64,000 nt of DNA, taken from Bacteroidetes bacterium RIFCSPLOWO2_12_FULL_37_12. GTDB lineage: Bacteria > Bacteroidota > Bacteroidia > 2-12-FULL-37-12. Below the pieces are notes generated by a model that saw only the letters and a program-made list of their open reading frames with translations, did no database searches and was not told the origin of the DNA. The stretch is taken from positions 157,125 to 221,124 of the forward strand of contig MEPC01000042.1 of NCBI GenBank assembly GCA_001769655.1. Reading direction: 5' to 3'. The position numbers and the translations under genes were made by a program. Shown here piece after piece: positions 1 to 64,000 of the stretch; position 1 is the first letter of the stretch, and each line of letters starts with the position of its first letter.

Positions 1-798
1 TTTCACTTCCACAAAAAGATGGTAGTTACCGGAAGGCAGTTGGTCAATTTTTATTTCTTTTAACAACGGACAAACCTTTTGTGCCTTTTTCTTACTGAAG
101 GATGAAAAATCAGCGATGGTCCTTCCTGTTTGCGAATTTGTAATGTTGTTTATAATCAGAAAATCTTCATTCTCCCCCAGCACTTTTTGCATATTATAAA
201 TTTCACAATAAAATGTCAGTATGTTTTTTTCAGAGGGATAAAAATCAGACATATAGGTATTCATCTCATATCCATTACGGGTCCTTTCATTATTTTCCTC
301 CGTCTTTTTATAAGTATCAATCAATTGAATATCGCTGATTGATAACAACTCTTCGCTAAACATTAATTCAAATTCCTGTTCATGATTATACTCTTTTTTG
401 GCGCCTTCGTTATCCTGGAGGGTAAGTTTTATTTTATAGGAATTATAGGGTAGCAAAATCCTTTTTTGCGTTTTCAGCAAAAAGGGTTCGACTAATGTGT
501 CCTTCAGGAACGGGGAAATAAGATTAAATTTATCGAAATAACGGATACCATCTTTATCAGAAATTTCTATCTGGCAAAAAGCACTACAGGAATAATTTCC
601 TGAAGAGTTTTTAGAATATTTCAAACTGTTTCCCTCTATCAACAAATAAAGTTCCAGGTAACCCTTGTTTACTTCATACGATTTAAACCGGCAATATTCA
701 AAATATGCTTTAAGTGATTTTCCTTTTACTTCTGCACTATTTGCGTTCAGTATGAACAGAAATAAAAAAGAGTAGAGAATTATTCGTAATTGCTTCAT
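1..798 (-). CDS. GWxTD-like secreted protein, 5' part (runs off the window)
   Basis: An open frame of 266 codons runs on the minus strand from the ATG at 798 to base 1 with no stop, so the C-terminus lies outside the window. The first ~22 residues (MKQLRIILYSFLF, ending ILNANS-A) look like a signal peptide. Further in are stretches typical of the N-terminal half of Bacteroidota GWxTD proteins: 'ISDIQLIDTYKKTEE', 'YMSDFYPSEKN', 'TFYCEIYN', 'GENEDFLI' and 'LPSGNYHLFVEV'. The GWxTD motif itself would be in the missing part. The family is secreted and its function is unknown. It is divergent from clpC across a 262-bp gap. The family call is from remembered similarity; the open frame is seen directly. 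Confidence 0.7.
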   Translation of the reverse strand, partial: MKQLRIILYSFLFLFILNANSAEVKGKSLKAYFEYCRFKSYEVNKGYLELYLLIEGNSLKYSKNSSGNYSCSAFCQIEISDKDGIRYFDKFNLISPFLKDTLVEPFLLKTQKRILLPYNSYKIKLTLQDNEGAKKEYNHEQEFELMFSEELLSISDIQLIDTYKKTEENNERTRNGYEMNTYMSDFYPSEKNILTFYCEIYNMQKVLGENEDFLIINNITNSQTGRTIADFSSFSKKKAQKVCPLLKEIKIDQLPSGNYHLFVEVK

Positions 799-977
799 AA
801 TTTTAACTTTCATACGTTTTTGCCTTAGGCATAGTTTGTAAAGATATGAAAAATTACAGAAATTAGAGATGATAATTGTGATGGAATGGCATAAATTCGT
901 TAATGAGCTGTTTTAGCATCAAAAATACGCTTAAATAGACGCTTTAGAATAGCTGTTAATAAAAAAATTCACATTAT

Positions 978-1009
978 TTTGCTGTTTATAAATATTTTTA
1001 ATACTTTTC
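978..1009 (+). promoter_or_regulatory. Promoter for clpC (Bacteroidota type)
   Basis: TTTG at 978-981, a 20-bp spacer, then TACTTTTC at 1002-1009. This matches TTTG-N19/20-TAnnTTTG except for the last base. It would give a leader of about 45 nt before the clpC ATG. The rest of the 799-1060 gap shows no gene. Confidence 0.5.
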
Positions 1010-1060
1010 GATGGAATTTAAGGTAAAAGGCGCTATTCCTTCACACTTTAATCAAACAAC

Positions 1061-3598
1061 ATGGAAGCAAAATTTTCAAACAAAGTTAAAGAAGTCATTT
1101 CATACAGCCGTGAGGAGGCCTTACGGTTAGGTCATGAATACATTGGCACAGAGCATCTTCTACTGGGTTTACTCAGAGACGGTGAAGGATTAGCCATTAA
1201 TTTACTAAAAGACAATCGCGTTGAATTTAACGATTTACGGAATATAATTGAAGAGACCATACGCGATTCTGCTACTTTTAATAAAGCCATTAATCCTAAT
1301 AATATCCCGCTCACAAGGCAAGCAGAAAGAGTTTTGAAATTAACTTATCTCGAAGCAAAATTATTTAGAGCCGATATTATAAGCACCGAACATCTTCTTC
1401 TTTCAATTCTGAAAGAAAACGATAATATTGCCTCTCAGGTTTTATCGCGTTTCAATGTAAATTATAATGTTATAAAAAAAGATCTGGAAAACATGATGAC
1501 CAAACCCAAGGCAGTAGCTGAAATGGAAAGTGAGGAAGAATCCTCAAAAGGATTTTACAGCTCGGGTGAAAGCAGAAAAAAACCTACTGAAAAATCAAGA
1601 ACTCCCGTACTCGATAATTTCGGCAGAGACCTCACCCTTGCCGCAGAAGATGGAAAATTAGATCCGATTGTGGGACGGGAAAAAGAAATTGAAAGAGTGT
1701 CACAGATTTTATCGAGAAGAAAGAAAAATAATCCAATTTTAATCGGTGAACCCGGCGTTGGAAAAACCGCCATCGCTGAAGGACTTGCTCTCAGGATTAT
1801 TCAACGAAAAGTATCCAGAGTATTATTTAATAAAAGAGTCGTAACCCTCGACCTGGCTTCTTTGGTTGCTGGAACAAAATACCGCGGACAATTTGAAGAA
1901 CGCATGAAAGCCGTAATGAATGAATTGGAAAAAAGTCCCGATGTTATTCTTTTTATTGATGAAATTCACACCATCATCGGTGCAGGCGGCGCATCCGGAT
2001 CGCTCGATGCTTCCAACATGTTTAAACCTGCCTTGTCAAGAGGAGAAATTCAATGCATTGGCGCCACTACGTTAGACGAATACCGCCAGTATATTGAAAA
2101 AGACGGCGCGCTTGACCGTCGTTTTCAAAAAGTGATGGTTGACCCAACTTCTCCCGAAGAAACGGTTCTTATTCTTCAGAACATAAAAGAAAAATATGAA
2201 AATCACCACCATGTTACTTATACAGATGATGCCGTAACTTCCTGTGTAAAATTATCAGCCCGTTACATGACCGACCGCTATTTGCCTGACAAAGCGATTG
2301 ATGTGCTGGATGAAGCGGGTTCGAGAGTTCACCTGACAAACATTCACGTTCCGGAAACCATTATTTCCATAGAGAAACAAATTGAAAAAATCAAAGAAGA
2401 AAAAAACAAAGTTGTTAAAAGTCAGAAATACGAAGAAGCCGCTCAACTCAGAGATAAAGAAAAAAGATTGCTCGAACAACTCGATCTGGAAAAAATTAAA
2501 TGGGAAGAGGAAACCCGTACTCAGAAATATGTAGTGACAGAAGAGAATGTTTCGGAAGTAGTTTCCATGATGACCGGAATTCCGGTAAATAAAATTCTTG
2601 CCAGTGAGGGAAAAAAATTACTGGGGATGGTGGATGAATTGAAAAAGCAAATAATCGGGCAAGACGAGCCTATTATTAAATTAACCAAAGCCATCCAAAG
2701 AACCCGTGCCGGATTAAAAGACCCGAACCGTCCAATAGGTTCTTTTATTTTTTTAGGACCTACCGGTGTAGGAAAAACCGAAATGGCAAAAGTGATTGCG
2801 CGGTATTTATTTGATACCGAAGATGCCTTGGTTAGAATAGACATGAGCGAGTACATGGAAAAATTTTCAGTGTCACGCCTCGTTGGCGCCCCTCCGGGTT
2901 ATGTGGGATATGAGGAGGGTGGTCAACTTACCGAGAAAGTGAGACGAAAACCTTATTCGGTGGTATTGCTCGATGAAATTGAAAAAGCGCATCCCGATGT
3001 ATTCAATATTCTTCTTTCAGTACTCGATGATGGAACCATTACAGACGGATTAGGCAGAAAAATTGATTTTAAAAATGCCATCATTATCATGACATCGAAC
3101 ATTGGTTCCAGAGACCTGAAAGATTTTGGAATGGGTATTGGATTCATGACTAAAAGCAAACTCGAACAGGCAGATACTTTTGCTAAGACAACCATAGAAA
3201 ACGCTCTTAAAAAAACATTTTCCCCTGAGTTTCTGAATCGTATTGATGATGTGATTGTTTTTAATTCACTGAAACGCCAGCACATCAACGATATTCTTGA
3301 AATAAACTTAAAGAAATTGCTTGACCGGATGTTGTCAATGGGATATTCCATTGAGCTTACGAAAAAAGCAAAAGATTTCATCTGCGATAAGGGCTACGAC
3401 GCCAACTTCGGCGCCCGCCCATTGAATCGTGCCATTCAAAAATTGCTGGAAGATCCCGTAGCCGAAGAAATTCTGAAATACGAATTACAGAAAGGCGACA
3501 AATTGGTCGCTGATTACGACAAAGAGAAAGATGCGCTGGCTTTCAACGTGGAGAAGAAAGCGCCTGAGGAGAAAGAAACGAAGAATAAAAAGAAATAA
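1061..3598 (+). CDS. clpC: ATP-dependent Clp protease ATP-binding subunit ClpC
   Basis: 845-residue Hsp100 AAA+ unfoldase that feeds substrates to ClpP in the cytoplasm. Two Clp N-domain repeats (about 4-70 and 80-140, 'GTEHLLLGLL' and 'STEHLLLSIL') are followed by AAA domain 1 with Walker A GEPGVGKT near residue 229. A UVR-type middle coiled segment lies near 430-470 ('KYEEAAQLRDKEK'). AAA domain 2 has Walker A GPTGVGKT near 567 and Walker B VVLLDEIEKAHPD, and a D2-small domain closes the protein. Length and order match ClpC, and the UVR middle region separates it from ClpB. The tail is Lys/Glu-rich. The next gene follows after 77 bp. Confidence 0.96.
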   Translation: MEAKFSNKVKEVISYSREEALRLGHEYIGTEHLLLGLLRDGEGLAINLLKDNRVEFNDLRNIIEETIRDSATFNKAINPNNIPLTRQAERVLKLTYLEAKLFRADIISTEHLLLSILKENDNIASQVLSRFNVNYNVIKKDLENMMTKPKAVAEMESEEESSKGFYSSGESRKKPTEKSRTPVLDNFGRDLTLAAEDGKLDPIVGREKEIERVSQILSRRKKNNPILIGEPGVGKTAIAEGLALRIIQRKVSRVLFNKRVVTLDLASLVAGTKYRGQFEERMKAVMNELEKSPDVILFIDEIHTIIGAGGASGSLDASNMFKPALSRGEIQCIGATTLDEYRQYIEKDGALDRRFQKVMVDPTSPEETVLILQNIKEKYENHHHVTYTDDAVTSCVKLSARYMTDRYLPDKAIDVLDEAGSRVHLTNIHVPETIISIEKQIEKIKEEKNKVVKSQKYEEAAQLRDKEKRLLEQLDLEKIKWEEETRTQKYVVTEENVSEVVSMMTGIPVNKILASEGKKLLGMVDELKKQIIGQDEPIIKLTKAIQRTRAGLKDPNRPIGSFIFLGPTGVGKTEMAKVIARYLFDTEDALVRIDMSEYMEKFSVSRLVGAPPGYVGYEEGGQLTEKVRRKPYSVVLLDEIEKAHPDVFNILLSVLDDGTITDGLGRKIDFKNAIIIMTSNIGSRDLKDFGMGIGFMTKSKLEQADTFAKTTIENALKKTFSPEFLNRIDDVIVFNSLKRQHINDILEINLKKLLDRMLSMGYSIELTKKAKDFICDKGYDANFGARPLNRAIQKLLEDPVAEEILKYELQKGDKLVADYDKEKDALAFNVEKKAPEEKETKNKKK

Positions 3599-3675
3599 CA
3601 CGATTGTCCGGCTAACTTTATTATTCGTTCCTATTGGACTCTGAAAAAATACAATTAAAAAAAACCACCCCTTCC

Positions 3676-6600
3676 ATGAAATCAATTTTCCTATTTTCCA
3701 GATTCTTTAATTTATTGCTCACCTGTTTAGTTTGCAATGCAACTTTATTAGTGGCACAAATTAATTACACTTATATCCCTACCAGTGGTTGCCCTCCGCT
3801 TAATGTCACATTTACCAATACTTCAATCACAAAATCCGACAGTGTTTTTGTGTTTCATAAATTCAAAATATTATACCATATTCAGAGTTCACTGGGCGGT
3901 TTCTACGATTTATTATCTGACAATACTGTTTCTGCTTCTGCCAACGATTCCCTTAAAGATATATGCAATACCGATTCAGCAGGAGCACCCTTTACCGGTG
4001 GCTGGATTTCTAAGAATGGAACCATGTTTGTGAAAGCAAGAAACTCTTTTGATTATTTATCTTCCGATGTGGCTTATGCTAAATCAGAATACATGGCAGG
4101 TACGCCTTCTTCGTCTGTAATTATACCAAATTCCTATGATGTATATATTGTAAGAATAAGAAATCGCGAACAATACATGGTTTTACGTATTAACATTATT
4201 GACCCTGATGACAATACTTGCTCCTGTCCAAATTCGGGATCTCTTTTTTTTAATTATAGGAAAACCGGTGAGCTTCAAGTAAGTAAGTACGTGTGGGATT
4301 TCGATGATGGATCTCCCGAATTTGAAGGATTCAATGCTACACATACTTATACAACTTCAGGATTCTTTTATCCAATGTTAAAAGGGTATGATTCCACAGG
4401 TAATAAATTCGAAGGCGTTGGGTATGCCGTAGAAGTATATGACAATAACTCTAATAATAGCATTTATTCTGCTGACTCCGCATGTCCTCAGGAATTAGTA
4501 AATTTTTCCATCTACAGTAGTAATGTCCAATCCTATACATGGGATTTTGGCGATGGAAGTACTTCAAATTCTTCAAATCCAGCTCATGCTTTTACTACAC
4601 CCGGCACCTACAACATTAAACTAATACTCTCTTATAAATGCGGGATTATCGACACTCTTCAAAAAACATTAAAAATTACTAATAATATCTACCCGCAAAA
4701 GCCATACATATCTGTGAATCCCGATAGCGCTTGTCCGGGGGAACGGGTATCCATTTATTCTTATGGTAACAATTATGCTAACTATCTTTGGGATTATAAT
4801 GATGGAACAACCTCTAATACCATAAACGGAGACCATGTTTTCATAAATATAGGTAATTACAACGTAATCTTAACGGTTACTAATGGTTGCGGATTAAGTA
4901 ATTCTGACTCGGTTGAAATAAAAATTAGCAATAATATAATTCCCCCTGCTCCAACTATTTACTCAAGCACAAACCTTGCATGCCCCGGAGATAAAATTAA
5001 TTTTGAATACTATCGTAACTCTACAGATAAATTTTTATTGGATTTTGGCGATGGTTCAACATCCGATAAAGGATATATTTCTCATTCTTATTCAAATATA
5101 GGTACTTATACAGTGACATTGAAAGTAACCAACAGTTGTGGTCTGAGCAATTCTTCCTCCAAAACAATTCAAATTACAAATGATAGTCCAATTACCAACA
5201 TGAGCTTTAGTAATTATGACAAAGCAAAAGGTTGTCCTGGTGGAGAAATGAGTTTTACCCTCATCAATGGCTTATCTTCTTATACTTATTTCTGGGATTT
5301 TGGTGATGGAACTACAAAATACGGAGATTCTTATGAAAGCCATGCTTTTGCAAATACCGGGACCTTCTTTGTTTCCGTTAAAGTTACAAACAATTGTGGT
5401 ATTTCCACCATTCTTAATAAATCAATTGAAATACGTAATGATTTGAGGATTGATTATAATTATCTTAATATTTACTTAAGGGAACTCTCATGTCCTAATG
5501 ATAGAAACACTTTTTTTATAAATGCTGATGGATTTAAAAATTACCTGTGGGATTTCGGGGATGGTCAAACGAGTTCTTACGACGGACCCAATTCTTACAA
5601 TGTTTACCATAGCTATTCTACAATCGGTACTTATAATGTTTCCCTTAAGATTTCTAACTATTGTGGAATTGACACAACGTTATATGATCAAATCGTAGTG
5701 GAAAATGGTATTAGGTTTACCGATGATGCTTATTTTAACTTAAATAATGATAGCGCTTGCCCCGGAGATACTTTATTCTTCAGAGGAGATAATAATTTTA
5801 CAAATCACTTTTGGAATTTTGGTGATGGGACAACCAGCACTCTTGAAAATCCTAAGCATAGTTATAATGTTTCGGGTAGTTATAATGTAACCTATAAAAT
5901 TACAAATGGATGCGGTTTTGATACATCATCAATGAAAACAGTCAGCATTTCAAACTCTGTATTGCCTGAAATTGGTAACGATGTAGGAATTATAGAAGAT
6001 GGGGCTATATGCCCGGGAGATACAATTCTTTTTTATAACGCCGGTTACTATAAAAATATAAAATGGAACACGGGGGATGGAAATACAATAACTAATTTTT
6101 CATCGCTTCTAATAGAGAACGGTGTTGAAAGGATTAACTTTGGAAAATATGCATACCCAAATCCGGGAACCTATTTTCCCAACGCAATTGTAACTAATTC
6201 CTGCAATCTGTCAGATTCTGCAAATTTTGAATTAAATATTACTAATGATAATTCACCTGCTCTAAGTCAAATTTATTTCTCCTCCTCCACCGGTTATGAA
6301 GAAGTAGTTGCAAGTATTCCTGTAAATTTTATCTGCATCGGCACCGGTAAGATCATTCAATGGGACTTTGGAGACGGACAAACAGGGTCGGGAATTTTCA
6401 TTTCTCATACCTACACAAATCCCGGTTCCTATACAGTTAAATTGACTGTAATCAATGGTTGTGGCAATACTGCATTGTCTTCGGAAAATATAACTATTAA
6501 AGCATCATCTGGTATTGAAGAATATAATTTAGCTTATTCTGTAAACGTAAAAATTTTACCGAACCCTGTATCAGGTAACAATTTCATTTTAGAAGTTTCG

Positions 6601-6786
6601 GATGTTCCGAATAATTCGTACGATTTTGAATTATTTGATGTTCTTGGAAGAAAAATATTTCAAACAAAAATCCGGTTTTCAAAATCCTATATTTCACTCG
6701 GACAAATAAACAATGGGATTTATTTTTATTGGTTGAGAAACAATAAAAATACGTTTGCTAACGGGAAGATTTTGGTAGGAATGTAA
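3676..6786 (+). CDS. Multi-PKD secreted protein with T9SS sorting domain
   Basis: About 1036 residues. The ATG at 3676 is preferred over upstream TTG codons because it begins a clean signal peptide (MKSIFLFSRFF, ending LLVAQ). After it come about nine PKD domains, seen as repeated 'W-D-F-G-D-G' cores (YTWDFGDGSTS, YFWDFGDGTTK, IQWDFGDGQTG). Most modules open with an 'ACPGD'-like strand, giving one Cys near each module start. The last ~75 residues (ILPNPVSGNNF, ELFDVLGRKIF, GIYFYWL) are a T9SS type A sorting domain. It is predicted to be exported and anchored or released at the cell surface, probably as an adhesin or matrix protein. No catalytic domain is visible. It lies 77 bp behind clpC and 50 bp ahead of another T9SS protein. 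Confidence 0.88.
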   Translation: MKSIFLFSRFFNLLLTCLVCNATLLVAQINYTYIPTSGCPPLNVTFTNTSITKSDSVFVFHKFKILYHIQSSLGGFYDLLSDNTVSASANDSLKDICNTDSAGAPFTGGWISKNGTMFVKARNSFDYLSSDVAYAKSEYMAGTPSSSVIIPNSYDVYIVRIRNREQYMVLRINIIDPDDNTCSCPNSGSLFFNYRKTGELQVSKYVWDFDDGSPEFEGFNATHTYTTSGFFYPMLKGYDSTGNKFEGVGYAVEVYDNNSNNSIYSADSACPQELVNFSIYSSNVQSYTWDFGDGSTSNSSNPAHAFTTPGTYNIKLILSYKCGIIDTLQKTLKITNNIYPQKPYISVNPDSACPGERVSIYSYGNNYANYLWDYNDGTTSNTINGDHVFINIGNYNVILTVTNGCGLSNSDSVEIKISNNIIPPAPTIYSSTNLACPGDKINFEYYRNSTDKFLLDFGDGSTSDKGYISHSYSNIGTYTVTLKVTNSCGLSNSSSKTIQITNDSPITNMSFSNYDKAKGCPGGEMSFTLINGLSSYTYFWDFGDGTTKYGDSYESHAFANTGTFFVSVKVTNNCGISTILNKSIEIRNDLRIDYNYLNIYLRELSCPNDRNTFFINADGFKNYLWDFGDGQTSSYDGPNSYNVYHSYSTIGTYNVSLKISNYCGIDTTLYDQIVVENGIRFTDDAYFNLNNDSACPGDTLFFRGDNNFTNHFWNFGDGTTSTLENPKHSYNVSGSYNVTYKITNGCGFDTSSMKTVSISNSVLPEIGNDVGIIEDGAICPGDTILFYNAGYYKNIKWNTGDGNTITNFSSLLIENGVERINFGKYAYPNPGTYFPNAIVTNSCNLSDSANFELNITNDNSPALSQIYFSSSTGYEEVVASIPVNFICIGTGKIIQWDFGDGQTGSGIFISHTYTNPGSYTVKLTVINGCGNTALSSENITIKASSGIEEYNLAYSVNVKILPNPVSGNNFILEVSDVPNNSYDFELFDVLGRKIFQTKIRFSKSYISLGQINNGIYFYWLRNNKNTFANGKILVGM

Positions 6787-6800
6787 TGCAAGAATTTTAG

Positions 6801-6808
6801 TAACTTTG
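6801..6808 (+). promoter_or_regulatory. Candidate -7 element, TAACTTTG
   Basis: Perfect TAnnTTTG element 28 bp before the ATG at 6837. No TTTG lies at the expected 19-20-bp distance upstream, so this is a partial match. Confidence 0.35.
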
Positions 6809-6836
6809 TAATTTTCAGTTTCACTATTATAACATC

Positions 6837-9431
6837 ATGAAGCACAAATTCACTTTATTACTCGTAACCACACTCTGCCTATCAACATTTTTTTATTCCA
6901 TATCCTTTACTAATTCCGGTGGTCCTGCCGCAGGAAAAACCGGCGCTCCCGGGGATGGGCTTTGCACCGACTGTCACAGCGGAACAGCCAATACCGGTTT
7001 AGGTATCGTCTCGCTTTCAGTTAAAGATGCCGGCAATCCGGTTACCGAATATACTCCCGGAAAACAATATACTGTAACCGCTACTGTCACTGAATCGGGT
7101 AGAAGCAAATTCGGCTTTCAGATGGTGACATTCTTGAACTCTAATAATACCATGGCGGGTTCATGGACATTGACCGAATTAACAAGAACCCAAACAAAAA
7201 CTTCCGGTTCAAAAATTTATGTGGAACACACTTCCACCGGCAATGCACAAACCAGCGCCGGAACCAACACCTGGTCTGCTGACTGGACCGCTCCGGTTTC
7301 AGGCAGTGGCACTGTGAAAATTTATGCCGCATTCAATGCCACCAACTCAAGCGGTAGTACAAGCGGCGATAATATTTATACAACCAATTTCACTCTTACA
7401 GAAGAAATTCCTGTCACTCCACCCGTTGCCGCTTTCTCGGTTTCCGGTACTGATATTTGCTTGAACGGTTCCATTAGTTTTACAAATCTTTCTACCGATG
7501 CCACATCCTATCTCTGGGATTTCGGTGATGGCACTACAAGCACGGAGGTTAGTCCTTCCCATACATATTCTACTTCGGGGTTGTTCACTGTGACATTAAC
7601 AGCTACCGGAGATGGTGGCACTGATTCGGAGACAAAAAATAACTTGATTACCGTACAACCGGCTATTTCTGCTACTGCTGGAAGTAACACCTCTATTTGT
7701 ACCGGGTCATCAGTAACTTTGAATGTTTCCGTTTCCGGTGGGAATGGAGGTCCTTATACGTATTCATGGACACCTTCAACCGGATTAAGTGCCACTAATA
7801 CCGCTAATCCAAATGCATCCCCAAGCGCTACAACTACCTATATGGTATATGTATCTGATGGATGTTCTCCAATGGTTAGTGATGATGTTACTGTTACAGT
7901 GACACCGCCCATTACAGCATCAGCAACTGCTAATCCTACAATAATATGTCAAGGTATGAGTGCCTCTCTCAGCGCAAACGCTACTGGAGGAAGTGGCGGA
8001 GCTTTTACTTATAGCTGGGTGGCTTCATCCGGTTCTGTTGATAATCCATTGCTACCTCTTACTTCAACTTCCCCGCTGTTTACTACTACTTATATTGTTT
8101 ATGTAAGCGATGGTGGGTGTTCACCAACTGCAACTGCTAATGTTGTAGTGAGCGTTAATCCGCCTTTAACTGTCATTGCAGGAACAAATGTTTCTTTATG
8201 TGAAGGAGAAATTACAAATTTATCTGCAAGTGTCACCGGTGGAAATGGTGGACCCTATTCCTATTCGTGGGTTCCTTCTGTAGGATTAAATTCAAATACT
8301 ATTCAAAATCCAATAGCCGCTCCCTCAGTCACTACGAATTATTCCTTGTTTGTTTCAGATGGATGTTCACAACCTGGGTCAGATGATGTCACAGTGACAG
8401 TAAATAATTTTCCGACAGCTCCCCTTGTAAATTGTGGCGCTACAACATTATCTTCCATTGAATATGTCTGGAATCCGTCTATTGGCGCTGATGGATATGA
8501 AATAAGTTTTGATGGAGGAACTGTATGGAAAAATGTAGGAAATACATTTGTCTATGACACTACCGGCTTATCACCGGGAGAAACTCTATCCTTAATGGTA
8601 AGAGGAATTTCTTTCGGTCTTTGTTCACCAGGAATTGCAAGCACAAAAACCTGTTCAGCCATAAATTGTGCTCCGTTGAGTGTCATCGTTTCAAGTGACA
8701 CAACCGTTTGTAAAAATTCAACTGTAGAGATTGGTGTGCTAAGTGTCACCGGAGGTACTGGAAATTATTTTTTTAATTGGTCAGACAGTTTGGGCACAAC
8801 ACAAGGTCCCTATACGATTAATATTTTTCAACCCACTGCGTTTACAGTAAGCGTAGGGGATTCTGGAGCTATTACTTGCGGTACATTGGAAAATAAAATT
8901 TCAATCGGAGTTTATCCCAATCAGGCAGGTTTTACGTACAGCATGACGGGTGACACTATACTTTTTAATCCCGATAATACTTTCGGAAGTTCTTTTGTCT
9001 GGAATTTCGGAGATGGAAATGTTGATTCATCTTTATCAACAATCGCACACGTTTATGATACTAACGGTGTTTATAATGTTTGCGTGCAATCGGTGACACC
9101 AGCGGGTTGCGTAGAGGAATTCTGTGATTCGGTGGAATTTGTAAAAGTAGGAATTGCTAAAAGTTATACAAACAACGATGTACATTTCAAACTTATCCCC
9201 AATCCTGGAAAAGAACAATTTCAACTTCAACTCTCTTGTTGTGGGAATGTCACTCCCAATGAAATTCAGGTGTTCAACCTTCAGGGACAGGAAGTGTTGC
9301 ATATAAAACCTCAACGTGATGGAAAATTCACGCTTGGAAATTTGATGCAGGGCTTGTATTTTCTGAAAATTAAATACGATCATAATAATGTTAATTTGGA
9401 GGATTGGATGCCGGTGATGGTGCAGGAGTAA
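6837..9431 (+). CDS. Choice-of-anchor-V-like / PKD / Ig-like T9SS protein with a CxxCH motif
   Basis: 864 residues. A signal peptide (MKHKFTLLLVTTLCL) leads into an N-terminal domain of ~190 residues that opens with GAPGDGLCTDCHSG, a CxxCH c-type-heme-like motif, and resembles choice-of-anchor V/reelin-type domains. Next are a PKD domain (YLWDFGDGTTS, ~200-275), three Ig-like repeats of ~85 residues (Y-S-W-x-P/A-S plus 'VSDGC'), a fibronectin-like stretch, and a second PKD (FVWNFGDGNVD, ~715). A T9SS type A sorting domain closes it (LIPNPGKEQF, QVFNLQGQEV, GLYFLKI). It is an exported surface protein. Whether CxxCH really binds heme is not known; in this domain class the motif may be structural. 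The gene ends 18 bp before tatD. Confidence 0.82.
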   Translation: MKHKFTLLLVTTLCLSTFFYSISFTNSGGPAAGKTGAPGDGLCTDCHSGTANTGLGIVSLSVKDAGNPVTEYTPGKQYTVTATVTESGRSKFGFQMVTFLNSNNTMAGSWTLTELTRTQTKTSGSKIYVEHTSTGNAQTSAGTNTWSADWTAPVSGSGTVKIYAAFNATNSSGSTSGDNIYTTNFTLTEEIPVTPPVAAFSVSGTDICLNGSISFTNLSTDATSYLWDFGDGTTSTEVSPSHTYSTSGLFTVTLTATGDGGTDSETKNNLITVQPAISATAGSNTSICTGSSVTLNVSVSGGNGGPYTYSWTPSTGLSATNTANPNASPSATTTYMVYVSDGCSPMVSDDVTVTVTPPITASATANPTIICQGMSASLSANATGGSGGAFTYSWVASSGSVDNPLLPLTSTSPLFTTTYIVYVSDGGCSPTATANVVVSVNPPLTVIAGTNVSLCEGEITNLSASVTGGNGGPYSYSWVPSVGLNSNTIQNPIAAPSVTTNYSLFVSDGCSQPGSDDVTVTVNNFPTAPLVNCGATTLSSIEYVWNPSIGADGYEISFDGGTVWKNVGNTFVYDTTGLSPGETLSLMVRGISFGLCSPGIASTKTCSAINCAPLSVIVSSDTTVCKNSTVEIGVLSVTGGTGNYFFNWSDSLGTTQGPYTINIFQPTAFTVSVGDSGAITCGTLENKISIGVYPNQAGFTYSMTGDTILFNPDNTFGSSFVWNFGDGNVDSSLSTIAHVYDTNGVYNVCVQSVTPAGCVEEFCDSVEFVKVGIAKSYTNNDVHFKLIPNPGKEQFQLQLSCCGNVTPNEIQVFNLQGQEVLHIKPQRDGKFTLGNLMQGLYFLKIKYDHNNVNLEDWMPVMVQE

Positions 9432-9449
9432 ACTTTATACCCCGCCCCC

Positions 9450-10232
9450 ATGCCCCTCATTGATACTCACGCCCACCTCTTCCTGAAAGAATTTTCTACT
9501 GATTTGAAGGATATAGTAAGCAGAGCGCAAAACGCCGGAGTTTTCAAAATCCTGATGCCCAATATTGACAGTGGCACTGTTGATGATTTATTAAAAACGG
9601 AAGCAATGTACCCGGAAATTTGTTTTCCTATGATAGGTCTCCATCCCTGTTCGGTAAATGCTCATTGGGAAAAGGAAATTCAAGTAGTGTCAGCATGGTT
9701 ATCCAAAAAAAAATTTGTAGCCATTGGAGAAGTGGGACTTGATTTACATTGGGATAAAACAACTTTTGAGTGGCAAAAAGAAGCGCTGACTTTTCAAATA
9801 CATTTTGCAAAAAAATACAATTTACCGTTGGTGCTCCATACAAGAAATGCTATAAATGAAACATTAGATATCATTATTCAAAATCATTTTTCCGGAATGA
9901 AAGGCGTGTTCCATTGTTTTTCCGGAAGTGAAGAACAGGCAAAAAAAATAATTGAATTGGGCTTTTTTCTTGGAATCGGCGGGGTACTTACCTTTAAAAA
10001 CAGTGGGCTGAGCGAATCATTAAAAAACATTCCTCTTTCAGCCATGGTACTTGAAACGGATTCACCCTATCTGGCGCCGGTGCCATTCCGCGGAAAAAGG
10101 AATGAGCCGGCGTACTTAGTTTATGTGTTGAAAAAACTATCGGAAATTAAAGGGGGGAATGAAGAGGAGATGGCAAGAATTATTTTTGATAACACAATAA
10201 AATTATTTTCTAATAAATGTTTTAAGAAGTAG
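9450..10232 (+). CDS. tatD: TatD family metal-dependent hydrolase / DNase
   Basis: 260 residues, the usual length. It is a TIM-barrel metal-dependent hydrolase of the TatD family, which acts as a 3'-5' nuclease on DNA in the cytoplasm. Metal-ligand motifs are present in order: DTHAH (4-8), GEVGLDLHW (~92-100), LHTRNA (~129), HCFSGS (~155) and ETDSPYLAP (~203). It starts 18 bp after the preceding T9SS gene and is probably cotranscribed. Its last third is odd: 89 bp (10048-10136) recur at 12479-12567 with a single mismatch. The final ~32 codons differ from the matching stretch of the downstream copy, so the 3' end may be a replacement. Confidence 0.93.
   Translation: MPLIDTHAHLFLKEFSTDLKDIVSRAQNAGVFKILMPNIDSGTVDDLLKTEAMYPEICFPMIGLHPCSVNAHWEKEIQVVSAWLSKKKFVAIGEVGLDLHWDKTTFEWQKEALTFQIHFAKKYNLPLVLHTRNAINETLDIIIQNHFSGMKGVFHCFSGSEEQAKKIIELGFFLGIGGVLTFKNSGLSESLKNIPLSAMVLETDSPYLAPVPFRGKRNEPAYLVYVLKKLSEIKGGNEEEMARIIFDNTIKLFSNKCFKK
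10048..10136 (+). repeat. Duplicated tatD segment, copy A
   Basis: 89 bp identical to 12479-12567 except G10079 versus T12510. It encodes LETDSPYLAP through VLKK. Direct repeat, 2.4 kb apart, bracketing the BNR-repeat gene. Confidence 0.95.
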
Positions 10233-10307
10233 CACTTCCCTTAATTCTCATTCGCCAAATATTCGTATTTCTTTTAAAATGCAATATTCCAATAATACAC
10301 ATTAAAT

Positions 10308-12320
10308 CTATTGAAGCACTATTTTCTTTATATAAAATTTTTCTGTATCATAAATTTTTATAAAATATATTCCACTTGGAAATTTAGAAATGTCTATCTC
10401 AGTTAAAACTGGTTGTGTTAAATTGAATTTTGTGACTATTTTATTTGCAAGTAAACCGTAAATTTCTAAATTAACATTATTTTTTAATTTATTGTTATCA
10501 AATTCAATCTTTAATTTTCCGCTATTATGGATAGGATACGCCACAAAATACGAATTATAAGAATTTTCATCAAGCCCTGATGCAAAATCAGATAATGTCC
10601 GTTTATAAATACCCATAGAAGTCCCAGCATAAATATTTTGCCCGTTTATGGTAATTGAATTAAAATCTGTAAAACTGTATGTAATACCAGAATTCGCCTC
10701 AGCCCAACTGTTACCATTATTAGACGAAAAATAAATCCCATCTCCTGTACCAACAAAAATATATGAATCGCTTATGGCTAATGAATATATATTATCAGGT
10801 ATAGGTAACCCAGTATTCGCAGAAGCCCAACTGCTACCATTATTAGATGAAAAAATAACACCATCAAAATAATCTTTTGCAACAATCTTTGCTCCACTTA
10901 CAGCAAGTAAACCAACACCAAAAAAATCACCGTTATTACTCAATGCTGTCCAACTATCACCATTATTAGAAGATAAATATAACGCGTTATAAGCCCCTGC
11001 AAAAATGTTTGTCCCGCTAATAGCTAATGAACGGATGTTCCCAGACGGACCATTATTACTGACTGTAGCCCAACTACTTCCATTATTAGACGATAAAAAT
11101 ACTCCAAAACCAGTCCCCGCAAAAATGTTTGAACCATTTGTTGCTAACGACCATACAGTTTTATTTGTTAACCCATTATTAATTGAGGTCCAACTGTCAC
11201 CATTATTAGCCGATAAAAACACTCCGTCACCTTGAGTCCCTGCAAAAATGTTAGTTCCAATTATGACAATACTACGAACATTAAAATTTGTTGGCAAATA
11301 AATAGGGTGCCAAATAATACCATCGTCGGATGTTAAAAAAACCTTCCCCCCATCCCCCCCAGCAATAATGTTTTTTCCACTTATAGCTATTGAACGAATA
11401 TAATTTGATGACATCCCTGAACATACAGCATCCCAACTATTCCCATTGTTAGACGATAAAAAAATCGGGTCATTAGTAGCAGCAAAAACATTTGATTCGC
11501 TTATGATTAAAGAGTTGACAATAGTTGTAGTTAAACCGGTATTTACTTTAGTCCAATTACTGCCATCATTGGACGATAAAAATACTCCATCATCAGAAGT
11601 CCCCGCAAAAATGTTTGTACCACTAATAGCCAAGGTACGTACTTCGCCTAAACCTTTAGAAGACCAGTTGTTGCCATTATCAGAGGATAAAAACACTCCG
11701 CCTGTACCCCCAAGGAAAATATTAGGCCCGTTCGTAACTGCTGAAAGGTATGAATTTGGATTTGTTAAGCCGATATTGATTTTTGTCCAACTGTCTCCAT
11801 TATTGGACGATAAATATACATAGTTGGTATAATAAATAGCCGCAAAAATATTTGTCCCACTTGCAGCTAATGATTGAATAGTACGAAATATTAAATTGTT
11901 GTTTACGTCAGTCCAACTGTCTCCATTATTGGACGATAAAAATACCCCACCACCAAAAGTCCCCGCAAAAATGTTTGATCCGATTACAGCTAATGATTTG
12001 ACTTTTGTATTAGTTAATCCGTTGTTCACTGCTGTCCAACTGCTGCCATTATTGGACGATAAATACACACCATCGTAATTAGCAGCGAAAATGTTGGTCC
12101 CTATTGAAGCTAAATCAGTAACCCCAGTATTTAATACCTTAGTCCAAGTAGCACCATTATTAGTTGATAAAAGCACTGCGAACATAGAACCTGCAAAAAT
12201 ATTTGTTCCATTTACAGCAAAGCATCTAATATCACTACAATAACCATATTTAGGTTGCCATTGGGCATTTATTTTATTAATGCTCAGCGCAAAAACTGTA
12301 ATAAGTAGGAAGTTTCTCAT
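10308..12320 (-). CDS. Secreted BNR/PSII-stability-like repeat protein with T9SS tail
   Basis: 670 residues. Signal peptide MRNFLLITVFALSINKINA, then about 13 tandem repeats of ~42 residues. Each carries 'LSSNNGxSW' and 'SLAISGTNIFAGT'-like strands typical of BNR/Ycf48-type beta-propellers. A T9SS type A sorting domain closes it (YPIHNSGKLKIEF, NLEIYGLLANKI, SGIYFIKIYD). The repeats are similar enough at DNA level to leave long open frames on the opposite strand. It is predicted to be exported to the surface, with no enzymatic motif. It lies opposite to its neighbours, inside a region bracketed by two copies of a tatD segment, which suggests that it arrived as an insertion. Confidence 0.85.
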   Translation of the reverse strand: MRNFLLITVFALSINKINAQWQPKYGYCSDIRCFAVNGTNIFAGSMFAVLLSTNNGATWTKVLNTGVTDLASIGTNIFAANYDGVYLSSNNGSSWTAVNNGLTNTKVKSLAVIGSNIFAGTFGGGVFLSSNNGDSWTDVNNNLIFRTIQSLAASGTNIFAAIYYTNYVYLSSNNGDSWTKINIGLTNPNSYLSAVTNGPNIFLGGTGGVFLSSDNGNNWSSKGLGEVRTLAISGTNIFAGTSDDGVFLSSNDGSNWTKVNTGLTTTIVNSLIISESNVFAATNDPIFLSSNNGNSWDAVCSGMSSNYIRSIAISGKNIIAGGDGGKVFLTSDDGIIWHPIYLPTNFNVRSIVIIGTNIFAGTQGDGVFLSANNGDSWTSINNGLTNKTVWSLATNGSNIFAGTGFGVFLSSNNGSSWATVSNNGPSGNIRSLAISGTNIFAGAYNALYLSSNNGDSWTALSNNGDFFGVGLLAVSGAKIVAKDYFDGVIFSSNNGSSWASANTGLPIPDNIYSLAISDSYIFVGTGDGIYFSSNNGNSWAEANSGITYSFTDFNSITINGQNIYAGTSMGIYKRTLSDFASGLDENSYNSYFVAYPIHNSGKLKIEFDNNKLKNNVNLEIYGLLANKIVTKFNLTQPVLTEIDISKFPSGIYFIKIYDTEKFYIKKIVLQ

Positions 12321-12401
12321 TTAGTTAAAATAATTATTAATTAATTGTTTTTCGTCTTTCGTTTTATTATTGAGTGAATTCTATTTCCCATTTTTATATT
12401 A

Positions 12402-12409
12402 CAAAGATA
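12402..12409 (-). promoter_or_regulatory. Candidate -7 element for the BNR-repeat gene
   Basis: TATCTTTG read on the minus strand, a perfect TAnnTTTG, about 80 bp ahead of the ATG at 12320. The -33 region is only weakly matched. Confidence 0.4.
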
Positions 12410-12478
12410 ATTATTTTTTTATTATCAGAACAGTTTAGCAAAATATTTGTGGGCGTTTTAGTGATATTTCAAACATCA

Positions 12479-12657
12479 TACTTGAAACGGATTCACCCTA
12501 TCTGGCGCCTGTGCCATTCCGCGGAAAAAGGAATGAGCCGGCGTACTTAGTTTATGTGTTGAAAAAATTGGCAGAAGTAAAAGGAATAAGCGAAGGAGAA
12601 ATGGCGGAAATTACTTATCAGAACGGAAAAAAATTATTTTTTAAAAAAATGGCTCCC
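12479..12657 (+). pseudogene. 5'-truncated tatD fragment (copy B)
   Basis: The frame encodes ILETDSPYLAPVPFRGKR, then EPAYLVYVLKKLAEVKG and EMAEITYQNGKKLFF, which is the C-terminal ~60 residues of TatD. Homology starts sharply at 12479 and nothing TatD-like precedes it. The first 89 bp match the intact tatD at 88 of 89 positions; the rest has diverged but still aligns at protein level. No stop follows at the expected place, so the frame reads on into antisense kup sequence until 12792. It is a remnant with no expected function. Confidence 0.85.
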
Positions 12658-12659
12658 CC

Positions 12660-14594
12660 TCACTCCATTCTCTTCAGCGGCATTGTCGTTACAGGAGAAA
12701 TAATCAACGGAATTTTTTCAATGGTGACATCGCTGGTATCTAAACCGAATGTTTTAGTATCGGGCAAACCAATTCTTCTTAGCAGAAAATAAGAATTAAG
12801 GATAAAACCTTCCTTAAGAGAGAATTCATTTTCAATGGATAAAAAACGTTCCAGAATTACAAATTTAAAATCGGAGGGAAGTTTATATTTACTCAACGAC
12901 TTATAAGGACTACTGATATCCAGCTCTTTTTTTGCCACCATTTCTTCAATTACTTTTCTGAAAAGCAAATTCACCCGCGGCTGAATTCTGAATCCCAACC
13001 TGAAATTTATTCTGAATACTTTTTTGTCGAACATGGGGTCCACTGAATATTCCATAGTGTAAGGTTCATTGGTGCGGTCCACGTGAATAAACCAATAGAT
13101 GTCTGCCCGCTTAGGATTTCGGTTTATAATCGAGTAAATGATCCGCCGTTCTATCTGACGGGGATTGTTAGCACTGGTAAGATAAATGAGATTGGAAGCA
13201 TATTTTGAAATGGTATTATCATGGCTGAGGTCCACGAGGGTGGGAAGATGTTCGTTGATGTTTAAAAACACTACGAGTTTATTGAGAATTTTCCTACCGC
13301 GGTACCATACATACATGGTGAAAATAATAGCAAACACAATCAATAAGAACGCCCACGCTTGTTTAATTTTCAAGAGATTGGCAACAAAAAAACAGGATTC
13401 TACCGAAACAAAAACTATGAGTATCACTACTACTATCCACGTTGGAAATTTTTTCACGTACAATAAGTAGTAGGTCATCAGAAAGGTGGTCATCATCATC
13501 GCTATGGAAATATTAAACCCATAAGCGGCTTCCATGCGGGCTGACTCCTGAAAAAATAAAACAGCTCCCACACATCCTGCAAATAAAAACCAATTGATAC
13601 TCGGTATGTAAAGTTGCCCTTTGATATTTGTTGGGTATTTTATCAATACCCGTGGCCAGAAGTTGAGTGACACTGCTTCGCTGATGAGCGTGAAAGAACC
13701 GGTAATCAATGCCTGACTCGCAATGAATGTGGCCACTGTTGCAATACCAATTCCAATCCACAAAAACCAAAGAGGCATAATTTCATAGAAAGGGTTTGCT
13801 CCTAACAGATGTGTTTTTCCGGAACTTAGCATCCATGCACCCTGACCAAAATAATTTGCTATTAATGCGGCTTTCACAAACATCCACGATATTCGGATAT
13901 TTTTTCTTCCGCAATGGCCTAAGTCGGAGTACAATGCCTCAGCTCCTGTGGTTGCCAGAAATACGGAGCCCAATAACCAGAATCCGGCTGGATAATTTTT
14001 TAATAATTCATAAGCATAAACAGGATTAATTGCCTTCAAAATTTCAGGAACAAAAAAAACCTGGCGGATTCCCAAAACAAAAAGCATAGAAAACCATAGT
14101 AGCATGATTGGACCAAAAGCGGCACCGACTATTTTTGTTCCAAATTGCTGAAAAGCAAATAAAATAATAAGAATAAATATTACGATAGGTATAACGGGAA
14201 TGTCGGGCGAAATAATTTTAAGTCCTTCGATAGCAGAAGTTACTGAGATAGGCGGAGTGATTATACCATCTGCAAGCATGGTTCCAGCGCCAACAAACGC
14301 AGGAAAGTACAACCATTTGTGATGTTTCTTAACAAGCGCATATAATGAGAAAATGCCACCTTCCCCATGATTATCTGCCTGCAAGGTCAAGCTGATGTAT
14401 TTAAAGGTAGTTTGTATGGTGAGCGTCCAGAATACACAAGATAATCCTCCGTAAACCAATAATTCAGAAATTTCCCTTTCACCCATAATGGCTTTCAACA
14501 CGTAAAGCGGAGAGGTGCCTATGTCGCCGAAAATAATACCGAGAGTAATTAATACACCCGCTCCTGTTATTTTTTTATGAATGTCGTTTTGCAT
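12660..14594 (-). CDS. kup: KUP/HAK/KT-family potassium uptake protein
   Basis: 644 residues, normal for Kup. It imports K+ with H+ across the inner membrane. The N-terminus (GVLITLGIIFGDIGTSPLYVLKAI) carries the family signature GDIGTSPLY. About 12 hydrophobic segments run to residue ~435, with 'DNHGEGGIFSLYAL', 'ADGIITPPISV' and 'TGAEALYSDLGHCG' typical of the family. A cytosolic C-terminal domain of ~200 residues follows. The stop codon abuts the tatD fragment on the other strand. Confidence 0.95.
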   Translation of the reverse strand: MQNDIHKKITGAGVLITLGIIFGDIGTSPLYVLKAIMGEREISELLVYGGLSCVFWTLTIQTTFKYISLTLQADNHGEGGIFSLYALVKKHHKWLYFPAFVGAGTMLADGIITPPISVTSAIEGLKIISPDIPVIPIVIFILIILFAFQQFGTKIVGAAFGPIMLLWFSMLFVLGIRQVFFVPEILKAINPVYAYELLKNYPAGFWLLGSVFLATTGAEALYSDLGHCGRKNIRISWMFVKAALIANYFGQGAWMLSSGKTHLLGANPFYEIMPLWFLWIGIGIATVATFIASQALITGSFTLISEAVSLNFWPRVLIKYPTNIKGQLYIPSINWFLFAGCVGAVLFFQESARMEAAYGFNISIAMMMTTFLMTYYLLYVKKFPTWIVVVILIVFVSVESCFFVANLLKIKQAWAFLLIVFAIIFTMYVWYRGRKILNKLVVFLNINEHLPTLVDLSHDNTISKYASNLIYLTSANNPRQIERRIIYSIINRNPKRADIYWFIHVDRTNEPYTMEYSVDPMFDKKVFRINFRLGFRIQPRVNLLFRKVIEEMVAKKELDISSPYKSLSKYKLPSDFKFVILERFLSIENEFSLKEGFILNSYFLLRRIGLPDTKTFGLDTSDVTIEKIPLIISPVTTMPLKRME

Positions 14595-14608
14595 GGAAAG
14601 GAAGGGGG

Positions 14609-14616
14609 CAAATATA
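14609..14616 (-). promoter_or_regulatory. Candidate -7 element for kup, TATATTTG
   Basis: Perfect TAnnTTTG on the minus strand, 14 bp before the kup ATG. No good TTTG lies at the matching -33 distance. Confidence 0.35.
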
Positions 14617-14671
14617 GGATATTCAAGCGGAATGGGGAATTGAGGTAAAGAAAAGTAGAACTTTAATTTTT

Positions 14672-14695
14672 CCTTATACCCTATACCTTTATACC
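14672..14695. repeat. TATACC word repeat
   Basis: 'CCTTATACCCTATACC' followed by 'TTTATACC'. The same words recur at 22484-22500 (inverted), 38768-38787 and 40589-40640, so this is a dispersed intergenic family. Confidence 0.6.
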
Positions 14696-14706
14696 GTTAA
14701 ATCTAC

Positions 14707-14736
14707 TTGGTTATTAAAATAAGAATTGTAATTTTG
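14707..14736 (+). promoter_or_regulatory. Promoter of tRNA-Ser
   Basis: TTG (14707-14709), a 19-bp spacer, then TAATTTTG (14729-14736). The start site would fall a few bases before the tRNA. This is a textbook Bacteroidota promoter. Confidence 0.7.
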
Positions 14737-14748
14737 CCCTTCGTTTCA

Positions 14749-14835
14749 GGAGAGATGCCAGAGTGGCCGATTGGGCATGCCTGGAAAGCATGTGTACCTG
14801 CAAGGGTACCCAGGGTTCGAATCCCTGTCTCTCCG
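14749..14835 (+). tRNA. tRNA-Ser(GGA)
   Basis: Acceptor arms GGAGAGA and TCTCTCC pair perfectly, with discriminator G at 14835. The anticodon stem CATGC/GCATG encloses loop CTGGAAA, anticodon GGA, which reads UCC/UCU. The long variable arm (TGTACC, loop, GGGTACC) is the class II feature expected for tRNA-Ser. The T arm is CAGGG-TTCGAAT-CCCTG. CCA is not encoded. Confidence 0.95.
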
Positions 14836-14845
14836 CTGTATTATT

Positions 14846-14865
14846 GGCAAACACACAGGTTCGCC
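14846..14865. repeat. Dispersed hairpin, GGCAAACACACAGGTTCGCC
   Basis: Imperfect 7-bp stem between the convergent tRNA-Ser and rplQ. It is related to the element at 17590-17609 (about 17 of 20 bases). It may act as a terminator, but there is no T-run. Confidence 0.55.
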
Positions 14866-14866
14866 A

Positions 14867-15346
14867 CTACTTAGCGTTTTCTACTTTTTCTGTTTGTTTT
14901 GCTTCAGCTTTCTGTTCCGTTTTTCCTTTTGACCTTCTCGTTTTCTTACGTTTTGCCTTTGCCTTGCCGGTTTCTGCGGTAGGAAGTTGAGCAAAATCAA
15001 CCAGTTCAATCAGGCAAAGATGTGCACTGTCACCCGGGCGGGTGCGTGTTTTTAAAATCCTGGTATATCCTCCCGGGCGGTTTATTACCTTCCCGGAAAT
15101 ACTTGCAAATAATTCTTTAACGGCATACTTGTCACCTAATTTTGAAAATACAACCCTGCGCGAATGTGTGGTGTCGGTCTTAGAACAGGTGAGTATGGGT
15201 TCAATAAATCTCCTCAGCGACTTTGCCTTTGCTTCAGTGGTCTCTATGCGCTTGTATTTTATGAGCGAACAGGCAAGGTTAGATAATAAAGCCGAACGGT
15301 GCCCGGCTTTACGGCTGAGGTGTTTAAATTTATTTAGGTGTCTCAT
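14867..15346 (-). CDS. rplQ: 50S ribosomal protein L17
   Basis: 159 residues. The N-terminus MRHLNKFKHLSRKAGHRSA is the L17 signature, followed by 'LACSLIKYKRIETTEAKAKSLRRFIEPI' split across the core. The C-terminal ~45 residues are Lys/Glu/Ala-rich and extend past the E. coli length, as is common in Bacteroidota. L17 binds 23S rRNA near the peptide exit. It is the last gene of the alpha operon, 2 bp after rpoA. Confidence 0.96.
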   Translation of the reverse strand: MRHLNKFKHLSRKAGHRSALLSNLACSLIKYKRIETTEAKAKSLRRFIEPILTCSKTDTTHSRRVVFSKLGDKYAVKELFASISGKVINRPGGYTRILKTRTRPGDSAHLCLIELVDFAQLPTAETGKAKAKRKKTRRSKGKTEQKAEAKQTEKVENAK

Positions 15347-15348
15347 GA

Positions 15349-16335
15349 TTATTCTTCGTCCAGTTTATATTTTGTGATATCCATACCAAAGGAAAGCCCT
15401 TTGGTTTTAACCAATTCTTCCAACTCGGAGAGTGATTTTTTACCAAAATTTCTGAATTTTAACATATCACCGATATCAAATGTCACTAACTCAGCAAGCG
15501 TTTTGATATCAGCGGCTTTTAAACAATTGTACGCTCTTACGGAAAGGTCAAGATCGCTCAGAGGTGTTTTCAGCACTTTCCGCATGTGAAGGAAGTTTTC
15601 ATCCACTGGAGCAAGAATTTCATCTTTCTCAAATTCCATGGTAATATTTTTATCTGAAATCAAAAGGAAGTGTTTTATCAAAATACTTGCGGCTCCTTTT
15701 AATGCCTCTTCGGGATGAATGGAACCATCGGTTAAAATCTCAATTATGAGTTTCTCGTAGTCAGTTTTTTGCTCAACCCTGAAATTTTCTACTTTATATT
15801 TTACATTTTTAATTGGAGTGAAAACAGAATCAATGGCTATAGTTCCCAGCGATTGGTCGGGCTTTTTGTTTTCTTCTGCCGGTACATAGCCCCTTCCTTT
15901 TTCTATAGTTAATTCCAATTCAAAATTTACAAAGGGTTCCATGTGACAAATAACCATATCGGGATTCAGAATCTGGTAAGCATTGGTATGCTTGGCTATA
16001 TCTCCGGCCGTAAAAGCAGTCATGTTTTTTATAGAAACATAAATTTTATCGTTGGAGTCCAGAATTTTTTTAAACCGTACTTGTTTAAGGTTCAAAATTA
16101 TTTCGGTCAAATCCTCTACAACCCCCTCGATGGTAGTAAACTCATGCAGAATGTTGTTTACTTTAATGGAAGTGATTGCATATCCTTCAAGAGATGATAA
16201 TAAAATCCTTCTAAGGGCATTGCCAACCGTAATACCATATCCTTTTTCCAAGGGTTTAAATTCGAATATGCCATGAAAGTCGTCTGCTTTCTCCATAACA
16301 ACTTTTTCGGGCATCTGGAATGTGAAAAGAGCCAT
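15349..16335 (-). CDS. rpoA: DNA-directed RNA polymerase subunit alpha
   Basis: 328 residues, the normal length. The N-terminal dimerisation domain carries '[25 protein letters not shown]', shown here in pieces: [12 protein letters not shown] and [10 protein letters not shown] linker leads to the C-terminal domain (~255-320: [23 protein letters not shown]-like [10 protein letters not shown]) that binds UP elements and activators. It sits between rpsD and rplQ as in other Bacteroidota. Confidence 0.98.
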
Positions 16336-16369
16336 AGTTTTTTTTGATTATTGATTTGTTGAATTATTA

Positions 16370-16430
16370 ATATTTGTTTATTGATTAATGAGCAATGAAT
16401 AGTGCTTAATGATCAATGTCCAATGACCTA
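16370..16430. repeat. AATGA-word low-complexity spacer
   Basis: The 98-bp rpoA-rpsD gap holds repeated words 'AATGA', 'CAATG' and 'TCAATGTCCAATGACC'. The words resemble those before the Crp gene at 47328-47378. No gene or terminator is seen. Confidence 0.4.
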
Positions 16431-16433
16431 TTA

Positions 16434-17042
16434 CTATTTTGAATACAATTCGACGATTAAATGTTCTTTAATGGTTTCGGGGATCATTTCTCTTTCGGGT
16501 GCCATGACGAATGTACCCTGATATTTTTCAGCATCCCAACTTAACCATGGAAATTTATTTCCGGGTGCGTTTACATTTACAGAATTGTTGATACTTTCCA
16601 ATGCTTTCGATCTTTCTCTGACCGAAATTAAATCGCCGGGTTTTAAAATATACGATGGGACATTTACGATATCCCCGTTTACTAAAATATGCCTGTGAGA
16701 AACGAGCTGTCTCGAAGCGCGTCTTGTGGGGGCTACGCCCAATCTGAATATTGTGTTATCGAGCCGTGATTCTAATAATTTTAACAGGTTCGCGCCTGTC
16801 ATTCCCTTCATGTGTGACGCTTTATTAAAAAAAATCCTGAATTGTCTTTCCAACACCCCATACGTATATTTTGCTTTTTGCTTTTCCACCAACTGTACCG
16901 CATATTCGGATTGCTTGGATTTTTTCGTTTTTCCATGCATACCCGGTGGATAATTCTTTTTTTCCAATGTCGGATGTTGCCCGAATATGGGTTCTTTTAA
17001 TCTTCGAGATACTCGTAAACGGGGTCCTATGTATTTTGCCAT
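16434..17042 (-). CDS. rpsD: 30S ribosomal protein S4
   Basis: 202 residues. The N-terminus MAKYIGPRLRVSRRLKEPIFG and the S4 RNA-binding domain ('SRLDNTIFRLGVAPTRRASRQ', 'HRHILVNGDIVNVPSYILKPGD', quoted here as family landmarks in the core) are clear. S4 nucleates 16S rRNA assembly and commonly autoregulates the alpha operon; no leader target was identified here. It lies between rpsK and rpoA. Confidence 0.97.
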   Translation of the reverse strand: MAKYIGPRLRVSRRLKEPIFGQHPTLEKKNYPPGMHGKTKKSKQSEYAVQLVEKQKAKYTYGVLERQFRIFFNKASHMKGMTGANLLKLLESRLDNTIFRLGVAPTRRASRQLVSHRHILVNGDIVNVPSYILKPGDLISVRERSKALESINNSVNVNAPGNKFPWLSWDAEKYQGTFVMAPEREMIPETIKEHLIVELYSK

Positions 17043-17085
17043 GCTACTAAGGGAATAAGGTTAATTGTTTTATAAATATTAAATG

Positions 17086-17502
17086 CTAAACTCTTCTCCT
17101 TTTTGGAGGTCTGCAACCGTTATGCGGTAATGGGGTAATGTCCTTAATGGATGTTATCTCAATACCGGAGGTTTGTAATGTACGAATTGCTGATTCTCTG
17201 CCTGCGCCGGGTCCTTTTACAAAAACCATTGCTTTCTTTAAGCCCAAATCATGGGCTTTTTTTGCACAATCACTGGATGCCTGAAGCGCGGCGTAAGGCG
17301 TATTTTTTTTAGAACCCCTGAATCCCATTTTTCCTGCCGATGACCATGAAATTACTTGTCCCGCATTATTGGTAATCGAAATGATAATATTATTAAATGT
17401 AGATTGAATGAAAACTTTTCCGGTTGGTTCCACTACCACTACTCTTTTTCTGGATTTGTCTTTTACTTTTTCTTTGGTTTGTTTTTCGGATTGCTCTGCC
17501 AT
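17086..17502 (-). CDS. rpsK: 30S ribosomal protein S11
   Basis: 138 residues. After a Lys-rich 20-residue extension come '[18 protein letters not shown]', '[19 protein letters not shown]-like', '[14 protein letters not shown]' and the conserved C-terminus '[15 protein letters not shown]'. S11 forms part of the platform near the mRNA exit. It follows rpsM after a 116-bp gap that holds two hairpin repeats. Confidence 0.97.
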
Positions 17503-17515
17503 GTTACGAATATGA

Positions 17516-17576
17516 AACCCCTACGGGGTTGGGTTTAATTGATTAATATTATAATAATGGAACCCCTACGGGGTTC
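17516..17576. repeat. Two AACCCCTACGGGGTT hairpins
   Basis: The 15-nt palindrome (6-bp stem, TAC loop) occurs at 17516-17530 and 17561-17575, the second extended to GAACCCC/GGGGTTC. It sits between rpsM and rpsK. It is probably a dispersed intergenic hairpin; attenuation or mRNA stabilisation is possible. Confidence 0.75.
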
Positions 17577-17589
17577 GAATATAATAAAA

Positions 17590-17609
17590 GGCATACACAT
17601 AGGTTTGCC
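17590..17609. repeat. Dispersed hairpin, GGCATACACATAGGTTTGCC
   Basis: Ten bp after the rpsM stop. It is a second member of the element at 14846-14865. With flanking bases it forms AAAGGCA/TGCCTTT, a 7-bp stem. Confidence 0.6.
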
Positions 17610-17618
17610 TTTACACTG

Positions 17619-18002
17619 TTATTTCTTGGCGGCTACCTTTTTCTTTCCTGCGACTGTTTTCCTTTTCCCTTTTCTGGTTCTGGCGTTATTACGGGTTCTT
17701 TGACCACGTACCGGAAGACCCTTTCTATGCCGCTGTCCCCTGTAACATCCTATATCCATTAACCTTTTAATATTTAATTGAACTTCCGATCTTAACGCAC
17801 CTTCTACAGTGTATTCATCGCTAATAATTTTTCGGATGGCACTCCCTTCCTCGTCACTCCAGTCCTTCACTTTTTTGTCGCGGCTGACTCCGGCTTTGTC
17901 TAAGATTTTCTGAGCCAAGCTTTTTCCAACACCATACAGGTATGCTAAAGCTATTTCTCCTCTTTTAGTATCTGGGATGTTTATTCCGGAAACGCGTGCC
18001 AT
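17619..18002 (-). CDS. rpsM: 30S ribosomal protein S13
   Basis: 127 residues. [21 protein letters not shown] is followed by '[12 protein letters not shown]', '[20 protein letters not shown]' and a basic C-terminal tail. S13 contacts the P-site tRNA and bridges to the large subunit. It lies 83 bp after rpmJ in the standard order. Confidence 0.97.
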
Positions 18003-18085
18003 GTTTTAATTTTTTAATTGTTTAATAATTTATAATTTTTTGAATAATTCGTCATTCCAATTCCTGAACTCTTATAACCAAACCC

Positions 18086-18202
18086 TTACCTTTGTCTTTG
18101 TTTGAACTTTGGATTTTTTTTATTAATAATATACAATCTGCCTTTCCTTCTGACAACTATGCAGCCAACACTGCGTTTTTTAATGGATGATCTTACTTTC
18201 AT
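18086..18202 (-). CDS. rpmJ: 50S ribosomal protein L36, zinc-free type
   Basis: 38 residues starting at the ATG at 18202: [20 protein letters not shown], then [18 protein letters not shown]. Length and the KVRxSxKK start identify L36. Of the four zinc ligands of the C+ form (C11, C14, C27, H33) only the Cys at 14 remains, so this is the C- form that does not bind zinc. It sits between infA and rpsM. Confidence 0.95.
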
Positions 18203-18245
18203 TGTTTAAAAAAATTTCGCAAAGATACAAAATTTAAATAAATTA

Positions 18246-18464
18246 TTAATTATACCGGAATGTTATCCTACCCCTGTTTAAATCGTATGGTGACATTTCT
18301 ACAGAAACCCTATCGCCTGGCAATATTTTTATGTAGTGCATCCTCATTTTTCCGGAAATATGGGCTATAACAATATGCCCGTTTTCAAGTTTTACACGGA
18401 ACATGGCATTCGACAACGCTTCAACGATAGTACCGTCTTGTTTAACAGAGAGTTGTTTAGCCAT
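18246..18464 (-). CDS. infA: Translation initiation factor IF-1
   Basis: 72 residues from the ATG at 18464, the canonical IF-1 length. The longer frame from 18524 is rejected. [20 protein letters not shown] leads into an OB fold with '[20 protein letters not shown]' and '[21 protein letters not shown]'. IF-1 occupies the A site during initiation. It lies 152 bp after map, a longer gap than elsewhere in the operon, containing an A-rich stretch and a hairpin. Confidence 0.96.
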
Positions 18465-18486
18465 ATATTCCTGTTTTCCTTTAATC

Positions 18487-18538
18487 AAACCTTCAAGGTT
18501 AGCCGGCACTTCAATTCCATGCAATACCTTGAAGGTTT
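18487..18538 (-). promoter_or_regulatory. Inverted repeat in the infA leader
   Basis: Perfect 13-bp arms AAACCTTCAAGGT (18487-18499) and ACCTTGAAGGTTT (18526-18538) around a 26-nt loop, ending 23 nt before the infA start codon. On the transcript this would form a stable hairpin between map and infA. A regulatory role is inference. Confidence 0.55.
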
Positions 18539-18615
18539 TTTTTATAACTTTTTCCTTTTTTTTCTTTTTTACATATTTTCCTGTCGTTCCTTTTTCCTTT
18601 TTATATACTTTCCTG

Positions 18616-19410
18616 TCAAACCATTTGTGCTACCTCAACCAGTGCCTCTGTTTTTTCAATATATGAAAAGGTGGTCAAAATTTCTGGTGTTCCTTTTCTA
18701 ACTACTACCGTATGCTCAAAATGAGCAGATGGTTTACCGTCTTTTGTTTTAATAGTCCAACCGTCCTTTTCTCTGAAAACATCCTTAGTCCCCATGTTAA
18801 TCATGGGTTCAATCGCTATAACCAATCCGTCTCCCATCTTGTTTCCTTTACCCCTGTTGCCATAATTTGGAACCTCCGGGTCTTCATGCAGGTTTCTACC
18901 TACGCCATGTCCTACTAAATCTCTTACTATCCCATATCCGAAAGGTAAAATATATGATTGAACAGCAAATCCTATATCCCCAACCCTATTTCCTGAAACA
19001 GCCATCTCAATTCCTTTTAATAACGATTCTTTAGTAACCGTAAGCAACTTACTGATTTCGGGGTTAATTTCTCCTACCGTAAATGTATAAGCCGAGTCGC
19101 CAAAAAAATCATTCAATTTCACACCGCAATCAATAGAAACAATATCCCCTTCTTTTAAAAAATAGTCACCGGGAATTCCGTGAACTACCATATCGTTAAC
19201 TGAAACACAAATAGAATTTGGAAATCCCCTGTAATTTTTGAACGCCGGAAACGCATGATTATCCCGGATAAACTCATCGGCTCTGGCATCCAGTTCTATT
19301 GTCCTGACTCCTGGTAGCGCTATTTTTCCTATTTCTGCCAGGGCTTTTGAAACCAGGTCACAACTTATTCTAATTCCCTCAATTTCTTCTTCTGTTTTAA
19401 AAAAAATCAT
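18616..19410 (-). CDS. map: Methionine aminopeptidase, type I
   Basis: 264 residues. It removes initiator methionine from new proteins. The metal ligands of the pita-bread fold are visible: '[19 protein letters not shown]' (two Asp), '[18 protein letters not shown]' (His), 'AIEPMIN' (Glu) and 'FEHTVVV' (Glu), plus substrate His in 'MVVHGIPG'. It lies 8 bp after secY, as is usual. Confidence 0.97.
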
Positions 19411-19418
19411 GTTCTGTG

Positions 19419-20750
19419 CTATGCGGCTATACTTGTTCTTCCTTTAATTCTCCCTGATTTCATTAATCCATCGTAATGCCTCATTAATAAATGGCTTTCG
19501 ACTTGTTGCAATGTATCCAATAATACTCCAACCAGAATCAATAACGAGGTTCCTCCAAAAAATTGTGCAAACTCTGTGGTAACTCCAAACATTCTGGCAA
19601 ACGCAGGTAAAACAGCTACAAGGGCAAGAAATATAGAGCCAGGGAGCGTAATTCTTGTTAAAATGGAATCAATAAACTCAGATGTTTTTTTACCGGGTTT
19701 AACTCCAGGAATAAATCCTCCGTTACGCTTCATATCATCTGCCATCTGGTTAGGATTAATCTGTATAGCTGTATAAAAATAAGTGAATAGAATAACGAGA
19801 ATTGCAAATAAAATACTGTATTGCCAGGAAGTGTGGTCTGAGAAAGTAAGTCCAATCATTTCAACCATGGAAACTTCGGGGAAGAAGGAGGCAAAAATAG
19901 AAGGTATAAACATAATGGCTTGAGCAAAAATGATAGGCATGACCCCGGCGGCATTAATTTTTAGTGGGATGTACTGACGCTGACCACCATACACTTTATT
20001 TCCAATAATTCTTTTAGCATACTGAACGGGAATTTTCCGTGTCCCCTGCGTCAATAAAACAACCCCCATCACTGTAAAAAATAAAACGGCTATTTCGATG
20101 AGAAAAACCAACGGTTTATTGGCGGTAAATTTTGAGCTTGATTCGGCTAATATGGAAATAGGAAGGCGTGATACAATTCCAATCATTATAATCATGGACA
20201 CTCCGTTACCAATTCCCTTGTCTGTTATTTTTTCACCCAGCCATAAAACAAACATGGTTCCGGCGGTTAAGACCACGGCGCAAATAATTACAAAAAATAC
20301 TGAACTCTCTACCGCAATAGCTCCAGGATAATTATATTTTAAATTTGCCACAAAGCCCGATGCCTGCCCTGCAGTGATCAATATGGTAAGATATCGTGTG
20401 TATTGATTGATTCGTTTTCTTCCATCTTCCCCTTCTTTCTGGAGTTTTGCAAAATAAGGAACTGCAATAGCCAGCAACTGCATGACGATGGAGGCAGAAA
20501 TATAAGGCATTATTCCCAAGGCAAAAATGGAAGCATTACTAAAGGCACCACCTGCAAACATATCCAACAACCCTAAAATTCCTTTTTGTGACTGTGATGT
20601 AAATTCTTCGAGGTTTCCCGGATTTATGCCTGGTAATACAATAAAGGTTCCAAGGCGATAAACCAACAAAAAACCAAGTGTGTTCAGAATCCGGACCCGT
20701 AAATCCTCAATGCTGAATATATTTTTTATAGTTTCTATTAACTTTTTCAC
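19419..20750 (-). CDS. secY: Protein translocase subunit SecY
   Basis: 443 residues, ten hydrophobic segments. Landmarks are 'RILNTLGFLLVYRLGTFI' near the start, the plug region 'GILGLLDMFAGGAFSNASIFALGIMPYI' (in pieces), and the loop 'GQRQYIPLKINAAGVMPIIFA'. It forms the inner-membrane Sec channel with SecE and SecG, and is the likely route for the signal-peptide proteins in this window. It is 3 bp after rplO. Confidence 0.98.
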   Translation of the reverse strand: MKKLIETIKNIFSIEDLRVRILNTLGFLLVYRLGTFIVLPGINPGNLEEFTSQSQKGILGLLDMFAGGAFSNASIFALGIMPYISASIVMQLLAIAVPYFAKLQKEGEDGRKRINQYTRYLTILITAGQASGFVANLKYNYPGAIAVESSVFFVIICAVVLTAGTMFVLWLGEKITDKGIGNGVSMIIMIGIVSRLPISILAESSSKFTANKPLVFLIEIAVLFFTVMGVVLLTQGTRKIPVQYAKRIIGNKVYGGQRQYIPLKINAAGVMPIIFAQAIMFIPSIFASFFPEVSMVEMIGLTFSDHTSWQYSILFAILVILFTYFYTAIQINPNQMADDMKRNGGFIPGVKPGKKTSEFIDSILTRITLPGSIFLALVAVLPAFARMFGVTTEFAQFFGGTSLLILVGVLLDTLQQVESHLLMRHYDGLMKSGRIKGRTSIAA

Positions 20751-20753
20751 GCT

Positions 20754-21209
20754 TTATTTTTTGATATAATTTGCCGTACCCCCTGATTTGGAGATGGCTT
20801 CCAATGCACTTTTAGAATAGGCATGTGCATGTAACTCTATGGCGGTTTTTAGTTCACCTCTACCTAGAATTTTTACAGGCATTTTTTTATTTGAAATCAA
20901 TCCGTGCTCAGCCATCACCGCCAAATCCACTTTATTTATGCTGAATTTTTTTACCATTTCTTCCAAGGTGTCAATGTTCACACAATTAAAATCATTATTT
21001 ACACGGGGAGTAAATCCAAATTTTGGTAGTCGTCTGTATAAGGGGTTTTGCCCGCCTTCGTATCCTAATTTCCGTTTATAACCCGACCGGGATTGGTTAC
21101 CGTTTAGCCCTCGGGTGGATGTCCCGCCATGACCGGATCCCTGACCTCTACCGATTCTTTTCGGCTTTTTGATTGAGCCAGGAGCGGGGGTTAGTTTATT
21201 GAGTAACAT
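20754..21209 (-). CDS. rplO: 50S ribosomal protein L15
   Basis: 151 residues. MLLNKLTPAPGSIKKPKRIGRG, 'GQGSGHGGTSTRGLNGNQSRSG' and 'PLYRRLPKFGF' are diagnostic of L15. A late 23S assembly protein. It is 24 bp after rpmD. Confidence 0.97.
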   Translation of the reverse strand: MLLNKLTPAPGSIKKPKRIGRGQGSGHGGTSTRGLNGNQSRSGYKRKLGYEGGQNPLYRRLPKFGFTPRVNNDFNCVNIDTLEEMVKKFSINKVDLAVMAEHGLISNKKMPVKILGRGELKTAIELHAHAYSKSALEAISKSGGTANYIKK

Positions 21210-21233
21210 ATACGTAATGTGAATTGTTAAAAA

Positions 21234-21410
21234 TTAGTTAATGATTTCTACTAAATGCCCTACACTTTTTATCATACCTTGTACCTGAGGTGATTCTGCT
21301 ATTTCGCTGGTGTAATTTGGTCGCCCTAATCCAAGGGCTTTGATGGTCCTTCTTTCTCTTTCACTTTTGTTGGCTATACTTCGCGTTTGCCTTAATTTGA
21401 TTTTGTTCAT
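21234..21410 (-). CDS. rpmD: 50S ribosomal protein L30
   Basis: 58 residues from the ATG at 21410 (MNKIKLRQTRSIANKSERER, then RTIKALGLGRPNYTSEI and 'GMIKSVGHLVEI'). 'ALGLGRPN' and 'VQGMIKSVGHLV' are L30 hallmarks. It lies between rpsE and rplO, the standard place. The stop is TAA at 21236-21234. Confidence 0.96.
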   Translation of the reverse strand: MNKIKLRQTRSIANKSERERRTIKALGLGRPNYTSEIAESPQVQGMIKSVGHLVEIIN

Positions 21411-21457
21411 TGTTTCAGCGTATTATTGTTTAATTTTTACACAAATAAGAACCAGAA

Positions 21458-21976
21458 CTATCCTTGGAACACTTTACTGATACTAATTCCTCTTTGCTGA
21501 GCCACCGTTACAGGATCTCTCATATTCATCAATGCATCAAAAGTTGCCTTTACCACATTATGCGGATTAGAAGAACCTTTTGATTTTGCAAGAACATCTT
21601 TAATACCTGCACTTTCGAGCACAGCACGCATGGCGCCACCTGCAATTACACCGGTTCCGGGAGCCGCAGGTTTTAAAAATACTTTTCCCCCGTCATGTTT
21701 TCCGTTAATGGCATGGGGGATAGTTCCTCTTATAACAGGAACTTTTACCAGATTTTTTTTGGCATCATCAACCCCTTTCGAAATAGCATCTACCACTTCA
21801 TTAGCTTTACCGAGTCCATACCCAACGACTCCGTTGGAATTTCCAACTACTACAACCGCCGCGAAACTAAATCTCCTGCCGCCTTTTACAACTTTTGCTA
21901 CCCGGTTAACACTCACTACCCTTTCTGTTAATTCCATTTCACTGGTCTTGATTCTGCCTACGTTTTGTGATTTCAT
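21458..21976 (-). CDS. rpsE: 30S ribosomal protein S5
   Basis: 172 residues. '[21 protein letters not shown]' (in part), '[19 protein letters not shown]', '[21 protein letters not shown]' and '[17 protein letters not shown]' identify S5, the fidelity and mRNA-helicase ribosomal protein. It is 104 bp after rplR. Confidence 0.97.
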
Positions 21977-22080
21977 ATTGAAGTTAAAGTTGAGGGTTAA
22001 TGGTTTTAAATTATGAGAAAATTCAGGAATTAATTTGTATTAGGAAAATTTCTTATGCAACTTGTTAAGTTTAATTATTT

Positions 22081-22434
22081 TTAGAAAACCAACCCACCTT
22101 CTCTGGCGCCATCCGCCACAGCTTTCACTCTTCCATGATATTGGTAACCACCGCGGTCAAATACCACCGATTTTACTCCTCCTGAAATGGCTTTTTCTGC
22201 CAAAAGTTTTCCCACTAATTTAGCTTTTTCCGCTTTTTTTGTTTTTTCAGGAAATTCCTGTTTAATGGAGGATTGGCTATATAAGGTAATCCCTTTTGAA
22301 TCGTCAATCAATTGGGCATATATTTCCTTGTTACTTCTGAAAACGGATAACCGGGGTCTGGATTCGTTTCCCCTAACAATGCTTTTTATTTTTCTTCGTA
22401 TCCGGTTTCTTCTGAGTATGGTCTTGGATTTCAT
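22081..22434 (-). CDS. rplR: 50S ribosomal protein L18
   Basis: 117 residues, rich in Arg/Lys at the N-terminus (RRNRIRRKIK), then 'RPRLSVFRSNKEIYAQLIDD', 'AKLVGKLLAEKAISGGVKSVVFDRGGYQYHGRVKA' in pieces. L18 binds 5S rRNA. Standard position between rplF and rpsE. Confidence 0.97.
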   Translation of the reverse strand: MKSKTILRRNRIRRKIKSIVRGNESRPRLSVFRSNKEIYAQLIDDSKGITLYSQSSIKQEFPEKTKKAEKAKLVGKLLAEKAISGGVKSVVFDRGGYQYHGRVKAVADGAREGGLVF

Positions 22435-22483
22435 GACTAAATAGTGTGTATCAAATGATTACAAATATACTAAATGAAAATGC

Positions 22484-22500
22484 GTATAGGGTATAAGGTA
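22484..22500. repeat. TATACC word repeat, inverted copy
   Basis: GTATAGGGTATAAGGTA in the rplF-rplR gap is the reverse complement of the words at 14672-14695. A nearby 'CTATACC' lies at 22521. Confidence 0.5.
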
Positions 22501-22528
22501 CGAATAAAGTTACATTTTCTCTATACCA

Positions 22529-23086
22529 TTACTTCTTAGCGGCGGCTGTTTTACCTGCTTTCTTCCTGATTATCTCCGTTGAATATTTTATACCTTTTCC
22601 TTTATAGGGCTCCGGTTTTCTGAATCCACGGATTTTAGCGCCGATTTGTCCTAATAATTGTTTATCAATACATTCTAAATAAATAGTCGGATTTCCCCCT
22701 TTTGGAATTTCTGTTTTGATCTTCACTTCTTTGGGTAACTGAAACATAATATTGTGAGAAAAACCAATACTTAAATCAAGCACATTTCCTTGCAAAATTG
22801 ACTTAAATCCAACTCCGATTAATTCCAAATTCATTTTATAACCTTCCGAAACCCCTTTTACCATGCTCGCTATCTGTGCGCGGGTGGTTCCATGCAATGA
22901 TTTATGTCGCTTCTGATCCGAAGGTCTGGTGATTGAAATTTGATTGTCCTTAATGTTTACTTTTATTTCAGGGTCTATGGATTGTGATAAAGAACCCAAG
23001 GGTCCTTTTACCATAACAGAATTATCTTTTAATTCCAATTGAACATTTTTTGGAATAAATATGGTTTTATTTCCTATCCTCGACAT
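22529..23086 (-). CDS. rplF: 50S ribosomal protein L6
   Basis: 185 residues. MSRIGNKTIFIPKNVQLEL, then 'VKGPLGSLSQ', 'GTTRAQIASMVKGVSEGYKM', 'FKKPEPYKGKG'-like FRKPEPYKGKGIKY near the end. L6 supports the sarcin-ricin loop region. It is 99 bp after rpsH, with a four-copy 16-bp repeat in the gap. Confidence 0.97.
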   Translation of the reverse strand: MSRIGNKTIFIPKNVQLELKDNSVMVKGPLGSLSQSIDPEIKVNIKDNQISITRPSDQKRHKSLHGTTRAQIASMVKGVSEGYKMNLELIGVGFKSILQGNVLDLSIGFSHNIMFQLPKEVKIKTEIPKGGNPTIYLECIDKQLLGQIGAKIRGFRKPEPYKGKGIKYSTEIIRKKAGKTAAAKK

Positions 23087-23099
23087 AACATTTAATCTT

Positions 23100-23163
23100 T
23101 TTAGGGTTTAATCTATTTAGGGTTTAATCTATTTAAGGTTTAATCTATTTAAGGTTTAATCAA
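23100..23163. repeat. Four tandem copies of a 16-bp unit
   Basis: Unit TTTAGGGTTTAATCTA at 23100, 23116, 23132 and 23148. The first two are identical; the last two read TTTAAGG and the fourth ends CAA. It lies inside the rpsH-rplF gap of the ribosomal operon and so is transcribed. Confidence 0.9.
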
Positions 23164-23185
23164 TTTAATTTTTACTATTAATTTA

Positions 23186-23581
23186 CTAGTAAACGTAACA
23201 CAACACCTCTCCACCAATTTTTTTCTTTTTAGCTTCCTTATCACTCATAACTCCGTGGGAAGTTGACATAATGGCGATACCTAATCCATTAAGCACTCTT
23301 GGAATTTTTTTATTTCCGGCAAACAACCTTAGCCCGGGTTTGCTCGCTCTTTGTATTTTTAAGATAGCCGGAACCTTTCCGGATTGGCCGTATTTTAAAG
23401 CAATTTTAATGACCCCCGGCTTGGTGGTATCATCCACTTTATAATTATCAATATACCCTTTTTGATATAAAACTTTGGTCATCTCCTTTTTCAGGTTCGA
23501 AGCGGGTATTTCAACGACTCTGTGCCTGGCTTTCAAGGAGTTCCTGAGACGGGTAAGAAAATCTGCTACGGGGTCTGTCAT
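23186..23581 (-). CDS. rpsH: 30S ribosomal protein S8
   Basis: 131 residues. MTDPVADFLTRLRNSLKARH, 'SNLKKEMTKVLYQKGYI' and the C-terminal 'GIAIMSTSHGVMSDKEAKKKKIGGEVLCYVY' (in pieces) are clear. S8 is a primary 16S binder and spc-operon regulator in model bacteria. Here it is the first gene of its transcription unit. The usual upstream rpsN and rplE are absent, and a consensus promoter lies 87 bp before it. Confidence 0.97.
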   Translation of the reverse strand: MTDPVADFLTRLRNSLKARHRVVEIPASNLKKEMTKVLYQKGYIDNYKVDDTTKPGVIKIALKYGQSGKVPAILKIQRASKPGLRLFAGNKKIPRVLNGLGIAIMSTSHGVMSDKEAKKKKIGGEVLCYVY

Positions 23582-23667
23582 GGTTTTTTGTTAATTTAAT
23601 ACCCTTTCTGGGATTGTTTTACTACGTGTTTAATACACAAACAAGGTTCTCCAATTCAAAAGGGAGG

Positions 23668-23698
23668 CAAAGGTACAGTAAATAGTTATAAAAACAAA
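23668..23698 (-). promoter_or_regulatory. Consensus promoter driving the rpsH-rplQ operon
   Basis: On the minus strand TTTG (23698-23695), exactly 19 bp, then TACCTTTG (23675-23668). This is a perfect match to the Bacteroidota vegetative promoter and gives a leader of about 80 nt to rpsH. Confidence 0.85.
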
Positions 23699-23753
23699 AT
23701 AATTGTAATTATTTAAAAATAAACAGCTAACAATCGGGTTTGTCTATATGATG

Positions 23754-23977
23754 TTTGTTCGATTGTTCAATTGTTCGATTGTTCAAATGTTCAATTGTTC
23801 AATTGTTCGATTGTTCAAATGTTCAATTGTTCAATTGTTCGATTGTTCAAATGTTCAATTGTTCGATTGTTCAAATGTTCAATTGTTCAATTGTTCAAAT
23901 GTGCAGTTGTTCAATTGTTCGATTGTTCAATTGTTCAGTTGTTCAATTGTTCGATTGTTCAATTGTTCGATTGTTCG
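23754..23977. repeat. 28 tandem copies of an 8-bp unit (ATTGTTCR)
   Basis: Twenty-eight contiguous 8-mers with consensus ATTGTTCA or ATTGTTCG and variants AATGTTCA, GTTGTTCA and AATGTGCA. The array lies between the rpsH promoter and the start of a divergent TPR gene. Because 8 is not a multiple of 3, all three forward frames stay open, which creates spurious ORFs. The array stops 14 bp before the ATG at 23992. No spacers are present, so it is not CRISPR. Confidence 0.97.
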
Positions 23978-23991
23978 TTACTTTGCGGATT

Positions 23992-25431
23992 ATGTTTAGA
24001 GGCAATATAATCTTTATACTTTTCCTGTTTTCTTTCCAGATAGCGCCGGCACAGCAAGATCCCAAATGTTCGGCTTTTGAAAAAGTTAACCTAAGTTTTT
24101 ACAATTTAGAGTCATCTAAAACCCGGAAATTTGATAACACAGACAGTTTAATGGCTTATCGTATATATAAAAGAGCCAAAAAGTGTTATTACAGTCAGAA
24201 GTTTGACAGCGTTTTGTATTATTTGGCTACTTCAAAACCACTTTTTAAGCAATTGGGTTACGCCTACGATTATGTATGGTGCTCATTGATGTCTGTAAAT
24301 ATTTGTAAATCAAAAGCTGATTATCCCAACGCTTTTAATTTTCTGAAAGAAGCAGAACAATCCATAAAAGAATTTCCGGGTATTGAAAAGAATACATTAG
24401 GCGCTGTTTACAGTTATTATGGAATAATATACTCCGAATTAGGATATTTTGATGAAGGGATGAACTATTTTTTGAAGGACATGGACTTTGCCAAAAAAAA
24501 TGAAACTGATGATTTATCTAATCTGAGTGGGAAGTATAATAATCTCGGTCAGATTTATAAAATCAGGGGAGATTTTGATAAAGCACTTGAAAATTATCAG
24601 ACAGCTCTTGAAATATCTATTCAAAATCCTGATATTCCAGAAACAGAATTTCATAATACTTATCATAATTTGGGTAATTTTTATTTGGATTTGGGAGATC
24701 TTGAAAATGCATTTATTTATTTAGAAAAAGCACTTTCAATCAGGTTAAAAAATTTAGGAGAATCCCATTCGGAAACTGCTAATACACTTAATGATATCGG
24801 GAATTTGTTTGAGGAAAAAGAGGATTATCTGATTGCAGAACAATATTACCAGAAATCACTCGCAATTTATATGAAAATTTTTGGGTTGGACCATCCTTTG
24901 GTAATTGGTTCTGTAATTAACTTGTCTACTAATTTTGCCAGCAGAGGGGAATATCAACGATGTCTTGATTCTTTAATAATAGCTACAGAAAGGGTAAGAA
25001 ACAACTATAGTGACTTTCATCCTCTACTGGAGGGGTTATATTCAAATTTAGGTAATACATTGGTCTTAATAAAAAAATTCTCCCAAGCTAAAATATATTT
25101 TGAAAAATCGTTAGTTATTAGTTATTCAATGTATGGAAGAAAATCAAACGAGGCGGCTTTGGATTTAAAAAATCTTGGGATTTTATATGAACAATTATCG
25201 CTTCATTCCGATAGCATTCCTGTTAAAAACAGCATGGATTCATCTTTGTATTATTTTCAATCGGCTTTAGAGGCATTGGTACAAAATTTTAATTCCATTG
25301 ATGTTTATAAAAATCCACCGCTTGTAAAAATAAACTCACAGCCGGAACTACTGAATGTACTTATATGGAAAGCAGATATGCTGGTATCGAGATGCGAATA
25401 TGCTAATGGAAATTTACGTTCTTTTAAATAA
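23992..25431 (+). CDS. Secreted TPR protein
   Basis: 479 residues from the ATG at 23992, chosen because it opens a signal peptide (MFRGNIIFILFLFSFQIAPA). The in-frame extension upstream is only 8-bp tandem repeat. At least six TPR units follow ('NNLGQIYKIRGDFDKALENY', 'HNLGNFYLDLGDLENAFIYL', 'NDIGNLFEEKEDYLIAEQYY', 'SNLGNTLVLIKKFSQAKIYF'), of the kinesin-light-chain-like 42-residue type. It has no kinase, LytTR or HTH output domain, unlike many Bacteroidota TPR sensors. Its 3' end overlaps the convergent gene by 18 bp. Function unknown; a periplasmic protein-interaction scaffold is likely. Confidence 0.8.
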   Translation: MFRGNIIFILFLFSFQIAPAQQDPKCSAFEKVNLSFYNLESSKTRKFDNTDSLMAYRIYKRAKKCYYSQKFDSVLYYLATSKPLFKQLGYAYDYVWCSLMSVNICKSKADYPNAFNFLKEAEQSIKEFPGIEKNTLGAVYSYYGIIYSELGYFDEGMNYFLKDMDFAKKNETDDLSNLSGKYNNLGQIYKIRGDFDKALENYQTALEISIQNPDIPETEFHNTYHNLGNFYLDLGDLENAFIYLEKALSIRLKNLGESHSETANTLNDIGNLFEEKEDYLIAEQYYQKSLAIYMKIFGLDHPLVIGSVINLSTNFASRGEYQRCLDSLIIATERVRNNYSDFHPLLEGLYSNLGNTLVLIKKFSQAKIYFEKSLVISYSMYGRKSNEAALDLKNLGILYEQLSLHSDSIPVKNSMDSSLYYFQSALEALVQNFNSIDVYKNPPLVKINSQPELLNVLIWKADMLVSRCEYANGNLRSFK

Positions 25432-28400
25432 CCTCCTCTTAAACACCCCCTCCAAATACCGGTGCATCGGAAATATTACCATCGCCAATCCCGCATTAAT
25501 CAGCAGTTTATAAAACGGTGCACCGCCTGTCCATACATCTATTTTGCTATCAAACAAGGTCAATATAAATTCAAAAAACAAAAGGAACGGAATGAACACG
25601 AGAAGCCCTACTAAGTTCGGAGGTAATTGAAATCTTCCCAACAAGAATACAATTCCAAAAACAACAAATAATCCAATCATAATAACTGAATTCTGAAGTT
25701 TATCACGTCTGTCAACTACCACTGCCTCCTGCCGCTTTTTCTCCCTCTCCTCCTGTTCTTTCACAATCATTGCCTTTTCAAATTCATATTTCGTTTGTTG
25801 ACGAATGGTAGCTTTTTGGGTTTCTTTATTTAAAACACTGTCGCGGTTTACAATAAATACTTCATACATTTTTAACGCCGCCTTCCAGAGTGACACTTGT
25901 TTTTGTAGGGGAATACTATTCGTTTTTGCTTCCATGCGATATACATTACTCAGCCGATAGGAGGCATCCCTGATTTTTGCAGGAATTTCTAATTCATTTG
26001 CTATTTTTAAACCCATTTCACCAAATAACTTAGCGCTATCTAACTGCATAACGAGTAATTTTAGATTCGTAAGTCCTAACAAAGCAAAACATTGCCAATA
26101 CCTATCATCAATTTCTTTACTTAATATTAAACTTTTATGAAAATACTCATTCGATAGTAAAATATTCCTTTGACGAACAGAATCTATGGTAGAGATTTCA
26201 CTTTGATTGGAATACATTTCTCCGAGATTATGGTAGCAAACAGCTATTCCCTGTTTGTTTCCTGTTGCTTCCTGAATCTTTAAACTTTCGTGATAATATT
26301 TCATAGCGGAAATAAAATCATTTTTATTGTCATAAATGATTCCCATATTGTTTAAACATGCGGCAATGCCTTTTTTATCGTTGATTTTTTCGTATGCCAT
26401 TAAACTTCTTTGATAATATTCAATCGCATGGGCAGTGTCATTTTGATTTTTATAAATGATACCAATATTGTTTAAGCTTTGTGCGATTCCATATACATCA
26501 CCTATTGCTTCACGGATTTTTAAACTATTGTGATGGTATTTCAAGGCATTAACAATGTCTCCAAGTTCATTGTAAATGAACCCTAAATTGTTATACCCGA
26601 CAGCGATAGCTTTTTTATCGCCTATCTCTTCCTGAATCTTTAAACTCTTTAAATGATATTCCAATGCCATAGCTATATTTCCTTGATCATGGTAGATAAT
26701 CCCTGTATTATTTAAGGTTTCAGCAAGTCCTTTTTTTCCTTTCAACCTAATTTTTTCATTTCTGTTTTTTGAAATATGTTGCGCCAGCTTCATGGCTTGT
26801 TTGTTGTATTGATGCCATATTTTATCATCTTCAATGGTTTCGACCAATTCAATTAATACATTCAATTTTGCGGTATCGTGTTGTGCAATTTTTAATTCGT
26901 TTAACAATGAGTCCGTTACCGATTGCTGGTAACTGGTTGCTGGTTGTCGGAAACCGGTAACAAGAATCCAGAAACAAATAACCATCAGCAACGACATTCC
27001 GGTTTTGTTCCCGCCTTCGTTTGTGTCCTCACAAACGATGTCCCTCTCCCCCTTAAAAAGCCGTTTCTTAAATACGCTCTCCAAAAACCTGTGTAGAGGA
27101 AAAATCATCATCGCTAATAAAGCATTGATAAACAGTTTATAAAACGGAGCTCCGCCGGTCCACATATTTATTGTATTATCAAGCAGTGTCAATATAAATT
27201 CAAAAAGCAGAAGAAAAGGAATGAAAATGAGAAGTTCAACAACACGGTGGGACAATCGAATTCTTCCCATCATAAAAACAATTCCAAAAACCACAAACAA
27301 TCCGAGCATTATTACCGAATTTTGCAATTTATCACGCCTGCTTACTGCTGACTGCTCCTGCCGCTTTTTCTCCTTTTCCTTCTGCTCTTTCACTAACATT
27401 TCCTTTTCAAATTCATATTTCGTTTGCTGGCGGATAGCGGCTTTTTGAGTTTCTTTATTCAGCACGCTATCGCGGTTTACTATATATAGCTCATACATTT
27501 TCAATGCTTCTTGCCAGAGTGACACTTGTTTTTGGAGAGGGATTCCGGAAACGAGGGCTTGTTTGCGGGAGATGGTGCTGATCAGTTCAGCAGCATTTCG
27601 TGTAAATTCAGGATAACCAAATTCCTTAACTATATTCATACTTTGTTTAGCGTATAGTTCGGCGCTATCTAATTGATCTGCTTTCAATTTTATTTTACTC
27701 ATCCAACGTAAAGCTTCAGATTGCCAAAGCCTGTCATTAGATTCATTGCTCATGATCATACTTTTTCTAAAAAACTCTGTAGCGAGGGAAATGTTTGTTT
27801 TGTTTTGCAAATCAGTGTTTTGAGTTTCCACTTGTTTTTCATAAATAGACCCTATATTAATTAAGCTAACGCCTATTCCAGGTTTGTCTCCAATCTCTTC
27901 CTGAATCTTTAAACTTTTATGAAAAAATTTTAGAGCATCTGCCAACTCTCTTTGATTACTATAGATCAGTCCTATGTTGTTTGAGATTAGAGCTATTCCT
28001 TGTTTATCTCCAATTTCTTCGCAAATCTTTAAACTTTTATGATAGTAATTTAAACTTTGTATAAAATCTTTTTGTACTTGATAGATGTTTGCTATGCTGA
28101 TCAAGCTATAAGCCATTCCTTGTTTATCTCCAATTTTTTCTTGAGTTTTTAAACTTTTATAAAGAAAATCTAAAGAATGTACTATGTCTCCTTGATTATT
28201 GAAATTGTTACCAATGTTCCAACAGGTTTCTGATATTCCTTTTTTATCTCCGATTTCTTCCATAATAGCCAAACCTTTATTATAATAATCCAAAGCCATT
28301 AGGATATTTCCTTTAGTTTGGTAGATAAATCCAATAATAATTAAACATTTTCCTAATCCTGATTTATCACCAATTTCTTCTTGAATTTTTAAACTACGAT

Positions 28401-28782
28401 GATAGTACTCCAAAGCTTTGGCAATGTCGCCTTGATTATTATAGATATAACCGATATTATTAAAAGCACCTGCCAGAGCAGTTCTGAATGCTTTTTTTTC
28501 TTCCTTACTTAGAGAGGAATTTGTAAGATTTTTTAAAGCAAATTTTTTAGCTTTCTCACAAAGAGGAATCATTGTATCCGGGTTAGAAACATATAAAATT
28601 TCGGATAACCCCAGATAAGCATTGGCTAAGGAGGTATCATGAGACGCCGGATTATTGACAATCGCATTCAGCGAATCCAATTGTTTCTGATCTTCGGTAG
28701 AAAATTGTTGAGCGGCGAGGGGGGTGCAAAACTGAACCCAGAAGCAGAGGGTATATTTTAAAAAGAATAAAATTATTTTCAT
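25414..28782 (-). CDS. Fused tandem duplicate of a TPR membrane protein
   Basis: 1122 residues from the ATG at 28782 (MKIILFFLKY, a signal peptide); another ATG lies 12 bp upstream. The protein is two paralogous copies in one frame. Each has a signal-like segment, about 8 or 4 TPRs of 40 residues ('NNIGxIYxNQGDIxxAL'), a charged coiled coil ('QTKYEFEKxM'), two hydrophobic stretches and the block 'WTGGAPFYKL'. The second copy begins at an internal ATG (26997) with its own signal peptide (MSLLMVICFWILVTGF). The joint is encoded by DNA that forms an 8-bp hairpin, as intergenic repeats do. It is probably a membrane TPR protein lacking its output domain. A homopolymer error at the joint (CTTTTTAAG) could also explain the fusion. 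Confidence 0.75.
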   Translation of the reverse strand: MKIILFFLKYTLCFWVQFCTPLAAQQFSTEDQKQLDSLNAIVNNPASHDTSLANAYLGLSEILYVSNPDTMIPLCEKAKKFALKNLTNSSLSKEEKKAFRTALAGAFNNIGYIYNNQGDIAKALEYYHRSLKIQEEIGDKSGLGKCLIIIGFIYQTKGNILMALDYYNKGLAIMEEIGDKKGISETCWNIGNNFNNQGDIVHSLDFLYKSLKTQEKIGDKQGMAYSLISIANIYQVQKDFIQSLNYYHKSLKICEEIGDKQGIALISNNIGLIYSNQRELADALKFFHKSLKIQEEIGDKPGIGVSLINIGSIYEKQVETQNTDLQNKTNISLATEFFRKSMIMSNESNDRLWQSEALRWMSKIKLKADQLDSAELYAKQSMNIVKEFGYPEFTRNAAELISTISRKQALVSGIPLQKQVSLWQEALKMYELYIVNRDSVLNKETQKAAIRQQTKYEFEKEMLVKEQKEKEKKRQEQSAVSRRDKLQNSVIMLGLFVVFGIVFMMGRIRLSHRVVELLIFIPFLLLFEFILTLLDNTINMWTGGAPFYKLFINALLAMMIFPLHRFLESVFKKRLFKGERDIVCEDTNEGGNKTGMSLLMVICFWILVTGFRQPATSYQQSVTDSLLNELKIAQHDTAKLNVLIELVETIEDDKIWHQYNKQAMKLAQHISKNRNEKIRLKGKKGLAETLNNTGIIYHDQGNIAMALEYHLKSLKIQEEIGDKKAIAVGYNNLGFIYNELGDIVNALKYHHNSLKIREAIGDVYGIAQSLNNIGIIYKNQNDTAHAIEYYQRSLMAYEKINDKKGIAACLNNMGIIYDNKNDFISAMKYYHESLKIQEATGNKQGIAVCYHNLGEMYSNQSEISTIDSVRQRNILLSNEYFHKSLILSKEIDDRYWQCFALLGLTNLKLLVMQLDSAKLFGEMGLKIANELEIPAKIRDASYRLSNVYRMEAKTNSIPLQKQVSLWKAALKMYEVFIVNRDSVLNKETQKATIRQQTKYEFEKAMIVKEQEEREKKRQEAVVVDRRDKLQNSVIMIGLFVVFGIVFLLGRFQLPPNLVGLLVFIPFLLFFEFILTLFDSKIDVWTGGAPFYKLLINAGLAMVIFPMHRYLEGVFKRRLFKRT
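27018..27037. repeat. Hairpin now inside the coding linker
   Basis: CGTTTGTG-TCCT-CACAAACG, a perfect 8-bp stem with 4-nt loop. It lies exactly where the first TPR paralogue should stop and the second begin, and is translated as 'IVCEDTNEG'. Confidence 0.8.
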
Positions 28783-28829
28783 GCTACAGGTCATTACTTT
28801 TAATTATCTTACGTGTTAAACTCTTTTAA

Positions 28830-28853
28830 ACACAAAGACACGAAGACACAAGG
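28830..28853. repeat. ACACAAAG/ACACGAAG short tandem
   Basis: Three 8-bp words ACACAAAG, ACACGAAG, ACACAAGG between the TPR fusion gene and the ATPase gene. No gene is seen in the 28783-28872 gap. Confidence 0.4.
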
Positions 28854-28872
28854 TTATATTCGGCAACCATGA

Positions 28873-30177
28873 TTAATCCAATGATAAAACAAATGAAACC
28901 GCATAAAGCGGTATATTTATAAATTCTTTATCCCGGTAAAAATTTCTTGGGGATACTCTGAATATTAATTTTGGTTTAAATTTTTCTTCATAACTTCTTA
29001 AACTCTTTATATTCCTGTTTGAACCACTTTTTACCTCGAGCGGATATATCTCATTTCCCTGTTGAAGTATAAAATCAACTTCGGCTTCATTTTGAGAAGT
29101 CCAATAAAATAATTCCCGTCTCAATGATGAAGTCAACTCGGTGGCAATCAGGTTTTTTACAAAAGCACCATTATATTCTGAAAATAATTCGGTGGGCTTA
29201 ATGATTAAATCCGATGAAATTTTTAACATGGCTCCTAACAATCCGGTATCGTGAAAATAGATTTTAAATTTAGTATTATCCGAGTATCCTTTTAGGGGAA
29301 TTTTGGGTGTGCTTATATTATACGACAAGTATATTAACCCTGCATTTTTTAACCATTCAATGGTTTGCTCATAACTTGAGGCACGGGCTTTTTTAACTAC
29401 ATCACTGTACTTAAACTTTTTGTTCTCTTTTGAGAGTTGGTATGGGATGGAGTGCCATAATTCAGAAATTTTAATTGCTAAAGATTTTTCTGAATACTTG
29501 GAAAAATCTCGCTGATATGCTTCCAAAATTTCATTCTGAATCTTTCTTGCCAATGCTATATCTCTTTCATCCAAATAGGATTTTAAAACTTCAGGCATCC
29601 CGCCAAGATAGAGATACATTTTTAAGTGGCCAAGCAATTTTTCATGAATTATTTCCGGTAAGGGTTGAAATGTTTTTCTGTTTTCTAATTCTTTGAGTAA
29701 AAGTTCTTCCCCAAACGCAAATAAATATTCAGCGAAACTCATGGGATACATGGTCATGAAATTAACTTTTCCCACAGGGAAATTGCTTTGTTTGCCTATA
29801 CTTACTCCAAGTAAGGAACCGGCTGAAATTATATGATAGTGTGATGCCTGTTCATTAAAATATTTTAATGAAATCAATGCTTCAGGCGATACTTGGATTT
29901 CATCAAAAAATATCAATGTGTCATCAGAGAGGATTTTTTTGCCAATGTACAATGAAAGGTCTGCAATTAATCTTTTAGGATCCAGATTGCCCTTGAATAA
30001 TAACTTTAAATCAGGTACTTGTTCAAAGTTAAAATAGATATAGTTGGAATATTCTTTTTTTGCAAATTCTTCTACGAGATACGTTTTGCCCACCTGCCTT
30101 GCTCCTTGCAATAATAATGGCTTGCGATGTTTGCTTTTTTTCCAGGAAATTAATTCAGTATACAGTTGCCTTTTCAT
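28873..30177 (-). CDS. AAA family ATPase with DUF4143 / PD-(D/E)XK-like C-terminus
   Basis: 434 residues. An N-terminal P-loop domain has Walker A GARQVGKT (~25-32) and Walker B 'TLIFFDEIQ' (~90). It is followed by the DUF4143 region with 'FHDTGLLGAML' and a C-terminal nuclease-like patch 'EVDFILQQGNEIYPLEVKSG' (E-x-D ... E-V-K). Such ATPases are common, often multi-copy, in Bacteroidota and their role is unknown. Defence or DNA-mobility links have been suggested but nothing here shows one. It stands alone. Its upstream DNA carries three regular direct repeats, the last one flush with the start codon. Confidence 0.88.
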   Translation of the reverse strand: MKRQLYTELISWKKSKHRKPLLLQGARQVGKTYLVEEFAKKEYSNYIYFNFEQVPDLKLLFKGNLDPKRLIADLSLYIGKKILSDDTLIFFDEIQVSPEALISLKYFNEQASHYHIISAGSLLGVSIGKQSNFPVGKVNFMTMYPMSFAEYLFAFGEELLLKELENRKTFQPLPEIIHEKLLGHLKMYLYLGGMPEVLKSYLDERDIALARKIQNEILEAYQRDFSKYSEKSLAIKISELWHSIPYQLSKENKKFKYSDVVKKARASSYEQTIEWLKNAGLIYLSYNISTPKIPLKGYSDNTKFKIYFHDTGLLGAMLKISSDLIIKPTELFSEYNGAFVKNLIATELTSSLRRELFYWTSQNEAEVDFILQQGNEIYPLEVKSGSNRNIKSLRSYEEKFKPKLIFRVSPRNFYRDKEFINIPLYAVSFVLSLD

Positions 30178-30262
30178 TTTATCTACTAAAAAGTGCTACA
30201 AATATACAAATTTATGTAAGAAAAAGTGCTGTTTTTCGTAATTTTATGTACGGAAAAGTGCG
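30178..30262 (-). promoter_or_regulatory. Three 20-bp direct repeats upstream of the ATPase gene
   Basis: On the plus strand the copies start at 30178, 30211 and 30243 (periods 33 and 32 bp). All read TTTATSTA-N3-AAAAGTGC with the last base varying. On the ATPase strand each reads GCACTTTT ... TASATAAA, and the last copy ends at the ATG. About three helical turns of spacing suggests an operator array for a protein binding one DNA face. Confidence 0.8.
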
Positions 30263-30278
30263 TTTTGCCCTTCCTTTC

Positions 30279-32765
30279 TTACCGTAACACCACCACCTTA
30301 CCGTAATAATTTACCTCTCCCCCGCTCACTTTTAAGATATAAATACCCTCCGGTAGATTTTTGATGTAAATCCTACAACTGCTACTGCCACTGCTACTGC
30401 TACTGTTACTGCCACTGTTACTGCTACTGCCACTGCTACTGCTACTGCCACTGCCACTCCTACTGCCACTACCACTGCCGCTGTATCGATGCATCACTAC
30501 CCTGCCGGTGTTGTCAAAAATTGTCGCCGAGAAATCGTGCCACTCACGAGGTAGTATCACTTGAATATAATCAATAACCGGATTAGGATAAAAGGAAAAA
30601 TCCGGAATCATTCGATTTTCTTCCGGTTGGCTTGTAATAATGGATATGCAATCGGGCTTCGACGACGTTGTAAAAGTGTCACTCCTTGAGGCATCATAAA
30701 TTCCAAAAGCATAGTATCCTTTTAAGATATTATTGGTTACAATCTGCCCTATCTTATTAGTGGCACTACTCTGAATGTTCAGTGTGTAATCGGGATGAAT
30801 TTTCCAAATAGAATCCGTTGAAGTACGAAACATCAGCGCGATGCTGTCTTCGCTGTTGGTAATCCATGAATTATCAAGATATCCTCCGCTTGCATTAGCT
30901 CCGTTGTATTTAAAGGTAAGTTTTCCCTGAAGGGAATCCGGGAAAATTCCGTCTATTTTCCAGTACCGGGCATCGGAAAGATGAAAACCTTCCGGTAAAT
31001 TTCCTTTGCGCGTTGGAGCAATCCAGTTATGCTCTACACGAAATAAGGCGGAGTCCTGTATTTTACTCACGTTAAGTGAAAGCTGGGCATAATTAAAAAA
31101 ACTGTTACCGGTTACTTTAAGCGTCTTCTCCTCTGAAGTAATGGCATCGCTTATTTTATCAGCGCGGTCAAGAATAATCATTGCTGGGTTAAATGGAATA
31201 TGTGTTTTATAAACCAGACACTCTCCGGGAACAATAACTTTTTCAGTAATCTCATTCCGTTCTTTATCTAAAAAGGTAATTTCCATAGGAACATCCGTAA
31301 ATATTTCCGGAGCTTCTTTTGTTCGTTGCTGGATTCGAAGTGACACTCTATACCAAGTGGCATATTTTTCTACAACTACGGAATCATATTCAAAATGAGG
31401 AAACCCGGGATTAAATATCCATTGCTCAAAAAACGGAGAAAGATTTATTTCGGAACAGGAAGTAAGAAAATCCCGAACCTGTATGGTATTTACTGAATTA
31501 AAAGAGTAGGTATTTAATAATTGTTTCAGGCAATGAAAAAACAAAGAATCCCCCATATAGGCGCGTAACGTATGGGCTACTTGCGATCCCTTTTGATATA
31601 CATGATCTCCATACGTGTATTCTTTGGGGATTCCATATATAGCACGGTAGCCGTTGTCGTTAATATGAGCCATGTGAAGAACGGTCTCCAGATTTTCCAC
31701 CACTTTTTGACGGTATTTCTCCTTTCCATACACATTTTCCCAAAATATATATTCCGAATAAGATGCCATTCCCTCGTTAATCCACATGTCTTCCTGCGTC
31801 TCACACGTTATTAAGTCACCCCACCAATGATGAGAAAGTTCATGAGCATATAAATCCTCCTGCGAAAGAGTACCATCCGCCGCATATTGCGGATAACTGA
31901 TATTGGTGGCATGCTCCATGGCGCCTGAATTAAAGGGTACCAAATTAAATCCGATCCTATCGAAACGATGGGGACCATACGAATTTTCAAAACCATCTAT
32001 ACATCCAAATAAATTTTTAAACGAGGTTTTCATTTTGGAAGTATCAGACGTAGCCGCACCGAACTGAACAGGAATGGGTCCATTCAATCCCTGATAAGTC
32101 ATATTAACCGTCTTGTAATAAGAAACTGCCACCGATGCGAGATAAGTAGGAATGGTTTGATTCATTTTCCAATGCCATGTATTAGTTAAATCGCCGTTAT
32201 CAACCACCTCCTGCAATAAGCCATTGCAGAATGCTTTCATGCTTCCCTTGGTAGTGATAAAAAACTCGTAAGTAGAACGTTCTACAAAATTATCAACGCA
32301 AGGGAACCATGCTCTCCCAAAAACATGAGGATAGGATTCAAATCCAACCCCAAGATTAAAGGCGTAATTACCGCTAAAGTAAAAACCGCCCCATCCCGAA
32401 GGATCCATTGGAGGAATTCCCTGATAAAATACAGTAATTGAAATAGTGTCACTTTTCATTAATGGAGAAAGAGTGGTAATGCTCAACAATGTGTCGTTAT
32501 AAGAATAATTAAGTCCGGTCTGGTAATTTTTTACCGAATCAACGGTAAACCTGAGCAAATCTAAATCTATTCGAGTCAGGTTATTAATTTTGGAGGCAAT
32601 AAGAATTTTACAATTTCCCGATATTTTTTTCCCTGTAAAATCAGTGATTTTCAGGGTGATAGTATAATGAAGGATATCTAAGGTGTCACTCCTGGAATTT
32701 TCGGCGGCAAGTGCAGGTAGATTAAGGGAAAGTACTAAAACTATATAAGGGAGGATTTTTTTCAT
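30279..32765 (-). CDS. M1 family aminopeptidase with T9SS sorting domain
   Basis: 828 residues. Signal peptide MKKILPYIVLVLSLNLPALA. The M1 catalytic core has the exopeptidase motif GAMEHATN (~280) and zinc site HELSHHWWG with the distal Glu in 'WINEGMASYSEY' (~305-330). It would remove N-terminal residues from peptides outside the cell. The C-terminus is a T9SS type A sorting domain (YPNPVIDYIQV ... GIYILKVSGG). A run of ~35 Ser/Gly/Asn residues is inserted inside that domain, encoded by a hexanucleotide-like repeat. Confidence 0.9.
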   Translation of the reverse strand: MKKILPYIVLVLSLNLPALAAENSRSDTLDILHYTITLKITDFTGKKISGNCKILIASKINNLTRIDLDLLRFTVDSVKNYQTGLNYSYNDTLLSITTLSPLMKSDTISITVFYQGIPPMDPSGWGGFYFSGNYAFNLGVGFESYPHVFGRAWFPCVDNFVERSTYEFFITTKGSMKAFCNGLLQEVVDNGDLTNTWHWKMNQTIPTYLASVAVSYYKTVNMTYQGLNGPIPVQFGAATSDTSKMKTSFKNLFGCIDGFENSYGPHRFDRIGFNLVPFNSGAMEHATNISYPQYAADGTLSQEDLYAHELSHHWWGDLITCETQEDMWINEGMASYSEYIFWENVYGKEKYRQKVVENLETVLHMAHINDNGYRAIYGIPKEYTYGDHVYQKGSQVAHTLRAYMGDSLFFHCLKQLLNTYSFNSVNTIQVRDFLTSCSEINLSPFFEQWIFNPGFPHFEYDSVVVEKYATWYRVSLRIQQRTKEAPEIFTDVPMEITFLDKERNEITEKVIVPGECLVYKTHIPFNPAMIILDRADKISDAITSEEKTLKVTGNSFFNYAQLSLNVSKIQDSALFRVEHNWIAPTRKGNLPEGFHLSDARYWKIDGIFPDSLQGKLTFKYNGANASGGYLDNSWITNSEDSIALMFRTSTDSIWKIHPDYTLNIQSSATNKIGQIVTNNILKGYYAFGIYDASRSDTFTTSSKPDCISIITSQPEENRMIPDFSFYPNPVIDYIQVILPREWHDFSATIFDNTGRVVMHRYSGSGSGSRSGSGSSSSSGSSSNSGSNSSSSSGSSSCRIYIKNLPEGIYILKVSGGEVNYYGKVVVLR
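30373..30484 (-). repeat. ACTGCY microsatellite encoding Ser/Gly run
   Basis: On the plus strand repeated words CTACTG, CCACTG and TTACTG, all multiples of 3. It encodes about residues 761-797 of the M1 peptidase. Unit loss or gain would keep the frame. Confidence 0.85.
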
Positions 32766-32845
32766 ACTTTTTGCCCAAAGTTAATTTAAAATTTACAATT
32801 TCTTTACATTTGTACCCTTCCTTTGCACCCATAATTCAAAAAACC

Positions 32846-33493
32846 ATGAGCATGAACAGCTTTTTTCAGCAACTTCTACCCAAAGAAAAAAAATTCTTTA
32901 CTTATTTTGAAAAATCTTCTGAGATTTTGGTTGAAATTTCAAAATTACTGAATGAATTAGTTACAACATCCTCCAAGGAACGTCGGGCGGAATTAATAAG
33001 ACAAATTGAAAAAACCGAACATGATGGAGACGAGGTAGCCCATCAAATTTTTAACGAACTAAGTTCTACATTTATAACTCCATTTGACCGGGAAGATATT
33101 CATGCACTGACTTCGGCTATTGACGATATAATCGACTTTATCCACGGAGCATCAAAACGGATTGAATTATATAAAGTGGAAGAGTGTACTCCCGCGATAG
33201 TTAAATTATCTGAATTAATTGTTAAATCATCGGAACAATTGCAAAGAGCCATCAAAGAACTTCGGAACATGAAAAAAGTTCATCAAATGCGTGAGGCACT
33301 TGTATTAATAAATAGTTATGAAAATCATGCGGATGATGTTTTTGATTCGGCGCTTGCCGCATTATTTGAAGAAGAAAAAGATGCCATCAAACTGATAAAA
33401 ATGAAAGAAGTTCTCGCGGCATTAGAAACAGCCACCGATAAATGTGAAGATGCCGCCAATGTAATTGAGTCCATTCTGGTGAAATCGGCTTGA
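32846..33493 (+). CDS. DUF47 family (PhoU-like) protein
   Basis: 215 residues from the ATG at 32846; the upstream in-frame extension from TTG 32771 is unlikely. All-helical, with 'EVAHQIFNELSSTFITPFDREDIHAL' (in pieces: IFNELSSTFITPFDREDI) and 'ATDKCEDAANVIESILVK', the DUF47/TIGR00153 pattern related to PhoU. Usually encoded beside a Pit transporter and thought to regulate it. Here pit follows after 128 bp that hold a dispersed repeat and a long palindrome. Confidence 0.9.
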   Translation: MSMNSFFQQLLPKEKKFFTYFEKSSEILVEISKLLNELVTTSSKERRAELIRQIEKTEHDGDEVAHQIFNELSSTFITPFDREDIHALTSAIDDIIDFIHGASKRIELYKVEECTPAIVKLSELIVKSSEQLQRAIKELRNMKKVHQMREALVLINSYENHADDVFDSALAALFEEEKDAIKLIKMKEVLAALETATDKCEDAANVIESILVKSA

Positions 33494-33515
33494 AAGTATG
33501 TTAGTGTAAAGCACT

Positions 33516-33562
33516 CTCTGGTTTAGGTCTGTAGCCCAGCCAGTGTGACGGCGACTTAAACC
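33516..33562 (+). repeat. 47-bp dispersed repeat, copy 1
   Basis: Matches 36493-36539 (inverted) at 38 of 47 positions. Termini GGTTTAGGTC and GACTTAAACC form a stem with one wobble pair. It lies in the DUF47-pit gap. Confidence 0.85.
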
Positions 33563-33573
33563 TTGTATTAGAT

Positions 33574-33613
33574 GATTAAGTAAAGACACGGTGTACCGTG
33601 TCTTTACTTAATC
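33574..33613. repeat. 19-bp perfect inverted repeat before pit
   Basis: Arms GATTAAGTAAAGACACGGT and its exact complement around GT. There is no T-run, so it is not a classic terminator. It resembles common intergenic 'AAAGACACGG ... CCGTGTCTTT' hairpins. It ends 8 bp before the pit ATG and would occlude it in the mRNA. Confidence 0.9.
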
Positions 33614-33621
33614 ATTACCCC

Positions 33622-34611
33622 ATGCTAACCATAGTCATTATAACCATCATTCTTGCACTTGCCTTCGACTTCCTGAACGGAATGAATGATGCCGCCAATT
33701 CAATCGCTACCGTTGTTTCAACCCGGGTTTTACGTCCAAATTTTGCTGTGGCTTGGGCGGCTTTTTTCAATTTTGCCGCTGTTTTTATTTTCGGGCTTCA
33801 TGTTGCCAATACTATCGGTAAAGGCATAGTTGAGCCACATATCGTTAATGAATATATGATTCTTTCTGCGTTGGTCGGTGGAATTATTTGGGTATATTTC
33901 TGTACAATTTATGGATTGCCAATTAGCGTATCCCATTCGTTAATCGGTGGTTTAATCGGAGCAGGAATTGCAAAAGGTGGAGTGCAGGTGCTAATACTTT
34001 CCGGCATCTCAAAAGTCATTCTTTTTATTTTTCTCTCCCCGGTATTTGGGGTTATTCTTGGTGGAATATTTATGATTGTTACCCAATGGATTTTCAGAAA
34101 GTGGAGACCACAAGCAGTAGATGGTTTATTTAAAGTAGGACAATTAGTTTCATCCGCCGCATACAGTTTGGGTCATGGTTCAAACGATGCACAGAAAACC
34201 ATGGGTGTTATTGCCATTCTTCTTTACAGTACGGGTTATCTGGGTAAAGATTTTTATATTCCTACTTGGGTTATTTTTTCATGTTATACTGTAATTGGCT
34301 TGGGAACTTTAGTCGGCGGTAAAAAGGTTATCAAAACCTTAGGAGTGAATCTAACCCATTTGAAACCTGTAGGTGGATTTTGTGCTGAAATTTCTTCTGC
34401 ATTTACCCTATTCGGAACTGCATTGGCCGGAATACCCGTGAGCACTACTCATTCCATTACGGGTTCTATTATGGGAGTTGGAATGGTAAACAGATTTTCT
34501 GCAGTACGTTGGGGAGTGGCTTCCAATATTATGATGGCTTGGGTTCTTACTATTCCTGCTTCTGGCTTGATGAGTTGGCTGGTCTATACAATTATTTCGT
34601 GGTGGGTGTAA
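33622..34611 (+). CDS. pit: Inorganic phosphate transporter, Pit family
   Basis: 329 residues from the ATG at 33622; a GTG at 33598 lies inside the palindrome and is rejected. About ten membrane segments. The duplicated Pit signatures are present: 'FDFLNGMNDAANSIATVV' near the N-terminus and 'YSLGHGSNDAQKTMGVIA' at mid-protein, plus 'GIPVSTTHSITGSIMGVG'. It carries metal-phosphate with H+ into the cell. It pairs with the DUF47 gene and overlaps the convergent lipoprotein gene by 20 bp. Confidence 0.95.
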   Translation: MLTIVIITIILALAFDFLNGMNDAANSIATVVSTRVLRPNFAVAWAAFFNFAAVFIFGLHVANTIGKGIVEPHIVNEYMILSALVGGIIWVYFCTIYGLPISVSHSLIGGLIGAGIAKGGVQVLILSGISKVILFIFLSPVFGVILGGIFMIVTQWIFRKWRPQAVDGLFKVGQLVSSAAYSLGHGSNDAQKTMGVIAILLYSTGYLGKDFYIPTWVIFSCYTVIGLGTLVGGKKVIKTLGVNLTHLKPVGGFCAEISSAFTLFGTALAGIPVSTTHSITGSIMGVGMVNRFSAVRWGVASNIMMAWVLTIPASGLMSWLVYTIISWWV

Positions 34612-35188
34612 TGGTAAAAACAGGAAACTCCGGTAGATTTTTATAATTCTCTCCAAGTTGGGATAGTAATTTTTTATTTTCTTCTTTTAATTTCCTGAAT
34701 CCAAAAACATTTTCGTCATACCTGATTCTTAGATGTAATATTTCATCGTCTGCTTTTTTGATTTCATTTACCAACTGTTCATATAAAGGATACATTTTCA
34801 GGTTCGGGCTGTTTCGGGCGGCTTCAAATGTCTTTTCTATTATCTCTGTCATTTTGTTATCAAAATAATCAATACTATCGGAAGCGCTTATCATTTTCAT
34901 TGTATATTTTATCTTGCTGAAATCCTGAAAAAGTAAAAGTGCCTTTTTTTGATTTACAGAATCACATCCTTCCACAACCGCAATCAGATCAATCAGATGT
35001 TTGATGTTTTTCAATTCCTCATCCATGGACTTTGCCATCACATTCCAGTAAAAATTAATGCTGTCCATTTCATTCTTAATCCGGAACTCAAGTTCTTGTT
35101 TTTCAGAATCAGAAAGTTTTTTGGTTGTAAAGTCCTTGCAGGAAAAAAATAAAAAAATGATAAAAAACAGATACGATTTACTACGCAT
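34592..35188 (-). CDS. Putative lipoprotein of unknown function
   Basis: 198 residues. MRSKSYLFFIIFLFFSCKDF is a lipoprotein signal with lipobox FFSC. The rest is charged and mostly helical (SDSEKQELEFRIKNEMDSI, 'LKEENKKLLSQLGENYKNLP'), suggesting coiled coils. It starts 18 bp after paaD on the same strand and may be cotranscribed with the paa genes, but nothing links it to phenylacetate. Family not recognised. Confidence 0.75.
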   Translation of the reverse strand: MRSKSYLFFIIFLFFSCKDFTTKKLSDSEKQELEFRIKNEMDSINFYWNVMAKSMDEELKNIKHLIDLIAVVEGCDSVNQKKALLLFQDFSKIKYTMKMISASDSIDYFDNKMTEIIEKTFEAARNSPNLKMYPLYEQLVNEIKKADDEILHLRIRYDENVFGFRKLKEENKKLLSQLGENYKNLPEFPVFTITPTTK

Positions 35189-35206
35189 GGGAAGTTTTCA
35201 TTTTTT

Positions 35207-35686
35207 TTACAACGGTTTGAAGTGTTCAAATGCCTGGTGACACGAATAGCAATAATGAATGCTCCGGCATAATGTAGAACCAAAGGTAGAGCGAAGAATG
35301 GTGTTTCTGCTTCCGCATTGCGGGCAAGCCACTTTTTCCAATTCACTACCTTCAAAAGTTTTTTCGTATCGCGTGGGAGGAGTAAGACCAAACTCCTGTA
35401 AAATTTTCCGCCCTTTATCGGAGATAAGGTTGCTGTTCCATGTACGGTTTTTGTCCATAACAACTTCCTTTACATTGATTCCATTTTGATTAAGCGCTTC
35501 TTTAATTTGCTTTACAATTAAATCAAAGGCGGGGCATCCTAAAAAAGTAGGGGTCACCTGAACCGATACGCTCAAGTCGGATTCAATTTTTATTTCGCTG
35601 ACAATCCCCATGTCGGTGATAGACAAAACCGGAATTTCAGGGTCTTTCACTTCGTTCAGGATGGTTAATATATCTTCGCGGGTCAT
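35207..35686 (-). CDS. paaD: Phenylacetyl-CoA epoxidase subunit PaaD
   Basis: 159 residues from the ATG at 35686 (MTREDILTILNEVKDPEIPV); the upstream extension overlaps paaC and is rejected. A DUF59/MIP18-like domain ('DPEIPVLSITDMGIV', 'TPTFLGCPAFDLI') is followed by a C-terminal zinc ribbon 'CPQCGSRNT...CRSIHYCYSCHQAF' in pieces. PaaD probably helps mature the iron centre of the epoxidase. It lies 16 bp after paaC. Confidence 0.94.
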   Translation of the reverse strand: MTREDILTILNEVKDPEIPVLSITDMGIVSEIKIESDLSVSVQVTPTFLGCPAFDLIVKQIKEALNQNGINVKEVVMDKNRTWNSNLISDKGRKILQEFGLTPPTRYEKTFEGSELEKVACPQCGSRNTILRSTFGSTLCRSIHYCYSCHQAFEHFKPL

Positions 35687-35702
35687 GGGTGAGTGGTTTG
35701 AG

Positions 35703-36455
35703 TTACCATTCCGTCTCCGGATCAGAACTATAAACTTCATTCATTTCTTCCAACAATGGTTTTAAAAATCCGGTATGATTTCCGGTTCTGCCTCCAAAAA
35801 CGGGTTTAATTTTTTCAGGATCCGGTAAATTAAAATTTGCTTCTTTTAAAATCATGGATATTTTTTCCAACCAACTTATTTTTATTTCCTGTTCCCCCTG
35901 ATAAATGCCAAGTTCAATAAGTTCTTTCTCGAATGGAAATGTTTCAAACATTCCTAAAGAATAAGGAAAAGCAACCTCAATCGCTTTTTGCATGCGTACA
36001 TGACTTATTTCGTTGTTGTTTCCAAGTTGTTTAATCCAGATATCGGCATGTAGAATGTGATATTTCATTTCCCCTGCTGTTTTTCTGCTCAGAAATGACA
36101 AGGGTTGATAGTTTGATTTCCCAAACATTCTAAAACGTAAATCCATGGCATGATCAAATAAAAAATGCCTGATGAGCGAAAAATCATATTCTCCGTTAGG
36201 TAACTCTACAAACTGACAACAACGGTACTGTGACTCGTTTCGCAAAAATGCAATTCTGTCAGGCAAGTCCTCTTTTTCCGTCTCATTCAGTATTTTATAA
36301 ATCTGATAAGCCAAACCAATTTTATCCTGCGCAAGGGAAGAAAATGAGATATCCTCCTCGAGTATCGGACCCAGTCCTGTCCATTCCGAATGACGATGCC
36401 CCATGATTAAAAGGTCGTCGGCGATGTTGTAAAGGAGATTTTTTATGGAATGCAT
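35703..36455 (-). CDS. paaC: Phenylacetyl-CoA epoxidase subunit PaaC
   Basis: 250 residues. Structural ferritin-like partner of PaaA. 'ADDLLIMGHRHSEWTGLGPILEEDISFSSLAQDKIGLA' (in pieces) and 'KYHILHADIWIKQLG' are typical. It forms the core complex with PaaA in the cytoplasm. The gap to paaB (73 bp) carries a dispersed repeat. Confidence 0.95.
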   Translation of the reverse strand: MHSIKNLLYNIADDLLIMGHRHSEWTGLGPILEEDISFSSLAQDKIGLAYQIYKILNETEKEDLPDRIAFLRNESQYRCCQFVELPNGEYDFSLIRHFLFDHAMDLRFRMFGKSNYQPLSFLSRKTAGEMKYHILHADIWIKQLGNNNEISHVRMQKAIEVAFPYSLGMFETFPFEKELIELGIYQGEQEIKISWLEKISMILKEANFNLPDPEKIKPVFGGRTGNHTGFLKPLLEEMNEVYSSDPETEW

Positions 36456-36492
36456 GTTCTACTTTGTTACATATATAGAAAATTACAAATCG

Positions 36493-36539
36493 GGTTTAAG
36501 TCGCTACCGCACTTACCTGGCTACAGACTTAAACCAGAG
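36493..36539 (-). repeat. 47-bp dispersed repeat, copy 2
   Basis: Inverted partner of 33516-33562. Termini GGTTTAAGTC/GACTTAAACC pair perfectly over 10 bp. The repeat overlaps the end of paaB and supplies its last residues (ALV) and TAA stop. Confidence 0.88.
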
Positions 36540-36912
36540 CGTCTGAATTTCCTTTTTTAAATTTATTTATCTTATCACGCACCTTAAATCCGCTAGCGTC
36601 CCTGTATTTTTTTTCGTCTGATACAGCCGAATAAAACATATCTTCATCCTCCATGCTGAAAGCGTGAATGTCTGAACTTTTGCAAACCCAAAGTGACACA
36701 CACGCCAAACGTCTGCCATATTGTTCTTTGGCAAAAACAAGCGCCAGATCAGGATGAGGTGCATGTACACAGCCAACATGAACCGGATGATCGCCGCGTT
36801 TTTTAATATGAAAAACTTCATACGTAATCCAATGCTCCTGATTTTTTAATATTTCCCCACCCGGTATTTGCGGAAGTTCAAGGCGATTGATGCGTGGGTC
36901 AAGAGAGGACAT
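36529..36912 (-). CDS. paaB: Phenylacetyl-CoA epoxidase subunit PaaB
   Basis: 127 residues. PaaB bridges PaaAC heterodimers. 'WITYEVFHIKKRGDHPVHVGCVHAPHPDLALVFAKEQYGRR' (in pieces) is the family core. The C-terminus reads 'NKFKKGNSDALV', and the last three residues plus stop come from the inserted 47-bp repeat, so the native end has been altered. It is 16 bp after paaA. Confidence 0.95.
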   Translation of the reverse strand: MSSLDPRINRLELPQIPGGEILKNQEHWITYEVFHIKKRGDHPVHVGCVHAPHPDLALVFAKEQYGRRLACVSLWVCKSSDIHAFSMEDEDMFYSAVSDEKKYRDASGFKVRDKINKFKKGNSDALV

Positions 36913-36928
36913 TTGGGCGTTGGATTTA

Positions 36929-37912
36929 TCAAGCCAGTGGCACTGATTGTGTAAGCTGATTTGTTTTCAGGGCATCTCTCACCCATCTTCCGTGCTCTTC
37001 CGCCCACATTCTCACTTTTAACCGTTCTTTATTACAGGGACCATTTCCATTGATAACCTGCCAGAAAGTTTCCCAGTTTGGTTCGGTATATTCCCATTTG
37101 TTGGTTTCTGTATTTTTTTTCAATTTAGGGTCAGGTAACGTAAGACCTAATTCCCAGATTTTTGGTACGTATGTATTCAAAAATTCCTGGCGCATATCAT
37201 CATTGCTTGCCATTTTTACTTTCCATTTCATAAGTTTTTCTGAATGTACCGATGCTTTATCCGGAGGACCGAAGAAGTGCATGATGGGTTCCCACCAACG
37301 GTTCAATGCATCCTGCAACATCTCTCGTTGTACAAAAGTTCCGGTAGCAAGAAAAACTAACCCTTCGTGCCCTTGTTTCAAATGAAACGATTCTTCATAA
37401 CAAATCCGTTCGAGGGCTCTGCAATAAGGCGCATAAGAACCTTTTGAGTTTGTTATCTGATTAATAATAGCACCTGCATCAATAAGAAATCCAATGACAG
37501 TGACATCAGCCCAGGTTTCGGCAGGATAGTTAAAAACGTTGGAGTATTTTGACTTTCCATTCAATAAATCATTAATCATGTTTTCACGGGATTTCCCAAG
37601 CGTTTCTGCCGCACTGTATAATAATTGCCCGTGACCAATTTCATCCTGAACTTTTGCTATAAGCGCTAATTTTCGTTTGAATCCAGGAGCTCGTGTAATC
37701 CAGGTTCCTTCGGGTAATGCTCCAATAATTTCAGAATGTGCATGTTGTTCTATTAATCGAATCAATTGCCGCCTGTAATCAAAAGGCATCCAATCGCGGG
37801 GCTCTATCTTTTCACCCCGCGCGATTCTTTCTTCGAACAACAAAAGCTTTTCAGGATCATCATTTACCTGATTGTCCTGTAGTTTATCAAAAATATATCC
37901 TCCTCCGTACAT
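36929..37912 (-). CDS. paaA: Phenylacetyl-CoA epoxidase catalytic subunit PaaA
   Basis: 327 residues. Diiron oxygenase that epoxidises phenylacetyl-CoA with O2. The two E-x2-H ligand motifs are visible as '[11 protein letters not shown]' and '[14 protein letters not shown]'. It is the first gene of a paaABCD cluster on the minus strand. The reductase paaE and downstream paaG/Z/J genes are not in the window. Upstream is an 11-copy 7-bp repeat that occupies the promoter region. Confidence 0.96.
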
Positions 37913-37922
37913 TGTGATTGAA

Positions 37923-37999
37923 TTTTCTATTTTCTATTTTCTATCTTCTATTTTCTATTTTCTATCTTCTATCTTCTATTTTCTATCTTCTATCTTCTA
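37923..37999. repeat. Eleven tandem copies of a 7-bp unit (TTTTCTA/TCTTCTA)
   Basis: Eleven contiguous 7-mers alternating TTTTCTA and TCTTCTA. The array fills nearly the whole gap between paaA (start 37912) and the upstream gene (stop 38001). The minus strand is purine-rich apart from its Ts. Confidence 0.95.
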
Positions 38000-38000
38000 A

Positions 38001-38690
38001 TTAATACTGTGAAATATCTATCGTAATGGTCTTCTTCTCATCATCCGAAGGCATTATAAAACAAACTCTTACGAATAATTCACCGGTAGTTTTTTTCTCA
38101 AAGTATGTTTCTATGCGGTATTCGCTGGGTTTGTATAATTCAAAGTTATGATAATTCTCTGGAGAATATTTGTAGCTGTCCCAACTTACTACTTTACCCC
38201 GTATGTATTTATATGGAAGTAAATAATCAAGATTTAATTGTTCTTCGATGTGTTTACGGATGCTATTTAACGAACGATGTGGCCATCCTTCTATGTCAAG
38301 ATAGGGATGAATGGCTTTTTCATTGTTAAAAAAAACTTCGGGATTCGATTTATTCCGTTTAAAATATCTTTCTTCCATACGATGTTCGGAAGACATAGTA
38401 CTGAATTCTTCTATGATAAATACTGCCTGTGTGCTGTCTGAACTTAGTAATGAATCAAGTCGTAAGCGACACTGATTTCTAACCCTGTTTGAGCGAATAT
38501 CATAAAATACGTTTTTGTCTCTTTGCGTTAGAATTTCCGATGCGCCTGATTCAAGAATAGTATTATACACCAATTCGGTTTCTGATGTCCACCTCGACCA
38601 GGGCGTTTGTGAGAATATCCTACCGGTGCAACTAACTAATAAAAAAAATATTGAAAGAGTTGTAAAAAAAAATCTCTGATGCTTATACAT
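38001..38690 (-). CDS. Hypothetical secreted protein
   Basis: 229 residues. The N-terminus MYKHQRFFFTTLSIFFLLVSC has a lipobox-like LVSC, with an alternative cut after 'RIFSQ'. The mature part is a mixed fold with 'RNQCRLRLDSLLSS' and a C-terminal strand-rich stretch 'GELFVRVCFIMPSD', ending ISQY. No family is recognised. It precedes paaA on the same strand but is separated by the 7-bp repeat array. Confidence 0.65.
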   Translation of the reverse strand: MYKHQRFFFTTLSIFFLLVSCTGRIFSQTPWSRWTSETELVYNTILESGASEILTQRDKNVFYDIRSNRVRNQCRLRLDSLLSSDSTQAVFIIEEFSTMSSEHRMEERYFKRNKSNPEVFFNNEKAIHPYLDIEGWPHRSLNSIRKHIEEQLNLDYLLPYKYIRGKVVSWDSYKYSPENYHNFELYKPSEYRIETYFEKKTTGELFVRVCFIMPSDDEKKTITIDISQY

Positions 38691-38767
38691 AATAAAGATA
38701 CTGAAAAACGTTACTAAATTACTGCAAATATATTATAAATACTCATGCTAAGGTTATAAAGGTATTG

Positions 38768-38787
38768 CCCCTATACCCCTATACCCT
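38768..38787. repeat. CCCCTATACCC word repeat
   Basis: Two and a half copies of CCCTATACC ending at the stop codon of the DUF6089-like gene. Same family as 14672-14695 and 40589-40640. Confidence 0.6.
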
Positions 38788-39609
38788 CTAAAGCATGAAA
38801 GTAGGGCACTTGGGCCAATAGAAAATATATGAAAGACCTACGCTGAGAAAATAATACCAATCATCTTTTTTCGGATTACCACGCTGGGAGCCATCCGGGT
38901 TTGTAAAATTTTCATACTCCGGTAATTCATTACTTCTGTCAGCAAGGTATCGTGCCGGATCACCTAATCCGCTGTTATTGTAATAAAATCCACTCACATC
39001 GTCGAGGTAATCGGTAAATGTTTTACGTGCACCCATTTCAATATTCAAATTGATACGGGTGGATACGCTGTATTTAAAACCGATACCAAACGGTATGCAA
39101 GTTCCGGAAAGCGAGTAAGGACGTTTCAAGTTTCCCGGCTGTTCCTGACCTTCTGTTTTTAATTCCTGTAATTCCACCCATTTTCCATTATATTCTGCTG
39201 TGGGATTATGGTGAAAATAAGCAAGTCCCACAAATAAAAAAGGGCTGAAACTCCATGTATTTTTTCCGTTCTTAAATTCTAAAAAATTATATTGGTATTG
39301 TACACCTGATTCAATTATCAATGACCGGAAGTGTAAATTTCTTCTTACCCTGAACGGCTCATTAAACTGGTCATCAAAAGCTGTGATATAACCAGATAGG
39401 ACGTTTGCCTTCACCGAATGTATATTGTTAAAATTATAAAGAACCATGATTTCACCTCCGGGTCTGAAAAACAAAGGATGTGGATAGGGCGAAAGGTCAC
39501 CTGTATAATTTAACACACCGAGAGCGCCTCCCAGTTCTATTTCCTGTGAAAATAATCTGAAAGAAATTAATAGGAGATAAAAAGAAAATGAGAAACGGAT
39601 GTTGGACAT
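38788..39609 (-). CDS. Outer-membrane beta-barrel (DUF6089-like), paralogue 2
   Basis: 273 residues from the ATG at 39609, which overlaps the upstream stop as TAATG. This start gives signal peptide MSNIRFSFSFYLLLISFRLFSQ. 'GGALGVLNYTGDLSP', 'FLFVGLAYFHHNPTAEYNG', 'CIPFGIGFKYSV' and 'GARKTFTDYLDDVSGFYY' are shared with the neighbour. It is predicted to be an 8- or 10-stranded barrel in the outer membrane; role unknown. It is translationally coupled to its paralogue. Confidence 0.8.
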   Translation of the reverse strand: MSNIRFSFSFYLLLISFRLFSQEIELGGALGVLNYTGDLSPYPHPLFFRPGGEIMVLYNFNNIHSVKANVLSGYITAFDDQFNEPFRVRRNLHFRSLIIESGVQYQYNFLEFKNGKNTWSFSPFLFVGLAYFHHNPTAEYNGKWVELQELKTEGQEQPGNLKRPYSLSGTCIPFGIGFKYSVSTRINLNIEMGARKTFTDYLDDVSGFYYNNSGLGDPARYLADRSNELPEYENFTNPDGSQRGNPKKDDWYYFLSVGLSYIFYWPKCPTFML

Positions 39610-40511
39610 TATCTGAATTTCGGACATTTCACACCACCTGCCCTGTAAATATAGGTAAAATGTAAACCTGTAAGAATATACCAATCATCATCAGTAGGAT
39701 CTCCTCTTTGGTTATCAGGTAAATAACCGTTGGAAATATTGGGATCATTCCATTCATTAGAACGGTCTGCTAATTTTGCGGCAACTGGACCGCTTTGTTT
39801 AACGATATCATCGGGCTGAGCATAAACAGTACTTACATCATCCAGGTAATCGGTAAAGGTTTTTCTCCATCCAATTTCGAAAGCAAGGTCCATGTGACTG
39901 TTGAGCTTGTACCTGTATCCTATCCCAAAAGGGAGACATATCTGAATCAACGCATATTTATCTGCGGCATAATTATCATAACCCAATGCGCCTAACCCTT
40001 GCCCTTCGGTGCCAAGGGGCTGTAAGTCGTACCAGGTACCATTGAGTTGCGCTTGTGGATTAAATTTGAATACGCCAATTCCTCCAAACATATAAGGAGT
40101 ATAAATTTGCCTTTTGGTCCATACTCCTGAATTCTCAAAAAAATCAATAATAATATGACCACTCAATTCCACCACGTACGACTTAAATGAAAGATTCCTG
40201 TAAAAACGGGCTTCATCACGGGAATTCGCGTCTTTTCCGTGAACATTTGTGTAGGATATCTGCCCTCTGAGAGTAACCTGAGGACCATAGCGGTAGTTAT
40301 AAGTTCCCCCAACATAATAATCCGTTTCCTGAACAGTTCTGAAATTAGCATCCAGGTCGCCAACATAATTGCTGGCTCCGGCTGTAAACCCGTAAGATGT
40401 ATAGCGCTTCTTTTTAAAACTCTGAGCAGAAACCGGTGAGGAAAACACCCAATAAATAATAAGGATAACCAGTAGGTAACCAGATACTTTATATAAAACA
40501 CTTTTTCTCAT
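39609..40511 (-). CDS. Outer-membrane beta-barrel (DUF6089-like), paralogue 1
   Basis: 300 residues from the ATG at 40511 (MRKSVLYKVSGYLLVILII, a signal peptide ending PVSAQ); another ATG lies five codons upstream. 'FTAGASNYVGDLDANFR', 'FGGIGVFKFNPQAQLNG', 'LPFGIGYRYKLNSHMDLAFEIGWRKTFTDYLDDVS' (in pieces) match the downstream paralogue. It ends 'YIYRAGGVKCPKFR'. A perfect -7 and a TTG -33 precede it. Function unknown. Confidence 0.8.
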   Translation of the reverse strand: MRKSVLYKVSGYLLVILIIYWVFSSPVSAQSFKKKRYTSYGFTAGASNYVGDLDANFRTVQETDYYVGGTYNYRYGPQVTLRGQISYTNVHGKDANSRDEARFYRNLSFKSYVVELSGHIIIDFFENSGVWTKRQIYTPYMFGGIGVFKFNPQAQLNGTWYDLQPLGTEGQGLGALGYDNYAADKYALIQICLPFGIGYRYKLNSHMDLAFEIGWRKTFTDYLDDVSTVYAQPDDIVKQSGPVAAKLADRSNEWNDPNISNGYLPDNQRGDPTDDDWYILTGLHFTYIYRAGGVKCPKFR

Positions 40512-40549
40512 AAAACAAAATTTCACTTAAAAAATCACTATAGGTTAAG

Positions 40550-40579
40550 CAAAGATAATAAATATTTTGAAAAAAACAA
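40550..40579 (-). promoter_or_regulatory. Promoter of the barrel gene pair
   Basis: Minus strand TTG (40579-40577), 19 bp, TATCTTTG (40557-40550). About 38 bp from the ATG at 40511. Confidence 0.7.
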
Positions 40580-40588
40580 GTGATTCAA

Positions 40589-40640
40589 CCCTTATACCTC
40601 TATACCCTTATACCCCTATACCTCTATACCCTTATCCCCC
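40589..40640. repeat. CTTATACC/CTATACC word array
   Basis: Alternating CTTATACC, TCTATACC, CTTATACC, CCTATACC, TCTATACC, CTTATCCC in the gap, running into the pnp stop codon at 40632. Confidence 0.75.
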
Positions 40641-41444
40641 AATACCTTCAATCAACTCCCTGAAAATTATTGTCATCTTGGGTGCCGCACTGTTTGCCGC
40701 CTCCAGCACCTCTTCATGCGTAACTTTTACAGACACATCGGGTGATGAAACATCTGTAATAATGGATAACCCAAAACATGCAATACCTCTATGCCTTGCC
40801 GCTATTACTTCCGGAATCGTTGACATTCCGATGACATCTGCTCCGATTACTTTTAAAAATCTAATTTCAGCCCTCGTTTCAAAGCAAGGACCGGATACCG
40901 CGGCATATACTCCTGTTTTTATAGGAATGTTATTTTTTTGTGCTATTTCTTTTGCTTTTTTAATCAAGATTGGATCATAAGGAGCACTCATATCCGGAAA
41001 TCGGGGTCCCCACTCATCGTGATTGGGACCAATCAATGGATTGCTCCAGATTAAATTAATATGGTCTTCAATTATCATCAGGTCACCAATACGATAATCC
41101 GGGTTTACCCCGCCACAGGCATTCGATAATAAAAGTGTATGGATTCCTAATTCTTTCATTACCTGCACCGGATACGTAATCACTTTCATAGAATATCCTT
41201 CATAATAATGAAATCTTCCCTGCATGGCGACCACTTTTTTGCCTCCCAGAAATCCAAAAATTAATTTCCCGGAATGTCCTTTCACTGTTGAAACGGGAAA
41301 ATCAGGTATGGAAGTATAATCTATTTGCTGAGTTTTTTTCAATTCTTCACCTAAACTGCCCAAACCGGAGCCGAGAATTATTCCGATTTCAGGCACAAAA
41401 TCAGTGACTGATCTTATATAAGAAATTGTCTTTTTGATATCCAT
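40632..41444 (-). CDS. pnp: Purine nucleoside phosphorylase
   Basis: 270 residues, trimeric class I PNP. It splits (deoxy)inosine and guanosine with phosphate. Phosphate-site 'ILGSGLGSLG' and 'GHSGKLIFG', 'MQGRFHYYEGY', 'LLLSNACGGVNP', active-site Glu in 'GPCFETRAEIRFL', and 'GMSTIPEVIAARH' are all present. The start codon lies inside a 9-bp repeat that flanks a MITE-like insertion, so its own leader has been displaced. Confidence 0.95.
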   Translation of the reverse strand: MDIKKTISYIRSVTDFVPEIGIILGSGLGSLGEELKKTQQIDYTSIPDFPVSTVKGHSGKLIFGFLGGKKVVAMQGRFHYYEGYSMKVITYPVQVMKELGIHTLLLSNACGGVNPDYRIGDLMIIEDHINLIWSNPLIGPNHDEWGPRFPDMSAPYDPILIKKAKEIAQKNNIPIKTGVYAAVSGPCFETRAEIRFLKVIGADVIGMSTIPEVIAARHRGIACFGLSIITDVSSPDVSVKVTHEEVLEAANSAAPKMTIIFRELIEGIGG

Positions 41445-41618
41445 TTTCTGTTACTGTTCAGTCCAAAATGAAAAAATAAAATTTTGCCACTGATTACACG
41501 GATTAATGTTATAAAAAATCTTAAAATCGTATTTAATCAGTGTAATCAGTGGCTAAATTTTTTTTCTTGTTCAATTAGTGGTTTAATTAATTTGGATACT
41601 GAACAGTACCCATTTTCT
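41441..41618. mobile_element. MITE-like element (160 bp) with 9-bp target duplication
   Basis: CCATTTTCT at 41441-41449 and 41610-41618 flanks 41450-41609. The element ends are inverted: GTTACTGTTCAGT-CCAAA at left and, reversed, GTACTGTTCAGTATCCAAA at right. A second nested inverted repeat (GCCACTGATTACAC at 41486; partner at 41533-41553) makes a long hairpin. There is no coding capacity. The target site included the pnp start codon. No IS family is assigned. Confidence 0.8.
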
Positions 41619-41628
41619 TTAAAAAACG

Positions 41629-41636
41629 CAAAGTTA
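41629..41636 (-). promoter_or_regulatory. Probable original pnp -7 element, TAACTTTG
   Basis: Perfect TAnnTTTG on the minus strand, just upstream of the MITE. It is 16 bp from the duplicated ATG at 41613 but about 185 bp from the real pnp start. The -33 is weak. Confidence 0.5.
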
Positions 41637-41673
41637 ATAGTTTTATTGTTAATATTGTTTTTTTTGATTATCA

Positions 41674-42885
41674 ATGCCACGCGTTCTTCGCATTATTAAT
41701 CGCTTAAACCTGGGGGGACCCACGTACAATGCGGTTTACCTGACCAAATATTTAGCGCCGGAATATGAAACAATGTTGCTGGCGGGTATGAAAGATGAGT
41801 CAGAAGCATCTTCCGCTTTCATTGCAGAACAGGAAGGAGTGCCATTTCAATATATATCTACCATGCACAGACATGTCAATCTTTGGAACGATTGGCAGGC
41901 ATATAAACACATAAAAAAAATTATTCTCCAATTTAAACCACATATAGTTCATACCCATGCCGCCAAAGCCGGAATTCTGGGAAGATGGGCGGCATTGTCG
42001 TGCAAGGTGCCGGTTATAATTCATACTTTCCACGGACATGTTTTTCACTCGTATTTTAATTCGTTGACCTCCCGTTTTATCATTGAAGTTGAAAAATATT
42101 TTGCCCGAAAATGTTCATCCATTATTGCCTTATCCGATAATCAGAAAGTCGAATTGCTTAGTGTATTAAAAATACCGGATAAAAAGATTTGCACAATACC
42201 GTTGGGATTTAACATGGAACGATTCAACATAAAGCAGGAGGAGAAAAGAATAAAATTCAGAAAACGTTTTATGCTCGGTGAAAATGACATTGCTATTGGA
42301 GTGGTTGGGCGAATGGTTCCTGTAAAAAATCTGGAATTCTTTGTGGATGTTATTGCAAAATTATTACAGGAAACCAAGAGAAATTTCAACGTGTTTATGG
42401 TTGGAGATGGGGAGTCGAAAAACAACATTTTATATAAGATAAAACAATACGGACTTTCTTATTCAGAGATGATGGAGGGTGATTGCAAAAATGTAAATTT
42501 TATTTTTACTTCCTGGGATAAAAAAATTGACGAAGTAATGGCAGGATTAGACCTGGTTTCATTATGTTCTTTAAATGAAGGCACACCGGTTAGCATCATA
42601 GAAGCACAAACTGCCGGCAAACCGGTGATTAGCACAAATGTCGGTGGTGTTGAAGATATTATAGCTGATGGTAAAACAGGATTATTATCAGAAGTCAACA
42701 ATAGAAAAATGTTTGTTCAACAATTAAAAACACTGATTGAAAATGATGAACTTAGAAAAAATATGGGGATTCAAGCTAAAGAAAATATTGGTCAGCGATT
42801 TAATTATTTACGTTTGGTAAAAGACACTAAATTGTTATATGACAACCTTTTATCACAAAAAACGTTTGACGGGGGTTACGAGTAA
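41674..42885 (+). CDS. Glycosyltransferase family 4-like protein
   Basis: 403 residues. GT-B fold with N-terminal 'RIINRLNLGGPTYNAVYLTKYL' (in pieces) and 'VHTHAAKAGILGRWAA', then a GT4-type C-terminal domain 'VGRMVPVKNLEFFVDVIAKL', 'GTPVSIIEAQTAGKPVISTNVGGVEDII' (in pieces) with the E-x7-E nucleotide-sugar motif. It transfers a sugar during capsule or exopolysaccharide assembly. It is the first gene of a forward cluster with the Wza- and Wzc-like genes. Confidence 0.9.
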   Translation: MPRVLRIINRLNLGGPTYNAVYLTKYLAPEYETMLLAGMKDESEASSAFIAEQEGVPFQYISTMHRHVNLWNDWQAYKHIKKIILQFKPHIVHTHAAKAGILGRWAALSCKVPVIIHTFHGHVFHSYFNSLTSRFIIEVEKYFARKCSSIIALSDNQKVELLSVLKIPDKKICTIPLGFNMERFNIKQEEKRIKFRKRFMLGENDIAIGVVGRMVPVKNLEFFVDVIAKLLQETKRNFNVFMVGDGESKNNILYKIKQYGLSYSEMMEGDCKNVNFIFTSWDKKIDEVMAGLDLVSLCSLNEGTPVSIIEAQTAGKPVISTNVGGVEDIIADGKTGLLSEVNNRKMFVQQLKTLIENDELRKNMGIQAKENIGQRFNYLRLVKDTKLLYDNLLSQKTFDGGYE

Positions 42886-42935
42886 TTTCTTATATTTTCT
42901 ATTTTATATTTGCTATTTTCTATTTGATATCCATC

Positions 42936-43772
42936 GTGAGCTCACTAAAAAAAATCCTATTTCTAATCTTCATTTCTATACAGCTCTTCTCTTGCCGTAT
43001 CGGAAAACAAAACGTACTTTTCAGAATCACCCCCGAACAAGCCACCTATCTGGAAAAAGAACGGAAAGAAAAACCGGTACCAGATAGTAATCCTGACTAT
43101 ATTGTCAGAACCGGAGATATGATAACCATTTATCTGATGAATAACGACTATAACTATATGGGCGGTGGTCCTGGTTTAAAAGGAGGACAGGGTTTGGGGG
43201 TGGGGGTGGGCGGTGGCATGCAAAATCAAACAGGCGCATCCGGAGGAAATTCTAAAAGTGCAATAGACATTTATGAGTATCTTGTCGAATCAGACGGAAT
43301 GGTAAGAATTCCCTTGGCTGGATTGGTTAAATTAGATGGATTGACACTCAGGCAGGCATCAGGATTGCTCGAAGAAAAATATGCTGACTATTATAAAAAC
43401 ATTTATGTAATCTTAAAAGTGTTAAACCGCAGGGTATTTATTTTAGGCGAAACAGGACAAACCGTTTTTTATCTTAAAAATGAGAAAACCACACTGATTG
43501 AACTTCTTACCGAAACAAAAGGAATTTCTCAGGAAGGTAAAGCCTATAATATCCGTATTATCAGAGGTGACTTGAAAAATCCACAAGTTTTTCTGGTTGA
43601 CCTGACAACCATTGATGGTCTTAAAAAACAAGACCTTGTTCTTAAAGAAAATGATATCGTTTATATTGAACCCGTTAAGAAAATTACTATAGAAGCGGTT
43701 AAAGAAATTGAACCAATCATTAGTTTGCTTACCTCATTTCTTTTGGTTTGGGGAATATTTTTTAGAAATTAG
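42936..43772 (+). CDS. Wza-like polysaccharide export lipoprotein
   Basis: About 278 residues. The start is uncertain: GTG 42936 or TTG 42924, no ATG fits. Both give a lipoprotein signal with lipobox LFSC. The Poly_export domain ('DYIVRTGDMITIYLMNN', 'GMVRIPLAGLVKLDGLTLRQA') and an SLBB domain ('VFILGETGQTVF', 'GRLKNPQVFLVDL'-like DLKNPQVFLVDL) follow. A Gly-rich loop (~residues 70-100) interrupts the export domain. A C-terminal hydrophobic helix ends the protein (SLLTSFLLVWGIFF). It would form the outer-membrane exit for polysaccharide, with the Wzc-like kinase. Confidence 0.88.
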   Translation: MSSLKKILFLIFISIQLFSCRIGKQNVLFRITPEQATYLEKERKEKPVPDSNPDYIVRTGDMITIYLMNNDYNYMGGGPGLKGGQGLGVGVGGGMQNQTGASGGNSKSAIDIYEYLVESDGMVRIPLAGLVKLDGLTLRQASGLLEEKYADYYKNIYVILKVLNRRVFILGETGQTVFYLKNEKTTLIELLTETKGISQEGKAYNIRIIRGDLKNPQVFLVDLTTIDGLKKQDLVLKENDIVYIEPVKKITIEAVKEIEPIISLLTSFLLVWGIFFRN

Positions 43773-43798
43773 GTAGTTTTCATTTGACGGATTTCTTG

Positions 43799-43832
43799 CC
43801 CCTCTCCATTTTGGAGAGGGGTTGGGGTGAGG
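43799..43832 (+). repeat. CCCCTCTCC hairpin repeat, copy 1
   Basis: CCCCTCTCC-ATTTT-GGAGAGGGG followed by TTGGGGTGAGG. A perfect 9-bp stem. The inverted copy lies at 46395-46431, so the pair flanks the wzc-like gene. Confidence 0.85.
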
Positions 43833-43923
43833 TCTTTAAGAAAGTGTTAAATTTATCCTTAAGTTGACGGCTTTAGGGGTATAAATGCATTTGTCATTCC
43901 ATTAATTCATTTATAAATCAATC

Positions 43924-46374
43924 ATGGCAGAAGAAAACAGCAACGGAGTATCTCAGGTGCAAAAGCCAAATCCGGCTCAGGAAATAGATTTTATTCTTCT
44001 GCTTAACATCGCCATACGCACCATTCCTGTCATTTTTTTTCTAATCATCGCAGGATTTATTTTTTCCTGGATTTACCTTCGTTATACGCAAGTGGTTTAT
44101 CGCTCATCCTGTCTTTTACAAATAGAAACCATTACCACCACCAGTTTTGTGGGATTAAAAGGAACGGAAAATAATTTATCCAGGGAATTAGAACTCATAA
44201 AATCAAAATACATTATTGAGGAAGCAGTTAGACGAAGTAACTGGGATGTTAGCTATTTTTCGGTGGGTAAAATTCAAAACACTGAACTTTATCTTAGCTC
44301 TCCATTTAAAGTAAAATACCTACTTTATGATAATTCAATTTATGAACGCGAATTTCATGTCGAATTTCTTGATAGCGAACATTTCAGATTATATTTTCAA
44401 GAAGAGGATGCCCGCTGGGAAATCAGCGCTAAATTTGGTGAGCCGGTTAAAGATAAACGGTTTGAGTTTACCTTCGAAAAAACGCATATCCCAGCAATAC
44501 CCGGTAACGAATATTTTTTCTTATTAAAGCCGGTGGATGAAGTCGTTGAAGATGTGACAAGCCGCATTGGAGCCGGTGTCGTAAATGCCGATGCCAAAAC
44601 CGTTAAAATTAATTATGATGACCATGTTTTTGAACGAACCGTTGATTTTGTCAATACGGTAGCCCATGTTTATATTGACAAGGAAATGGAGCAAAAAACA
44701 AAAGCCACTGAACAATCTCTGAAATTTATTACCGACCAGTTAAAAATTGTAGAAAAAGAAGTTCAGGATGCAGAGGCATCCCTGCAAATATTTAAACGAC
44801 AAAATAAAATTATAGACCCCGACTTGCGTTTATCGGTTATACCAAAAACACAAGTACAAAACCAGGATGCCCAAAAAGCTCAATTAGAATTAAAATTAAA
44901 AAGCATAGGTACGCTGATAGAATACCTTAAATCCGGTAAAGATATTGGGATGATTATACCCGCTTTGTCCGATTATTCCGGTGAAAACATGCCGGTTCAG
45001 CTTTTGCAGGAATTAAGCAATCTTCAAAAAAGAAAACAGGAACTTTCTTCCTATCTCACCGAAAACCATCATACCATCCTGGAATTAAATAAAGATATTA
45101 CTTCTCTGAATGCTTCCCTTATGCGCTCTGTAGAAGAACTTCAGAAAAATATTATAATTAAGCGATCTGAAATTGATAAAGTTGATGCCACTGAAACATT
45201 TCAACAAGAAGAAAACAATTTATCTGCTAGCGAAACGGAGTTTATGCGCCTGAAACGGAAATTTTCAGTAGCACAAAGCATCTACGAATTACTACTTGAA
45301 AAAGAAGCGCAACTGGCTATCAATAAATCAGGGATTACTTCCAACACCATGATGCTGGAAATCGCCAAATCAGGGTGGCAACTTTATCCCGATAATTTAT
45401 TGGTTTACTCCATGGGACCTGCCATCGGTATTCTTCTGGGCTTTCTGATAGTAGTTATCCGTTACTTAATGAATGACACCGTAAACAGCCGGAACGATGT
45501 GGAACGTTTAACTAAACTTCCTATTGTGGGTTTGGTAACCAAAGCCAGAAAAGAAAGTCAGTCGGCATTCCTGTATGTGATCGATCATCCAAAATCATTG
45601 CTTGCCGAATCATTGAGAGCCATCCGTTCAAACCTTGATTTTATAGCCGGCGACGAAACCTGCAAAGTGGTTTCAATTAGTTCTACTGTAAGTAAGGAAG
45701 GAAAAACGTTTATCGCCGCCAATCTGAGTGCCGTTATTGCTATGGCAGAGAAAAAAGTGGTCTGCCTTGATCTGGATTTACGAAGACCTAAGTTAAACCT
45801 TGCTTTCGGGTTAAATAATAACATAGGGATGAGTACATTATTGAGTCATCGCTGTTCGTTGGACGAAGCCATCATTCAAACTCAACTTGGGAACCTGAAT
45901 GTAATCCCCTCCGGTCCTATCCCACCGAACCCCTCCGAGCTGATACTTTCTCAAAGATTTCAGGATGTACTTATTGAATTAAAAAAAAGGTATTCTGTCA
46001 TCATCATTGACACACCACCGTTGGGTATGGTCACCGATGGAATGCATATATTCAGACATAGTCATATAGGAATGTATGTAGTAAGATTAGGGTTTACCAA
46101 ACGCCAATTTCTAAACACGCTGAATATTCTGAAAAATGAGAATTTAAAAATTAATTTTGCATTGGTATTAAATGCGGTAGGATACGGTGGTTCTTCTTAT
46201 GGGTACGGATATGGATATGGTTCCAGGTATGGATACGGTGGATATGGATATGGTTACGGATATGGATATGGTTACGGATATGGTTACGGAAACGGGGAGT
46301 CGAGTGGTTATTATACGGAAGAAGAAACTACCAAAACGGAAAAGAAAAACTGGCTTATAAAAATTTTTAAATAA
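43924..46374 (+). CDS. Wzc-like polysaccharide copolymerase / tyrosine kinase with Gly-Tyr tail
   Basis: 816 residues. N-terminal Wzz domain with a membrane helix (~27-49), a long periplasmic region with coiled coils (~260-470, GNVR-like), and a second helix (~497-518). A cytosolic BY-kinase follows: Walker A 'VSKEGKTF' (~590), Walker A' 'VVCLDLDLRRPK' (~613), Walker B 'IIIDTPPLG' (~692). It controls polymer length and autophosphorylates on C-terminal tyrosines. That tail is extreme here: 17 Tyr between about 754 and 797, mostly as Gly-Tyr dipeptides. The PHP-type phosphatase 79 bp downstream would reverse the phosphorylation. Confidence 0.93.
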   Translation: MAEENSNGVSQVQKPNPAQEIDFILLLNIAIRTIPVIFFLIIAGFIFSWIYLRYTQVVYRSSCLLQIETITTTSFVGLKGTENNLSRELELIKSKYIIEEAVRRSNWDVSYFSVGKIQNTELYLSSPFKVKYLLYDNSIYEREFHVEFLDSEHFRLYFQEEDARWEISAKFGEPVKDKRFEFTFEKTHIPAIPGNEYFFLLKPVDEVVEDVTSRIGAGVVNADAKTVKINYDDHVFERTVDFVNTVAHVYIDKEMEQKTKATEQSLKFITDQLKIVEKEVQDAEASLQIFKRQNKIIDPDLRLSVIPKTQVQNQDAQKAQLELKLKSIGTLIEYLKSGKDIGMIIPALSDYSGENMPVQLLQELSNLQKRKQELSSYLTENHHTILELNKDITSLNASLMRSVEELQKNIIIKRSEIDKVDATETFQQEENNLSASETEFMRLKRKFSVAQSIYELLLEKEAQLAINKSGITSNTMMLEIAKSGWQLYPDNLLVYSMGPAIGILLGFLIVVIRYLMNDTVNSRNDVERLTKLPIVGLVTKARKESQSAFLYVIDHPKSLLAESLRAIRSNLDFIAGDETCKVVSISSTVSKEGKTFIAANLSAVIAMAEKKVVCLDLDLRRPKLNLAFGLNNNIGMSTLLSHRCSLDEAIIQTQLGNLNVIPSGPIPPNPSELILSQRFQDVLIELKKRYSVIIIDTPPLGMVTDGMHIFRHSHIGMYVVRLGFTKRQFLNTLNILKNENLKINFALVLNAVGYGGSSYGYGYGYGSRYGYGGYGYGYGYGYGYGYGYGNGESSGYYTEEETTKTEKKNWLIKIFK
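46183..46314 (+). repeat. GGATAT/GGTTAC repeat encoding Gly-Tyr tail
   Basis: Hexanucleotide-like units GGATAT, GGTTAC and GGATAC in tandem, encoding (GY)n. Synonymous TAT/TAC mixing indicates an aged repeat rather than fresh slippage. Confidence 0.9.
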
Positions 46375-46394
46375 TGGTTCTTCTTTAAATCCAA

Positions 46395-46431
46395 CCTCAC
46401 CCCAGCCCCTCTCCAAAAAAATGGAGAGGGG
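46395..46431 (-). repeat. CCCCTCTCC hairpin repeat, copy 2
   Basis: CCTCACCCCAG, then CCCCTCTCC-N8-GGAGAGGGG; inverted relative to 43799-43832. It sits between the wzc-like gene and the phosphatase gene. Confidence 0.85.
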
Positions 46432-46453
46432 TGAGAAATAAACAAAATTTTTT

Positions 46454-47218
46454 ATGATGTTTGAATTCCTGAAAAAATTTTTAGGTGGTGGCGCTGAAGA
46501 CATGGAGGATACAGAATTTTTTCCGGTGACTACAGACATGCACTCGCATTTGATTCCCGGTATTGATGATGGAGCAAAAACAACAGAGGATAGCATCCGG
46601 CTTATTCAGGGACTTCAAACCTTGGGATATGCACGCTTAATTACTACCCCACACATAACCGGTGACCATTATAAAAATACTCCCGAAATAATTTTGACGG
46701 GTCTTAATGCACTCCAACAGGTGTTAGCAGAAAGAAAAATTGAAGTGTCATTGCATGCCGCCGCGGAGTATTTTTTAGACGAGTGGTTCTTGAAAAAACT
46801 CCAACAGGGAAAATTATTATCTTTCGGCAGTGAAAATTATGTGTTGGTAGAAACCGGTTTTTTAAACAAACCGGCAAATTTCACGCAGATTATTTCTGAA
46901 ATCAAATCAGCCGGATATAAGCCCATATTGGCACATCCGGAAAGATACTTATATTTGTATGATGATTTTAATCATTATTTCCGGTTGCGAGAGAGCGGAA
47001 TATTATTTCAATTAAATTTATTATCGCTTACCGGTCATTATGGTCCTAAAGCAAAAAAAATTGCCGAAGAATTAATTGATGCCCGTCTTATTGACTTAGC
47101 CGGAACTGATTTACACTCAGAATCGCATTTGGATAAATTAATGATGCTTAAAAAATTACCCTATTACAGGAAGTTAATGCGTCTTCCTTTGCTAAATGAT
47201 TCAATAGATATACAATAG
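46454..47218 (+). CDS. CpsB/YwqE-type PHP tyrosine-protein phosphatase
   Basis: 254 residues. PHP-fold metal-dependent phosphatase: 'DMHSHLIPGIDDGAK' (~28-42), 'ITTPHITGDHYKN', 'YKPILAHPERYLY' and 'LAGTDLHSESH' supply the metal ligands. It dephosphorylates the tyrosine tail of the Wzc-like kinase, setting polymer export cycles. ATG codons at 46454 and 46457 are both possible. It closes the polysaccharide cluster; AT-rich repeats follow. Confidence 0.9.
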   Translation: MMFEFLKKFLGGGAEDMEDTEFFPVTTDMHSHLIPGIDDGAKTTEDSIRLIQGLQTLGYARLITTPHITGDHYKNTPEIILTGLNALQQVLAERKIEVSLHAAAEYFLDEWFLKKLQQGKLLSFGSENYVLVETGFLNKPANFTQIISEIKSAGYKPILAHPERYLYLYDDFNHYFRLRESGILFQLNLLSLTGHYGPKAKKIAEELIDARLIDLAGTDLHSESHLDKLMMLKKLPYYRKLMRLPLLNDSIDIQ

Positions 47219-47371
47219 TAATACAATGGTAACTCAATAGTAATACGATAGTAATAAAATAGTAATACAATGGTAATTCAATGGTATTACAACCGTATTA
47301 CAACTGTATTACTATTGAATTACCCTTGATTGACCAATGACTAATGACCAACGACCAATTTCCAACGCCCC
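47219..47371. repeat. AATAGTAATAC direct and inverted repeats, then ATGACCAA words
   Basis: About six copies of (A/G)TAGTAATAC and ATGGTAAT up to 47290, then reversed copies GTATTAC to 47323. GGTAATTCAATGGTATTAC and its near-complement form a hairpin. From 47330 the words TGACCAATGACTAATGACC lead into the Crp gene, whose ATGACC start is itself one of the words. Confidence 0.75.
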
Positions 47372-48085
47372 ATGACCACACACATTCAACCCGGCTCCTG
47401 CAATTTTCCTGATACAGATTTTTCTTCTTATCTTACCGCTGAAGATATTCAGATTCTCAACCGCCATAAAACCTGCTCTACTTATAAAAAAGGGCAAATC
47501 GTTTTTAATGAAGGAAACTCGCCATTTGGATTATATTTTCTTTCCCATGGCAGTATTAAATTATGGAGAGAAACAATTAAAGATAAAGAAGTAATTATAC
47601 GCTTGATTAAATGCGGTGAAATATTTGGCTATCGTTCCCTTTTAAGCAATGAGCCCTATAAAGCGAGCGCCACTACCCTGGAAGATTCAATAGTTTGCTT
47701 TTATTATAAAGAGGATTTTGTAGAAGTAATGAACCGTAATTCAACGTTTACTAAGCAACTTCTTCACCTTGTTGCGAGTGATATGGGAGAAATGGAAGAA
47801 AGTATCGGAAGCATGGCACATAAATCCATACGCGAGCGCATCGCCGAAAAGTTAATTATGCTCAACAATGAATTCGGAATAAATCAAGAAGGGAAAATCA
47901 TAATCAATGTTTTGTTATCACGAAAGGACATGGCAGATATAACCGGAACCACTACGGAACAAATTTCCCTGTTTCTGTCAGAATTTAAAAAAGAAGGGGT
48001 TATTTTATTTACCGAAGATAAAAAAATTCAAATACTTAAATTAGAAAAGCTGATTCAGATGAGTAAGTTTAATAATACAGATTGA
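47372..48085 (+). CDS. Crp/Fnr family transcriptional regulator 1
   Basis: 237 residues. N-terminal cyclic-nucleotide-binding fold (~35-140: 'KGQIVFNEGNSPFGLYFLSHGSIKLW', in pieces; 'GEIFGYRSLLSNEPY') and C-terminal winged helix (~150-220: 'SIRERIAEKLIML', recognition helix 'SRKDMADITGTTTEQISLFLSEF'). No FNR-type Cys cluster is present. It lies 199 bp upstream of the outer-membrane barrel that opens the respiratory module, and probably senses a small ligand or redox signal to control it. Confidence 0.9.
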   Translation: MTTHIQPGSCNFPDTDFSSYLTAEDIQILNRHKTCSTYKKGQIVFNEGNSPFGLYFLSHGSIKLWRETIKDKEVIIRLIKCGEIFGYRSLLSNEPYKASATTLEDSIVCFYYKEDFVEVMNRNSTFTKQLLHLVASDMGEMEESIGSMAHKSIRERIAEKLIMLNNEFGINQEGKIIINVLLSRKDMADITGTTTEQISLFLSEFKKEGVILFTEDKKIQILKLEKLIQMSKFNNTD

Positions 48086-48136
48086 TTTTTTTCTACTTTT
48101 TTTACAACTACCTGTGGATTATAACAAATTCAACTG

Positions 48137-48149
48137 ACATAAATCATGT
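48137..48149. promoter_or_regulatory. Possible Crp/Fnr half-site palindrome
   Basis: ACAT-AAATC-ATGT in the 199-bp gap before the barrel gene. A weak candidate for binding by either flanking regulator. Confidence 0.25.
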
Positions 48150-48235
48150 TTTCTTTTATTAAAAAAAGAGCATTTTGTGATGAAAAAAGGTAGTCGTATA
48201 TGATAACGGTTATAAACCTATCTCTTTTTCCCATC

Positions 48236-48243
48236 TAATTTTG
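48236..48243 (+). promoter_or_regulatory. -7 element TAATTTTG before the respiratory module
   Basis: Perfect TAnnTTTG 41 bp before the ATG at 48285, with no TTTG at the -33 distance. The lack of a -33 fits an activator-dependent promoter. Confidence 0.5.
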
Positions 48244-48284
48244 TCCGTGTAAATAATATCATTTACTCAAAATAAAACTTAACG

Positions 48285-49514
48285 ATGAAAACCTTAAAAA
48301 ATACTCTGAAAAAAGCGCTCTTTCTGGCAACGATAGCCGGATTGACAACTTTTTCTATTGCCTTTTCACAAGAAAAGCCAAAAGAAGAATTTAAACCATC
48401 CGGAAAAGTTTGGGGGCTAACCTTCGGTGATTTTTATTGGAAAATGGGTGGAGATACTCTTGCGGATAAGACACCATGGGGTGGTTCAGAATTTGGAAAA
48501 AAATATAAAGGACAATCCGGAATAACTTTCCGAAGGATTTATCTTGGCTATGATTATCAACTCGCTCCAAATTTTAATGCAAAATTTCTTTTGGAAGGAG
48601 GAGACGGAGTTACTACCGGCGGCGGAGATAGAACGGTTTATATCAAAGCCGCTAACTTAGAATGGAAAAACATTATTAAGAGGCACTCATTATATATAGG
48701 TCAAGTGGGAACAACCAGTTTTTCAACCGCTGAGGGAACCTGGGGACTACGCGCTGTTGAAAAAGTAGTAGGCGATGCACGCGGATGGCTCCCTTCTAAC
48801 GATTTAGGGTTCAGATGGTCCGGACAGTTGGACTCATCCGGAAACTTTGGTTATCATTTATTATATGGTACAGGAAAAGGTTCCAAACCCGAAGACAACA
48901 ACTTCAGGAAATATTTTATGGGCGTAGATGCAAAATTGATGGACAAAAAAATAATTTTCGCTTTCAATTATGATTTTGAAACACAAGCCGCTTACGACAA
49001 AGATTATTTGCCATCAAAAACAGATTCATTACCGCAAAGCAAATCTACCATAGAAGCTTTCCTTGGTCTTCAATTAGAAAATTTTACAGTAGGATTTGAA
49101 TTAGTTAATCAAACCCAAGTCAATAATAAAAGTCAAAAAGATACTGTAGTAACAAAAGATACCTTATTAGATGTGAAACCGTTTGGCATATCCTTTTTTG
49201 TAAAGGCAAGTGTAATTAAAGACAAACTACTACTATTTGGCAGATACGATATGGTAAATCAGGATACTGAATACAAAAGTGACAGAAAATACAAAGCACT
49301 TGCTTATAAACCCTATAACGAAACGTTTATGACCTTCGGTTTGGATTGGACACCAAACAAGAATGTTCATATTATTCCCAATATCTGGATAAACAGTTAT
49401 ACAGATAACAGAAAGAAACCCGATGGATACGACAAAACGAAGGACTTTGGTAAATATTGGGAAAGAAGTGCTGATTTTGTTCCAAGATTGACTTTCTTTT
49501 ATGTATTTAAATAA
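48285..49514 (+). CDS. Outer-membrane beta-barrel (porin-like)
   Basis: 409 residues. Signal peptide with Ala-rich core (KALFLATIAGLTTFSIAFSQ). The mature protein is strand-rich with aromatic girdles ('FRRIYLGYDYQLAPNFNAKFLLEG', in pieces; 'FMGVDAKLMDKKIIFAFNYDFE'; 'FMTFGLDWTPNKNVHIIPNIWIN') and ends in Phe-containing YVFK, as expected for a phosphate-selective-porin-like barrel. It opens the module and may admit the substrate of the molybdoenzyme. The next gene follows after 31 bp. Confidence 0.8.
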   Translation: MKTLKNTLKKALFLATIAGLTTFSIAFSQEKPKEEFKPSGKVWGLTFGDFYWKMGGDTLADKTPWGGSEFGKKYKGQSGITFRRIYLGYDYQLAPNFNAKFLLEGGDGVTTGGGDRTVYIKAANLEWKNIIKRHSLYIGQVGTTSFSTAEGTWGLRAVEKVVGDARGWLPSNDLGFRWSGQLDSSGNFGYHLLYGTGKGSKPEDNNFRKYFMGVDAKLMDKKIIFAFNYDFETQAAYDKDYLPSKTDSLPQSKSTIEAFLGLQLENFTVGFELVNQTQVNNKSQKDTVVTKDTLLDVKPFGISFFVKASVIKDKLLLFGRYDMVNQDTEYKSDRKYKALAYKPYNETFMTFGLDWTPNKNVHIIPNIWINSYTDNRKKPDGYDKTKDFGKYWERSADFVPRLTFFYVFK

Positions 49515-49545
49515 TTGAAAATTGAGCATTTAACTACAATTAAAT

Positions 49546-50775
49546 ATGAAATCATCAGAAACCACAACACCAAAAAAATTAGCGGCACAAACGCTAATAG
49601 AAGCTGGAAATCAACTTATGTTTTCCAATCACTTCACCGGTGCAATCAAAGAATACAACAGAGCGATTGAAACAGACAACGCCAATGCCACAGCATATTA
49701 TCAGCGTGGATGGGCAAAGTTACAAAATGGTGACAGGGAAGGAGGCATCTGTGATTGGAACACAGCTATTAAATTAAATCCGGATTATGCAGATGCTTAC
49801 GCTGACAGAGCGGCTACCCGTGTAGCCGTCAATGATTTATCCGCGGCATTGTCTGATTATAAAACTGCATTGCAAATAGATCCTGCAAAAAAAAATACTC
49901 TTCTGCCAATCATCACTAAAATAGAGAATGAACTTAAAACAACTTCGAAAGAAAAAGAACCTGTGGATACATACCTTGAAAAAGAAACCGGGATGAATTC
50001 AGTGAGTCGTAGTGAATTTTTGAAAACGATTGGTGGAATGGCGCTTGTCACTTCTGCACTATCAATGTCCGGATGCAATAAGATAGAAGGATTTAACGGA
50101 AAAAAAGGAGCCGGCTGGGGATTCATTATTGATTTACAACGATGCGTTGCGTGCAAGGCATGCGTGATTGCCTGCAAAAATGAGAACAAAACACCTCCAG
50201 GCGTTGCATATAATATGTTTATTGAAGAAGAACATGGAGAATTTCCAAATACATTCTCCAATTATTTCACTCGTCCATGCATGCATTGTGAAAAAAGTTC
50301 CTGCTCAATGGTTTGCCCTGTTTCTGCTACCTATCATCGGGAAGATGGTATTGTAGTAGTGGATTACAATAAGTGTATCGGGTGCCGTTATTGCATTGCT
50401 TCATGTCCCTACGGTGCGCGTTCGTTTGATTACGGACATAATTATATTGCCGATCCCAATAATCCTTACAATCTCATTCCATCAGGCGAATACAACGGTA
50501 AATTTGGTTTGAGAAAAGATGGAGGTTCTCCTATAGGAAATGTAAGAAAATGTATGTTGTGCCTGCACTTACAAGACGAAAAAGGAGAATACACGGAGCC
50601 ACCCGCTTGCTCCAGAACCTGTATGGGCAAAGCCATTCATTTCGGCGATTTGAAAGATCCAAACGGAAAATGCCTCGTTCACGGTGAAAATTTACATGAG
50701 TTGATTGCAAGAAGAAATCATCATCGTTTAAAAGAAGAATTGGGTAACGAGCCAAATGTTTATTATTTGACATAA
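49546..50775 (+). CDS. TPR-fused four-cluster ferredoxin (PsrB/TtrB/DsrO-like)
   Basis: 409 residues. Residues ~10-125 hold three TPRs ('AYYQRGWAKLQNGDREGGI', 'AYADRAATRVAVNDLSAALSDY'). Residues 150-177 read MNSVSRSEFLKTIGGMALVT then SALSMSGC, a Tat-like lipoprotein signal with only one Arg in the twin position. After it are four [4Fe-4S] Cys groups: CVACKACVIAC (200-210), CMHC...CSMVCP, CIGCRYCIASCP and CMLC...CSRTC. It is the electron-transfer subunit between the NrfD protein and the molybdoenzyme. ATG 49993 (Met150) is an alternative start giving a conventional 260-residue exported subunit, in which case the TPR region would not be part of it. Confidence 0.85.
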   Translation: MKSSETTTPKKLAAQTLIEAGNQLMFSNHFTGAIKEYNRAIETDNANATAYYQRGWAKLQNGDREGGICDWNTAIKLNPDYADAYADRAATRVAVNDLSAALSDYKTALQIDPAKKNTLLPIITKIENELKTTSKEKEPVDTYLEKETGMNSVSRSEFLKTIGGMALVTSALSMSGCNKIEGFNGKKGAGWGFIIDLQRCVACKACVIACKNENKTPPGVAYNMFIEEEHGEFPNTFSNYFTRPCMHCEKSSCSMVCPVSATYHREDGIVVVDYNKCIGCRYCIASCPYGARSFDYGHNYIADPNNPYNLIPSGEYNGKFGLRKDGGSPIGNVRKCMLCLHLQDEKGEYTEPPACSRTCMGKAIHFGDLKDPNGKCLVHGENLHELIARRNHHRLKEELGNEPNVYYLT

Positions 50776-50783
50776 TATAATTG

Positions 50784-50812
50784 GTATAGACGGGTTTAAA
50801 ACCCGTCTATAC
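50784..50812. repeat. 14-bp inverted repeat between ferredoxin and nrfD genes
   Basis: GTATAGACGGGTTT-A-AAACCCGTCTATAC, perfect arms with 1-nt centre, in the 71-bp gap. No T-run follows. It could set relative expression of the two genes or be a dispersed hairpin. Confidence 0.8.
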
Positions 50813-50846
50813 TATCATTAATCATTTGTTATAAAATCTAATCAAT

Positions 50847-52067
50847 ATGAATGCAACATCAATACAAGACACCTCTGCAAACAAAGGTTTGCGGAACTTT
50901 GGATATGCAATCCTGACAATAATAACCCTTATCGGTTTATATGCCATTTTTGTAAGGTTTAAGGAAGGGCTTATGGTGACTAATATGACGCAAAATGTTC
51001 CCTGGGGGTTCTGGGTGGCATTCTATATTTATTTTATCGGTTTATCCGCCGGTTCATTTCTGCTTTCCACTTTAATTTATGTTTTCAAAATGGAACAATA
51101 TGAAAAAGCCGGAAAATTGGCACTCATTCAGGCATTGTTATGTATGTTGATGGCAGTTTGGCTCATATTCATAGACCTTGGGCATCCGAGCAGGGCTTAC
51201 AGAGTGCTTACCAACTGGCACAGTACTTCTGTTCTTGCTTGGGAAGCGATGTTTTATGGTCTGTATATAGTCGTAATTATTGCAGAACTCTATTATGTAA
51301 TGCGGGCTGATTTTCACTTTATGAAAACCGGTTCACCATTATCCACTGATTTAGTAGCAGAAGGAAAAAAATGGTTGATGATTCTTGGAATCATCGGAAT
51401 TCCTGTAGCTATTGGAGTACACGGAGGAACTGGAGCATTATTTGCAGTCGCAAAAGCAAGACCGGGCTGGTTTAGTGGTTTATTCCCCATTATCTTCTTA
51501 GTATCTGCTTTAGCTTCGGGTGGTGGCTTACTGGCTTTCATTACCTCTCTCACTTCAAAATTGCCTCAACCGGAAAAATTAAAATTAGTAAAATCTCTTA
51601 TGTCGCTGACTGTCGGTGTAATCGCATTTGACATGTTGCTATTTACTTCAGAAATTTTCATTACTTTCTATGGAGGAATTTCACATGAAGTTAAATCTTG
51701 GACGTTGACTATTTTTGGTCCAAACTGGCCGGTTTTCTGGTTTGTTCAGGTAGGTCTTGGTATGTTAGCACCCATCCTGATTGTCGCCAATAAAAATACT
51801 TCCTCCTCTATCAAATGGCTTGGGTTTGCAGGACTTTGCGTGGTGGTCGGTATCATAGGAACCCGTCTTAACATTGTGATTCCGCCACAGATTACACCAA
51901 CGTTTGATACATTGCCGGAAGCAAATCATCATTTCCGTTTTTCTTACGGATATTTTCCAAGTATCAATGAATGGTTGGTAGCAATAGGAAGCATTTCATT
52001 AATAATCTGGGCATTCATTTATTCACTAAAAAAATTTCCCGTAAATACGCTACACAACACAAAATAA
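50847..52067 (+). CDS. nrfD: NrfD/PsrC-type membrane subunit
   Basis: 406 residues with about nine to ten hydrophobic helices. 'VPWGFWVAFYIYFIGLSAGSFLLS' (in pieces), 'DLGHPSRAYRVLTNWHSTSVLAWEAMFYG' (in pieces) and 'GGTGALFAVAKARPGW' are NrfD-family landmarks. It binds quinone in the inner membrane and links the quinone pool to the ferredoxin subunit. Its end is 31 bp from the preferred molybdoenzyme ATG. Confidence 0.92.
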   Translation: MNATSIQDTSANKGLRNFGYAILTIITLIGLYAIFVRFKEGLMVTNMTQNVPWGFWVAFYIYFIGLSAGSFLLSTLIYVFKMEQYEKAGKLALIQALLCMLMAVWLIFIDLGHPSRAYRVLTNWHSTSVLAWEAMFYGLYIVVIIAELYYVMRADFHFMKTGSPLSTDLVAEGKKWLMILGIIGIPVAIGVHGGTGALFAVAKARPGWFSGLFPIIFLVSALASGGGLLAFITSLTSKLPQPEKLKLVKSLMSLTVGVIAFDMLLFTSEIFITFYGGISHEVKSWTLTIFGPNWPVFWFVQVGLGMLAPILIVANKNTSSSIKWLGFAGLCVVVGIIGTRLNIVIPPQITPTFDTLPEANHHFRFSYGYFPSINEWLVAIGSISLIIWAFIYSLKKFPVNTLHNTK

Positions 52068-52098
52068 ATTGCAACCAGAAAAAATTAATAAAAAAATT

Positions 52099-54648
52099 AT
52101 GAATACACCAACAACAGAATCGCGCAAAAGTTTCCTGGCAAAATCCGTTCTTGGCGCTGGCGGTTTGCTTGCCGGAATGACGTGGCTTTCAAAAGTCCAC
52201 GGAGCCGAAGATTTTAATGCCGAAGTGGATAAACGTTTTAGCTTTAACTCAGGCGAATGGATTCCTTCGTGTTGTAATATGTGTGGTGGACAAACCGGCA
52301 TATTATGTCAGGTTGTAGATGGTAAATTAATCCGCATTAAACCTAATTCACATAATCCAATCGGCTTCAGTAACATCTCTGATGACTTTTTCAATAACTG
52401 CCCCGCAGAAGGCGCATCCATGTGTCCTAAAGGAAATGCAGGAATAATGACACTTTATGACCCAGACCGTTTAGCTAAACCGGTAAAAAGAACCAACCCG
52501 AAAAAAGGACTCAACGAAGACCCCGGCTGGCAGGAAATTTCATGGGACGAAGCATATAAAACCATTGTTGCAAAAATGAAACAACTGAAGGATGCAGGGA
52601 CGCCGGAAGCATTACTTTGGTTTTCAGAAGATCATAGTTTCACTCATATTCAAAAGGATTTTTGCGATTTATACGGAAGCCCTAATTACAGCAATCACTC
52701 CAACTTGTGCGATACAGCGCGAAAAGCATCTTTCAAAGCAGTAATGGGTGATGAAAGACCGTTGATGGATTCTATTCAATCAAAATATATTTTACTTTTC
52801 GGATGGAATCCTTTGGGGGCAACCAAATGGTCGTGTTTGCCGAGAATCATTACTCGTGCATTAGAAAATGGAGCGAAGTTAGTAGTGGTTGACCCGTATC
52901 TTTCTTATACTGCACGTAAAGCGAACGAATGGATTCCCATTCGTCCTTCCACCGATGGGGCAATGGCTCTTGCCATGTGTCATGTCATTATCAGAGATAA
53001 ACTTTATGATGAAAAATTCATTAACGAATGGACTTATGGCTTTGAGCAATTTTCAGAACATGTGAAAGATAAGACACCCGAATGGGCTGAAAAAATTACG
53101 ACAGTGCCTGCGGCAACCATTGAAAGAATTGCTAAAGAATTTGCTAACGCTAAGCCCGCCGTTGTAGATGTGTGGTCTGGTCCAGGGCAACATTCCAATG
53201 CTGTGAATGGAGGCGCCGCTATTGCGGCTCTTGCCGCACTCACCGGTGGTATTGATCGTAAAGGAACTTTGGTTTCTCCCAATAAAAAAGGGAATAGCCA
53301 TCAGCATCTACATGTGGAAAAACCAAAAGCTCCAAGATATGCCGGTGACAATAAAAAATATCCTATGTTTCATGGTTCAGGTTGTTATACCGAAATTTTT
53401 CAACAGCTTGCAGATAAGAAAGGTAATTATCCGGCTAAAATGGCTATGATAGTTTTTCAAAATCCTGTTATGGCGGTACCGGGAACTGAAACCGTTATCA
53501 AAGCGTTGAGTAATCTTGAATTTGTAGTAGTGAATGATATTTTTCTCTCTGAAACAGCATTGATGGCAGACATTGTGGTGCCTGGGGCAACGTATCTTGA
53601 GCGATATGACTGGACAGGCAATTGGGTAACCTGGCCCTCACTTAGTTTACGACAGCCCGTTGTAAAACCGATTTTTGGTCAACCCACTGAGGCAGAATTT
53701 GTTGTTGAAATAGGAAGACGTCTTGGTTTGACTGACTCAGAGGGTCATGAATTTTTCTGGAATAATCCAATCACCGGGGAACGTGAGGAAAATCTTACAA
53801 AATGGTATGAAGCATTTTTCTCTAAAGAAATAATTAACGGCGCTCCTAAAATAACGTTGGAAGAATTTAAAAAATTACCGGGAGCGGTATGGACTACCGG
53901 AAAAACTGAATATGAAAAATACAAAAAAGAGATTGCTGAAGATGTGTTGAAAACAACCGTAGTTGAAAAAGTAAAAATTAAAATGCTTAAAAACGGTGAA
54001 GAAAAAGAAGTGGAGATAGAACATATCTACGACAAACCAAAAGCCGATGGAGGAAAACGATTGGGAACATATTTTATGGTAGAAGATGAAAACAAGAACA
54101 ATGATCCGAAGTTCAAACCAAAAGTAACAAAGAAAGCGGTAAAAGGGTTTATGACTCCTACCGGAAAAGTGGAGTTAGTACTAAACTATCTGAAAGGAAA
54201 AACCGATGCAAATGGTAATCCCTGCAGTGAATTTCCCGATTACAAACAGCGTGACTGGTACCCGAACAATGAATTTCCTTTCTTTTTAATCAACTGGAAA
54301 GAGGCAACGCACACGCATACACGAACACAAAACAATCGCTGGTTACTGGAGTTGAAACCCGAGAATCCTTTACAAGTAAATACTAAAACCGGTGAAAAGC
54401 TGGGTTTATCAACCGGCGATATTGTTTGGGTAGAATCAAAATATGGAAAAATGAAAGCGAAAGTTCAACTCACAGAAGCCATACATCCGGAAGTGGTCGG
54501 CTCGCAACATGGGTTTGGTCACTGGGCGATGGGGAAAGAAGCAAAGGGTAGAGGTTCTACAGATTCTAACTTACGCCCGTGTAAGTCAGATCCCATAGGA
54601 GGACAATCGTTACATAAGGAGTGTTGTGTGAAAATTTATAAAGTGTAA
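52099..54648 (+). CDS. Molybdopterin oxidoreductase, PsrA/PhsA/ArrA/TtrA superfamily, substrate unknown
   Basis: 849 residues from the ATG at 52099; an upstream TTG adds ten residues and is less likely. Residues 7-36 are a Tat-type signal with SRKSFL rather than SRRxFL. The Fe-S motif reads C59-NM-C62-GGQ-T66-GIL-C70 and later SMCPKG: Thr stands where the third canonical Cys (C-x2-C-x3-C) is expected. Cys204 in 'NLCDTARKAS' is the likely Mo ligand, which fits the Psr/Phs/Arr/Ttr group. The C-terminal dihydropteridine-binding region has 'HTRTQNNRWLLEL' and 'HGFGHWAMG'. It works in the periplasm with the ferredoxin and NrfD subunits. Arsenate, polysulfide, thiosulfate or tetrathionate are all possible substrates. 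Confidence 0.88.
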   Translation: MNTPTTESRKSFLAKSVLGAGGLLAGMTWLSKVHGAEDFNAEVDKRFSFNSGEWIPSCCNMCGGQTGILCQVVDGKLIRIKPNSHNPIGFSNISDDFFNNCPAEGASMCPKGNAGIMTLYDPDRLAKPVKRTNPKKGLNEDPGWQEISWDEAYKTIVAKMKQLKDAGTPEALLWFSEDHSFTHIQKDFCDLYGSPNYSNHSNLCDTARKASFKAVMGDERPLMDSIQSKYILLFGWNPLGATKWSCLPRIITRALENGAKLVVVDPYLSYTARKANEWIPIRPSTDGAMALAMCHVIIRDKLYDEKFINEWTYGFEQFSEHVKDKTPEWAEKITTVPAATIERIAKEFANAKPAVVDVWSGPGQHSNAVNGGAAIAALAALTGGIDRKGTLVSPNKKGNSHQHLHVEKPKAPRYAGDNKKYPMFHGSGCYTEIFQQLADKKGNYPAKMAMIVFQNPVMAVPGTETVIKALSNLEFVVVNDIFLSETALMADIVVPGATYLERYDWTGNWVTWPSLSLRQPVVKPIFGQPTEAEFVVEIGRRLGLTDSEGHEFFWNNPITGEREENLTKWYEAFFSKEIINGAPKITLEEFKKLPGAVWTTGKTEYEKYKKEIAEDVLKTTVVEKVKIKMLKNGEEKEVEIEHIYDKPKADGGKRLGTYFMVEDENKNNDPKFKPKVTKKAVKGFMTPTGKVELVLNYLKGKTDANGNPCSEFPDYKQRDWYPNNEFPFFLINWKEATHTHTRTQNNRWLLELKPENPLQVNTKTGEKLGLSTGDIVWVESKYGKMKAKVQLTEAIHPEVVGSQHGFGHWAMGKEAKGRGSTDSNLRPCKSDPIGGQSLHKECCVKIYKV

Positions 54649-54708
54649 CTTAAATAAACATTAAAATTATGGTACTGGTTACTAGTAGCTGACGAAAATT
54701 ACCTTGAA

Positions 54709-55470
54709 ATGAATAGTGAGTACCCATCTTGTATTTCCTGCCCTAATAGCAATTGCTTTATCAATAAGTATTGTTCTCAACATTGGAGAACGTTGATTGA
54801 TAAAAAAAAAGAAGTCGGACGATATCAGCGTAAGCAGGTCATCTTTCATGAAGATAATATCGTCCGGGGGGCATACTTTATTTTTACAGGTAAAGTAAAA
54901 ATATACAATACCGGTAAAGGAGGAAAAGAGCAAATTGTTCGTCTGGTATCTTCCGGTGAATTGTTCGGGTTACGTTCAGATACTGAAACAAACTATCTCG
55001 TCAGTAGCATTGCCTTGGATGACTGTGTACTTTGTTTCATAGAAAAGTCACTTCTGGACAATATGCTTAAAGAAAATAACGACTTTGCAGTACAGTTGTT
55101 AAATTTTTATATCCGTGAAATGTCATTTTTAGAATTACGCCTGAAACATCTTGTTCAATTAAGTTCTGCTGAGAAAGTAGCCGAGGCGTTATTAATGATG
55201 AAAAAGAAATACGGGGTTCTGTCGCCTAAAGGAATTTTGCTTGATGTGAGGATTTCAAGGCAGGATATTGCTGATATAGCCGGGACAACGGGTACAGAGG
55301 CAATTCGTGTGCTGGCAAAATTCAGACAAGAGAAAATCATTGAAGATAAAGGAGATAAAATTGTTCTACTTAAACATGAAAAATTACTGGAGCTTCTGCT
55401 GATGCATTGTTGTGAAAAAGACAATCAATATGTCAATCTATCAAAATGCTATACGCATGTGTTGGGGTGA
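54709..55470 (+). CDS. Crp/Fnr family regulator 2 with N-terminal Cys cluster
   Basis: 253 residues. The first 22 residues hold four Cys: C8-x2-C11-x4-C16-x5-C22, a possible Fe-S or redox centre as in FNR-like sensors. A cNMP-binding fold ('RQVIFHEDNIVRGAYF'-like KQVIFHEDNIVRGAYFIFTG, 'GELFGLRSDTE') and a winged helix ('SRQDIADIAGTTGTEAIRVLAKF') follow. The start at 54709 is the only ATG that keeps the Cys cluster. It lies 60 bp after the molybdoenzyme gene and is likely its local redox-responsive regulator. Confidence 0.9.
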   Translation: MNSEYPSCISCPNSNCFINKYCSQHWRTLIDKKKEVGRYQRKQVIFHEDNIVRGAYFIFTGKVKIYNTGKGGKEQIVRLVSSGELFGLRSDTETNYLVSSIALDDCVLCFIEKSLLDNMLKENNDFAVQLLNFYIREMSFLELRLKHLVQLSSAEKVAEALLMMKKKYGVLSPKGILLDVRISRQDIADIAGTTGTEAIRVLAKFRQEKIIEDKGDKIVLLKHEKLLELLLMHCCEKDNQYVNLSKCYTHVLG

Positions 55471-55491
55471 GAATTTATAAGGGGTAGATAG

Positions 55492-55749
55492 CTAATAATG
55501 ATATTTACAGGAAATAACAATTATAGCATCATCGGTTACCCTGTAAACCAAACGATGTACTTTGTCAATTCTCCGTGACCAGCATCCTTTATATTGATAT
55601 TTAAGTGGCTCGGGTTTACCGGTACCATGAAATGGATCAATTATAATTTCATCCATCAACTTGGAGATTTTCTCAAATATTTTTTTATCTTCTTTAGCCC
55701 ACTCCCGATATTGGTCGTGTGCCGGATGATCCAAAATAATGCGCTTCAT
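55492..55749 (-). CDS. yoeB: YoeB/Txe family mRNA-interferase toxin
   Basis: 85 residues. RelE-fold toxin that cleaves mRNA on the ribosome. 'DPFHGTGKPEPLKYQYKGCWSRRI' (in pieces), 'VHRLVYRVTDD' and the terminal 'SCKYHY' match YoeB, including the C-terminal His-Tyr catalytic end. It overlaps the antitoxin gene by 4 bp (ATGA). Confidence 0.94.
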   Translation of the reverse strand: MKRIILDHPAHDQYREWAKEDKKIFEKISKLMDEIIIDPFHGTGKPEPLKYQYKGCWSRRIDKVHRLVYRVTDDAIIVISCKYHY

Positions 55750-56033
55750 TTCGGAATTTTTACTTTTCTCAGTTTTGAAACATCCGGATTTTTCCCACGC
55801 ATCAAATCTCTGCTGTATTTCCTAAACTCATCAATCGTAAATTCATACCCTTCTTCACTTTTTAACGAACTCTCAAGCATTTTCCGGTTTGCGGGACTTG
55901 CAAGAAGATATTCCGTTTCATCCATATCCTCCTCAACTATGATAGAAATAGGTTTGTTTTTAAAAATCGTTCTTAGCCCTTTCAGAAAACTATCGTCAAG
56001 TGCACTGGCTTTAGTATGAAATTCTGAGTACAT
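55746..56033 (-). CDS. Antitoxin partner of the YoeB-type toxin
   Basis: 95 residues, directly upstream of and overlapping the toxin gene. The middle reads 'MDETEYLLASPANRKMLESSL', a phrase common to YefM/Phd-linked antitoxins. The N-terminus differs from classical YefM. It neutralises the toxin and probably represses the pair. A consensus promoter lies 15 bp upstream. Confidence 0.85.
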   Translation of the reverse strand: MYSEFHTKASALDDSFLKGLRTIFKNKPISIIVEEDMDETEYLLASPANRKMLESSLKSEEGYEFTIDEFRKYSRDLMRGKNPDVSKLRKVKIPK

Positions 56034-56047
56034 AAAATATTTTCTTA

Positions 56048-56077
56048 CAAAGGTACAAAAAATTCAGTTACTGTCAA
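56048..56077 (-). promoter_or_regulatory. Promoter of the toxin-antitoxin pair
   Basis: Minus strand TTG (56077-56075), 19 bp, TACCTTTG (56055-56048). Perfect -7 and spacing. Confidence 0.75.
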
Positions 56078-56083
56078 TTTTGT

Positions 56084-56106
56084 TTACAAATACATTAAAC
56101 TTGTAA
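56084..56106. promoter_or_regulatory. Candidate operator TTACAA-N11-TTGTAA
   Basis: Perfect 6-bp half-sites in the gap between the divergent toxin-antitoxin and arsenic genes, 23 bp before the ArsM-like ORF. It could be an ArsR-type or other repressor site; no arsR is in the window. Confidence 0.35.
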
Positions 56107-56128
56107 GCGTTTTTAAAACCTCAAAATC

Positions 56129-56239
56129 GTGGACAATACAAAAATTAAAGAAATTGTAAAGGAAAAGTACAGTGAAATTGCTAACCAAACGAAGGAACAC
56201 AATCAATCTTCCTGCTGTGGTGCAGGAAGTTGCTCATAG
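56129..56239 (+). CDS. 36-residue ArsM N-terminal-like peptide (remnant or mini-gene)
   Basis: From GTG 56129: MDNTKIKEIVKEKYSEIANQ, then TKEHNQSSCCGAGSCS and TAG. This resembles the first ~36 residues of Bacteroidota arsenite methyltransferase ArsM, including 'KEKYSEIA' and the SSCCG motif, after which ArsM would continue for >200 residues. Here a stop follows and arsC begins 9 bp later, with no methyltransferase sequence behind. It is either the stub left after deletion of arsM or a small Cys-rich peptide in an arsenic operon. Start codon choice is tentative. Confidence 0.6.
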   Translation: MDNTKIKEIVKEKYSEIANQTKEHNQSSCCGAGSCS

Positions 56240-56248
56240 AATAATGCG

Positions 56249-56683
56249 ATGAAAAATATTTTAATCCTCTGTACAGGAAATTCCTGCCGAAGTCAGATGG
56301 CGGAAGGATATTTTCGTTTCTTCGCAAAAAGTAAAGCAATCATTTACAGTGCGGGTATTGAAACTCACGGAGTAAATCCAAAAGCCATACAGGTTATGAA
56401 AGAAGATGGTATTGATATTTCTTCCCACACTTCCAACCATGTAAATGAATACGCTCACATTGATTTTGATTATATCATAACTGTTTGCGATAATGCTAAA
56501 GAGAACTGTCCTTACTTTCCATCAAAAGCAAAAAAGTTTCATCAAAACTTTCCAGACCCTGCCAAAGTAAGAGGAAGCGAAGAAGAAATAGTACAGTCAT
56601 TCAGAAAAGTAAGGGATATGATCAAAGAATATTCACAAAATTTTATTGAACAGAATTTAGAAGATATATCAAAAGCAATTTAA
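56249..56683 (+). CDS. arsC: Arsenate reductase ArsC, thioredoxin-coupled type
   Basis: 144 residues. Low-molecular-weight phosphatase fold with P-loop CTGNSCRS (Cys8 nucleophile, Arg14). 'VCDNAKENCPYFP' supplies the two further Cys seven residues apart, as in the Staphylococcus Cys10/82/89 triad, and 'FPDPAK' provides the Asp. It reduces cytoplasmic arsenate to arsenite. It follows the ArsM-like stub by 9 bp. No arsenite pump or arsR is in the window. Confidence 0.92.
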   Translation: MKNILILCTGNSCRSQMAEGYFRFFAKSKAIIYSAGIETHGVNPKAIQVMKEDGIDISSHTSNHVNEYAHIDFDYIITVCDNAKENCPYFPSKAKKFHQNFPDPAKVRGSEEEIVQSFRKVRDMIKEYSQNFIEQNLEDISKAI

Positions 56684-56737
56684 TTTACGAATATTTTATA
56701 ATATACTGATAGATGGTTAAATGGTTTTGTATAAACA

Positions 56738-59011
56738 CTAAAATTTTAACCTGAAACCTAAATACCACTCACGTCCTTTGGTGGGTCCCCATGCTGAGGA
56801 AGTGTCGAAGTAGGGGCCATATGGATTTTCCCAACTGATAATTGGTTTTTCCTGTCTGAAATTAAAAATATTCTCACATCCCAAATACCCTTCAAAATAA
56901 TTCCAACTTCTTGTAAATTGTAAATTACTAACATAGTACGGTTCAGAGTGGTCCGGTCTTCGGAAGATTTCCGGATTCTGAGAAGTATTGGGTAATTTCT
57001 GTTCACCGTACCAGTGAATGTTTCCATCCAGGTGCCACTTCTCGTTGGTTGGTTTATAGGAAATTGTAAGTAGAATTCTTCCGGAAGGATTAAAAGTTAA
57101 TGGCACTTTTTTAGTATACTTGATACGGTAAACATCCAGAAAAATATAAGCCATCTTAAATGATAATACGTTGTGAAATTTTGTCCCGGCTTCCGCCTGA
57201 AACCCATTTGAATTTGAAATACCTTCGAAATTAGTGACGTAAATTTTTCCAGGAACAGAATCGTAATCGGGAAAAATCTGATTTTGGAATTCAGTTCTGT
57301 AAAAATCCAATGATACATTACCGGTGATGTTTCCTTTTTCGTAGTTGTGAGTAAAATTTACCCCGTAATTGACGGCTGATTCGGCTCGCAACGGTTCCGG
57401 AATCACAATATCACGCTGACTCGCAAGCAGGGTTACATTTTCCGAAAAAAGATTGACCGTTCTCCAACCGGTACCAGCCGATACCCGTACATTGGTTTTC
57501 TCATTGATTTCATACTTCAACAATCCCCGGGGGGTAGTCACGTTTCCGAATTGCTTGTGATTATCCATTCTAATTCCTGAAATAAATTGAAGGATGTCGC
57601 CTTTCCATCGAAAAATATTTTCTGCAAATAAACCGGTGACACTTTCGTCATAATCATATATTCCTGCGTACGATTTTCCATAAAAAAATTTTTGAAAAAT
57701 AATTTCTTCCTTCTGATTTCGTTTTCTTACGCTTATACCTGTTTTTAACTCATGTTTTTCACGCCATTTTAATTCATACTGCACCGCAACATAAAAATTT
57801 TCCTGATTTCCGGTATAATGAGTTTCTCCGAACCAGGAATTCTGCCGATGACTAAACACATTTGAATTAAACGTTATGGCATGCCTGGCATTAAAACGGT
57901 AACCGGTTTTCAAATAGATTTCCGGTTGTATAAAATCAACAAATTGACCATACACAACTGTATCCCCTTTGTTGTTTTCCGGTTTATAATTTTTTTCTCC
58001 GCCTATCCGTTGTTCTTTTAAAAATCTTAATCCAACTAAACCATGAAATCCCAAACTATCCTTATCATTCAGCATAAATTTATCAAAAACCATATAACGG
58101 GTAAGTAATGGAACATCCAGAAAATTATCGTTGTCAGCATCGTATTTTAAAGCGGGTTGAGATGTATGAAATGCGATGAGATTTCTGATATTTTTATTTT
58201 TCTCAGGAATAAATGAATAATTCATATTCAGTTGCTTTTCAAAAAAACTATTCAAGTAGCCATTCAATAGCAATTTCTCATTCTGAACCGGTTTTTTGGT
58301 TTCCACATTGATTTGCCCGGAAATATTTTCATATCCCTGCAACACAGAATTAGCGCCTTTTGAAACATAAATATTATCAACTAAAGATCCCGGAATACTG
58401 CTTACTCCGTAGGTATAGGTTAATCCCTGAATCAAAGGCATTCCATCTATTAAAATCTGATTATATACTCCTGAAAGTCCAAGAATTCTTAGTTCATGCG
58501 CATTGGTAATGATGTTAGTGGTGGTTGGTTCTACGGATGCATTTGTATTAAAGCAACCTGCTAAGTCGCAACATGCTCCTTTGGCTAATTCCCTTTGTGT
58601 AATGATTTCGGTTTTGACCGGTTCTTTTTCCGAAATAAATACATCGGGTCTTTCAGTAGATATAATCACCTCCTTTAATTGCTTCAACCCTTTTAAATTA
58701 AACTCAATAAACTTTTGATTTGTAACAGTGACAGTGTCAGGATAATACCCCACAAAACTTGCCACTAATTTTTTTTGCATACTATTACCGGTAGAAATTT
58801 CAAAAGCACCTTTTCCATTTGTAGTGGTTCCGGTGTTTGTACCGGACCAGTAAACCGAAGCGCCTGGTAATATTTCTTTAACAGTTTTCCCTGATTTTTC
58901 TACAAGACCATACACTTTTCCTTCCAAGGTCTGCGAGTGGGAAATAGTGAATGACATTAATAAAATTAATATTGGCGAGATAAAAAAATGTACTAAGTGG
59001 TTTATGCTCAT
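56738..59011 (-). CDS. TonB-dependent receptor
   Basis: 757 residues. Signal peptide ending ISHSQ; carboxypeptidase-regulatory-like domain (~30-115, 'GASVYWSGTNTGTTTNGKGAFEIST' in pieces). The plug domain (~125-245) carries the odd motif 'GACCDLAGCFNTNASVEPTT' and 'ILGLSGVYNQILIDGMP'. A 22-strand barrel follows, ending in 'EWYLGFRLKF' with terminal Phe. It imports a bound ligand across the outer membrane using TonB energy. Neighbouring arsenic genes and the Cys-rich plug hint at a metal or metal-complex ligand, but no ligand can be named. It ends 54 bp from the convergent arsC. Confidence 0.9.
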   Translation of the reverse strand: MSINHLVHFFISPILILLMSFTISHSQTLEGKVYGLVEKSGKTVKEILPGASVYWSGTNTGTTTNGKGAFEISTGNSMQKKLVASFVGYYPDTVTVTNQKFIEFNLKGLKQLKEVIISTERPDVFISEKEPVKTEIITQRELAKGACCDLAGCFNTNASVEPTTTNIITNAHELRILGLSGVYNQILIDGMPLIQGLTYTYGVSSIPGSLVDNIYVSKGANSVLQGYENISGQINVETKKPVQNEKLLLNGYLNSFFEKQLNMNYSFIPEKNKNIRNLIAFHTSQPALKYDADNDNFLDVPLLTRYMVFDKFMLNDKDSLGFHGLVGLRFLKEQRIGGEKNYKPENNKGDTVVYGQFVDFIQPEIYLKTGYRFNARHAITFNSNVFSHRQNSWFGETHYTGNQENFYVAVQYELKWREKHELKTGISVRKRNQKEEIIFQKFFYGKSYAGIYDYDESVTGLFAENIFRWKGDILQFISGIRMDNHKQFGNVTTPRGLLKYEINEKTNVRVSAGTGWRTVNLFSENVTLLASQRDIVIPEPLRAESAVNYGVNFTHNYEKGNITGNVSLDFYRTEFQNQIFPDYDSVPGKIYVTNFEGISNSNGFQAEAGTKFHNVLSFKMAYIFLDVYRIKYTKKVPLTFNPSGRILLTISYKPTNEKWHLDGNIHWYGEQKLPNTSQNPEIFRRPDHSEPYYVSNLQFTRSWNYFEGYLGCENIFNFRQEKPIISWENPYGPYFDTSSAWGPTKGREWYLGFRLKF

Positions 59012-59025
59012 CCTATTACGTCCTT

Positions 59026-62000
59026 TCAGGGCTTAAAAATTTTCTGACTTCTACTTATCTGTTTGTTTTTTATCCGTAATTCATAAATACCAGGTTTAAG
59101 TTCTGGGAAATCATCCATGGTTATTTTGTTGCTACCGGAAACAAGTGACACTTGATTTTTTTCATATATCTTTTGTCCCAGCACGTTCAGTAATTCCATA
59201 TCTATTTTCCCCGGCTCTTTTACTTCGAGCATAATTACCGGTTTATCATTTACCGGATTTGGAATAACTGAAATTTTTTGAATCATACCAGAATTTTCAT
59301 TAATAGAAGTTGGAAAAACAGTTATAAAATCAGGGAATTTTCTGGATATTGAACACCCTGACTGGCTGGTGGCATTAAGCGTAATGGTATAGGTTCCGGG
59401 TTTTTGATAGGTGTAAACAGGTTCAGTTTTCGAACTAAAAGCGCTATCCCCGAAATCCCATAAGTACGATTTAATTTGTCCGTTAGAAAAATTTCTGAAT
59501 TGAATGGGTGTATTCACAGTTGTTTGCCTGGGTTCGGCATTTATATCAAGAAAAGGTGAAACCAACACCGTAATGTAATCTGATCGTGAATAGGAGGATT
59601 CGCCGGATTGCCCATACGCAATTAGTGACACTGAATATTTTCCAGGCGAATTGTAACTATGGACGGGGGAATGTTCCGTTGAGGATTTGCCGTTACCAAA
59701 ATCCCAGAAGTATGTTCCTGCATATTCAGTGTAATTATTAAATTTTACTTCAAAAGGGGAACAGCCCAACGTTGCAGGAGTTGAGAATCGCACGATGGGT
59801 TTTGGTGGAATGACTTCAATAAAAAAGGATTTGATTTCTTTAGAAGAACATCCCAGCCAGTTATAAGCAACCAGTGTGACATCATATAATCCAAGATTGG
59901 AATACTTATGAGAGGGGTCTTTCAATGGACTTGAATAACCATCTCCAAAATCCCAGAGAAAGGAAACTCCTTCGGGTGTTTGATTTAAAAAACGAACAGT
60001 GTCACCCACAACCGGTTTCAGATTATCCACTGAAAAGTCAGTGGTTGGTCCCCCACTTACAACAATATATCCGGTTTTTGTTTCGGTATGCGACATGGAA
60101 TCATTGGCTGAAATCAGAGTGACGGTATAATTACCAGGCAAATAATACGTATGTTCCGGTTCAAAATCACCCGAACTGTTCTGGTCTCCGAAATCCCATA
60201 CATACTTGTCAGAATTCAAACTGTTATTTAGAAATTTCACGTTAAATGGAGCACACCCTATTACAGAATTAGTGTGAAAAATAGCAACCGGGTCAATGGG
60301 TGGCACCGGCACCACTTCAATTCGGTTCTGAAAAATTTTATTGACCACACACCCGAATTCACTGTTTACAGTCAGTATGATAGTTTTAAATCCCAACTGA
60401 TTATAGGTATGGGTAGGATGTAACATTGTACTTGTGTCACCATCTCCAAAATTCCACTCATAAGATCTTCCATCAGTAGTTAGATTAGTAAAGGTTGCCG
60501 GCACACCTATAATTGGTTTCAATGGGCTGACATTAAAATTGATAGCTGGACGGGGATGTGCTATGATATAGGTTTTACGTATTTTATAAACGGTACCTGC
60601 TGAATTAGTGGCACCCAGTGTCACTGTGAAAACACCTCCCTGGTTATAAATATGAACCGGATTCGTGTTTTCGCTTTTATTTCCATCTCCGAAATCCCAT
60701 GAAAATTTATCTCCAAACTCCGTCAGGTTTGTAAAATGAATTTCAAGTGGAATACAGCCCTCTGTAGTATCAGCTATGAATTCAGGTACCGGATAAGAAC
60801 CAAAATCAAATTTGAAAATATCATTTAATTTTCCGGAACGCAAGGTAAACGATGAATCATATCCCATTCCGAATCCTCCATAAAACCACAGCCCACCAGA
60901 GGTATCCACCCATCCAGCCATCTCAGTTCTACAAGATAAACTTGTAGATATTCGCATGCTATCTTTCACATTATATTTTCCACCTTCGTTGGCGTACAAA
61001 TTTCCATTTATGAAAGACCATTGCTTTCGTTCAGGATCAAATTTCCACAAGTCGTTCAGGTAACCGGAATTATATTTACTGTATCCGTATCCACCGAAAA
61101 GCCAGATATTATTTCCTTTATCGGTAAGTGTCACTGCGTCTCTTCTTGCGCCTGGAGATAATGTTGAACTGAATTCACCGGAAGGACCAAAATTTCCAAA
61201 TTCATTCACTAATTTTTCACCGCGTATCCATGTCCATTGACGAGTCAACGGATTAAATTTCCAGAGGTCGTTGAGGTATCCGAAATTTATTTCAGAAAAA
61301 CCATACCCGCCTAAAAGCCACAAATTATTATCAACATCAAACCAGGTAACATGGTCGGCACGGGCACCCGGAATATTTCTGGCATCGGGAGTGTTCAATT
61401 GATTATAAATTCCGAATAGATTATTTATATTGATTCCGCTGAACCAAGTCCACTTATTATTGTTGAGATTGTAATTCCAAAGATCATTCATAACGGTAGG
61501 TATCACTGTTGTCTCCATTCCATAACCACCGAAAGAAATTATCATAGTGTCACCAACTATCCATCCTCCAGAATGGTATCTGCCACCGGGCTGATTGGCT
61601 GTAGTTGAAATTCCCAGCTTACCATAAGACCCCATTTGATTGGCTTGATTCGTACCTGCTACCCACATCCATTTGTTTGTAACTACATTGTAACTCCACA
61701 AATCATTTAAAAAGTTAGCACTGCTGTAAGGGCTTCCTCCAATGAGAAATAAATTCCCGTTATCTGATGTAATTGCTGTTGCACCATAACGTGAACCGGG
61801 AGAATTAGTGAGAGACGCAACTCCTTTAGTGCCATAATTTGCTCCTGGATTTGTTTTTTCGGAACCCCCGATCCATTTCCAACCTTTTGCTAAAATATCA
61901 TATTCCCAAAGGTCACCTAATCCGCCAGAATTATCTGCTGAAAAACCATAGCCACCATATAATAATAATTTATGATGAATAGAATCGTACCAACCGCTGG

Positions 62001-64000
62001 CATCGCACCTGCCACCCGGATGATTAAGAGGATCTGAAATATTTTTTTTTCCATAAATTCCCAAGCCATTATTTTTATGTTTTCCATTGGTGTTAATCCA
62101 ACTCCAGTTTAAGGAAGTCAAATTATATTTCCATAAATCTTTAAAGTAATTTGCGAGATAAGGGGTTTCATACCCGTATCCCCCAAAAATCATAAGGTTA
62201 TTTTGATCTTTCCAGCCACCCATTCCTATTCTACCTGAAGGATTGTTTGTAACCGTATCCTGATTTAATGTCCCATAAATGTTTTGTTGATTGCATGCAT
62301 CGGAACCCTTTAACCAGTACCATCGGTCAGTATTTATTTCAAATTTCCAAATATCATTGAGATAACCTGAACCAAAACGACCATATCCATAGCCACCAAA
62401 AATAATCAGATTGCCACTACTATCTGAAATGCCCACTGTATTAGTGCGGCATCCAGGCATCATTGGATCACCCACTCCTGAATAAGAGCCAAACTGATTA
62501 AGTTTCGTAAATCCTTTTTCGAAAGACCATTGGTTTGTAGATTTATTGTACTTCCAGAGAATATTCAAATAACCAAGACGTAACGAATCATCGTAGCCGT
62601 ATCCACCAAATAAATATAGATTTCCATTATTATTTTCAATCAGAACCCCATTTTTTACACCACCTGGTTTTGCGTTGTCAGAGGGAATTTTGATAGTTCC
62701 ATAGATTGCCGAAAGATTGATAAGTGGGAGTCCTTTTACTAATGACCATTTATTATTGATTGCATCGTACTTCCATAAATCAGATAAAAATCCTGTTTTT
62801 GAATCTAAATCGTAACCATATCCTCCATAAAGCCATAAATTTTTATCTGAGTCGGAATAAATAGTCATTGCATCACTTCTTGCCGAAGGATTTGTGAGAG
62901 AATCCAGAATATCTTTTCCTGTAGAATTAATAAATTTATCTCCATTAATCCAAGTCCAATTACCCGAGACCGGATTATATTTCCAAAGGTCGTTCAGGTA
63001 ACCTTGATTAATAGAATCATATCCATATCCACCGAAGAGCCAGAAATTTCCATTAACATCAGTCCATGCATTGGCATATTTTCTGGCACCTGGAAAATTG
63101 GTAGAACTTTCCACTCCTTTTTTACCATATTGGGCTGTAATCTTTGCATAGCCGTTATTTATCCAAGTCCATTTATCCGTTGAGGGATTATATTTCCAAA
63201 AATCATTCAAATAACCAGTCACAGACGAATCATATCCGAATCCTCCAAACATGTAGATAAACTGCTGGTTATCTTTCCAGAAAGCACTACCCTGTCTTGC
63301 TCCCGGGATGTTAAGGTCGGATTCAATATTTTTTTTGTAATAATGCGAAATGTTGTAATTATTATTGTCACCGGCTTCCCATATCCATTGATTGGTTGAC
63401 GGAATATAAGACCAAAGGTCTTTGAGATTATCAACGGGTCCTGAATATTCATAGCCGTAACCACCAAACAACCATATTTTATTGTTGACATCTTTCCAAA
63501 CAGTGGCACTCATACGCGAACCAGGACAATTAGAAGTGTCAGGCAATCCCATGGTACCGTATTTTCCATATTTATTTGAAATATCATTCCCATGTAGCCA
63601 AGTCCAAAATCCGGTGACAGGATCATATTTCCATAAATCATTCAGATATCCGGTGCCACTCTTACTATAACCGGTGCCACCAAAAAGAAAAAAACAACCT
63701 GAATTATCTTTCCAGAAAGAAGTGTAAATCCTTGACCCAGGATTATTTTCTAAGGCACCAGTACCTTTTATCCCATAGTTGCCAGCAGAATTAGGAGTAC
63801 TGTCACCACTCATCCACGTCCATGCTTTGTTATTCAAATCAAATTTCCAAAGATCATTCAAACTGCCCAAAGAGGAAGCCGCTCTGCCGGTGCCACCAAA
63901 AATATAGAGATTGTTATTATCATCCTGCCAGGTAGCAAACCCATACCGGGAGCCGGGAAGATTTTCGGGACTTGGTATTCCTTTAATGCCATATTTTCCG
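59026..64000 (-). CDS. Giant kelch/PKD T9SS surface protein, N-terminus outside the window
   Basis: At least 1657 residues; the frame stays open to base 64000, so the start is not seen. The first part holds about 15 kelch-like repeats of ~65-70 residues ('LWLFGGYGY', 'GYLNDLWKYNP', 'WTWINGD', 'PGAR'), enough for two seven-bladed propellers. Six PKD domains follow ('FSWDFGDGNKS', 'YEWNFGDGDTS', 'FLWDFGDGYSS'), then a T9SS type A sorting domain ('VIPNPVNDKPVI', 'ELLNVLGQKIYE', 'PGIYELRIKN'). It is predicted to be a large exported adhesin or carbohydrate-binding surface protein. It starts 14 bp upstream of the TonB receptor on the same strand. Confidence 0.9.
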   Translation of the reverse strand, partial: GKYGIKGIPSPENLPGSRYGFATWQDDNNNLYIFGGTGRAASSLGSLNDLWKFDLNNKAWTWMSGDSTPNSAGNYGIKGTGALENNPGSRIYTSFWKDNSGCFFLFGGTGYSKSGTGYLNDLWKYDPVTGFWTWLHGNDISNKYGKYGTMGLPDTSNCPGSRMSATVWKDVNNKIWLFGGYGYEYSGPVDNLKDLWSYIPSTNQWIWEAGDNNNYNISHYYKKNIESDLNIPGARQGSAFWKDNQQFIYMFGGFGYDSSVTGYLNDFWKYNPSTDKWTWINNGYAKITAQYGKKGVESSTNFPGARKYANAWTDVNGNFWLFGGYGYDSINQGYLNDLWKYNPVSGNWTWINGDKFINSTGKDILDSLTNPSARSDAMTIYSDSDKNLWLYGGYGYDLDSKTGFLSDLWKYDAINNKWSLVKGLPLINLSAIYGTIKIPSDNAKPGGVKNGVLIENNNGNLYLFGGYGYDDSLRLGYLNILWKYNKSTNQWSFEKGFTKLNQFGSYSGVGDPMMPGCRTNTVGISDSSGNLIIFGGYGYGRFGSGYLNDIWKFEINTDRWYWLKGSDACNQQNIYGTLNQDTVTNNPSGRIGMGGWKDQNNLMIFGGYGYETPYLANYFKDLWKYNLTSLNWSWINTNGKHKNNGLGIYGKKNISDPLNHPGGRCDASGWYDSIHHKLLLYGGYGFSADNSGGLGDLWEYDILAKGWKWIGGSEKTNPGANYGTKGVASLTNSPGSRYGATAITSDNGNLFLIGGSPYSSANFLNDLWSYNVVTNKWMWVAGTNQANQMGSYGKLGISTTANQPGGRYHSGGWIVGDTMIISFGGYGMETTVIPTVMNDLWNYNLNNNKWTWFSGININNLFGIYNQLNTPDARNIPGARADHVTWFDVDNNLWLLGGYGFSEINFGYLNDLWKFNPLTRQWTWIRGEKLVNEFGNFGPSGEFSSTLSPGARRDAVTLTDKGNNIWLFGGYGYSKYNSGYLNDLWKFDPERKQWSFINGNLYANEGGKYNVKDSMRISTSLSCRTEMAGWVDTSGGLWFYGGFGMGYDSSFTLRSGKLNDIFKFDFGSYPVPEFIADTTEGCIPLEIHFTNLTEFGDKFSWDFGDGNKSENTNPVHIYNQGGVFTVTLGATNSAGTVYKIRKTYIIAHPRPAINFNVSPLKPIIGVPATFTNLTTDGRSYEWNFGDGDTSTMLHPTHTYNQLGFKTIILTVNSEFGCVVNKIFQNRIEVVPVPPIDPVAIFHTNSVIGCAPFNVKFLNNSLNSDKYVWDFGDQNSSGDFEPEHTYYLPGNYTVTLISANDSMSHTETKTGYIVVSGGPTTDFSVDNLKPVVGDTVRFLNQTPEGVSFLWDFGDGYSSPLKDPSHKYSNLGLYDVTLVAYNWLGCSSKEIKSFFIEVIPPKPIVRFSTPATLGCSPFEVKFNNYTEYAGTYFWDFGNGKSSTEHSPVHSYNSPGKYSVSLIAYGQSGESSYSRSDYITVLVSPFLDINAEPRQTTVNTPIQFRNFSNGQIKSYLWDFGDSAFSSKTEPVYTYQKPGTYTITLNATSQSGCSISRKFPDFITVFPTSINENSGMIQKISVIPNPVNDKPVIMLEVKEPGKIDMELLNVLGQKIYEKNQVSLVSGSNKITMDDFPELKPGIYELRIKNKQISRSQKIFKP

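Follow-up and report, generated by a model that had tools for sequence, protein, structure and literature searches.

What does the molybdoenzyme operon of Bacteroidetes bacterium RIFCSPLOWO2_12_FULL_37_12 act on? The operon lies in the window, i.e. the whole 64,000 nt stretch of contig MEPC01000042.1 that was analysed (positions 157,125 to 221,124). A sequence-only reading had recognised a molybdopterin enzyme with its accessory genes and had left the substrate open; the comparative context now narrows it to arsenic, most likely arsenate. Based on gene order, family membership, clade, motifs and the context of relatives, all of which can be read from the sequences, we favour, with moderate confidence, a role in arsenate respiration: the enzyme would be a periplasmic reductase fed by menaquinol, and its lineage is distinct from those of ArrA, PhsA/PsrA and the Ttr-like enzymes. 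The features discussed here are collected in Table 1.

Table 1. Features of the operon, its downstream flank and one related locus (positions in the window unless stated otherwise).
Feature	Position	Strand	Basis or remark
Crp/Fnr-family regulator 1, 237 aa	47372-48085	+	cNMP_binding 7.5e-21, HTH_Crp_2 4.5e-13 (Pfam)
Outer-membrane beta-barrel (porin-like), 409 aa	48285-49514	+	homologues in related islands
Electron-transfer subunit B, TPR-ferredoxin, PsrB-like	49546-50775	+	Pfam TPR, Fer4_11, 4Fe-4S dicluster domains
NrfD-type membrane anchor, subunit C, quinone site	50847-52067	+	Pfam NrfD 1e-46
Catalytic molybdopterin subunit A, 849 aa from ATG	52099-54648	+	Pfam Molybdopterin/Molydop_binding/Fe4S4
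FS0 motif C58-C59-N-M-C62-G-G-Q-T66	52270-52296	+	third canonical Cys is Thr
C109, last FS0 Cys, CPKG motif	52423-52425	+	invariant in alignment A1
Active-site segment H200-S-N-L-C204-D-T-A-R-K209	52696-52725	+	C204 predicted Mo ligand
Crp/Fnr-family regulator 2, FNR-like	54709-55470	+	cNMP_binding, HTH_Crp_2 (Pfam)
YoeB-type pair	55492-56033	-	YoeB toxin above its cut-off
arsC, thioredoxin-type arsenate reductase	56249-56683	+	TIGR02691 (arsC_pI258) 159 bits, cut-off 174
arsC-like gene of the closest relative L075	12517-12954 (L075)	-	ORF adjoining the A operon

All six genes that had been described as one compact forward block are present in that order on the plus strand, with domains assigned by Pfam and, in the case of the barrel, by homologues. 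The barrel itself has no Pfam match; barrels at the same position in related islands share 26-36% identity with it (E 1e-31 to 1e-62), and its homologue in locus L113 matches the BBP2 porin family. The earlier proposal of an exported, quinone-linked CISM complex with its own barrel is supported. Subunit B is made up of an N-terminal TPR extension (residues ~1-122), a signal-like SRSEFLKT segment and a ferredoxin domain with four cluster motifs; its best NCBIfam model is DsrO (157/200, under the cut-off), and it shares 50% identity with the B subunit of L138, which has no TPR. In the region 49546-49990 the TPR extension of ~120 residues is in frame and precedes the signal-like segment, it is missing from the B subunits of L113 (284 aa) and L138 (291 aa), and a Met near residue 149 is a possible alternative start. 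The NrfD subunit is 39% identical to that of L138. For subunit A an alternative TTG start at 52069 would add 10 aa. Its N-terminus reads SRKSFLAKS where relatives have RR, so that Tat export by a non-canonical signal is likely; the signal at 52120-52140 is S-R-K-S-F-L, and most relatives carry a twin arginine, e.g. G-R-R-K-F-L.

The earlier reading had also credited the block with its own redox control by two Crp regulators. Both genes were confirmed, but they are absent from most relatives' loci and for this reason look like a local feature rather than a part of the system. Regulator 1 has Cys at positions 10, 35, 81 and 109 and no N-terminal Cys cluster. Regulator 2 carries Cys 8, 11, 16 and 22 plus Cys 106/109 and scores 57/228 bits with the Fnr NCBIfam model; its Cys spacing differs from that of FNR. 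An FNR-like regulator would fit anaerobic expression, and FNR-like boxes near and upstream of the barrel were no commoner than expected by chance. At positions 47202-47378 there are tandem repeats, first of an 11-mer (CAATAGTAATA) and then of a 14-mer (TGACCAACGACCAA), which reach up to and across the annotated start of regulator 1.

Downstream, a toxin-antitoxin pair and arsenic genes had been noted. The toxin half of the pair stood up to the model search, while its partner has no Pfam or NCBIfam match; this upstream 95-aa protein is possibly an unusual antitoxin. The arsenic genes came down to the single arsC, as the next 20 kb of the contig gave no other ars match. A TonB receptor on the opposite strand comes after arsC, and adjoining the receptor is a 1614-aa repeat protein, kelch-like and PKD-like by eye (59026-63870, minus strand). 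In the host genome (G000, 3.9 Mb, 97.9% complete) neither Acr3 nor an X sensor was detected, so that the operon has no neighbour of the X type with the Cys106 pocket of AioX. Nor did a canonical ArrA turn up: the ArrA model matched only subunit A of the window (E ≤ 1e-20), below its cut-off. The lack of X sensor and Acr3 counts against the arsenate reading, as the evidence in this genome comes by kinship plus one arsC.

Subunit A fits the DMSO reductase (MopB) superfamily by domains (Molybdopterin 5e-41, Molydop_binding 1.4e-18, Fe4S4 2.3e-5) as well as by fold. None of the NCBIfam equivalogs passes its cut-off. Identity with PhsA/PsrA was rejected (NF012032, 408/694 bits; outside the PhsA clade), as was identity with ArrA (NF041714, 239/1600 bits; separate, well-supported clades) and with TtrA (NF011567, 105/1750 bits; apart from the Ttr-like sequences in the tree). 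The tree placement that the sequence-only reading had suggested was carried out with PhsA, Psr/PSRLC2, Arr and Ttr-like references. In the 35-sequence maximum-likelihood tree subunit A lies outside all four reference groups, and its family forms one clade of its own with 100/99 support, which was also recovered with the 71-row and 76-row trees. The PhsA references L084 and L085 were confirmed by model scores of 1302 and 1332 bits, and ArrA is joined in the tree by the Arr/Arx-like loci L009 and L021 but not by the window enzyme. At a split with weak support (93/91) the clade goes with PhsA/Psr and not with Arr, which counts against the arsenate reading. Phylogenetically, the family is thus a distinct lineage apart from the ArrA, PhsA/PsrA and Ttr-like references. 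No description of this clade was found in the openly licensed literature, and we regard its novelty as provisional.

A genome-wide scan yielded about 45 relatives with 44-71% identity to subunit A, followed by a drop to 36-38% (three Myxococcota/Deltaproteobacteria loci) and then to ≤35% among the matches listed. The family spans about 20 bacterial phyla. The nearest kin, at 71-72%, are a myxococcotal (L075) and a planctomycetotal (L037) protein, while an orthologue was found in none of the 98 same-class genomes searched and in only 3/396 genomes of the window's own phylum; horizontal acquisition is the simple reading of this distribution. Carriage of the enzyme on plasmids found no support, as the matches listed were distant PhsA proteins only. 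Two branches can be distinguished. Branch I, which includes the window, usually comprises B, NrfD and A, often with a barrel. Branch II, with members in Nitrospirota, Armatimonadota, Planctomycetota and Myxococcota, comprises a small c-type cytochrome, A and B, to which the Nitrospirota add a Nitrate_red_del-type chaperone. Moco genes are often located downstream of the family operons. A myxococcotal paralogue was seen twice (L122, 976-3705; L139, 8612-11344) in which one 910-aa ORF encodes a DmsB-like four-cluster subunit and, C-terminal to it, the catalytic subunit with a canonical FS0 motif.

The AlphaFold model of subunit A (pLDDT 86, pTM 0.87) was compared by Foldseek, where ArrA (6cz7) ranks first (TM 0.77) and PsrA (2vpw) is the next distinct protein (0.70). 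The Cys ligand to molybdenum proposed earlier was corroborated as C204 in the motif HSNLC, conserved in dozens of relatives; H200, C204, D205, R208 and K209 are invariant in alignment A1. The pattern H-S-x-x-C-x4-K around the ligand is common to subunit A, ArrA and Arr-like enzymes and is not present in PsrA or PhsA, both of which lack the K209-type residue. The ‘RGR’ segment of ArrA is absent from subunit A, and this counts against the arsenate reading.

The non-standard Fe-S motif, likewise pointed out before, was borne out as C-C-x2-C-G-G-Q-[S/T/C], again conserved in dozens of relatives, and neither it nor the Mo-site motif is therefore a sequencing accident. The canonical FS0 pattern C-x2-C-x3-C-xn-C is not found in subunit A; the family motif is S-C-C-N-M-C-G-G-Q-[S/T/C]-G, with C58, C59 and C62 invariant in alignment A1. 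The third canonical ligand (residue 66) is Ser in 28/45, Thr in 9/45 and Cys in 8/45 family members, and it changed at least eight times on the tree. The outlier L122 from the Myxococcota, with B fused to A, has kept the canonical C-x2-C-x3-C. In Nitrospirota the motif is N-C-N-M-C or T-C-Q-M-C and the third ligand position is taken by Ser/Thr, which leaves only three Cys, the one in CPKG included. A relocated ligand near the last Cys, as seen in the window and L113, was rejected as that Cys is not conserved. The cluster could be a [3Fe-4S] cluster, ligated by Ser/Thr, or completed by the extra Cys where present. Membership in the superfamily stands despite the odd motif, because members without an N-terminal cluster are known (PMC10100899).

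In many relatives the operon lies behind an X-S-R cassette of periplasmic sensor, kinase and regulator. The best PDB match of the L138 X protein is the arsenate sensor ArrX (4.4e-58), followed by the arsenite sensor AioX at 8e-39, whereas the phosphite/phosphonate binders PtxB/PhnD reach only 1e-16 to 1e-11. Cys106 of AioX separates arsenic sensors from PhnD, which has Gly (PMC5908839). The matching Cys is kept in 17/17 aligned X proteins, among them those of L155, L156 and L157, Melioribacteraceae loci whose enzyme is either Ttr-like or not seen; the pocket residues Tyr, Ser-Asn-Ser/Thr and His are likewise kept, with small variations. No X-S-R was seen in the available stretches of the subclade of the window, L037 and L075.

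Arsenic genes recur near the relatives: acr3 lies directly before X-S-R in L138, arsC-arsM-acr3-arsR is found beside X-S-R-cytochrome-A-B in L198, arsR-acr3-arsD-arsA is placed inside the island between regulator and enzyme in L190, L083 has arsD-arsA-acr3-arsC-arsM, and L067 has arsJ and its GAPDH, both above their cut-offs. The scan that gave the family also supplied 32 CISM loci as controls. Either an ars gene or an X of the arsenic type was present at 25/71 family loci vs 2/32 control loci (Fisher p = 0.0015) and the X signature alone at 17/71 vs 1/32 (p = 0.01), while ars genes alone (12/71 vs 1/32, p = 0.06) were not significant, which counts against the arsenate reading; all these p-values are indicative only, as the loci are phylogenetically non-independent, the family set stems partly from targeted searches, a few loci may be near-duplicates and the contigs vary in length. 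The arsenic-type Cys motif also occurs in the X protein of the control locus L087 (around 5668), of an Arr-sister clade, which may represent another arsenic enzyme lineage.

Melioribacteraceae share a conserved island consisting of X-S-R, barrel, enzyme genes, AhpD, ChrA and moaA-mobA; several genomes have acr3 or an ars operon next to this island. In genomes G542 and G168 the island holds B-C-A of the window enzyme's family, whereas its A subunit in G535 and G508 is Ttr-like (TtrA scores of 485 and 492 bits). Between G542 and G535 most flanking genes are 55-91% identical (X 55%, kinase 65%, regulator 76%, barrel 71%, AhpD 91%, ChrA 83%), vs identities of about 28% for A, 48% for B and 32% for C in the enzymes. 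That one arsenic island can exchange its enzyme in this way suggests that both catalyse the same reaction or closely related ones. In G535 the X gene is split (at 1.24 Mb) and there is an arsR-permease-arsC-acr3 operon; this matches the published MROS_1063-1076 region, and we infer that G535 is Melioribacter roseus. According to Gavrilov et al., this organism respires arsenate; its ttrA and psr/phsA transcripts are close to nil in the absence of arsenate and increase strongly in its presence, the induction being statistically clear only for psr/phsA (PMC5492636). Significance for a different enzyme only (psrA/phsA) counts against the arsenate reading. Orthology of the window enzyme with MROS_1076 was rejected, as this protein is Ttr-like, though in the shared island. 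The AhpD-like (carboxymuconolactone-decarboxylase) gene and the ChrA chromate-transporter half follow the enzyme in L136, L138, L154 and L157, i.e. in four Melioribacteraceae islands regardless of enzyme type. At two sites of L136 (G168), 6765-7636 and 12827-13762, the same 95-aa ORF (MNQYYVYILASKKNGTLYIG...) occurs near the barrel and downstream of the enzyme together with VIPAKAGIH-type repeat ORFs, a possible trace of mobility.

The arsenic context would also fit an enzyme of the ArxA direction, which oxidises arsenite in the periplasm and passes electrons to the quinone pool via NrfD. The AtoC-type regulators in many loci are nearer to AioR/ArxR than to the CitB-like ArrR (for ArrR see PMC5908839), the Nitrospirota branch has a small c-type cytochrome in place of NrfD, and Nitrospira and Tepidiforma are among the genera of the hosts. 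However, the X protein is closer to arsenate-binding ArrX than to arsenite-binding AioX, the same type of regulator accompanies an arsenate-induced enzyme gene in the putative M. roseus island, and the window operon has an FNR-like regulator; for these reasons we favour reduction and regard arsenite oxidation as unlikely. Another reading is a respiratory antimonate reductase; Acr3 and ArsA also handle Sb(III). AnrA of Geobacter sp. SVR, possibly of the same family, is described as a separate antimonate reductase in the account cited in PMC13284237. Yet the neighbours arsC, arsM and arsJ-GAPDH act on arsenic and the X pocket matches the arsenate sensor, which leaves antimonate as a distinctly improbable substrate.

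A Psr/Phs-type reductase of thiosulfate, polysulfide or tetrathionate is suggested by PhsA being the best NCBIfam model (408 bits), by the PsrABC-like NrfD anchor and by the weak position of the clade on the Phs/Psr side. But the score stays below the cut-off of 694 where true PhsA proteins reach ~1300, PsrA and PhsA lack the K209-type residue, and no recurring sulfur-specific gene was noticed in the loci while arsenic genes do recur, so that we consider a sulfur compound very unlikely. It would finally be conceivable that the family is arsenic-linked and only the window member drifted to another oxyanion (e.g. selenate, chlorate, phosphite) after horizontal transfer, given that its subclade with L037 and L075 is without X-S-R in the stretches seen and that the Crp regulators and the TPR fusion of subunit B are local features. 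As arsC adjoins both the window operon and L075, and the Mo-ligand motif residues are identical to those of arsenic-island members, we give such a drift hardly any weight.

The arsenate reading is therefore preferred on account of the X-S-R sensors, the ars genes of relatives, the cassette swap, the ArrA-like fold and motif and arsC at the window and L075, and it is extended to the window by family membership, conserved active-site residues and arsC. We propose that arsenate would enter through the barrel, that menaquinol would be oxidised at the NrfD subunit, and that electrons would run through the four-cluster ferredoxin subunit and then the atypical FS0 to the Cys-ligated Mo-bisPGD, where arsenate would be reduced to arsenite in the periplasm. 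Expression in the window may be under Crp/FNR-type redox control in place of the ArrX-type sensor of relatives, and arsC may handle arsenate leaking into the cell.

The enzyme resembles ArrAB of Shewanella sp. ANA-3 (6cz7) in fold, Cys ligand, H-S-x-x-C-x4-K and a four-cluster B subunit, and its relatives carry an ArrX-type cassette; unlike ArrAB it belongs to a separate clade, has the third FS0 Cys replaced, misses the RGR segment and comes with a dedicated barrel and NrfD. With PsrABC/PhsABC (2vpw) it shares the three-subunit plan A-B-NrfD, the Cys ligand and the nearest NCBIfam model, but it differs in clade, active-site residues and arsenic context, and the FS0 of the former is a canonical C-x2-C-x3-C. 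The Ttr-like enzyme of M. roseus (MROS_1074-1076) is found in that same arsenic island, together with ars genes, X-S-R, barrel, AhpD, ChrA and Moco genes, but its A subunit (1078 aa, 485 bits to TtrA) has a canonical FS0 and is about 28% identical to A of the window family. M. roseus psrABC (MROS_1774), proposed as the main arsenate reductase (PMC5492636), and PSRLC2 of green sulfur bacteria are likewise NrfD-anchored CISM enzymes. Unlike the window family, the psrABC type has the order MerR-A-B-C; orthology with MROS_1774 was rejected, since its Stygiobacter homologue (L123/L140) is such a locus and groups with Thermus thermophilus PsrA. The X proteins of relatives share pocket residues including Cys106 and the X-S-R gene order with AioXSR, ArxXSR and ArrXSR; these regulate Aio, Arx and Arr, whereas X-S-R of relatives goes with yet another enzyme lineage and is missing from the window copy. 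AnrA is described as a further, antimony-specific reductase.

Respiratory arsenate reduction helps to put arsenic into groundwater, and surveys of this capacity use arrA. If the family reduces arsenate, the capacity would be present in many subsurface lineages scored negative by such surveys. We see about an even chance that it constitutes a widespread respiratory arsenic lineage of ~20 phyla, mostly subsurface, which is missed by the arrA marker model and in which the FS0 Cys was lost repeatedly, with the three Cys of Nitrospirota possibly holding a cluster that is [3Fe-4S] or has a Ser/Thr ligand. Among the carriers of a family enzyme is a named strain, Stygiobacter electus, and the exchange of Ttr-like and window-family enzymes in one island offers a direct route to testing whether both do the same job. 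The FS0 motif would further allow one to ask whether a CISM enzyme works with a Ser/Thr or adjacent-Cys ligand.
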